31,161 nt of DNA from a virus. Position 1 is the stretch's first letter. Every line of letters starts with the position of its first letter. Below the pieces are notes generated by a model. That model ran no database searches. It worked only from the letters and a program-made list of their open reading frames with translations, and had not been told where the DNA came from. This document shows, piece after piece, positions 1 through 31,161 of this stretch. The stretch is taken from the IMG/VR virus record IMGVR_UViG_3300008448_014967, positions 1-31,161 of that record; one strand, 5' to 3'. Both the position numbers and the translations under genes were made by a program.

Positions 1-1
1 T

Positions 2-244
2 AGTTATAAATATTTTCCAGGAAGAGGGTATGCAGGGTTTGTTAACGGTAAAAAATTTACAGGTTTTTACGATGAGCGAGATCTTGAAGAATTAAAGGTA
101 AAATTACGTGCAGAAGAAGATAAACGCGAAAAAGAGGCTAAAAAACCAAAGCAAGAATTATCATTTCGCGATTATCTGGTAAAGCATGGTGATCCAGAAT
201 TTGTAAAAGATTATCTCGAATATATAGCAAGAAAAGAGTTGTAA
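2..244 (+). CDS. 3' end of unknown phage protein (5' truncated by window)
   Basis: This frame is open from the first bases to TAA at 242-244 and gives about 80 residues with no in-frame ATG, so the start lies upstream of the window. The visible part begins with an aromatic/Gly-rich segment (YFPGRGYAGFVNGKKF). It continues as a highly charged Glu/Lys stretch that is probably helical or coiled coil, and ends in FVKDYLEYIARKEL. No catalytic motif is visible. It runs in the same direction as the next genes, with a 29 bp gap before the following ORF. Function unknown. Confidence 0.6.
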   Translation, partial: SYKYFPGRGYAGFVNGKKFTGFYDERDLEELKVKLRAEEDKREKEAKKPKQELSFRDYLVKHGDPEFVKDYLEYIARKEL

Positions 245-266
245 GTCATAGTACACACCGTATAAT
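239..266 (+). promoter_or_regulatory. candidate sigma70-like promoter
   Basis: TTGTAA (239-244) is followed after 16 bp by a perfect TATAAT (261-266). The -10 box lies inside a small perfect inverted repeat, CCGTA-TAATT-TACGG (258-272), ending one base before the ATG at 274. Initiation 6-7 bases downstream of the -10 would leave almost no leader. The -35 half is weak and overlaps the stop codon of the upstream gene, so this is only a candidate. Confidence 0.35.
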
Positions 267-273
267 TTACGGC

Positions 274-405
274 ATGAATGAGCAGGAAGAAGAGTGCTTG
301 TATTACGATATTTCAGATGATCAGTATGGCTTTGTAAGAAGTGTTGATGATGATGAAAAAAATAGCTTGACGGAAAGCGATATTTATTCTATATTTGATA
401 TATGA
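274..405 (+). CDS. small acidic hypothetical protein (43 aa)
   Basis: ATG at 274 opens a 43-codon frame ending in TGA at 403-405. That stop overlaps the next start as ATGA, a phage-style translational coupling that supports the ORF being real. The product is strongly acidic (MNEQEEECLYYD..., and a DDDE run near residues 25-28), with one Cys at residue 8 and no transmembrane segment. Function unknown. Small acidic early proteins are common in tailed phages and some mimic DNA or bind host proteins, but nothing here identifies such a role. Confidence 0.55.
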   Translation: MNEQEEECLYYDISDDQYGFVRSVDDDEKNSLTESDIYSIFDI

Positions 406-1073
406 AAATTACATATCTGCATGTGAGATCAGTACACGATTACTTTAATCTATCAAAAAAAGAACGCGAAGTTTATGGCTTTTATAAAGTGCCTTTCTCT
501 CTCCCGTGGTCTATATATGATGATGAAGACGGTTGGGATGCATTTTACAAAAAAATTGCTAAAGAATACCCTATCCAATATTTCTTCCGTGTCTGGCTCT
601 TTAGCTTTAGCAACCCAATTTATGCATTTTTTAAGCATAAATTCTGCTGGCCATATGTTAACATTAAATCATGTGTATATAATTTTTTGAATCCGTGCTG
701 CCCGCGTTGGAGAAAAACTCTGCCTCGTCACAAATACATGGATATTTCAAGTATTATTGTTGAATCAAACTTTAATTTAATTTTAGATTTTTACTATGAG
801 GAAGTGAGAAATGGACATGTAGACTGGCAAGCAGATGAAGAGCATCGCGAATTCCATACAGCTCTAGTTAATGTTGTTGAATGGATTGAATATGAGCAAA
901 ACGTACTTGAGCAAAAAAGTATACATGCTCTGACTGCGGCCATAAAAGATCGAAAAGAGGAGCCGTATAAAGAAAAATATAGTGAATATGATGCTATTGA
1001 AAAACAAATTAGTGACAAGAAAACAGAAATCCTTAAATGGGTGATTGATAATCGCGAATATTTTTGGACATAA
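402..1073 (+). CDS. conserved phage hypothetical protein, aromatic-rich
   Basis: A 223-residue protein coupled to the upstream small ORF by an ATGA overlap. It is rich in Trp, Phe and Tyr, with segments RWRKTLPRHKYMD (about residues 102-114) and a charged helical second half ending EILKWVIDNREYFWT. The overall pattern (an Arg/Trp-rich central motif, then helices, then a terminal R-x-[YF]-[LF]-W-T) resembles a hypothetical family I recall from many tailed phages, but no function is known to me. It has no signal peptide. Three bases separate it from thyX, so it is probably co-transcribed with it. Confidence 0.75.
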   Translation: MKITYLHVRSVHDYFNLSKKEREVYGFYKVPFSLPWSIYDDEDGWDAFYKKIAKEYPIQYFFRVWLFSFSNPIYAFFKHKFCWPYVNIKSCVYNFLNPCCPRWRKTLPRHKYMDISSIIVESNFNLILDFYYEEVRNGHVDWQADEEHREFHTALVNVVEWIEYEQNVLEQKSIHALTAAIKDRKEEPYKEKYSEYDAIEKQISDKKTEILKWVIDNREYFWT

Positions 1074-1076
1074 TAT

Positions 1077-1724
1077 ATGGAAGTAAAATTAATATCTATA
1101 ACAAAACCTTGTATAGAAGGTATCAATACTGCAGAAGAGCTTATCTCATATTGCGCTCGGGTTTCAAATCCGAGCAATCAGATGAATACTGAGACAGCAC
1201 CAAAATTATTGAAGTATTTGATTGAGCATAAACATTGGTCACCGTTTGAGATGGTGAGTATGACGATAGAGATTAAGACCTCGCGTGCGATTGCTGCACA
1301 AATTCTCAGACATCGAAGTTTTTCCTTTCAAGAATTTTCGCAGAGATATTCTACTGCCACTGAGCTCGAACCGCTTCAGTGGCGTAAGCAAGGAAAAACA
1401 AATAGACAGGTAGGTGATGAAGATGCTAATGTTCTTAAATGTACAGAGATACGTATTAAAAATTTTCAAAAGAAATGCGTAGAAATGTATAACGATTTAA
1501 TTGAAGAGGGTGTAGCGAGAGAGTGTGCGAGAATGATTTTACCACTTAACACATCGACGACACTTTATATGTCTGGAACTTTAAGAAGTTGGGTACACTA
1601 TATAGATTTGCGTACAAAAGCTGATACACAGAAAGAGCATAGGGAAATCGCCGACCAATTAAAATGTATATTTACTGCGAACTTCCCTACGGTATCGAGA
1701 GCGTTATGCTGGATGGAAGAATGA
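1077..1724 (+). CDS. thyX: flavin-dependent thymidylate synthase ThyX
   Basis: ThyX converts dUMP to dTMP using methylene-tetrahydrofolate, NAD(P)H and FAD. The 215-residue length is normal for the family. The diagnostic ThyX motif RHRxxSxxxxSxRY is present at residues 78-91 (RHRSFSFQEFSQRY), binding dUMP and flavin. The conserved HWSPFE (residues 53-58) and the C-terminal RTKADTQKEHREIA block, equivalent to the family's R...AQxEIR segment, are also intact. The start is the only good ATG, 3 bp after the preceding stop. The end overlaps the HNH gene by ATGA. Its substrate could come from the dCMP deaminase encoded at 25959-26414. Phages carry thyX to support thymidine supply during replication. 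Confidence 0.96.
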   Translation: MEVKLISITKPCIEGINTAEELISYCARVSNPSNQMNTETAPKLLKYLIEHKHWSPFEMVSMTIEIKTSRAIAAQILRHRSFSFQEFSQRYSTATELEPLQWRKQGKTNRQVGDEDANVLKCTEIRIKNFQKKCVEMYNDLIEEGVARECARMILPLNTSTTLYMSGTLRSWVHYIDLRTKADTQKEHREIADQLKCIFTANFPTVSRALCWMEE

Positions 1725-2305
1725 GCTTATATTCAGAGATAGTTTTAGTTTTAAATAAAAATTGGCAGGCTATTAATGTTACTAGACCGTGCGATGCACT
1801 GTCTATGATGTATACTGGTAATGCAACAGGTTTGCATATTATTGGAAGTGAGAATATGGTTCCGTTAAAGTGGAATGACTGGGTAAAAATACCGTGTAGC
1901 GAAGGTGATAGTATTAAAACTGTACGTGGTAATATTCTGATACCAAAAATTATAATTCTATGTAATTTTAATCGGGTACCAAAAAAGAGACCGAAATTTA
2001 CTACAAAAAATCTATGGCAGCGTGATAAAGGCATATGTCAATACACCGGTAAAAAGCTTAAACCCAATGAGGGTAATATTGATCACGTGACACCACGTAG
2101 TAAAGGCGGTCAAACATCTTGGGATAATTGTGTTTTAGCACATAAGAGTGTAAATTCACAGAAAGCAGATAGAACTCCAGAAGAGGCAGGATTAAAGCTT
2201 ATTAAACAACCAGTAACGCCGCAAGAGCTTCCGTCAACATATTATATAAAAAACCCTCATGGTATAAAAGAGTGGGAAGTATTTTTGACACATTTGTCTA
2301 ATTGA
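1721..2305 (+). CDS. HNH endonuclease
   Basis: A 194-residue protein. The frame is open further upstream, but ATG 1721 is chosen because it overlaps the thyX stop as ATGA and gives the family-typical N-terminus (VLVLNKNWQAINVTRP). The HNH core lies at about residues 99-151: CQYTGKKL, then IDHVTPRSKGG with the catalytic-type D121-H122, then SWDNCVLA with N136, and VNSQKADRTPEEAGL with N145. The two CxxC zinc pairs of classical McrA-like HNH proteins are absent (CxxT and HxxV), as in the CQYTG-type subfamily common in phages and bacteria. It could be a free-standing homing-type nuclease or a DNA-processing enzyme. Confidence 0.88.
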   Translation: MSLYSEIVLVLNKNWQAINVTRPCDALSMMYTGNATGLHIIGSENMVPLKWNDWVKIPCSEGDSIKTVRGNILIPKIIILCNFNRVPKKRPKFTTKNLWQRDKGICQYTGKKLKPNEGNIDHVTPRSKGGQTSWDNCVLAHKSVNSQKADRTPEEAGLKLIKQPVTPQELPSTYYIKNPHGIKEWEVFLTHLSN

Positions 2306-2320
2306 GAATTTTAATTATGC

Positions 2321-2328
2321 TATAAGTA
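2321..2328 (+). promoter_or_regulatory. T4-late-like promoter element TATAAGTA
   Basis: TATAAGTA, within TATAAGTACT, lies in the 36 bp gap before the lectin-like gene, with 13 bases between the element and its ATG. It is a one-base variant of the T4 late -10 element TATAAATA, and the same ten bases recur at 23421. By the T4 spacing, the start site would fall near 2334. Confidence 0.45.
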
Positions 2329-2341
2329 CTAATGTTACTTT

Positions 2342-3277
2342 ATGGCAAACCGTTACGAGCTACCACTTGATGCAATAGCAGGTTCAATTTTTCTTGCAAA
2401 AAATCTCGATACTGCAAAAGATATCGTAGTTTCGTTTGATTATGCGTGTTATGGTATTGAGACTTCAGGCAGTGAAGGTTTTTGCGTATATTTTATTAAT
2501 GCGTTTGCTGATACCTTAAAAGGAGGTGGTCCGGGACCAGGGCTATGTTATGCAATGACAGAAGGGGTAACGGCGAGAGATAGTGATAATAATATACGTA
2601 CTTTTTATGATGGTGCATATTATGGAGAGTTTGGTGTGGGATTTGATCTTACTGGAAATTTCGCAACAAGTGGATTCGGATCTGCGGGTGGTTACGCATT
2701 ACCGGTACCGAATACTATAGCAATACGTGATTCTTATAATACAAAGTTTAACCTTGTATATCGTTCAGAGAATTTGAGTAGTTCAGCGTTCGAATACCCG
2801 TTTTCACTTTATCAGCAAAAAATCGCAACAGATTTTGAGTATAGACGTATTCGCGTAAGATTAACAGATTTTTGTCAGCGTATAATCGTGGATGTGAGTC
2901 ACCCTGATTCTGGGGAATGTTTTGTAAATTATGTTGATATGCCGGTACCAGGTGACCGACCACCTTCGCTTAATTGCTGTTTATCATTTGCGTCAGGTAC
3001 AACGCGAACAAGTCTTAGAATTAAAAATTTCAATATTAACGGATTCTTTACACAGTTAAGCGGCGCTGATACTACTGATATATTTACATACATTGCAGAA
3101 CCTTATATGGGTCTCGTGCCTACAATCGCGAATTTTACAGTATTTGATACACTCTCTGTGGTAAATGCCCCTCCATTTGATACCGGGCCTATACTCTCTA
3201 CACCATTAATAAATATAACAACTGGTACTGCACCGTTTACTAATGATGACAATTATATTCTTATAACACCACTTTAG
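2342..3277 (+). CDS. virion adhesin with L-type-lectin-like beta-sandwich
   Basis: A 311-residue protein with no signal peptide and no enzyme motif. Residues 28-110 have the flavour of legume/L-type lectin or ConA-like glucanase folds: a buried strand VVSFDYACYGIE, then the GSEGFCVYFINAF strand equivalent to the lectin 'DGxAFxF' segment, then a Gly/Pro loop, then EFGVGFDLTGNF, which matches the 'xGVEFDT' metal-site strand. The second half has further alternating strands (YRRIRVRLTDF; LNCCLSFAS). It opens a run of fibre genes, which supports a tail or fibre-tip carbohydrate-binding role. The lectin assignment rests on motif resemblance; the exact ligand is unknown. Confidence 0.72.
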   Translation: MANRYELPLDAIAGSIFLAKNLDTAKDIVVSFDYACYGIETSGSEGFCVYFINAFADTLKGGGPGPGLCYAMTEGVTARDSDNNIRTFYDGAYYGEFGVGFDLTGNFATSGFGSAGGYALPVPNTIAIRDSYNTKFNLVYRSENLSSSAFEYPFSLYQQKIATDFEYRRIRVRLTDFCQRIIVDVSHPDSGECFVNYVDMPVPGDRPPSLNCCLSFASGTTRTSLRIKNFNINGFFTQLSGADTTDIFTYIAEPYMGLVPTIANFTVFDTLSVVNAPPFDTGPILSTPLINITTGTAPFTNDDNYILITPL

Positions 3278-3291
3278 TTATTGATTTTTAA

Positions 3292-3299
3292 AATAAATA
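3292..3299 (+). promoter_or_regulatory. T4-late-like promoter element AATAAATA
   Basis: AATAAATACT sits in the 34 bp gap before the fibre gene, with 12 bases between the octamer and its ATG. It matches the NATAAATA late element reported for T4-like cyanophages and shares the trailing CT with the elements at 2321, 23421 and 26882. Confidence 0.45.
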
Positions 3300-3311
3300 C
3301 TTTACAAGCGC

Positions 3312-4607
3312 ATGGCAAATATATCAGCAAAATTATCACTTAATGTACCAGCAATTACCGCTCTCTGTAAAGGCGAACCTGGTACGTCAATATTAAACGG
3401 TACTGGAGCACCTACAGCTGGCATCGGTAATGATGGTGATTTCTTTATTAACACCGCTTCTTATCAATTATATGGTCCAAAAGCTGGTGTATGGAATACA
3501 CCTGTTCAGCTTAATAACAATATTTTAGCACCAAAGTGGGATTCTGCATACAATACTTTAAGTTCACTTAGCGCCTCATGGGTTGGTGATAATACAACTG
3601 TATCTAGCAACAGTGCGAGATGGTCCGGTGTGTTTTCAACAACCCGTGCTTATAGTGGTGATTGGAATAGCGCTTTCAATACTGCATTAATTGTAAATAA
3701 TGTAAGCGGTGACTGGGATCTTGCACCAAACGTTTATACAACAGTTGATACCTATAGCGCGAACTGGAATAGTGTTTATAATACTGTTAGAGGTGTTAGT
3801 GCTGATAATAGTGCGAAGTTAAATAGCGTTTTTAGCAATGTAAATGTTAATAGCGCTTTTTGGAATAAAGATGCAGATACACAGGTACGCAGCCTTACCG
3901 GAAACTGGCAAAACACCTACACTGTTATGTACAATAATAGCGCTAATTGGGACACTGCTTTCGCTACAGCAGGTACAGATTTAGGTGTACGTAGCCTTAC
4001 CGGAAACTGGCAAAGTACATATAACAATACATATTCGACAAGCGCACGCTGGGAGAATGCTTTTACTGTAACAAGTTCACAGAGTGCAAATAATAGAGGT
4101 GTATTTACAAATGTACGTTCACAAAGCGCTTCATGGATTGACACAAATACTACAGTTTGGACGTATAGTGCTGCGTGGAATGCTAGTACAGATTTTTCGC
4201 GCTATAACGCAACGTATAGTACTGTATTCTCTAACTCGGCTAATTGGTCAACCGATGATTTTATCATAATATGCAGCGATGAAACCACAGATCTAGCACC
4301 GACATCAAGTATAATGACGTTTAGGACACCTTTTGCTATGTATTTGAATGAGGTAAGAGCTTCCGTAAGTCAAGCTTCTACCATCTCAAATATAGTATTA
4401 GATATTTCAGCTAATAATACTTCAATTTTCTCGACAAAATTAAGCATTAATCAAGATCAAACAACATCTACAACTGCAACGATACCCGCAGTAATAACTA
4501 CAAATTTATTATCTGATGATACACGTATTAATGTGGGTATTGATCAGGTTGGTTTGTTGAATACTGGTAGAGGTTTAAAACTTACTTTCAAGGGATACAG
4601 AACATAA
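3312..4607 (+). CDS. tail fibre protein with 14-residue Trp repeats
   Basis: A 431-residue structural protein. Residues 1-70 are a Gly-rich head (GNDGDFFINTASYQLYGPK) like the attachment or collagen-like leader seen in phage fibres. Residues about 76-312 are a repeat shaft in which W-x2-[AV]-[YF]-x-T...S-A-x-W recurs mostly every 14 residues (two heptads), suggesting a trimeric coiled-coil-like stalk. The last about 115 residues, starting DDFIIICSDETTDL and ending TGRGLKLTFKGYRT, resemble a beta-rich C-terminal domain widespread on phage fibres. Direct nucleotide repeats lie inside the shaft. It probably acts in host recognition, alongside the lectin-like neighbour. Confidence 0.82.
   Translation: MANISAKLSLNVPAITALCKGEPGTSILNGTGAPTAGIGNDGDFFINTASYQLYGPKAGVWNTPVQLNNNILAPKWDSAYNTLSSLSASWVGDNTTVSSNSARWSGVFSTTRAYSGDWNSAFNTALIVNNVSGDWDLAPNVYTTVDTYSANWNSVYNTVRGVSADNSAKLNSVFSNVNVNSAFWNKDADTQVRSLTGNWQNTYTVMYNNSANWDTAFATAGTDLGVRSLTGNWQSTYNNTYSTSARWENAFTVTSSQSANNRGVFTNVRSQSASWIDTNTTVWTYSAAWNASTDFSRYNATYSTVFSNSANWSTDDFIIICSDETTDLAPTSSIMTFRTPFAMYLNEVRASVSQASTISNIVLDISANNTSIFSTKLSINQDQTTSTTATIPAVITTNLLSDDTRINVGIDQVGLLNTGRGLKLTFKGYRT
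3537..4247 (+). repeat. tandem ~42 bp coding repeats (fibre shaft)
   Basis: Trp codons mark degenerate repeats of mostly 14 codons, with a few units of 13, 15, 17, 18 or 20 codons. Consensus at protein level is W-N-S-[AV]-[YF]-N-T-V, then variable residues, then S-A-N before the next W. One 22-bp stretch is repeated exactly at 3891-3912 and 3993-4014, which points to recent local duplication. This is coding repeat structure, not CRISPR. Confidence 0.8.
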
Positions 4608-4611
4608 TAGC

Positions 4612-6024
4612 ATGAGAAGCTATACATTCGTATTATCAAGTGATCAAAAACAGTCCTTACCGATTATTTTAAATCACTATCTTTTTGAAGACCCGGTATA
4701 TGGAATCTCGTTTACCTACCCGAATACTGCAAATGGAAGCTTTTTTCACACAACAACTGGTTCTTTCACATACCCTGTAACAGCGAACGGCGGCATGATA
4801 TACCCGTGGGGGTATGTCGTCCAGACTATCCGCACAAATCTTACAGCGGGTCCTTTTAAGGGCCCATATACAATAAATTTTTGCCCATCTGGTATTGATA
4901 CGAGGTATTTTAACGTTTTAAAAATAATATATGATTTTGATAACGGCGAGCAAATTTATAATGTTGAAAAAGATATTGTACCGAATTTAAGGGAACGATT
5001 TTTACAGTCAAAAAGCCCTGTCGAGACAACACCAAGCAGAGTATATTACCCGGGACCTGAATTGACAACGTTCCATCCAATTGTTTCCGTTATTAACAGT
5101 AATTTAACACAAAATATCTATAATATAACTTTCAGCCTAGTACCTGAATCAATTTATGATTATAGTTCCTTAAAAGTTCTTAATGCTATACAACCCGGTG
5201 TAAGAACCCGTGAAACCATGGGCATGTTTGAAATAGAAAATTCTGATTTCGTAACAAATGCAAGAATTTTAAGTACCGCCGACACAAAATATAGTGAGGG
5301 TCTTGTATTCACGCCTTCACAGTACGGAAATCTCGCTGTATGGTTAGATGCCTCAGAGAGTTTATCATTAGACAGAGATAATAGTTATAGAGTAAAATTG
5401 TGGCAAGATAAGAGCGGCAATGATAATCATTTCTATCAACTTTCTAGCTTTAACAAGCCAACCTTTGTCTATGCAAAACAAACTTCTGCAAACCGTAAAG
5501 CATTAAAATTTGCAGGCTCTCTCGAAGATGTACAGGATCAAAAATATTTAACATGTGTTAATAATACCGCTCTCAACGCAATAGTCAGCGGGTATACTGT
5601 TGCTTTTGTTTTACACCCTGGTTCTCTTTCTGGTACCCTTATCACACAAGCGAGTAATACTAATAATCCACGTAATAACATGTCAATATCATTCATTGAC
5701 TCGTACGGGGTAAGTCTCACACAAGGATTATCAGATCATACAACAAGAATTGATAATATATCACTTAATTTATCAAGTTATAATTTATTTACATTTACTG
5801 TAGCAGGCTCCTCATTACACACATCTACAGATGAGTTGGAATTAGATATTCCTAATCAAAACTACACTTTTGGTAACAATGAAGCAGATATTACAATAGG
5901 CCCGTTGTTAAGTACAGAAATTTCTGAAATTTTAATATATACTGAACCACTTTCTAAAATATCTCTTGACAAACTTAGAGCTGATCTGTGCTCAAAGTGG
6001 AATATAACGTATCAAACCAATTGA
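4612..6024 (+). CDS. virion adhesin with C-terminal LamG/ConA-like domain
   Basis: A 470-residue protein, 4 bp after the fibre gene. The N-terminal half is beta-rich with no recognised domain and holds a short internal duplication (SFTYPNTANG at residues 33-42 and SFTYPVTANG at 51-60). The C-terminal half begins at about residue 240 with LAVWLDASESLSLD...VKLWQDKSGNDNHF and ends ISEILIYTEPLSKISLDKLRADL. This is the hallmark pattern of bacterial and phage laminin-G-like/ConA-like lectin domains. It probably belongs to the same adsorption structure as its neighbours. No signal peptide or catalytic motif was seen. Confidence 0.8.
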   Translation: MRSYTFVLSSDQKQSLPIILNHYLFEDPVYGISFTYPNTANGSFFHTTTGSFTYPVTANGGMIYPWGYVVQTIRTNLTAGPFKGPYTINFCPSGIDTRYFNVLKIIYDFDNGEQIYNVEKDIVPNLRERFLQSKSPVETTPSRVYYPGPELTTFHPIVSVINSNLTQNIYNITFSLVPESIYDYSSLKVLNAIQPGVRTRETMGMFEIENSDFVTNARILSTADTKYSEGLVFTPSQYGNLAVWLDASESLSLDRDNSYRVKLWQDKSGNDNHFYQLSSFNKPTFVYAKQTSANRKALKFAGSLEDVQDQKYLTCVNNTALNAIVSGYTVAFVLHPGSLSGTLITQASNTNNPRNNMSISFIDSYGVSLTQGLSDHTTRIDNISLNLSSYNLFTFTVAGSSLHTSTDELELDIPNQNYTFGNNEADITIGPLLSTEISEILIYTEPLSKISLDKLRADLCSKWNITYQTN

Positions 6025-6030
6025 TGTTAC

Positions 6031-6038
6031 TATAAATA
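6031..6038 (+). promoter_or_regulatory. T4-late-like promoter element TATAAATA
   Basis: A perfect T4 late consensus octamer lies in the 19 bp gap before the 1152-residue adhesin gene, with only 5 bases between it and the ATG at 6044. By T4 geometry (element at -13 to -6) transcription would begin at the ATG itself, giving a leaderless message. The alternative is that the element serves another purpose. Confidence 0.5.
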
Positions 6039-6043
6039 ACGTT

Positions 6044-9000
6044 ATGGAGATTGTCTCTCTTAGTTCAACAAATTTTATCGGCTTATCCTCAAATTATGTA
6101 TATGATAAGGCATTAAGATTTAAAGAAAATATCGTCTACACAGAAAACGGGTTATATTTTCCAAAATCTAATGCTCTTACTAATGCAAATGACGTTGCAA
6201 CAAATAATTTTTCACATTTATTTTTATCATATAAAGCACCACTAACCGATAATATCTATATTAAAGATCTTGAACGGTTAGAAGATGAAGGGTTCTCTAC
6301 ATATCTTGCAATAAATGCGCTGAATGGTATTACCGGTGAGAGTACTTTTCTTGTCGTAGAAGAGCCTACTGTGGATGTAAATACTGCGAGCATTGCAATG
6401 ACAGGTGCGGTGGATGCGATCGATAACCGGTATTTATTTGAAATAGAATTTATTGATGATGCACTTTGTAGCGTCAAACATGAAACTAATCTCGAATCGA
6501 GATATATGACAGTAGATTATCTCGGTAATATTACATTTACTAAAAAAGGTAATTACGATCACTTATATGATTTAAGTCCACAGTTGTTTTATTACCTTTA
6601 CGATAGAGAGCAAGATTATATAGTTTTTTATAAAAATATTAGCGATATTGCAATGTACGTTACTTACAATATTTTTGAAGAAACGCTTACTCTCACCGAG
6701 CCTTTCACAGGTGTCTTAACACCCTATACGTCGTTAAGTATTTTTAAATGTATAAATCGCAATGAAGCACCTAATGATACTAAATTGTTTGATTCATGGG
6801 TCGCTTATAATAAAGATCAAAAAACAAATTCCCAAGAAATATTTGCAACACGGAGTACGGCAGCGATAGATTCCAATGTTCTTTTAAACGCAGAGTACAA
6901 TTCTCTTTCCAGCAACTCTCTCGATTTAAATATTCTTTCTTTAAAAAATACTAATACACCAGAAAATTTTCAATCACGCAATAACCCTTTTAGTTTTACA
7001 AAGACACCACTCTTTACAGAAGCTGAGTCAGATTTTAGAGATTATAAACGCATATTTGCAGGTTCAAATCAGCTTCTCGGTAATGATAATATTACACTCG
7101 GTTACGATGCGTATACTACAGATATTGTTCTTAAGAGTGACAGTATCACTTACTTTCATATACCACAAAATACGTATCCGTATATTCAATTAAATATAGG
7201 TGAATCAGGTCTCCAGGAGGCAGGTGCTATTGCAGGTGATCACCCTTTAAAGGCAGATAAGATATTTAAACGGCTTGGTAACAATAAATATACTTCGCAT
7301 TTTGGTGAATCCATCGAAGAAGCGACAGGTAGTTTTCTTTGCACATGGCTATCTGGTAACCATAACCCAAATTCTAAACCTATATGGGTTGATAGATATT
7401 ATAACCCTTCAAAAGTTTCATTTTTTGGAGCACTTTCAACAAATCAAGTTCAGTCAATAGTATATAAATCACTACTTGAGTGTCTTGCAGGTACAGTAGC
7501 TGACATTCTTAAAAACGTAACCGTGTTTGACAAGCCTTCTGATATGGTTCTTGAACCAGGTACGTATTATGCATATCACCACTACGGTCAAGATGATATA
7601 AGTAGGTATATTCTTTCTCTTAATAATCATCTAGTACAAGAAAATATTAATATAGTAAGAGATGCAGAGACAACATCAGAGGTTTTTTATGATGGTACTG
7701 AATATATGCTTGACGGTTCAATTTACGGTGTTACGAACAGTCTTTCTGCTATTCAAGATTCTGGTCAATTTACACTTTCGTTTTTTGCTCATAGCAATGA
7801 TTGGACAAAGCCGTTTGCAGGCCAATTAATAGGTAATTATGCGACCGATGGGTTTGGTATTTTTAATCAAAATACTTTAACACCGATGTTATATGTACCT
7901 ACTCTTTGCGGTAGTGTCATCTTTAACACCGACATTACACCTATAAAAACACTCACATATAAGAGTACTGCTGCTGCTTTCTTGCGACCTGCAGGTATTA
8001 GTAGTTATTACGTGGTACATACTGATGGGCAACTTAACAGATATAGTGCATCTGACACACTTTTACAGGAAATAACACTACCAGATTTTAAAAATTTTAT
8101 ATCGTATGATAGTACATTAACCGAAGATTACTTGCTTTACGGTAGTATCGTAAACCCTGATAGACATATCGTTAAAGTAAATACTTCACAAGGTATCATA
8201 ACCGATATTACAAATCAAGTTTTATCAGATTTAACAGCTCGTTTTGCATACGATGTTGAGCGTAACTGGTATCCTACATCTTCAGGCTCTACTCTTTTAA
8301 AGCAAGCTTCCTCGATCGACTATTATAACGGTTATTTTTATCTTACACCTGGTAAGTCAGCATCGCGTGTTGATGATACAATATATTACTTGCGCGACAA
8401 TAATACTATAATGAAGTGGGATGATATTGAAGAAAATACTTCATTGCCAGCTGTTACTGCATTTAAATCAAAAACTGTTATTAATGATTTTGAAATCGAC
8501 TATCAGAATAATATGTGGATATTAGCTGATAACAATAAATTTTACAAATACACCCTCGAAAAAGAATTCATCTTATCAGGTGCACTTGATGATAAGGATT
8601 ATACAAATTATAATATTGGGTTTATTGCGGATTTTTCTGATGGTGAGTACTATCAGAGAGCAGTAATTACACGCATTGGTTATGAACAACTACCACCACC
8701 ACCTGCTGACCCAACAAATACTAGTCTGTCTGCTCAAAATTACAATTTTAGTATGCTAGATATGCAGGGTAATTTACTCTCAAGCTTTAAGTATCAAACA
8801 TTAACAGGTAGTGCAATTTTTGATCCATCTAACTCTGATTATTTGCGAAAATTTGTTAATAATAAGTATACAGAGAGCAATTTAAATGTAAAAGCTACAC
8901 TTACAAATGCTTTTAATATCACTGACACCCTAACAATTGACTTGCCACACTCACTTGCTAATGTTGATCCGGGGTATCATCATTTTGCTGTCCGTTTTGA

Positions 9001-9502
9001 TACTTACAACGGATATATGTATTTGTTTATTGATGGTCAACAGGTAGATATGTTACAGTTCACACCACGTAAATATCGATTTAATGGCTTTATTAGCAGA
9101 CCGTTTTTAATAGGCACTTCATGCTTTACAAACTCTGTGCCACTCTTTAAATACACGCAAAAACAAACATGCATTACTAAGGATATTACTATAAAGGACT
9201 TTAGAATATATAACGAGCCAATGAATTATTTCGATATCTCGTTTCTCGCTAAGCGTGGTATGGAGATACAGGATATACACTTCAATGTACCTTGTGGTAG
9301 ACGTGCTTATCTTGAAGAAGTAGAACGATTCTTCAAAGCATCGGTACCTGGAACAAAATCTGGGTTATATAATGTTGTAATTAAGAACAGCGGCATCATT
9401 AATGATGAGGTAAAAGGTGTATTGGAGCAAAGAATACTTGAAACTCTTCGTGCATCAGCTCCTATTTACAGTAAATTAAATAAAATAAAGTGGGAATCGT
9501 AA
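6044..9502 (+). CDS. giant virion adhesin: split LamG domain with propeller-like insert
   Basis: An 1152-residue structural protein, the largest in the window. Around residues 570-600 lies the first part of a LamG/ConA-like domain (FTLSFFAHSNDWTKPFAGQL, then GNYATDGFGIFN). The second part appears about 370 residues later at about residue 975 (GYHHFAVRFDTYNGYMYLFIDGQQV). Between them are repeated strand pairs with WILADNNKFYKYTLE and SYYVVHTDGQLNRYS, typical of beta-propeller blades. The C-terminal 60 residues (SVPGTKSGLYNVVIKNSGI to KIKW) are helical and may anchor the protein to the virion. Similar architectures occur in marine T4-like phages, from memory. Probably a long tail-fibre or baseplate-associated adhesin. 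Confidence 0.78.
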   Translation: MEIVSLSSTNFIGLSSNYVYDKALRFKENIVYTENGLYFPKSNALTNANDVATNNFSHLFLSYKAPLTDNIYIKDLERLEDEGFSTYLAINALNGITGESTFLVVEEPTVDVNTASIAMTGAVDAIDNRYLFEIEFIDDALCSVKHETNLESRYMTVDYLGNITFTKKGNYDHLYDLSPQLFYYLYDREQDYIVFYKNISDIAMYVTYNIFEETLTLTEPFTGVLTPYTSLSIFKCINRNEAPNDTKLFDSWVAYNKDQKTNSQEIFATRSTAAIDSNVLLNAEYNSLSSNSLDLNILSLKNTNTPENFQSRNNPFSFTKTPLFTEAESDFRDYKRIFAGSNQLLGNDNITLGYDAYTTDIVLKSDSITYFHIPQNTYPYIQLNIGESGLQEAGAIAGDHPLKADKIFKRLGNNKYTSHFGESIEEATGSFLCTWLSGNHNPNSKPIWVDRYYNPSKVSFFGALSTNQVQSIVYKSLLECLAGTVADILKNVTVFDKPSDMVLEPGTYYAYHHYGQDDISRYILSLNNHLVQENINIVRDAETTSEVFYDGTEYMLDGSIYGVTNSLSAIQDSGQFTLSFFAHSNDWTKPFAGQLIGNYATDGFGIFNQNTLTPMLYVPTLCGSVIFNTDITPIKTLTYKSTAAAFLRPAGISSYYVVHTDGQLNRYSASDTLLQEITLPDFKNFISYDSTLTEDYLLYGSIVNPDRHIVKVNTSQGIITDITNQVLSDLTARFAYDVERNWYPTSSGSTLLKQASSIDYYNGYFYLTPGKSASRVDDTIYYLRDNNTIMKWDDIEENTSLPAVTAFKSKTVINDFEIDYQNNMWILADNNKFYKYTLEKEFILSGALDDKDYTNYNIGFIADFSDGEYYQRAVITRIGYEQLPPPPADPTNTSLSAQNYNFSMLDMQGNLLSSFKYQTLTGSAIFDPSNSDYLRKFVNNKYTESNLNVKATLTNAFNITDTLTIDLPHSLANVDPGYHHFAVRFDTYNGYMYLFIDGQQVDMLQFTPRKYRFNGFISRPFLIGTSCFTNSVPLFKYTQKQTCITKDITIKDFRIYNEPMNYFDISFLAKRGMEIQDIHFNVPCGRRAYLEEVERFFKASVPGTKSGLYNVVIKNSGIINDEVKGVLEQRILETLRASAPIYSKLNKIKWES

Positions 9503-9506
9503 ATAT

Positions 9507-11117
9507 ATGAATATTGCACAAATTGTAACAGAGAGCGGGCTAATGTTTGACAGACATACCAATTCCTCTTACACGTTACCGGTTACTAGCTTTGATGAGA
9601 TAAAAATACAACCAAACGATGTTGCAACATCTACTGTAATAAACGGAAAATTTAAAAAACTCTACGATAATTTTTTGTATCTTTATAAATCATCCCGTAT
9701 AGCATCAAACATGGTACCCATTTCATCTATTGCTATATGTGGTGTAAGTGCGTCTTCAAATGACCCTGTAACATGGAAGCGTGGCTTAAGTTCCAGTGCT
9801 TTTACGAAAATGGCTTTTGGTGGCTTTTACGGCGAGCTCAACGTAACAGATACTGCTGTTGTAAACAATACGGACTTAGATCGCTATTCTATCTTTTTTT
9901 CGACAGGTAAAGACATTGTTGTTTATAATAGCGATACTGATGATAAGACGCTCACCCTTGTATTAAGTACAAATCAACTCGCTATTAATTACAACGTAAA
10001 ATGGCAAAATATTGTTGATATCGAATTCGGTACAAAAAATCAAATGTATGTTCTTGATAGAGGTGCAAATAGATTAGCAAAATATGATGTATCAGGATTT
10101 ACTACCGATGATAGTATACTAAATAACAAGATTTTATACAAAGACAGCATAGGTGGCTACGGTACTTACGATGATAGGTTGTTATTTAACTCACCCCGTG
10201 CCATGACGATATACAATACTGATGTAATAGTGCTCGATAATGATAACGGTTGCGTTAAGAGGTATGACGAAAATTTAAATTGGCGAATAACTTATAGATT
10301 GTTTAGAGACTTTTTATCAGCTTACCCAGTTGATATTGATTGTGACGACTATGGTAATTTTTATATCTTAACTGAAAATGGTTATTTGTTAAAATATGAT
10401 AATGATTTCTTAACAAAAACAACAATAAACCTGTTGCCTCTTTCAAGTACAGGAGAAGTATTTAAAAGAATAACATTTTCACCCACAGAAGCAAATATAG
10501 GTTATATAACAACTAATAAAAACGTATATAAAGTTACAACAAGTGACGGATTTAATATTATTGGTCCTTATCTTTTTTATCGTAACTATATTAATACTAA
10601 CGAAGACATATTATCTTTTTCTTCACTCTCTTACGGCATAAACGATAAGAATTTTGTTTTTTCAACAAACGGTACAAGGGGTATAATGCGTTTATATTAT
10701 GACAATTTAAATTTATACGATGTTTTATCAATAAAAGACTTTGATGTGTATACTTTTGATGAAATTGCAATTAGTAGATATGAGTATCTACAGAATTGGG
10801 TATTTAACAAATCTATAGCTAAGTTACTTATAAATCATATGCGATTAAGAGACCAAATTACAGGTAAATTTTTAGCAAGAAAAGATAAATTTGAAAATAT
10901 GGTTTTACAGGGTACGAGATATTTACTGCCCGAAGAGCAAGGTAGTTTATTTTTTCAGCAAGATATAACGTATTTTATCGGTGCGAACGAAATTTTTCAA
11001 AATAATATAGTTAACAGATGTCTTGAGAAGATTTTTAATATTCAAGAAGAACTCTACACAGCGTTAATGCTAGATAAAAGGTATATATATGATATGGGGA
11101 AGCCTGTGATTATATAA
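9507..11117 (+). CDS. virion-associated beta-propeller (NHL-like) protein
   Basis: A 536-residue protein, 4 bp after the giant adhesin. It contains several NHL/YVTN-like blade signatures: NQMYVLDRGANRLAKYDVSG, then FNSPRAMTIYNTDVIVLDND, then DCDDYGNFYILTENGYLLKYD. The N-terminus (PNDVATSTVINGKFKKLYDN) resembles a leader seen in the preceding gene (ANDVATNN). The last about 130 residues are helical (LINHMRLRDQITGKF). There are no enzyme motifs. It is likely a partner of the 1152-residue adhesin in the adsorption apparatus, a propeller domain providing protein-protein or glycan contacts. Confidence 0.72.
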   Translation: MNIAQIVTESGLMFDRHTNSSYTLPVTSFDEIKIQPNDVATSTVINGKFKKLYDNFLYLYKSSRIASNMVPISSIAICGVSASSNDPVTWKRGLSSSAFTKMAFGGFYGELNVTDTAVVNNTDLDRYSIFFSTGKDIVVYNSDTDDKTLTLVLSTNQLAINYNVKWQNIVDIEFGTKNQMYVLDRGANRLAKYDVSGFTTDDSILNNKILYKDSIGGYGTYDDRLLFNSPRAMTIYNTDVIVLDNDNGCVKRYDENLNWRITYRLFRDFLSAYPVDIDCDDYGNFYILTENGYLLKYDNDFLTKTTINLLPLSSTGEVFKRITFSPTEANIGYITTNKNVYKVTTSDGFNIIGPYLFYRNYINTNEDILSFSSLSYGINDKNFVFSTNGTRGIMRLYYDNLNLYDVLSIKDFDVYTFDEIAISRYEYLQNWVFNKSIAKLLINHMRLRDQITGKFLARKDKFENMVLQGTRYLLPEEQGSLFFQQDITYFIGANEIFQNNIVNRCLEKIFNIQEELYTALMLDKRYIYDMGKPVII

Positions 11118-11145
11118 TATGTCATGTGGAAAGTACATGTAAAAC

Positions 11146-11153
11146 AATAAATA
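11146..11153 (+). promoter_or_regulatory. T4-late-like promoter element AATAAATA
   Basis: AATAAATA lies in the 42 bp gap after the propeller gene, with 6 bases between it and the ATG at 11160. Just upstream is a weak hairpin, CATGT-ggaaagt-ACATG, with no T-run, which is not convincing as a terminator. Confidence 0.4.
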
Positions 11154-11159
11154 ATTGAA

Positions 11160-11732
11160 ATGGCGACAATTTCTGTAGTAAAATTAAAAGTCAGGCGTGG
11201 TCCTGATAGACAGAGAAAACTTGTAATACTAGATAATGGTGAGTTAGGCTATACGACTGACCCGAGTGCAAATAGACTTTTTGTAGGTGATGGTGTTGCA
11301 AAGGGTGGTATTAGTACTTCAATGAAGTTCTTTTATGGTAGTATTACAACGCCTTCTTCGCTTGTTTATACACAAATAGGTGATCTTGTTTACAATACTG
11401 ATGACACACGTCTTTATATTTTGACAGGGATTGATTCAGATAATTTCCCCGACTATTCAAATAGACAGGCTTACCAGTTTATCGGTACAAGAGCTGATGA
11501 TACTACGCTTACATACAACATTGCAGGAAGGTTGGCTGTTAAAACTAACGGTATCGATGCAGCGCAAATATCTTCTAATGCTTTTGATTTTACTACAGGG
11601 TTTGATAGAGCGACGAGTACTAGTAAAATAAAAATTAATATAAATAACATCGATGCATCTTTACTACCGACTACTAACCCCGGGCCAGGTAAATTATGGA
11701 ACAGTGGAGGATTCGTAAAAGTAGGAACGTAA
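11160..11732 (+). CDS. small fibre protein with Mtd-like N-terminal module
   Basis: A 190-residue protein. Residues 7-52 (LKVRRGPDRQRKL...NGELGYTTD...RLFVGDG) match the pattern found at the N-termini of many phage tail-fibre and hyaluronidase-like proteins and of the Bordetella phage major tropism determinant: [LIV]xxRRGT...L..GE[LI]GYxxDxxRLxxGDG. The remainder is a second short beta-rich segment (IGDLVYNTDDTRLYILTG, which looks like a degenerate copy) and a simple C-terminus. The following gene starts with a homologous module, so the two are probably assembled into the same fibre. Confidence 0.75.
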   Translation: MATISVVKLKVRRGPDRQRKLVILDNGELGYTTDPSANRLFVGDGVAKGGISTSMKFFYGSITTPSSLVYTQIGDLVYNTDDTRLYILTGIDSDNFPDYSNRQAYQFIGTRADDTTLTYNIAGRLAVKTNGIDAAQISSNAFDFTTGFDRATSTSKIKININNIDASLLPTTNPGPGKLWNSGGFVKVGT

Positions 11733-11736
11733 CACT

Positions 11737-13596
11737 ATGGCTATTGAAATCTCTTCAAACAGTGTAGTAAAGATAGTTGTCAGACGCGGTACCGATTCTG
11801 ATAGACGTCTTACATTATTATCTAACGGTGAATTAGGTTACGCGCAGGATGTACAACGTCTTTACATTGGTAATGGTATAACTGCTGGTGGTATACCGGT
11901 TGGAAATAAATTTTTTGGTACCGTACCAACAAGAGCAGCATACTTAGGCCTTGCAGAAGAAGGCGATACGATATTTGACACAACAACAAAGACATTGTAT
12001 GGTCTTGATACTGGTGTTTGGAAGAACATACATCCGAGCTTCCAAGTAAATGTATTTGAACAGAGCTTAAACGGTACGTGGAATCTTTCACCTGATGCTT
12101 TTGCGGCTGCGTTTACGTTTGAACCTACTTACGAGCCATACTCAATAGCTGGGGTACCTAATAAGATAGATTTACATTCTAATTTTTGGTCGTTGTGTTC
12201 GGATTATGGTAGCTTCTATATAGGTGATATTAAAGCACGTACTGTTAAGAATAATTTTGATGCTACGCTTAATGTCGCAGAAGATATATATGTAAATTCA
12301 GGCTTATCAAACCCTAATCAAATACAAATTCTCGCACGTAACACAGCCGGAAATTCTTCCATACGTGCAGTTAGTGGTCTCTTTGATGTCGGCGGTCGTA
12401 CTGGGTTATATTTGACTACTGATAGTAAAAATGCTCAGTATATTGATAATGGTCAGAATGTTTTTATGCTGAATACAGGTGGTACATATAATGCACCTGA
12501 TTTTCGTGTAGAAGGGTTAAGTAGATTCGTCTCTGACTCACATTTCGACAACAACGTTACTATATACGGTAATTTGAGCGTATATGGCGATCTGTCATAT
12601 CTCGAAACTGTTATTGCTACGACAAGCGCTGTAGAAATCATTAACAGAAATAAAAATGCTATTGCTCTTAAAGTATCCCAATTAGATAATGCTGCGGACC
12701 AGACACTTGCTCAGTTTAATAGCGACACAGGTAACCCGGTAATGCAAATAAAGGACGGACCTTATGTAGGCATTAATGCGCCTTCTACTGAAATAAGTAC
12801 TACAGCTAATTTTTCGGTATACGGTAAAACGTTGTTTACTACAAATAATAGTACCTTTACAATAAATGCAGGTACCGGTAGCACAAATCTTAACGGAGCG
12901 ATTAACATAGGCGGAACAGTAGATTTCGTTACCGGTCCGACAGCAAGCACTGTTTCAAATAGGTTGCTTGTATTAAATGCGAGTAATCAAATTGAATATC
13001 GTGATATAAGCTCGAGCGCGTGGGCAGCAGACTTTTTAAAAGGGACACTTACCGATAATTATGTACCGAAGAAGCAAGCTAGTATTACTAATACACTTAC
13101 GAATTCACAAATATTCGATAATGGTACAAGTGTAGGTATAAATACCGCTATACCTAATGCTATATATAGGCTTGAAGTAAATGGGGCATTTAAGAGTACT
13201 TCTGTCAATACCGGCGCTGTTGATTGTACGAGCGTTACAACCAATAATGGTAATATCACCATGGGAACAGGTGATTTATCTTGTGAAAATGTTAACGCGA
13301 CGGGAGACGTTACTGCTTTCTTTACATCAGATAGACGTCTTAAAAACAACATAACACCTATTACATCACCATTGGAGAAACTAATGCAGATTTCCGGTGT
13401 TAACTTTGAATGGGATGAAACTTTACAAGATTTACATAAGGGTACTGATGTTGGTGTCATAGCACAAGAGATAGAAACAGTTTTACCTGAAGCGGTGACA
13501 ACCCGCGTTAACGGCTATAAGGCTGTTAACTATGAAAAAGTTATACCTTTACTTGTAGAAGCAATAAAAGAGTTGCAAGAGAAACTAAATAAATAA
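11737..13596 (+). CDS. tail fibre/spike with C-terminal peptidase S74 chaperone domain
   Basis: A 619-residue protein, 4 bp after its N-terminal paralogue. Residues 8-52 repeat the Mtd-like module (VVRRGTDSDRRLTLLSNGEL..., RLYIGNGITAGG). The middle is a long beta-rich shaft. The last 89 residues form an intramolecular chaperone of endosialidase (peptidase S74): SDRRLKNNI with candidate catalytic Ser531 and Lys536, then GVNFEWD, DVGVIAQEIETVLPEAV, and a final helix NYEKVIPLLVEAIKELQEK. In characterised members this domain drives trimerisation of the spike and then cuts itself off before the Ser, so the mature protein would end near residue 530. No glycan-cleaving domain could be recognised in the shaft. 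Confidence 0.93.
   Translation: MAIEISSNSVVKIVVRRGTDSDRRLTLLSNGELGYAQDVQRLYIGNGITAGGIPVGNKFFGTVPTRAAYLGLAEEGDTIFDTTTKTLYGLDTGVWKNIHPSFQVNVFEQSLNGTWNLSPDAFAAAFTFEPTYEPYSIAGVPNKIDLHSNFWSLCSDYGSFYIGDIKARTVKNNFDATLNVAEDIYVNSGLSNPNQIQILARNTAGNSSIRAVSGLFDVGGRTGLYLTTDSKNAQYIDNGQNVFMLNTGGTYNAPDFRVEGLSRFVSDSHFDNNVTIYGNLSVYGDLSYLETVIATTSAVEIINRNKNAIALKVSQLDNAADQTLAQFNSDTGNPVMQIKDGPYVGINAPSTEISTTANFSVYGKTLFTTNNSTFTINAGTGSTNLNGAINIGGTVDFVTGPTASTVSNRLLVLNASNQIEYRDISSSAWAADFLKGTLTDNYVPKKQASITNTLTNSQIFDNGTSVGINTAIPNAIYRLEVNGAFKSTSVNTGAVDCTSVTTNNGNITMGTGDLSCENVNATGDVTAFFTSDRRLKNNITPITSPLEKLMQISGVNFEWDETLQDLHKGTDVGVIAQEIETVLPEAVTTRVNGYKAVNYEKVIPLLVEAIKELQEKLNK
13588..13595 (+). promoter_or_regulatory. T4-late-like promoter element AATAAATA
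   Basis: AATAAATA spans the last codons of the S74 fibre gene, 16 bases before the ATG at 13612. It would drive the small beta-rich gene downstream. The Asn-Lys codons there may produce this string by chance, so confidence is low. Confidence 0.3.
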
Positions 13597-13611
13597 GTAA
13601 TATTAAAAGAT

Positions 13612-14190
13612 ATGGCGATAATTAATCCAAACGGAACTGTAAGTGTAGGTAATGCCGCGGGTGCTGGACGCAGTGTCAACGGGCTTACGAGCGGTACACC
13701 TAACGTACAAACGAATATCACTACTAAAGAATCGACATATATGGGCGGTAACCCTGCAAGAATAACTGCAGCAGGCGCTGTTTGTATGCCGAGACAAGCA
13801 CAAATCACAACACCAATACCAAACGTCTTTAATGGTAATGCTATAATTTACAATAACGTACAAACTACAGCATGGAGAAGTACAGCATTATCAGAATTCC
13901 GTGCGGCCTATACAACGAGACCATCGTTGACATGGGCGTCCTCAAATACCGGTAATTTTAATACTGGTACTATAACAATCACTGTAACACCACCTGCTGA
14001 TGCAAATATTGCTGGTACATGTTCAGTATATTTAGCAGGCGTTTCTACTGCTTGGGAGACTGTAAATACAAGCAATCAAAGACAATATACTGTTGCCAGA
14101 GGTACAGTGTATACTGCATATGTTAAAGATATAAATAACTGTGGTGCAAATATGGAAATATCAGTTGGAAATATTCAATATACTGGTTAA
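13612..14190 (+). CDS. small beta-rich putative virion protein
   Basis: A 192-residue protein rich in Thr, Asn, Ala and Gly, with a low-complexity start (GNAAGAGRSVNGLTSGTP). It then has alternating strands such as GTITITVTPPADANIAGTCSVYLAG and YTVARGTVYTAYVKDIN, which look like an Ig-like or other beta-sandwich fold. Four Cys residues could form contacts but no metal motif is evident. Its position directly after the S74 spike suggests a fibre cap or accessory decoration protein. The family was not recognised. Confidence 0.65.
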   Translation: MAIINPNGTVSVGNAAGAGRSVNGLTSGTPNVQTNITTKESTYMGGNPARITAAGAVCMPRQAQITTPIPNVFNGNAIIYNNVQTTAWRSTALSEFRAAYTTRPSLTWASSNTGNFNTGTITITVTPPADANIAGTCSVYLAGVSTAWETVNTSNQRQYTVARGTVYTAYVKDINNCGANMEISVGNIQYTG

Positions 14191-14194
14191 TTTT

Positions 14195-15631
14195 ATGGAA
14201 CTTGATTGCTATACATTTTACGCAAATATTATTTCGAGAAGTCTTGCATACGTAGAAATAAACACGGATGATCCGAATTTCTGCAACGCATATGCAGTTA
14301 CACGTAATCAATATATACTTGATCATTTCGGTATATATGATTTCCCTTTTAAGCATTACGATGCTAGCACTCAACAGCTTCAAGCTGTTGATGTCCGTAC
14401 AGGTGAACCGGTAGTTATTAACCTACAAGAGATTAATACAACAGCAATATACGGAGATGCAAATTTACTCTCACCACCTACTGTCGGAAACCCCATCTTT
14501 TTTAATACTTTAAGTGAAAGAGATATTGCAGATATACAGCTACCATTCTGTACTTCAATAAAAGCGGCAAAAGATGATGGGTGTTACAATGACTCGCCAT
14601 ACGTACGCGAAATAAATTTTTTGGCTGAGGTCATGAGATTTAAAGAATTTGTACATGAAGTTAATCTGCAGCCCGGTGATGAAATGATGCTCTTTTATCT
14701 TAATGATGAGTTTCATCGTAAATGTAATACAAAATTACGCAAGTATGTACAAAGTCATACCAAGCACATAAAATTTGCAGCTATTGCGCATGTGTTAAGA
14801 CAGTGCTTTGCTGCCTTGCAGCAAGAAAGTGATCCTATTACGACGTTTGAAGACGTTGAGCTGTTTTTTAGTGATGTATCAAAAATAAGAAATGTATGGG
14901 CAGCTTATTTAAAGCAACTCGTAGAGCGACAGATTGCAAAATATAATGCTGAGTATAAGCAGATATGTGATACATATTTTGCAGGTGATGAGCAAAGTAG
15001 AGAGCGTGATTTTATTAAAATACAATACGACAGAGCTATTTTTTCGCTTACTAACGTTAATATCGATGAAGAGCTTAAGAAATTCGGTGATAATGTGTTC
15101 TTTATTTTACGATACATACCACCAGACATTGATACGCCGAAAGAACTTGAGGGTATTATGTTATTTTCTGGATATGAAAATCACGTAATTGACACGCTTA
15201 GCAAAAACGGCGTCGATCTCGATGAGTCGTTGTTTACTTTTGATGGTCTTGATCCGTTATGGTGGACGTACAGTGGAATGCTCGGTCTTAATAAAGATGG
15301 TGCACCTTCTTTCTCTGAGCAGTTAAACAACTTATATATTGATAAAATAAAAAACATTAGATTTGAGCAAATTAAACGCCATTCTAATGATATTGTTGAG
15401 ATGGTAAAGCAAGAAGCGAGTGAACTCGACGAAGATGATATCAAGGAAATTATTGACAGTATGCAAGATTTTGTGTCCTTTAAAGAGAGACTTGATTCAT
15501 TTACGAACATCGTAGATGTCGTACAGTACTGGCCATCAGTATTATTACCTCTACCGTCGTATGTAGCGCGACTTACAGGTGCAATAAATCACACTATAGA
15601 CTTGCATAATCTCGTTCAAGCAAATTCTTAG
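14195..15631 (+). CDS. hypothetical protein, possibly virion-associated (478 aa)
   Basis: The frame opens further upstream, but ATG 14195 lies 4 bp after the preceding stop and avoids a long overlap, giving 478 residues. The N-terminal about 140 residues are mixed strand/helix (MELDCYTFYANIISRSLAYVEI...). From about residue 150 onward the protein is strongly helical and charged (LKQLVERQIAKYNAEYKQI; VKQEASELDEDDIKEIIDSM). No catalytic motif, signal peptide or membrane span was seen. It closes the structural block, so a virion or assembly role is plausible but unproven. Confidence 0.65.
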   Translation: MELDCYTFYANIISRSLAYVEINTDDPNFCNAYAVTRNQYILDHFGIYDFPFKHYDASTQQLQAVDVRTGEPVVINLQEINTTAIYGDANLLSPPTVGNPIFFNTLSERDIADIQLPFCTSIKAAKDDGCYNDSPYVREINFLAEVMRFKEFVHEVNLQPGDEMMLFYLNDEFHRKCNTKLRKYVQSHTKHIKFAAIAHVLRQCFAALQQESDPITTFEDVELFFSDVSKIRNVWAAYLKQLVERQIAKYNAEYKQICDTYFAGDEQSRERDFIKIQYDRAIFSLTNVNIDEELKKFGDNVFFILRYIPPDIDTPKELEGIMLFSGYENHVIDTLSKNGVDLDESLFTFDGLDPLWWTYSGMLGLNKDGAPSFSEQLNNLYIDKIKNIRFEQIKRHSNDIVEMVKQEASELDEDDIKEIIDSMQDFVSFKERLDSFTNIVDVVQYWPSVLLPLPSYVARLTGAINHTIDLHNLVQANS

Positions 15632-15673
15632 CCTTGATTTGTCAGCTCAAATAAGCTATTATTAATACTCATA

Positions 15674-16414
15674 ATGATAGTAAATTCACTATGGATAGGT
15701 AAAGGTTTTTCTTTACTAGAAAAACTTACAATGAAAAGTTTTATCGATCATGGGTATGACTTTCACCTGTGGGTGTATAGTAAGGAGTTAGCGAAGCTCT
15801 GTCCTGCGGGTGTTAAAGTATGTGATGCAAATCAGATTATTACTAGCGACCGTATTTTTACTTACGAAGGTGGAGGTGATTGTAGACGTGGTTCTCTTGG
15901 TGGGTTTTCTGATTTATTTAGATACTATCTACTTCTCAGTGTAGACGGTATCTATGTAGATATGGATGTAACGTGCTTATCACCATTTGTGATAGAAAGT
16001 GATTACGGTTTTAGACCACATAGTAATGTTACTGCAGTAGCAAATATTCTTAAAGCACCAAAAAATAGCGATTTTCTTAAACGCTGCATAGAATTAACAG
16101 AAAATCATATAGACAAGCACAATACTAACTGGGTTAAGCCTGTGCAATTATTTTCTGATGTAGTGCACGAGTTCAATTACGAGAAGTATATATTCCCTTA
16201 TGAGTATTTCGGATGCGATAAGTCAGTTGATACAAATAATTACAAAACTAAAAATTATTTCCTGTATCGTAATTTGTTACCGAAATATGGTATACATTGG
16301 TGTCATGAATGCTCGTACGGTACATGGTCATACAGTGATGTATATAACTGGAATGAGCCGAAACCCCTTTCTGTTTATTACAATTTGCTTCTTAAGCATA
16401 AACTTATCGATTAA
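15674..16414 (+). CDS. DXD glycosyltransferase, GT32/capsular polysaccharide type
   Basis: A 246-residue protein. It starts MIVNSLWIGKGFSLLEKLTM, the usual beginning of Gly_transf_sug/GT32-like (OCH1-like) enzymes. It carries GGFSDLFRYYLLLSVDGIYV followed by the nucleotide-sugar/metal-binding DXD motif D96-M97-D98 and the expected TCLSPF after it. The fold is GT-A and the enzyme would move a sugar from a nucleotide donor. It is the first gene of a same-strand carbohydrate cluster and is separated from the asparagine-synthase-like gene by only 3 bp, so the two are probably co-expressed. Donor and acceptor are unknown. Confidence 0.88.
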   Translation: MIVNSLWIGKGFSLLEKLTMKSFIDHGYDFHLWVYSKELAKLCPAGVKVCDANQIITSDRIFTYEGGGDCRRGSLGGFSDLFRYYLLLSVDGIYVDMDVTCLSPFVIESDYGFRPHSNVTAVANILKAPKNSDFLKRCIELTENHIDKHNTNWVKPVQLFSDVVHEFNYEKYIFPYEYFGCDKSVDTNNYKTKNYFLYRNLLPKYGIHWCHECSYGTWSYSDVYNWNEPKPLSVYYNLLLKHKLID

Positions 16415-16417
16415 CAG

Positions 16418-18091
16418 ATGTGTAGCATTTTTGTAGCAATAACAAAGAATAATAAAAGAGTTGATCACCAGGCATGTATTTCTGCCTTACATACAACAAA
16501 ATCACGTGGACCTGATAATACATATTACACTTCTAACGGTAGTGTTTTTATTGGTGTAAATGTTCTTTCGCTTACTGGATCTACTTCAGTTAAAGACTAC
16601 ACATGTGATAAAGGTATTCTCGGGTTTAATGGTGAAATTTATAATTATAATAAGCAACAGTACGATTCCGACACACAGGCTCTCTTTTTAAAGCTTATAT
16701 CGTCAAATGACAAGTGTAAAGTAACGCGCGAGATTGAAGGCATGTTTTGTTATGCATTTTATGATAAAACATCACACGACCTTTATTTAGCGCGCGATGT
16801 TTTCGGTGAGAGAACACTTTACATATATGAAAATGAGGATTTATTACTTGCTTCATCGACTCTTCATGGTATAGAAAAATATATTGGAAAATTGCATATT
16901 GCTGAAGATCTCATCTCTTCGTATTTTTATACTCGACATTTTTTAACGTATAATAGTACTGTATATAAAAATGTGAGGCAAATCTTGCCTGGTACAATAG
17001 AAGTGTATAATGTACGTAACTATTCAAAGAGAGTATATACATATGAAAGTATAGCAGATTATATTTGTAGTAAACAAATGCAAGAATATGCGCGTGCTAA
17101 TGATGAGGAGATGGTGGAGGAGCTAGATAGTACTCTTGACCATGTAATGAAACAGATGTTACCGCTTCATCATAGCAGTGTCAGTTTTTCAGGGGGTATT
17201 GATTCGTCGCTTATAGCGCATTATACTGCAAAACATACTAACGACTACACACTCATCGGTATAAATTGTGTAGGTAAGGATTATATCTCTAACGATCTTA
17301 AAAAATTTCAACCATACTTTAATAATCAGATAATAACATTAGATATTAAGGAAAAGCAGTGGTGTAGCACTGTAAAAGATAGTTATAATATCACTCTGCA
17401 ACCTCTTGGGTCACATAATTATTGCACAAAAGTATTTCTTGCAAAGTATTTACAAAAGAAAGGTATAAAAGTGTTGTTTGGTGGTGAAGGTGCTGATGAA
17501 TTATTCGGTGGCTATGATTTTTACCATATAATTGACGATACGTGTAGATATAATATATCACCATATTCGAGTAAATTAACCTCTGTTATCGACTTCGCTC
17601 ATAAAATAAGTGAAAATCCTCAATCATACCTCGATAAAATATGGGAAAAAGCGTATAGTATATATAACAGTGCGGTTCTATCGACATCTTTCACCGATAC
17701 ATCACTTGTAGTTAATGATGATGGAGTACGTAATACCGATCAGATAGCAGGCTGGTATGGTATTGAGGGTAGAACGCCTTTCTTACATAAAAAAATGCTT
17801 AAATTTGCATTAAATTTACCTTCAAAGTATAAACGCGGAAAGCCCCTCTTAAGGAAGTTGTTTGAAAAAAAGTTTCCTACTGTGTCTATTGAAAAAAAAC
17901 AAGGTTTTGCAGGTTTTCCAAATGAATCGCAAAAGTATTATGCTCTTGATAATACTTTTACATTATTTAATATAAATGATCTAACAAAATACGATACTGC
18001 AACACAGTGGAAATTACTCAATATTTATTATTTTTATGAAAGCTATAATAGTAGGAACATCAGCAGAGCTTCTCGAGCACGAGCATGGTGA
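16418..18091 (+). CDS. asnB: glutamine-dependent asparagine synthase-like amidotransferase
   Basis: A 557-residue class II glutamine amidotransferase. The start is fixed by the N-terminal nucleophile Cys2 (MCSIF; MCGI in most members). Glutaminase-domain residues are present: RGPD (30-33), NGE (71-73), and SDT (84-86). The ATP-pyrophosphatase domain has the P-loop SFSGGIDSS (256-264) and GGEGADELFGGY (355-366). EGRTPFLH and the terminal KKQGFAGF block are also conserved. Both active sites look intact, so it should transfer ammonia from Gln to a carboxylate. Because it sits between glycosyltransferases, it may amidate a sugar acid (as AsnB-like WbpS-type enzymes in O-antigen clusters are thought to) instead of making Asn. 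The 3' end overlaps the next gene by 56 bp. Confidence 0.93.
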   Translation: MCSIFVAITKNNKRVDHQACISALHTTKSRGPDNTYYTSNGSVFIGVNVLSLTGSTSVKDYTCDKGILGFNGEIYNYNKQQYDSDTQALFLKLISSNDKCKVTREIEGMFCYAFYDKTSHDLYLARDVFGERTLYIYENEDLLLASSTLHGIEKYIGKLHIAEDLISSYFYTRHFLTYNSTVYKNVRQILPGTIEVYNVRNYSKRVYTYESIADYICSKQMQEYARANDEEMVEELDSTLDHVMKQMLPLHHSSVSFSGGIDSSLIAHYTAKHTNDYTLIGINCVGKDYISNDLKKFQPYFNNQIITLDIKEKQWCSTVKDSYNITLQPLGSHNYCTKVFLAKYLQKKGIKVLFGGEGADELFGGYDFYHIIDDTCRYNISPYSSKLTSVIDFAHKISENPQSYLDKIWEKAYSIYNSAVLSTSFTDTSLVVNDDGVRNTDQIAGWYGIEGRTPFLHKKMLKFALNLPSKYKRGKPLLRKLFEKKFPTVSIEKKQGFAGFPNESQKYYALDNTFTLFNINDLTKYDTATQWKLLNIYYFYESYNSRNISRASRARAW

Positions 18092-18671
18092 TTATATTGA
18101 TAGCTTTGATTATGTCGCTAGATCTATTTCTGTCGCGGAGTTTCCAGGATACGAAACACACGTAGGTACCAAAACTAATATGTTTTGGTCAAAGTATCAA
18201 TATCTTTTTCGGTTTAAGTATATATTACAAACATATTGTAATGATTTATTATTACTTGAAGAAGACCCTGATGAATATAGAGAGAGCTTTTGTATAAACC
18301 ATCGGTATGAGCGTTATAATCGGTTGTTTTTTGATTTATGGTATGCAATGCTATCCTCTAAACACAATTTAAAAAACATTTTTTACTATAGTAGAAAAAA
18401 CTTACACGATTTACATAAGAAGATGGGGTACAGATCGCATAACGATTGCAACACGCCAACAGTCTATTCAAGCGCAGGTGCACGTGTGTTAGATTTTTTT
18501 GTCAACAATACAGACTGTTTTAATGAAATATGGGTCACGGGGTTTTCTTTTTTTGATAAGGCTACGTATTTTAACCCTGCAACTAATCATATGGTACGAG
18601 AGCATTGCTACTATAAAGAAAAATACTTTTACAAAAATCTTTTAAAAGAGAAAAAAATATATGAACTCTGA
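18036..18671 (+). CDS. GT29 sialyltransferase-like glycosyltransferase, copy 1 (divergent)
   Basis: A 211-residue member of a tandem family of five. The sialylmotif-L-like N-terminus is KAIIVGTSAELL ... GDYIDSFDYVARS ... GYETHVGTKT (GTKT at 44-47). The sialylmotif-S-like region is YSSAGARVLDFF...IWVTGFSFF. The motif-VS H-x4-E is H190-CYYK-E195. Oddities: the usual G-N-[SG] of motif L is GTS, and VVRMG is VARSI, so nucleotide-donor binding may be altered. It begins inside the 3' end of the amidotransferase gene (56 bp overlap), yet the match to its paralogues begins right at this ATG, supporting the start. It ends with an 11 bp overlap into copy 2. Confidence 0.82.
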   Translation: MKAIIVGTSAELLEHEHGDYIDSFDYVARSISVAEFPGYETHVGTKTNMFWSKYQYLFRFKYILQTYCNDLLLLEEDPDEYRESFCINHRYERYNRLFFDLWYAMLSSKHNLKNIFYYSRKNLHDLHKKMGYRSHNDCNTPTVYSSAGARVLDFFVNNTDCFNEIWVTGFSFFDKATYFNPATNHMVREHCYYKEKYFYKNLLKEKKIYEL

Positions 18672-19434
18672 CTTACATAGCGTAGTAATAGTAGGTAACA
18701 GTTTGAATTTATTAGAGACCAAGAGAGGCGATGTAATAGATAACTGTGATATTGTAGTACGTATGGGGAGTTACTGCATCGATGGTTATGAAGAATATGT
18801 TGGTACGAAGACAGATATTTTTTGTACAATTGCAAATATGTTTTGCAAAAATTCACCTGATGATTCTGTTCTTTTTGCACTCGACCCTGGAATGACTTCT
18901 TTTAATTTTAAAAAAATTTTATTTTTAGAATATGATTGCGATGACTATTATGAATCCACTGTACATGGTAATTCTTGGGGTAGCGGTAGTATACCGATAC
19001 CGCCTGCTGCTGCTGGCGCTTTATATTTTAAAAAACTCTGCTCTTCAGATAAGTTCAAATTAGCGTTTCAAAATCATATTGTTATTGATAGAATGATTCT
19101 TGATTATTTTATAGAGTACTTGCAGCTTGTTAATAAGGATGTATGTGTTGAGTTTTATAATAGCCTTTGGCGATCGAGGCTTTTTGCTAACTTTAATAGT
19201 ATATTTCCGCAAATGGACATAGCGGTACCATCAAAAGGAATGTATATAATCGATTATATTTTAAGAACGTTTAAAGACAGTAAAATATACGTTTGCGGTT
19301 TTGATGGATTTAGGACCACAAATTATTGGAGGCAGCTCGGTCCACTAACATACACTTTTAGGAGCCATCAGCCTGCAAAAGAACAGTATATGTATAAAAA
19401 ATTATTACGCGAAGGAATTATACATGAGCTGTAA
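18661..19434 (+). CDS. GT29 sialyltransferase-like glycosyltransferase, copy 2
   Basis: A 257-residue enzyme and the longest of the five paralogues. Motif L: VVIVGNSLNLLETKRGDVID (N13 as donor-contacting Asn), VVRMGS, and GYEEYVGTKTDIF. Motif S: PSKGMYIIDYIL...IYVCGFDGF. Motif VS: H236-QPAK-E241, followed by the family's shared C-terminus YKKLLREGIIHEL. GT29 enzymes typically use CMP-sialic acid or a related donor; bacterial and phage members may differ. The start overlaps copy 1 by 11 bp and the end overlaps copy 3 by 11 bp. No transmembrane anchor is present, so it is presumably cytosolic. Confidence 0.87.
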   Translation: MNSDLHSVVIVGNSLNLLETKRGDVIDNCDIVVRMGSYCIDGYEEYVGTKTDIFCTIANMFCKNSPDDSVLFALDPGMTSFNFKKILFLEYDCDDYYESTVHGNSWGSGSIPIPPAAAGALYFKKLCSSDKFKLAFQNHIVIDRMILDYFIEYLQLVNKDVCVEFYNSLWRSRLFANFNSIFPQMDIAVPSKGMYIIDYILRTFKDSKIYVCGFDGFRTTNYWRQLGPLTYTFRSHQPAKEQYMYKKLLREGIIHEL

Positions 19435-20140
19435 TAACATCATCATAGTAGGTAACGGTGGCTGCTTACTTAACTCTAAAAATGGTAGTAAGATCGACTC
19501 TTATGATTATGTTGTACGTATGGGAAACTGTATAACTCGTGGATACGAGGAACATACCGGGACAAAGACAGATTTATACAGAGCTTCATGGGATAGATTA
19601 CTTCACAATATCAATAAAACAAATATATATAGACCTATCGATCTTAGTTTCACATTTCATACACTTCTTCTTCTCGAGCGACAACCCGATACTTTTCATG
19701 AGACGGTATCAACAATGCTTTTAAAAAACAATACAAAATTATTTAAAAAGCCTTTTTTTCCAGAAATTTCATTTCCAGATTTTATTTTTTTAAAAAGAAA
19801 TGAGCGTATTACACATGAATGTTGTTTAGAATATTTTACTAAGAAATATAATATACGTACAGTAGAGCATATGGATATTGATACAAGAGTAAATGTTTTT
19901 TTACAGGTTAATACCCCAGCGAAACAAAATATGGTATTACCGTCGAGCGGTATACTCACACTCGCACATATTATTAAGACGAGACCTAATGATAATATTA
20001 CTATTACTGGGTTTGATGGTTTTACTACGAGATATTATTGGCGTGATTATGAAACATACTTTGATGGTCATAGCTCTTACCGTGAAAAGATGTTTATAAA
20101 ACAATTAGTGAAAGATGGTAGAATAAGCATACTCAATTAA
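19424..20140 (+). CDS. GT29 sialyltransferase-like glycosyltransferase, copy 3
   Basis: A 238-residue paralogue. Motif L: NIIIVGNGGCLL with N11, then KIDSYDYVVRMGN and GYEEHTGTKTDLY. Motif S: LPSSGILTLAHII...ITITGFDGFTTRYYW. Motif VS: H216-SSYR-E221. The variable middle (about residues 60-160) differs strongly from the other copies and probably sets acceptor choice. It is joined to copy 2 by an 11 bp overlap and separated from copy 4 by 7 bp. Function is inferred from the motifs; donor and acceptor are unknown. Confidence 0.87.
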   Translation: MSCNNIIIVGNGGCLLNSKNGSKIDSYDYVVRMGNCITRGYEEHTGTKTDLYRASWDRLLHNINKTNIYRPIDLSFTFHTLLLLERQPDTFHETVSTMLLKNNTKLFKKPFFPEISFPDFIFLKRNERITHECCLEYFTKKYNIRTVEHMDIDTRVNVFLQVNTPAKQNMVLPSSGILTLAHIIKTRPNDNITITGFDGFTTRYYWRDYETYFDGHSSYREKMFIKQLVKDGRISILN

Positions 20141-20147
20141 CTCAAAG

Positions 20148-20846
20148 ATGAAACGTATTATTATTATCGGTAATAGCTGCAGCCTCTTAGAACAAAAAAA
20201 CGGGGATATAATTGATGGTTATGACTATATTGTAAGAATGGGCGGTACACCACGCATTAAAGGTTATGAAAAACATGTGGGTACCAAAACTAACATGTAT
20301 TGTATGAAGTGGTTCAAATATTTTAATGTAGAAGTGGGAATTAATGATACCAATTTTGGGCAGATGCGTGAAAAGTTAGAGATAGAATATGATGATGTAT
20401 TGTGTCTGTTACAAGACCCTGATAATTTCTACGAAGTAGCGACACCTTTTCAGCGATATGAAAAAAATTCTTTAAACAGATCGTTTTACTATCAAATAGG
20501 TGATAGATATCTACATGATTCTGCAATCTTAAACTTTAACTTACAGCAAAAGCAATGGTATTTCTTTAATAGTATAGATATGCAACAGCTTGTATGCTAT
20601 TTACAGGGATATGATTCTAATATACGTTATAATAATGGTATTGAACCTACAGCTGGACTATGTGTTATTTGGTTTTTTATGCAAAATTTTTCAAATTGTG
20701 AAATAACAGTTACGGGATTTGATGGATTTAAGACCGGACATTATTGGAAGCCGGCAATTAGTACTTTTTTTCAAAGCCACAATGGTTTAAGCGAGTGGAT
20801 GTTTATAAAAAAATTAATAAAACGCGGTGATATAAGACTATTATGA
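20148..20846 (+). CDS. GT29 sialyltransferase-like glycosyltransferase, copy 4
   Basis: A 232-residue paralogue. Motif L: RIIIIGNSCSLLEQKNGDII (N9), YDYIVRMGG, and GYEKHVGTKTNMY. Motif S: EPTAGLCVIWFFMQ...ITVTGFDGFKTGHYW. Motif VS: H211-NGLS-E216, then MFIKKLIKRGD. The central region (residues about 60-160) is unique among the five. It ends in an ATGA overlap with copy 5, so the two are likely translationally coupled. It shares the nucleotide run ttgatggatttaagac with copy 5 near the motif-S end, a trace of duplication. Confidence 0.87.
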   Translation: MKRIIIIGNSCSLLEQKNGDIIDGYDYIVRMGGTPRIKGYEKHVGTKTNMYCMKWFKYFNVEVGINDTNFGQMREKLEIEYDDVLCLLQDPDNFYEVATPFQRYEKNSLNRSFYYQIGDRYLHDSAILNFNLQQKQWYFFNSIDMQQLVCYLQGYDSNIRYNNGIEPTAGLCVIWFFMQNFSNCEITVTGFDGFKTGHYWKPAISTFFQSHNGLSEWMFIKKLIKRGDIRLL

Positions 20847-21523
20847 ATATTGTAGTGGTAGGAAATGGTCGCAGCGATGTTATGAGAGGTAATCTAATAG
20901 ATAGTTTTGATTATGTAGTGCGTATGGGTTCGTGTTGCATCGATGGATACGAGCATTATGTTGGTACGAAGACAAGTATGCTGCGTTCATCATGGGATAG
21001 ATTTTTTGGAAAAAAAGAAGATGGTACTCATGAATTTGTAAGTAAAATTATTGGTTTTACTGATTTTCTCTTTTTAGAGCCGTATTTTGAGCCATTTTAT
21101 GAAACAATGCATTTCGGCAATGTGTATCATTTGTATAAGATTTTTAATAAGCCACGTTTTTTACAAAAGAGATTTATTAGCATTAAAAACGAGCGTATTT
21201 TGCATGAAATGTTTATAAGAGAGCATCTTTCACAAAAAAATATCTTTTATTATAATATAAAAGATAGGGTTTCGCTTTTTTGTGAGTATAATAGTATGTA
21301 TAATGACAGAGTCTTACATATGCCTTCAGCAGGCCTCTTTACTATTGATTATATAGTAAAAACGTTTACTGATAGTGATATCTATATCACAGGCTTTGAT
21401 GGATTTAAGACAAAATATTACTGGAGAAGTAATGATGAATACTTTGATTCTCATAGCTCCATTAAAGAACAGTTATATCTTAAAAAATTACTTACTAAAG
21501 GTATCATTAAAGAGTTGCCATAA
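20843..21523 (+). CDS. GT29 sialyltransferase-like glycosyltransferase, copy 5
   Basis: A 226-residue paralogue. Motif L: NIVVVGNGRSDVMRGNLID (N8), DYVVRMGS, and GYEHYVGTKTSML (GTKT at 41-44). Motif S: MPSAGLFTIDYIVK...IYITGFDGFKTKYYW. Motif VS: H204-SSIK-E209 followed by LYLKKLLTKGIIKEL. Its motif-L DNA shares an 18-base identical run with copy 2 (18796-18813 and 20957-20974), so copies 2 and 5 may be related by a fairly recent duplication. It is followed by a 32 bp AT-only-like gap before the GT8-like gene. Confidence 0.87.
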   Translation: MNIVVVGNGRSDVMRGNLIDSFDYVVRMGSCCIDGYEHYVGTKTSMLRSSWDRFFGKKEDGTHEFVSKIIGFTDFLFLEPYFEPFYETMHFGNVYHLYKIFNKPRFLQKRFISIKNERILHEMFIREHLSQKNIFYYNIKDRVSLFCEYNSMYNDRVLHMPSAGLFTIDYIVKTFTDSDIYITGFDGFKTKYYWRSNDEYFDSHSSIKEQLYLKKLLTKGIIKELP

Positions 21524-21555
21524 TAGTTTTTTTTATATATTATATACTTTTATAT

Positions 21556-22245
21556 ATGGTCAATATTTACGTTGGTTGGGATAGTAGAGAGGTAGAGGCT
21601 TATAATGTATGCTGTGAGTCAATTAAGAGCCGAACACAGAAAAGTATTAATTATAATATAATACCTCTTAAAAAGCACGAATTACAGACGAGCGGGTTGT
21701 ATTCGAGAAATTCTGATCCGCTTGCATCAACAGAATTTACATATACAAGATTTCTCGTACCTCTTTTACAAGACTATAAAGGTCTCGCAATTTTTTGTGA
21801 TTGTGATTTTCTGTGGCTTGAAGGTATAGATGCGTTGTTACATGATATAGATATAGATACACACAAAGCTGTTTACGTCTGTAAGCATGATTATACCCCT
21901 TCTCAAGAGATAAAAATGGACAATAAAGTTCAATCCTCTTACCCGAGAAAAAATTGGTCAAGTTTGATTGTATGGAATTGTGATCATGAAAAAAATAAAG
22001 TTCTCACAAAAGAAAAAGTTAATAGTGAGACTGGAGCTTTTCTTCATAGATTTCAATGGTTAGATGATAATGAAATCGGTGATATAAATATTCAATGGAA
22101 CTGGCTTGTGGGTGAGTACTGCGAGGAGCAGCACGGATCACCAAAAGCTTTACATTATACAAATGGAGGACCGTGGTTTGAAAATTATAAAAATTGTCCT
22201 TACGCTTCTGTTTGGAATAAAGAACGCGATAGAATTGCATTTTAA
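21556..22245 (+). CDS. GT8-like glycosyltransferase
   Basis: A 229-residue GT-A-fold enzyme. It starts MVNIYVGWDSREVEAYNVCC, typical of a bacterial family related to GT8. Features in order: STEFTYTRFLVPLL, then the DXD motif D82-C83-D84 (IFCDCDFLW), VCKHDYTP, SSYPRKNWSSLIVWNC, FQWLDDNEIGDINIQWNWLVGEY, and LHYTNGGPWFENY. The full set of conserved blocks is present, so it is probably active. It is the last clear glycosyltransferase of the plus-strand island. Donor sugar and acceptor are not predictable. A 32 bp T/A-rich gap precedes it, with no ribosome-binding site visible. Confidence 0.87.
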   Translation: MVNIYVGWDSREVEAYNVCCESIKSRTQKSINYNIIPLKKHELQTSGLYSRNSDPLASTEFTYTRFLVPLLQDYKGLAIFCDCDFLWLEGIDALLHDIDIDTHKAVYVCKHDYTPSQEIKMDNKVQSSYPRKNWSSLIVWNCDHEKNKVLTKEKVNSETGAFLHRFQWLDDNEIGDINIQWNWLVGEYCEEQHGSPKALHYTNGGPWFENYKNCPYASVWNKERDRIAF

Positions 22246-22516
22246 GTTTACTTCTCATCGCCGCATTACATATAAAAAGCAGAGTTGCAATTTAAGGCGA
22301 CATCAACCCAAGAAACAAGATTATAAAAAACGCAATAAACTCGCCGGTCAATTTTTTGATTTTAATCAGCCTTGCCCGCCTATGATAAAAAATTGCATGG
22401 AATTGCGTGTACAGTACGAGAATGAAGTGAAAAAGCTCGAAAGCTATAAACTCTGTACACAGTGTAGTATTTTATTTTTGAGACAAAATATTATTGCATC
22501 TTTTGAAGTTGACTGA
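22235..22516 (+). CDS. small four-Cys protein, copy A (start uncertain)
   Basis: The frame carries FFDFNQPCPPMIKNCMELRV...LCTQCSILFLRQ, clearly paralogous to the protein at 23443-23670. The Cys pattern is C-x6-C-x19-C-x2-C, suggesting a zinc-ribbon-like fold. It also has a basic N-terminal extension (RHQPKKQDYKKRNK). There is no ATG between the upstream stop codon region and the Cys block except far inside the GT8-like gene (22163). TTG at 22235 would give 93 residues and an 11 bp overlap with that gene, the same overlap as two GT29 junctions. ATG 22163 is the alternative. The 3' end overlaps the convergent radical SAM gene by 26 bp. Function unknown. Confidence 0.6.
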   Translation: MHFKFTSHRRITYKKQSCNLRRHQPKKQDYKKRNKLAGQFFDFNQPCPPMIKNCMELRVQYENEVKKLESYKLCTQCSILFLRQNIIASFEVD

Positions 22517-23369
22517 TTATATCAAAACTCGATTTACCGTAAAGTGTACCGTTAGTACTACAATTCTTACATGCATCATCGATACGTTTACCGTTTGCTA
22601 AATTATGCCTTACATCGGTCAACTGTTTACTAAACCAAAGATCATAAAAAGATGTATTCATTATATTACCAAGACCTGTTTGCTGCCTGTGCCAATCATT
22701 GCAGCATAAAACAATATCACCATTCCAATCTATTGTAATCCTATAAAATGGTATAAAGCATTGTTGCTTTACTTTATTAAATTTAATATTTGTTACAGCG
22801 CCTGCTCTGTTGTTAAAATTCCACTCTTCAACTGTCTGCTCTAACGTCTGACTCTCTTTATCGTACCAAAGCCGTCTTAGTGCATATTTTTTAAAAGGTA
22901 TTTTAGCAAACATTTGTTCTCGTGCAATAGCTTGATCTTCACCGTCATAACAATCTACAACAATTCTATCTACATGATCTTTTATTTTTTCTACGTCATC
23001 ACAGGTTAAAAAATCACCGTTTGTTGTGAGCTCTACATAGCACTCACGTAGCTCGTTCTTAATGTGAATAATATAATCGAGTATATTAGAATTGAGCAGT
23101 GGTTCGCCGAACCCTGAGATATGTATCGCTCCTTTATAGTTATTTTCCTTGAGTTGTTCAATAAGGCGATCTATAACCTTTCGATCCATTTGTAATTTTC
23201 TGTTCGGGTAAACTGCGGAATCATGCCTCGGGCAAAATACACATTTACGGTTACAAAGCTCTGTAACATTTAATTCTATAGTTGTAAGACCTATCAATTT
23301 ACCATATCTCTGCTCTTCAATAAATTGTTTATGAATAATATCACGCGTGTTTATATGATCTAACGACAT
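22491..23369 (-). CDS. radical SAM protein with C-terminal SPASM domain
   Basis: A 292-residue protein. The radical SAM cluster motif C39-x3-C43-x2-C46 (CNRKCVFC) binds the 4Fe-4S cluster that cleaves S-adenosylmethionine, and the GE-type motif is SGFGEPLL. The C-terminal SPASM-like module has C204, C222-C223, C267 and C270, for auxiliary Fe-S clusters. SPASM enzymes usually modify peptides, but family members also act on sugars and other small molecules. It is on the opposite strand to its neighbours and lies exactly between two paralogous small four-Cys proteins, which raises the possibility of a functional link. Substrate unknown. Confidence 0.9.
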   Translation of the reverse strand: MSLDHINTRDIIHKQFIEEQRYGKLIGLTTIELNVTELCNRKCVFCPRHDSAVYPNRKLQMDRKVIDRLIEQLKENNYKGAIHISGFGEPLLNSNILDYIIHIKNELRECYVELTTNGDFLTCDDVEKIKDHVDRIVVDCYDGEDQAIAREQMFAKIPFKKYALRRLWYDKESQTLEQTVEEWNFNNRAGAVTNIKFNKVKQQCFIPFYRITIDWNGDIVLCCNDWHRQQTGLGNIMNTSFYDLWFSKQLTDVRHNLANGKRIDDACKNCSTNGTLYGKSSFDIISQLQKMQ

Positions 23370-23420
23370 TGTTAAATATTTTAAGCTATTATTTTTGTTA
23401 TTGCAACATATTATAAAGTA

Positions 23421-23428
23421 TATAAGTA
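23421..23428 (+). promoter_or_regulatory. T4-late-like promoter element TATAAGTA
   Basis: TATAAGTACT is identical to the element at 2321. It lies in the 73 bp divergent gap between the radical SAM gene (minus) and the small four-Cys gene (plus), with 14 bases between the octamer and ATG 23443. The same gap carries TATAAT on the minus strand (about 23411-23416) that could serve the radical SAM gene. Confidence 0.45.
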
Positions 23429-23442
23429 CTATATACGGTTAC

Positions 23443-23670
23443 ATGAATCCTGTATTAACATTTTTTGAACTTGATCAGCCTTGTCCCTCAGAGATACCGC
23501 TATGTAATGAATTACGTAAGAAGTATATTCAGGATGTAGAGTTAGCGAGTGCAAAACACTGTAAAAAGTGCGAATTGACAAGCATAAAAGCAAAATATAC
23601 AACAGTGGTATGGGAGCAATACATGGAACATATGACTTCAAAAAATAAAAAACAAGATATACTTTTATGA
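23443..23670 (+). CDS. small four-Cys protein, copy B
   Basis: A 75-residue protein. The frame opens earlier, but ATG 23443 follows the promoter-like element and starts MNPVLTFFELDQPCP, aligning with copy A. Conserved features shared with copy A: FF[DE][FL][ND]QPCP, C-x6-C, ELR..Y...V, then C-x2-C (Cys 14, 21, 40 and 43). The pattern suggests a small zinc-binding fold. The stop overlaps the next gene as ATGA. It is divergent from the radical SAM gene. I do not recognise a named family. Confidence 0.72.
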   Translation: MNPVLTFFELDQPCPSEIPLCNELRKKYIQDVELASAKHCKKCELTSIKAKYTTVVWEQYMEHMTSKNKKQDILL

Positions 23671-23996
23671 TTATTGATTATATTTTCGGTTATTTAGTTG
23701 TACAGACAATATTAGTAATTTGGTTCTATAGCCCTTTCCGTATTACACTCGGGCAACTTTTTTTTGATAAAAACATGTATATGTCTGATCAGTTTGAAAC
23801 CTATTTACTAACACTCAACCCTTTCCTCGGTAAACTTCTTTCATGTTATATTTGTTTTTCGTTCTGGACTTCACTTATTATAGGCTGCATAGGCTCTTTT
23901 TTCTTATATGACATGGAAATTATTATCCCTCTTGCCACAGCATTAACCTACCCCGGTATATGTTATTTTTATAAGTCTATTGTTGATAGATCTTAG
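23667..23996 (+). CDS. small integral membrane protein
   Basis: A 109-residue hydrophobic protein with about three membrane spans (residues about 4-22, 54-81 and 84-101). The second span contains LLSCYICFSFWTSLII, with C60-x2-C63-x3-WT, a pattern I associate with DUF1360-like and other phage or sporulation membrane proteins. It starts by ATGA overlap with copy B of the four-Cys protein, so the two are likely co-translated. A holin role is possible by size and topology, but no lysis gene is adjacent. Its 3' end overlaps the convergent zincin gene by 20 bp. Confidence 0.68.
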   Translation: MIIDYIFGYLVVQTILVIWFYSPFRITLGQLFFDKNMYMSDQFETYLLTLNPFLGKLLSCYICFSFWTSLIIGCIGSFFLYDMEIIIPLATALTYPGICYFYKSIVDRS

Positions 23997-24456
23997 CAAA
24001 TCGTGTGTAATATCTATAATATTTGACAATATACTGTCTCACAAATTGTCTTGCATCCTTTTCAAGCTCGTTACGATAGTACGCAACAGTATTTTTCATA
24101 ACATCTTCATCGGTATATGTTAATTCACGTGCACTGCGTTTATATACTTGTGATTGCATCCAATGCCTAAATTCATGCAGTATATGATCGAATATCATTA
24201 AATGCTTTGTCCGTAGGCTGTCGCTTTTTATGTATGGCATGTCCGTAATGTATAATTTGTTGGTTTTAAATTCATACATGCTTGAATCACTTTTAAATAA
24301 AATTTGTATTTTTATTTTTTTAAGATTGACAGCCTTTGACGGCTCGATTTCAGCATACAACAAAGTAAGCGCTGAACTCATTGCTGGTAAATTGAGTTTA
24401 TGTTTTATGAACCACTTTTGTGATTTTTTTGTCGGCAATAAATTAAAAATATGCAT
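23977..24456 (-). CDS. putative zincin-like metalloprotein (HExxH)
   Basis: A 159-residue protein with HEFRHWMQ at residues 94-101, giving the zinc-protease signature H94-E95-x2-H98. An acidic/helical segment RNELEKDARQFV (about 129-139) could supply the third ligand (E132 or D134). The layout (short N-terminal beta segment, HExxH helix, Glu-containing helix) matches small ImmA-like or phage zincin proteins. There is no signal peptide, so it would act inside the cell or virion. It is a minus-strand single gene, divergent from the small ORFs that follow. Peptidase activity is inferred from the motif. Confidence 0.68.
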   Translation of the reverse strand: MHIFNLLPTKKSQKWFIKHKLNLPAMSSALTLLYAEIEPSKAVNLKKIKIQILFKSDSSMYEFKTNKLYITDMPYIKSDSLRTKHLMIFDHILHEFRHWMQSQVYKRSARELTYTDEDVMKNTVAYYRNELEKDARQFVRQYIVKYYRYYTRFAKIYQQ

Positions 24457-24500
24457 AAAAAATATTGATTTCTGTTATTAAGATTTTAATATACGTGTAT

Positions 24501-24704
24501 ATGTATATTGAAAAGTATAACGTCTACGTCGCAAATAATACAACTAAAAAGGTAAAAAAAGTTCTCGTTGAGGCTAATACCCCTCAAGAAGCACATAAAA
24601 AAGCATATGTAAACACTCATATGTTTACAGAAGACATCACAAAGATTACTGATTATAGTAATGCAGTAGTTTATACACATAAAGATGGGTTTATTACCAA
24701 TTAA
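24501..24704 (+). CDS. small conserved phage hypothetical (67 aa)
   Basis: MYIEKYNVYVANNTTKKVKK... is a small mixed beta/alpha protein. The frame is open from an ATG at 24465, but ATG 24501 is preferred because translation from it begins with the strand typical of such proteins and leaves room for the divergent promoter of the minus-strand gene. Features are a charged middle (EANTPQEAHKKAYVN) and a C-terminal strand VVYTHKDGFI. No catalytic motif. Function unknown. Confidence 0.6.
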   Translation: MYIEKYNVYVANNTTKKVKKVLVEANTPQEAHKKAYVNTHMFTEDITKITDYSNAVVYTHKDGFITN

Positions 24705-24707
24705 TTC

Positions 24708-24715
24708 TATAAATA
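24708..24715 (+). promoter_or_regulatory. T4-late-like promoter element TATAAATA
   Basis: A perfect octamer in the 20 bp gap before the gene at 24725, with 9 bases to the ATG. It would start transcription about 4 bases before the ATG. It could drive the run of small genes and the nuclease/deaminase genes downstream, which are joined by 1-4 bp overlaps. Confidence 0.48.
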
Positions 24716-24724
24716 TACAAGCAT

Positions 24725-24919
24725 ATGGAAGAAGATCAAGAATTATCAACAAACTTAACTATAGCAGATTTAACTACAATCGCCTCTATCATTGAAGCGA
24801 TTGTAAATAGAGGTGCACTAAGACCACAAGAATTATCTCTCGTTGGCTCGGTGTATGAAAAAGTAGCAGCAATACTCAATAAAGTAAAAGATGAAAATAA
24901 AGGGAATAAAGACGCTTGA
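24725..24919 (+). CDS. small helical phage hypothetical (64 aa)
   Basis: A 64-residue acidic, helical protein (LTIADLTTIASIIEAIVNRGALRPQE...LVGSVYEKVAAILNKV). The 'LTIADL...I.....RGA.....LxxVGxVYEKL' pattern recurs in tailed-phage hypotheticals, from memory, with no known function. Its end overlaps the next small gene by 29 bp. Confidence 0.68.
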   Translation: MEEDQELSTNLTIADLTTIASIIEAIVNRGALRPQELSLVGSVYEKVAAILNKVKDENKGNKDA

Positions 24920-25070
24920 GCTAGAAGAGCGACCGGACGGTAAATACGATATTTTTGTGGATTATACCGAAGAATTTGAAGAGACATTAAAGAGTATTCT
25001 CGATAAAAAGAGAATAACAAAAAAAGATGTAGCGAATTTTATTCTTGAGTCACTCGGTTTAGGTCAATAA
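24891..25070 (+). CDS. small charged hypothetical protein (59 aa)
   Basis: ATG 24891 opens a 59-codon frame to TAA 25068-25070. The product starts MKIKGIKTLELEERPDGK and continues with a helical part (EEFEETLKSILDKKRITKKD, ending ILESLGLGQ). The stop overlaps the next start as TAATG and the start lies inside the end of the preceding gene, a phage-like packing that supports it. The C-terminal half looks like a single helix-turn-helix-sized unit, but no defined motif is visible. Function unknown. Confidence 0.6.
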   Translation: MKIKGIKTLELEERPDGKYDIFVDYTEEFEETLKSILDKKRITKKDVANFILESLGLGQ

Positions 25071-25285
25071 TGAATACAATTAGCCTTACTAAAACACATG
25101 TAACAGCATCGGGATCGGTGCATGCGCAGATAAAAATTAATAACAATGATGTGGGGTTACTTTATCTAACACCGCGAGAAATTGACGTACTTACAAATGC
25201 ATTGCGTGATGGGTTGCTTAACAGTAATACAGCACTCGAAACGGACTTATTTGATGAAGAGTACAGTGATGAAGAGTTATACTAA
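25070..25285 (+). CDS. small hypothetical protein (71 aa)
   Basis: A 71-residue protein with a beta-rich first half (ISLTKTHVTASGSVHAQIKI), a helix LTPREIDVLTNALRDGLL and an acidic tail (LFDEEYSDEELY). It is coupled by TAATG to both the preceding and following genes. Not recognised. Its link to the nuclease that follows suggests an accessory role, but nothing more can be said. Confidence 0.62.
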   Translation: MNTISLTKTHVTASGSVHAQIKINNNDVGLLYLTPREIDVLTNALRDGLLNSNTALETDLFDEEYSDEELY

Positions 25286-25962
25286 TGCTTGTTTTTGATG
25301 CAGAAAAGCACGTTTATAAAAACAAGTATACAGGTGATGTTTATACATCTGTAACTACCCTGCTGGGTAAGTATAAAGCTCCATTCGACTCACAGGCTGC
25401 GGCACTCAAAGTAGCTCAGCGTGAAAAATGTTCGGTAGAAGAGATCCTTGCAAGATGGAAAGAAGCGAATGAAGCCAGCAAAGTTTATGGTACAAAAATA
25501 CATAGTGCTATAGAGACATATCATAAATCGGGTTACGTAGAACCGGAGTATAAAGATCTGATTAGCTCTTACAGGCAACTCGGTATTGTCGATGAGCTCG
25601 ATGAAATACAGTCAGAGCAGCAAGTTTATCTGCATGAATATCAAATTGCTGGTACAGCAGATATTATTCGACATGAAAAAAATGGTTGTTTTAGTATCTT
25701 TGATATAAAGACAAACAAAAAATTTAATTTAGCTAATCAGTACAATACTAGGCTACTTCCACCCTTTGACCATCTCACTTCTTGCGAATACACTATATAT
25801 GCTTTACAGCTCTCTCTTTATGCATATATGTATCAAAATAATACCGGTAGAAATGTAAATCAATTGGGGATATTTTTTTACGAACGTGAGAAAAATAAGT
25901 TTATATACTACCCGGTAATATACTTAAAGCATGATATCAAAAGAATACTTCAAACATTATGA
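25285..25962 (+). CDS. PD-(D/E)XK exonuclease, RecB/Cas4-like
   Basis: A 225-residue nuclease. Motifs in order: YGTKIHSAIE with His73 (the GTxxH motif of RecB-family nucleases), E111 before EYQIAGTADII with D126, D140-I-K142 (FDIKTNK) completing the PD-(D/E)XK core, and Q175-x3-Y179 (ALQLSLYAYM). All expected catalytic residues are present. Phages use such enzymes in recombination and DNA end processing. The start is coupled to the preceding gene by TAATG and the end overlaps the deaminase gene by ATGA, indicating one operon. Confidence 0.85.
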   Translation: MLVFDAEKHVYKNKYTGDVYTSVTTLLGKYKAPFDSQAAALKVAQREKCSVEEILARWKEANEASKVYGTKIHSAIETYHKSGYVEPEYKDLISSYRQLGIVDELDEIQSEQQVYLHEYQIAGTADIIRHEKNGCFSIFDIKTNKKFNLANQYNTRLLPPFDHLTSCEYTIYALQLSLYAYMYQNNTGRNVNQLGIFFYEREKNKFIYYPVIYLKHDIKRILQTL

Positions 25963-26414
25963 ATAGACCAAACTGGGACGAGCATGCATTGATGTTAGCT
26001 TATACTGCTACTTGCAGAAGCCCTGATCCTCATGTAAAAGTTGGTGCTTGTGCACTCGATATACATAATAATGTTCTCGGTGTAGCATACAATGGTCTTG
26101 CACCTGGCAAAGAAGTAACGAAGTTCTTCTGGGATGATAGAGATAAAAGACGTCCGTTTGTAATACACGCTGAAACTAATCTTCTTTCACGCATACAAAT
26201 AGGAGCTGTACATACTATTGCCTGTACATTATTACCTTGTTCTTCATGTGCGAGAGCTATAGCTGCACATAAGGCGAAGCGTGTTATATACAGCGAAACT
26301 TATGACCGTGATACCGAAGGTCTTCGTATATTTGATTTCTATAACATTGAAGTTATAAATATACCAAAAAACCGTGTAGTAGAATATATTAAAACAGCAT
26401 ATGAAATTCATTGA
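25959..26414 (+). CDS. deoxycytidylate (dCMP) deaminase-like enzyme
   Basis: A 151-residue zinc-dependent deaminase. The zinc ligands and catalytic Glu are H70-A-E72 (IHAETN) and P93-C94-x2-C97 (LLPCSSCARA), the standard dCMP/cytidine deaminase set. The N-terminal CRSPDPHVKVGACALD and AYNGLAPG are also typical. dCMP to dUMP conversion would feed ThyX encoded at 1077-1724. The length fits dCMP deaminases of phages. ATGA overlap with the nuclease and a 14 bp overlap with the next gene indicate co-translation. A ComE-like or riboflavin-type deaminase is less likely given the context. Confidence 0.88.
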   Translation: MNRPNWDEHALMLAYTATCRSPDPHVKVGACALDIHNNVLGVAYNGLAPGKEVTKFFWDDRDKRRPFVIHAETNLLSRIQIGAVHTIACTLLPCSSCARAIAAHKAKRVIYSETYDRDTEGLRIFDFYNIEVINIPKNRVVEYIKTAYEIH

Positions 26415-26886
26415 AACAATATTACAATGCAGTCAAATTAAAGAAGCGAAATTATATGGAGCTGCTAAAAAAGCTGCTGAATCACCCGAGACGGGTGTTA
26501 TTATACAAAAACCCGCAGCATTTCATGTTATCCGTGATTGCGCAACACTTGCTTACAAATATCTACCTCACTACGTCTTCGGGCACTATGCAAACCCATT
26601 TGAAGTATTAAAAGGTAAATTTACAAAACGAGACATAGAAGAGTTTCTTGCAAGCGCAAATTCTGATATTGTTAACTTCCATTTACTTGCCTTAATCCTA
26701 GAGAAAATAAGAAAGAGTACTAATATTCAGACAACAGCAGTACCTGAACAGCAAATTAATCTCAAGACAGCTCTCTCATCCGATGATCCTTACGGAGATT
26801 ACGAATCATATGGTGCAGAAGAGGTGCAAGTTGTTCAACTTGACAACCTAACCCTTCTTTGTAGAGCATTTAATGTATTAACATAA
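26401..26886 (+). CDS. hypothetical protein (161 aa)
   Basis: A 161-residue protein following the deaminase with a 14 bp overlap. The first two thirds are helical (IKEAKLYGAAKKAAESPE; FTKRDIEEFLASANSDI). A Gln/Ser/Asp-rich linker (about residues 110-140, with DDPYGDYESYGAEEV) follows, and then a terminal strand-helix. No motif is recognised. It probably shares the operon of the nuclease and deaminase. Function unknown. Confidence 0.65.
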   Translation: MKFIETILQCSQIKEAKLYGAAKKAAESPETGVIIQKPAAFHVIRDCATLAYKYLPHYVFGHYANPFEVLKGKFTKRDIEEFLASANSDIVNFHLLALILEKIRKSTNIQTTAVPEQQINLKTALSSDDPYGDYESYGAEEVQVVQLDNLTLLCRAFNVLT

Positions 26887-26889
26887 ATA
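26882..26889 (+). promoter_or_regulatory. T4-late-like promoter element CATAAATA
   Basis: CATAAATACT overlaps the stop of the upstream gene, with 7 bases before ATG 26897. It fits the NATAAATA cyanophage-type late consensus and shares the trailing ACT with the elements at 2321, 3292 and 23421. Confidence 0.45.
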
Positions 26890-26896
26890 CTCATTG

Positions 26897-27253
26897 ATGA
26901 AATTTACAGGTACACTATTACGTATTATCAATCAACTACGTATGTATCACTGGCTTTGTGATACATACGCACAGCACAAAGCATACGGAAGTGCATATGA
27001 TGATTTAAGTGATCTTGTCGATGCATTTACCGAGGTATATATGGGTAAGTACGGTAAGACTAGCAATAATATAACTCTCAATATCGAGTTGAGCGCAGAT
27101 ACCGCTACATCAACAGAGTTCATTGATTCAGCTATTAACTTTTTGTTAAAGATAAACGAAATGGCGAGTGAAGAAGATACCGATCTTCTTAATATAAGAG
27201 ACGAAATGCTTAGCTCTCTTAATAAGTTGAAATATTTGCTTACTCTTCACTAA
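26897..27253 (+). CDS. DUF5856-like helical phage protein
   Basis: A 118-residue all-helical protein starting at ATG 26897; a TTG three bases upstream is also in frame but less likely. The core INQLRMYHWLCDTYAQHKAY...DDLSDLVDAFTEVYMGKYGKT resembles phage proteins I associate with DUF5856, with conserved His/Trp and a helix bundle that looks ferritin/Dps-like. No firm function is known. The 3' end overlaps the convergent gene by 14 bp. Confidence 0.7.
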   Translation: MKFTGTLLRIINQLRMYHWLCDTYAQHKAYGSAYDDLSDLVDAFTEVYMGKYGKTSNNITLNIELSADTATSTEFIDSAINFLLKINEMASEEDTDLLNIRDEMLSSLNKLKYLLTLH

Positions 27254-27264
27254 CAAATTTTTTT
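27231..27264 (+). terminator. weak candidate terminator for the plus-strand operon
   Basis: AATATTTG (27231-27238) can pair with CAAATTTT (27254-27261) with one mismatch around a 15-base loop, and a run of seven T (27258-27264) closes it. The stem is very AT-rich and so weak. It lies exactly where two convergent genes overlap. Confidence 0.22.
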
Positions 27265-28679
27265 ACGATATCTAAGAACGGTTGTTCAGGTACACGTGTT
27301 TTAAAAACGTTAAAGTTATATTTCGCAATTTGCTTAGCTTTCATAAAAAGAGCATTATATTCTTCTTCTGGTAGTTTTAAAATTTTATTCACAACTTCAG
27401 TAATTTTATTCATTCGTATTTGTGGGTCTTCTTCATCATCATAGCTCTCATCCCATAAATTAGCAAACGTCATATAACCACACGTCTTTAAGAATTTTAA
27501 GATACCTGGCTGACCGAGAACAATAAACGGTGCCTTAAATGCTATCGGTTTATATGTCTTTTCAGTTATAAACCGATATGCACAGTTTGTTGTATTTCTT
27601 GTCTCTGCTATAGTCTCGGTGACAATATGTATATCGCAATTTCGATACATATCCATATTAAACGTATTCCAGTGATTATATTTAAAAAAATCACTAGCCG
27701 TAAATTGATTGTTCATGTGTTGATTCTCATATGCACCTTGTATAGTTTCAGTATCAAATTCTGTAAAAAGCGGTAGTTTTGCTAAAAAAAGTTCTATATC
27801 TTTTTTTTCATTTTTTGTTATTTTTTGTGGGTCAAAAAAGCGATAGCTTTCTAATATATTATTTCTTGTTGTGTAGGGTGATAATTTTAAAAGCTTGTCG
27901 TACGTTATTTCTTCAAGACTTACGCAAATATTATTAAAGCTGTAGTTGTTCTGTCTCCATATTTGGTAACACAAAAAATATCTGTGTTGACGTGGTCTCG
28001 CATTTAATAATAGCATTCTATATTTGCTATACTTTTTCGTTATTTTTGTAAAGTGTGTATAAGTATGTCGCATATAGAAATTATATGCGCGTTTCGTTAC
28101 ACATTCAAAAAACGGCCAAAAAACTACATTAAATTTAAATGGTAATCTTCGTACGTTGCAGTCGTTTGACGTAAAGATGATTACTTTTTCTATATCGAGC
28201 TGTATTTGATCACAAAAATTTTTTAATGTTTCATAATGTTTGTCAGTATAAAATGACGCTTCTGACATATCATTAATAATAAACAAACATTGTTTATTGT
28301 TTATACTATAAACGTGTTCAGGTGTTAGGAGGTCCTTTAAAAAATTTTTATGTATATCATCCTCTATCAGTTTAATCATGTAACGCGGACTGATCGTATA
28401 TACAAATTTCTCGTGTGTCAGTATTATATCAGATAGTTTCTTACGGTTGACTTTAAATTGAGTGCTTAAAATTGTCTCAGGAAGAATATGATAATCATGG
28501 CGTGTAATAGTACATGTAAATTGTCTGTTGTCAGGAAATTTAAACAATCTTTCAAAATCATCACCGTTAATATAAGTGTATAAATTCGCGTAATGGTTAA
28601 AAAACCTACCGTCACTTTTTGAACTTACTTGCGGGCTATCGCAGAGCTTATTATAAGCAAAATTTATTGAACCATACAT
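27240..28679 (-). CDS. putative glycosyltransferase-like protein with TEK motif
   Basis: A 479-residue protein. The C-terminal segment from residue 371, ITEKTYKPIAFKAPFIVLGQ, then GILKFLKTCGYMTF...DESYDDEEDPQIRMNKI, is a pattern found in phage and giant-virus proteins. It resembles the acceptor end of GT-B or fucosyltransferase-like (GT10-like) enzymes, in which a T-E-K segment binds the nucleotide donor. The N-terminal part is alpha/beta (QCLFIINDMSEASFYTDK; KVIIFTSNDC) and may be the other Rossmann-like half. The start overlaps the upstream radical SAM gene by 16 bp, so both form one minus-strand operon. The glycosyltransferase assignment is tentative. Confidence 0.55.
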   Translation of the reverse strand: MYGSINFAYNKLCDSPQVSSKSDGRFFNHYANLYTYINGDDFERLFKFPDNRQFTCTITRHDYHILPETILSTQFKVNRKKLSDIILTHEKFVYTISPRYMIKLIEDDIHKNFLKDLLTPEHVYSINNKQCLFIINDMSEASFYTDKHYETLKNFCDQIQLDIEKVIIFTSNDCNVRRLPFKFNVVFWPFFECVTKRAYNFYMRHTYTHFTKITKKYSKYRMLLLNARPRQHRYFLCYQIWRQNNYSFNNICVSLEEITYDKLLKLSPYTTRNNILESYRFFDPQKITKNEKKDIELFLAKLPLFTEFDTETIQGAYENQHMNNQFTASDFFKYNHWNTFNMDMYRNCDIHIVTETIAETRNTTNCAYRFITEKTYKPIAFKAPFIVLGQPGILKFLKTCGYMTFANLWDESYDDEEDPQIRMNKITEVVNKILKLPEEEYNALFMKAKQIAKYNFNVFKTRVPEQPFLDIVKKFVSEE

Positions 28680-29785
28680 TGAAGTGAAGATATTAAATTC
28701 TGAAGCTTATTGTGATTAATAAGATGTTTTACTTTAATTTGTTGATATGTCTCAATAATCTCTTTAATTGTTTCTGTAGGTAATGTATGTATGCTTACTT
28801 CTGGTAGCAGCTCATCATATGCAACTGTAATACCTTCTTTAACTTTACCGTTTTCATGGATACCCTTAATGCGTGTACCAAGAACACCCGAGACATTATT
28901 GAAACATATATTTATATTAAAATCATCACAAAACTTAAGTATATCGGGTATATCACGCCAGTTTTGTATCATTGGACACACTGCTACACTATTAAAAATT
29001 TTACGACGGTTTTTATTCTCATATTCTTGTATAGATGTTATATTTTTTAGCACTGTATTAAGATCGCCGCCACGACGTATAAATTTATATGTATCATGGT
29101 TGAGTGAATCAATAGAAATACAGACTATTACGTCTTTATACCTGTCAAAAATATCAAATACTTTTTGATTTAAAATGCTACCGTTGGTTGTGATACAAAT
29201 CTCAATGTTTGGATTATAGGTATAAAGCATCTCCCATATCTTATAGTATAAAGGTGTTGCAAACGGCTCACCACCAAGAAATTTCGCACATTGTAAATGT
29301 GGAGCAAAGAGAGTCAGTTGTTTTAAGAACTCGTCATCATATGGCGACACAAGTGGTGGTAGTTTTTCGCGGTTTTTGCGTATAGATGAAGACCAATCTC
29401 CTCCGCACATAATACACTCATAGTTACATATTGATGACATCTCAAATTCCAGCATAACTGGAAAAATGCTATTTAACTTGAATTGTTTATGGTGAAATGC
29501 TGCGAGAAGTGAGTTATGATAATTGCCGGATGATATTTGCTTGTAGCAACTTGTACAACCTTTTGTAAAGTCAAAACTATCAATAGCTTTACGCATTTCT
29601 TTTATTTTTTCACCGAACCATATATCAGTAAGTGAAGATTCAGGGTATCTCCCGAGTTCGTAGTCCCTGCTCATACAGCATGCTGATATAATACCTGTAG
29701 ATTTAAAATTAAGTGATACAAAGGGCGCGTTGCAGACATGCTGCTTGGCAGTAAGAAAGTCAAATACTTGCTTTATATCACTCAT
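28664..29785 (-). CDS. radical SAM protein with N-terminal SPASM/twitch-like module
   Basis: A 373-residue protein. The N-terminal module has C18, C36-C37, C77 and C80, with ISACCMSRDYELG and LTDIWFGEKIKEMR, which is the SPASM/twitch pattern placed before the catalytic domain instead of after it. The radical SAM motif is C120-x3-C124-x2-C127 (CNYECIMC), followed by FLGGEPFA (GGE motif), then ITTNGSIL and CISIDSL. N-terminal twitch radical SAM proteins are known from tailed phages. It is the first gene of a minus-strand pair with the glycosyltransferase-like gene and is divergent from 29821. Substrate unknown; modification of a peptide or sugar intermediate is possible. Confidence 0.88.
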   Translation of the reverse strand: MSDIKQVFDFLTAKQHVCNAPFVSLNFKSTGIISACCMSRDYELGRYPESSLTDIWFGEKIKEMRKAIDSFDFTKGCTSCYKQISSGNYHNSLLAAFHHKQFKLNSIFPVMLEFEMSSICNYECIMCGGDWSSSIRKNREKLPPLVSPYDDEFLKQLTLFAPHLQCAKFLGGEPFATPLYYKIWEMLYTYNPNIEICITTNGSILNQKVFDIFDRYKDVIVCISIDSLNHDTYKFIRRGGDLNTVLKNITSIQEYENKNRRKIFNSVAVCPMIQNWRDIPDILKFCDDFNINICFNNVSGVLGTRIKGIHENGKVKEGITVAYDELLPEVSIHTLPTETIKEIIETYQQIKVKHLINHNKLQNLISSLQCMVQ

Positions 29786-29811
29786 ATATTATAATTAAAG
29801 TATTATAATAT
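29786..29811. promoter_or_regulatory. perfect 10-bp inverted repeat in divergent promoter region
   Basis: ATATTATAAT and ATTATAATAT are exact reverse complements separated by TAAAGT, in the 35 bp between two divergent start codons. TATAAT can be read in the plus direction at 29790-29795 and 29804-29809, and by symmetry on the minus strand. This looks like a symmetric bidirectional promoter or operator. The AT-richness of the region makes chance symmetry more likely than usual. Confidence 0.4.
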
Positions 29812-29820
29812 AATTACTAC

Positions 29821-30441
29821 ATGCGTTATCCACTTTTAATAAAGGTAAATTTTTTAATAGACAAAATTATTCTATTTGTTGGTCTTTTGCAGTGTTTAAA
29901 GTTTTGGAAAAGAAGTTTTTTTATAAGAAAAAAAAAGCAAATTGATATTCTTTGTGTATATGATAAGAAGCATCATCATATAGAGCAAATCATACAGCAG
30001 CATACACAAAAGAGTGTATTGTGTTATGAACTCAGCAATTGCACGAATACACAAATATGTGAGCGCGTATATACGCTTTGTAATTTTTATCAACCTGCAA
30101 TATTGCTTGTAATATTTGCGAAAACAAATTATGATGCCCCTTCTTTTAGTGCAGAAGATAATACCTCGACAACAAGAAAATGTTACGAGACCGATGATTT
30201 CTATAAAACACGCATAGTTACATACTTTTTACGGTTTGTTCATACATTTCTCTTAATAAAGACGATATGTAAATGCAATAATATTAAATTATACTGGTAT
30301 CTACCGCAAAATACTATAGCTATGGTCAATAAAAAACAAAATTATAGATTATTTAATGATGATGAAACAGTTGTATGCTTACCTTATAGGGGTAAAGAAA
30401 GCATTGATATTGTAATTCAACAGTTTTTGCAACAATTATGA
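29821..30441 (+). CDS. hypothetical protein, paralogue of the downstream gene
   Basis: A 206-residue protein with a hydrophobic N-terminal part (LIDKIILFVGLLQCL, about residues 12-26) and a basic cluster (RKKKQ). The core is alpha/beta: IDILCVYDKKHHHIEQII, PAILLVIFAKTNYDA, then TTRKCYETDDF and IKTICKCNNIKLYWYLPQ. The segment TR[KR]C...I...I.[LK][ILV]C...N[IV]KL is shared with the next gene. The strand-R-helix-strand arrangement is reminiscent of SGNH-like phage proteins, but no catalytic Ser-Asp-His set can be assigned. It overlaps the next gene by ATGA. Confidence 0.65.
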   Translation: MRYPLLIKVNFLIDKIILFVGLLQCLKFWKRSFFIRKKKQIDILCVYDKKHHHIEQIIQQHTQKSVLCYELSNCTNTQICERVYTLCNFYQPAILLVIFAKTNYDAPSFSAEDNTSTTRKCYETDDFYKTRIVTYFLRFVHTFLLIKTICKCNNIKLYWYLPQNTIAMVNKKQNYRLFNDDETVVCLPYRGKESIDIVIQQFLQQL

Positions 30442-31088
30442 CACTATACGAGCTTCAATTGTATAATAATTTTATTAATGACATATTACCTCAAAAAAAA
30501 TTACGTAATGTTTTTTTGTTGTGTGATGATTATGAGTATAGTGATGATGTGGGTATTTTTGTTCTCGGTAAATCTGAGTACTATACTTCCAATGTCGAGA
30601 ATTGGTGTACAGAACTATCGCAGCATATAAACTTGTCTGTTAAACACATACCATCCAATTTTACACAGGATATTAACGGCTATAGTTCAAACGAAGATTT
30701 TATACCACATTTGTATTATATTTTACAGAGTAAGAATATTAAAGCTGTTATAATAAATTGTCAAAGATACAAGTGCTTTACCGGCATAAAACAAACAGAA
30801 AAAATAATGACACGTCGCTGTACTTTTTTTAAGGATAACACTAAGCATTATACAGATATTATTGAAGCGTTTTTTCACTATTTAAAAACATGTATAATTT
30901 TTATAAAACTTTGTGACTATTATAATGTAAAACTTGTTTTAATAGACACAGATCGTACTCATACTGGGGTTTTATGGTCATTTTTTAGATTTGTATTTTT
31001 ACCACGCAATAAAAATACACTTGTTATTACTGGAAAAGGAGTATGTGATAAATTTTTATTAAAAGTAGTAAAATTTCTTAAAAAATAA
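30438..31088 (+). CDS. hypothetical protein, paralogue of the upstream gene
   Basis: A 216-residue protein coupled to its upstream paralogue by ATGA. The order is LRNVFLLCDDYEYSDDVGIF, IKAVIINCQRYKCF, TRRCTFFKDN, FIKLCDYYNVKLVLIDTDRTH, LVITGKGVCDKFLLKV. It is Cys-containing and alpha/beta with no signal peptide or clear enzyme motif. Similarity to 29821-30441 is clearest over the TR[KR]C to N[IV]KL segment. The pair lies beside a radical SAM/glycosyltransferase-like operon, so a role in surface modification is possible. Function unknown. Confidence 0.65.
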   Translation: MTLYELQLYNNFINDILPQKKLRNVFLLCDDYEYSDDVGIFVLGKSEYYTSNVENWCTELSQHINLSVKHIPSNFTQDINGYSSNEDFIPHLYYILQSKNIKAVIINCQRYKCFTGIKQTEKIMTRRCTFFKDNTKHYTDIIEAFFHYLKTCIIFIKLCDYYNVKLVLIDTDRTHTGVLWSFFRFVFLPRNKNTLVITGKGVCDKFLLKVVKFLKK

Positions 31089-31114
31089 TATGTATTTAGT
31101 ATAAGATAATATAT

Positions 31115-31161
31115 ATGGTTAGGTCCTTTTTAAGGAGCTGCAGAAGTTTTTTATATAACAC
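31115..31161 (+). CDS. start of a further gene (3' truncated by window)
   Basis: ATG 31115 opens a frame (MVRSFLRSCRSFLYN) that runs to the window end without a stop. It lies 26 bp after the preceding gene on the same strand, in TATATATGG context like several other starts here. Only 15 residues are visible, with basic and hydrophobic alternation. An earlier ATG at 31090 stops after four codons and is not a gene. Confidence 0.4.
   Translation, partial: MVRSFLRSCRSFLYN

Follow-up and report, generated by a model that had tools for sequence, protein, structure and literature searches.

The window, that is, the whole stretch of DNA analysed, is an entire IMG/VR record, a genome fragment of 31,161 nucleotides. 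Directly downstream of a tail-fibre and structural block it carries eight intact plus-strand open reading frames, which encode a GT32-like glycosyltransferase, an AsnB-type amidotransferase, five GT29 proteins (copies a to e) and one GT8-like glycosyltransferase (Table 1). The sequence-only reading had described eight same-strand genes with gaps of at most 32 bp or overlaps, and the measured spacings agree with it: a gap of 3 bp between the GT32-like and AsnB-type genes, overlaps of 56 bp between AsnB and GT29a and of 11 bp each for a/b and b/c, a gap of 7 bp between c and d, an overlap of 4 bp between d and e, and the largest gap, 32 bp, before the GT8-like gene. A scripted check found no internal stops from the GT32-like gene to GT29d, and the GT29e and GT8-like frames are complete in the list of open reading frames. 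Counts of the T4-type late promoter (TATAAATA) were at chance level in the window and in contigs L006 and L008, and scans for sigma-70 promoters and terminators gave results close to chance, so the cluster is called an operon on the basis of spacing and synteny.

Table 1. Features of the glycosyltransferase island and its surroundings in the window.
Feature	Position	Strand	Supporting match
GT32-like glycosyltransferase, DXD, 246 aa	15674..16414	+	PF04488 1.9e-6
AsnB-type glutamine amidotransferase, 557 aa	16418..18091	+	PF00733 5e-27, PF13537 7e-13
GT29 copy a, donor-motif variant (VGT, ARSIS)	18036..18671	+	PF00777 3.9e-9
GT29 copy b	18661..19434	+	PF00777 1.9e-11
GT29 copy c (modelled copy)	19424..20140	+	PF00777 2.8e-21
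GT29 copy d	20148..20846	+	PF00777 1.5e-14
GT29 copy e	20843..21523	+	PF00777 1.2e-9
GT8-like glycosyltransferase, 229 aa	21556..22245	+	phrog_28018 9e-57; model fold
Tail-fibre/structural block, directly 5' of the cluster	2342..15631	+	Peptidase_S74, Mtd_N, tail PHROGs
Fibre with S74 chaperone, inside the structural block	11737-13596	+	Peptidase_S74 3e-16
SPASM radical SAM genes (n=2)	22491-23369 and 28664-29785		

All five GT29 proteins exceeded the Pfam cut-off for PF00777; these family matches, like those of the AsnB-type and GT32-like proteins, lie well beyond chance. The alignment displayed the sialylmotifs L (VGN...GTKT), S (PSxG), III (YW) and VS (H-x4-E), with copy a deviating in motif L, where VGT replaces VGN and ARSIS replaces VRMx. 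In the same motif copies b–e have RxG at the place of the RxN found in animal and NeuB-linked enzymes; these substitutions mean that donor binding may differ from that of the RxN enzymes. The family profile matched porcine ST3Gal1 (7e-23) over an alignment spanning the catalytic motifs, and the sialylmotifs were also matched in the profile alignment to ST6GalNAc2. When the AlphaFold2 model of copy c (pLDDT 84.5, pTM 0.83), the only copy so searched, was compared with the PDB by Foldseek, the best 30 matches were all animal GT29 enzymes, with query-normalised TM scores of 0.47–0.58. The dN/dS values of 0.19–0.31 indicate purifying selection. CcrColossus gp126, annotated as sialyltransferase-like, was rejected as a GT29 member by Pfam.

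The GT32-like protein scored 28.9 bits with PF04488 (cut-off 23 bits), carries a DMD motif (VDMDVTC) and has a 67% identical orthologue in L006. The AsnB-type protein retains Cys2 and SGGIDSS; its 176 bits fall under the NCBIfam equivalog cut-off for asparagine synthase (267 bits), and it is therefore named an AsnB-type amidotransferase and not necessarily an asparagine synthetase. The last protein of the cluster shows a DCD motif and a C-terminal HYTNGGPW, similar to HxxGGPW. It had no Pfam match and its bacterial relatives match PF01501 only below the cut-off, hence the label GT8-like; its model (pLDDT 85.2) has a GT-A fold of the GT8/GT24 type and matches WbbM (1.2e-9), LgtC (2.4e-7) and GT8 and UGGT folds. 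The DXD, sialylmotif and amidotransferase motifs that had been read as intact from the sequence were all found, copy a being atypical in motif L, and profile and fold searches do assign both the GT29-like and the GT8-like proteins to glycosyltransferase families, as had been supposed.

The cluster was looked for in related phages, and a 50-kb phage contig holds it in the same position; the gene order agrees, also for the tail genes, and there are four GT29s. Relatives of copies a, c, d and e are present in it: the orthologue of GT29a is L006:8631, with identical substitutions (support 100/100), that of GT29d is L006:9259 (support 100/98), and GT29e is related to L006:10713. GT29b is sister to GT29e in the tree (support 99/94), so it is probably a duplicate of e that arose in the window lineage. 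In both phages GT32 and GT29a flank AsnB, and the structural block is syntenic in the close relative G001, where it lies behind baseplate genes. Other phage lineages have tandem GT29 arrays of their own, related phages having amplified the family independently; among the copies of L008, motifs L and S are fixed and the acceptor segments divergent. A structural hallmark gene (gp23 or terminase) was found in only 7 of the 25 GT29 records tested, which leaves some IMG/VR contigs without independent proof of viral origin. The position of the cluster, right after virion structural genes, would fit virion modification equally well as modification of the host envelope.

Concerning the sugar donor, a CMP-sugar synthetase gene occurs in 24 of 50 viral records with GT29 and in 0 of 50 GT8-only controls, and in 21 of those 24 it lies at most 5 kb from GT29. 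NeuB was found in 16 of the 50. GT29, NeuB and CMP-synthetase stand within one operon in L038 and L027, are together in L036, and also occur in a SAR11-family genome. A GT8 gene adjoins GT29 in 36 loci, and in Chelativorans there is one fused GT29-GT8 protein; Rhizobiales GT29-like/GT8 pairs lie beside a gene read from its sequence, rather than by profile, as a putative GT25-type LPS gene, which would tie them to the cell envelope. In the closest relatives, G001 and G002, and among the window proteins searched, no CMP-sugar synthetase, NeuB or KdsA was found, so the donor is assigned through the association seen in more distant members.

The division between RxN (NeuB-linked) and RxG (GT8-linked) proteins appears sharp, the exception being the Rhizobiales GT29-like proteins, which retain N beside GT8; in one L009 sequence the pattern used for this comparison read the motif wrongly. 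The tree contains only two changes of GT8 association, and the independent-pairs test, in which nine rows trimmed ahead of motif L were scored as not-G, was not significant, so the split describes clades and not independent events. It may tentatively be proposed, as a view which we hold less probable than its negation, that a prokaryotic GT29 radiation has two arms, one with RxN, NeuB and CMP-synthetase for nonulosonic acids and another with RxG and GT8 using CMP-Kdo, and that phages repeatedly amplify arrays in which the donor site is kept and the acceptor site diversified, yielding a lineage-specific repertoire for glycan remodelling.

Considering the five intact copies and the independent amplification in relatives, the array is probably a tool remodelling the glycan coat of the host or of the virion. 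The island, which lies where a T4-like marine myophage has its tail-fibre (host-recognition) genes, is most likely a glycan-assembly operon whose enzymes attach acidic sugars, activated by CMP, to a glycan of the host envelope or of the virion. The GT32 and GT8-like enzymes would use NDP donors to attach neutral sugars; the GT29s, as inverting, metal-independent enzymes of sialyltransferase fold, would attach acidic 2-keto sugars of Kdo-like or nonulosonic-acid type in CMP-activated form, and the AsnB-type protein would probably amidate a sugar carboxylate. The donor may be supplied by the host or by a part of the genome beyond the fragment. Tandem duplication followed by divergence of acceptor-facing segments would give a set of GT29s with differing acceptors. 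The product would most likely change an LPS-like glycan of the host envelope and so keep competitors, or the progeny of the phage itself, from adsorbing, with decoration of the virion as a close alternative. The whole of this explanation, with the host envelope as the target and CMP-ulosonates as donors, we hold to be somewhat more probable than its negation. Its observed part comprises the gene content, family and fold, the conserved order, the history of duplication and the linkage of the family to CMP-sugar synthesis and GT8, while donor, acceptor, target of amidation and purpose are inferences. The sequence-only reading had likewise inferred surface-glycan decoration; its glycosyltransferase families and its conserved cluster stand, while its description of a near-complete glycan-processing locus was overstated, since the window showed neither a recognisable nucleotide-sugar synthesis gene nor a flippase, and the supply of donor sugar is not encoded in the 31-kb fragment.

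The strongest competing explanation, less probable but to be taken seriously, is that the operon glycosylates the phage's own tail fibres or baseplate, tuning adsorption or shielding the particle. Both in the window and in G001 the cluster comes after tail-fibre genes, with about 40 bp from the structural gene to GT32; a second GT29 array lies among the G001 baseplate genes, the GT29s of L009 and L012 are near S74 fibre genes, and published glycosylation of mycobacteriophage virions is cited in a passage of PMC12619734. However, the tail-fibre region in T4-like marine phages is a variable island that collects much cargo unrelated to the fibres (PMC7029224), and bacteria, where there is no virion to modify, also carry GT29-like/GT8 pairs. 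That the GT29s take their sugar from a donor that is not a CMP-ulosonate, as implied for the plant member GALT29A by its name (PMC11288761), seems unlikely, though it would accord with the change from RxN to RxG in the GT8-linked clade, with VGT/ARSIS in copy a and with the closest relatives' want of a CMP-sugar synthetase; against it, L074, whose GT29 is also RxG and GT8-linked, has the operon KdsB-KdsA-GT8-GT29, and apart from the substitutions just named the GT29s keep the CMP-site motifs L and S as well as the VS histidine.

Two further explanations carry very little weight. In one, AsnB and the nearby SPASM radical SAM genes (Table 1) would form a peptide-modification system with the glycosyltransferases as unrelated neighbours, and AsnB does match weakly a lasso-peptide cyclase model; yet AsnB is inside the conserved GT32-AsnB-GT29a operon of both phages, no precursor peptide was identified, and radical SAM cassettes are described together with glycosyltransferases in tail-fibre islands (PMC7029224). 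The least probable is hypermodification of phage DNA, since, in spite of the ThyX and dCMP-deaminase-like protein encoded in the window and of DNA-glycosylating phage enzymes (Pyle et al. 2024, cited in a passage of PMC12619734), the proteins searched included no recognisable base hydroxymethylase or DNA kinase, the relatives of GT29 and GT8 have glycans as their targets, and the bacterial GT8 pairs sit among glycan genes.

Intact GT29s with all sialylmotifs are expanded in phages and linked to genes for CMP-nonulosonate or CMP-Kdo synthesis. If active, they would demonstrate phage control of acidic surface sugars, supply glycan synthesis with compact GT29 enzymes about 230 aa long and offer a testable system for phage-host competition over a surface glycan. 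The GT29 family is known mostly from eukaryotes, and a 2014 review placed the sialyltransferases of bacteria outside it (PMC4202792). The phage proteins share with animal ST3Gal1, ST6GalNAc2 and ST8SiaIII the fold and the sialylmotifs (L, S, III, and VS with its catalytic H-x4-E region), but they are shorter (about 210–257 aa), form a tandem array, have RxG where animals have RxN in motif L, and show only ~15–20% identity in structural alignments. Bacterial GT42 (CstII) is matched more weakly by profile (1e-9), the GT29 matches being far stronger and the sialylmotifs of eukaryote type. In Arabidopsis the GT29 member RCKT1/MGP2, genetically implicated as a CMP-Kdo transferase, is proposed to use CMP-Kdo rather than CMP-sialic acid (PMC11288761); the plant enzyme is in the Golgi and acts on pectin, whereas for the phage GT29s the donor is inferred. 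Stenotrophomonas phage DLP_6 (L163) also has a GT8-like gene overlapping a GT29 gene, but there the GT29 is single, the order is reversed, and AsnB and adjacent tail fibres are absent from the stretch read.

The closest known arrangement is the host recognition cluster of the T4-like pelagimyophages of SAR11, an example of the tail-fibre islands rich in glycosyltransferases that are known from marine T4-like phages, where tail fibres, glycosyltransferases (GT8 being the most represented) and radical SAM cassettes share a variable island, read as modifying host O-chains (PMC7029224). In the window, too, a T4-like phage has tail fibres and glycosyltransferases on the same island as radical SAM genes, and a role in surface-glycan decoration, of virion or cell, is plausible and agrees with that published reading. 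The pelagimyophage cluster is bordered by VrlC and gp14; the relative of the window has baseplate genes upstream. A term search of PMC7029224 returned no sialyltransferase or AsnB-type protein, in contrast with the five-copy array and amidotransferase described here; a GT29 array within such a tail-fibre island appears to be a new form of this known arrangement.

The window is a single contig, a complete IMG/VR virus record of 31,161 bases. Its operon consists of eight complete ORFs whose successive spacings are 3, −56, −11, −11, 7, −4 and 32 bp (negative values are overlaps). The operon is most likely a system for acidic-glycan assembly, a reading in which the families are observed in its own proteins and the donor class is taken from relatives. 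GT32 and GT8 would use NDP-sugars, the five GT29s would use CMP-ulosonates, and AsnB would amidate a carboxylate.

Features of the window and of related loci (positions without locus name are those of the window)
Feature	Position	Strand	Match or content
Operon	15674-22245	+	Eight ORFs
ORF 1		+	Gly_transf_sug/GT32 type, Pfam 1.9e-6
ORF 2		+	Asparagine-synthase type with class-II glutamine amidotransferase domain, Pfam 5e-27
ORFs 3-7 (copies a-e)		+	Five Glyco_transf_29, each over the curated Pfam cut-off, 3.9e-9 to 2.8e-21
ORF 8 (GT8-like)		+	phrog_28018 (unknown function), 9e-57; no match in Pfam search
Small reading frame	22106-22516		CPxxIxxC...C..C pattern
Radical SAM/SPASM protein 1	22491-23369	-	
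Small reading frame	23395-23670		CPxxIxxC...C..C pattern
dCMP-deaminase-like protein	25959-26414		Weak match to anti-phage dCTP deaminase model
479-aa protein	27240-28679		No family match
Radical SAM/SPASM protein 2	28664-29785	-	Near NCBIfam N_Twi_rSAM (150 vs 170 bits)
Seven-GT29 locus	L036:5721-11560		GT29s interspersed with methyltransferase-like and other genes, then CMP-synthetase and NeuB
Chelativorans multitrophicus DSM 9103	L207:7323-8690		Natural GT29-like/GT8-like domain fusion
Synechococcus phage S-SCSM2R	L165:9001-12526		GT8-like, two unknown proteins, KdsB, then opposite-strand KdsA
Four-GT29 locus	L009:4688-12744		GT8, radical SAM, GT29s alternating with other genes, second radical SAM
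Small reading frame in the G001 locus	L006:12101-12493		Counterpart of frame 22106-22516, downstream of GT8

A profile built from 42 viral GT29s matched porcine ST3Gal1 over its full length (7e-23), ST6GalNAc2 (2e-18) and ST6Gal1 (about 5e-18), and more weakly the GT42 enzyme CstII (about 1e-9). In this alignment the motif-VS His and Glu coincide with those of animal GT29s; H-x4-E is identical throughout the five window copies, and H216 and E221 show a conservation of at least 90% in 40 GT29 sequences. For the predicted structure of copy c (pLDDT 84.5, pTM 0.83), the best 30 PDB matches were all animal GT29s (E from 4e-9), with moderate query-normalised TM-scores of 0.47-0.58. In a viral library it matched GT29s of herpesvirus, poxvirus and mimivirus, and one annotated to an 'uncultured Caudovirales phage', so the phage GT29 annotation has a precedent. 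The GT8-like model (pLDDT 85) matched WbbM, LgtC, GlyE, a GT8 protein, UGGT and LARGE1, and its DCD and HYTNGGPW motifs are conserved.

Concerning the donor, CMP-sugar synthetase (PF02348) was found in 24 of the 50 GT29-set records, NeuB in 16 and KdsA-type proteins in 5. None of 50 phage control records picked for GT8 without GT29 had the synthetase (Fisher p 3e-9), a value that is optimistic because the control set is smaller (1.19 vs 3.42 Mb; about 8 synthetases expected for its size) and its members are closely related. In 21 of the 24 positive records, no more than 5 kb separated the synthetase from GT29; the median distance was 1.4 kb vs 11.7 kb under random placement. Two loci (L038, L027) carry GT29, NeuB and CMP-synthetase as overlapping or abutting genes; the seven-GT29 contig has a terminase match; and in a bacterial genome from a Pelagibacteraceae-centred sample (L271) NeuB-like, CMP-sugar-synthetase-like and GT29 genes are consecutive, the first two labelled by sequence reading. 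GT8 adjoins GT29 in 36 loci, Stenotrophomonas phage DLP_6 among them, and lies beside GT29-like genes in several Rhizobiales. GT29 is uncommon yet present in bacteria: among sampled genomes it turned up in 8 of 398 from Pseudomonadota and in 1 of 297 from the Pelagibacter family. In the cultured cyanophage S-SCSM2R, the two unknown proteins gave no match in the Pfam search and may be undetected transferases.

Sialylmotif L is mostly RxN in NeuB-linked GT29s and RxG in GT8-linked ones. Window copies b-e carry RxG, and copy a carries VGT and ARSIS, shared with its orthologue. The split tracks the tree rather than repeated independent events, so RxN and RxG mark two subfamilies and caution is needed about sialic acid; the window GT29s may use another donor. 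One RxG locus (L074) has the overlapping order KdsB-KdsA-GT8-GT29 (KdsA 1e-89; KdsB 3e-36, under cut-off), which points to CMP-Kdo. A plant GT29 has been implicated genetically as a CMP-Kdo transferase (PMC11288761).

The related 50,158-bp phage contig 3300044644_002471 (G001) has, in the order and strand of the window, T536-T190-S74-h192-n496-GT32-AsnB-GT29-GT29-GT29-GT29-GT8, the operon lying after fibre and baseplate genes. Its baseplate wedge protein has only distant relatives (about 24%) among known T4-like phages, mostly cyanophages. Protein identities between window and G001 are 76-84% for tail proteins, 67% for GT32, 60% for GT8, 49-57% for GT29 orthologues, 47% for AsnB and 39% for n496, so the island is diverging faster than the tail genes while retaining its gene content. 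In a maximum likelihood tree of 71 proteins, whose bootstrap was not fully converged, copies a, c and d each paired with one G001 gene (100/100, 100/99, 100/98), b and e were sisters (99/94), and this pair grouped weakly with the remaining G001 GT29 (88/49). The most likely interpretation of copy b is thus a duplication of e within the window's lineage. The order is a-b-c-d-e in the window vs a-d-c-e in G001. A second G001 array, four GT29s among baseplate genes (74-85% identical, dN/dS 0.19-0.31), is monophyletic (100/100), as are the four-GT29 array of L009 and three of the four array GT29s of a 484-kb uncultured phage; part of the seven L036 copies group together. Tandem expansion has therefore occurred several times. 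In the L008 array, identity reaches 97-100% in the donor-side stretches (residues 1-20 and 161-180) and drops to 57-69% in other blocks, as expected if the donor were fixed and the acceptors varied.

The two small frames flank the first radical SAM gene, and the second radical SAM gene is overlapped by the 479-aa protein. Radical SAM genes are recurrently associated with GT8/GT29 islands, as in L009.

As to the target, the placement of the operon directly after tail-fibre genes would suit decoration of the virion, and this reading comes close behind. We lean towards a host-envelope glycan for two reasons: in bacteria, GT8/GT29-like pairs occur where there is no virion to act on, and tail-fibre islands have been interpreted in print as serving O-chain modification that counters coinfection (PMC7029224). 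Glycosyltransferase-rich host-recognition islands, GT8 included, are already known in T4-like marine phages from that paper, in which a term search turned up neither sialyltransferases nor asparagine synthetase; literature searches covering open-licence PMC papers brought up no account of phage GT29 arrays. The operon is thus judged a variant of a known island type, within which the GT29 array appears to be new among open-licence PMC papers.
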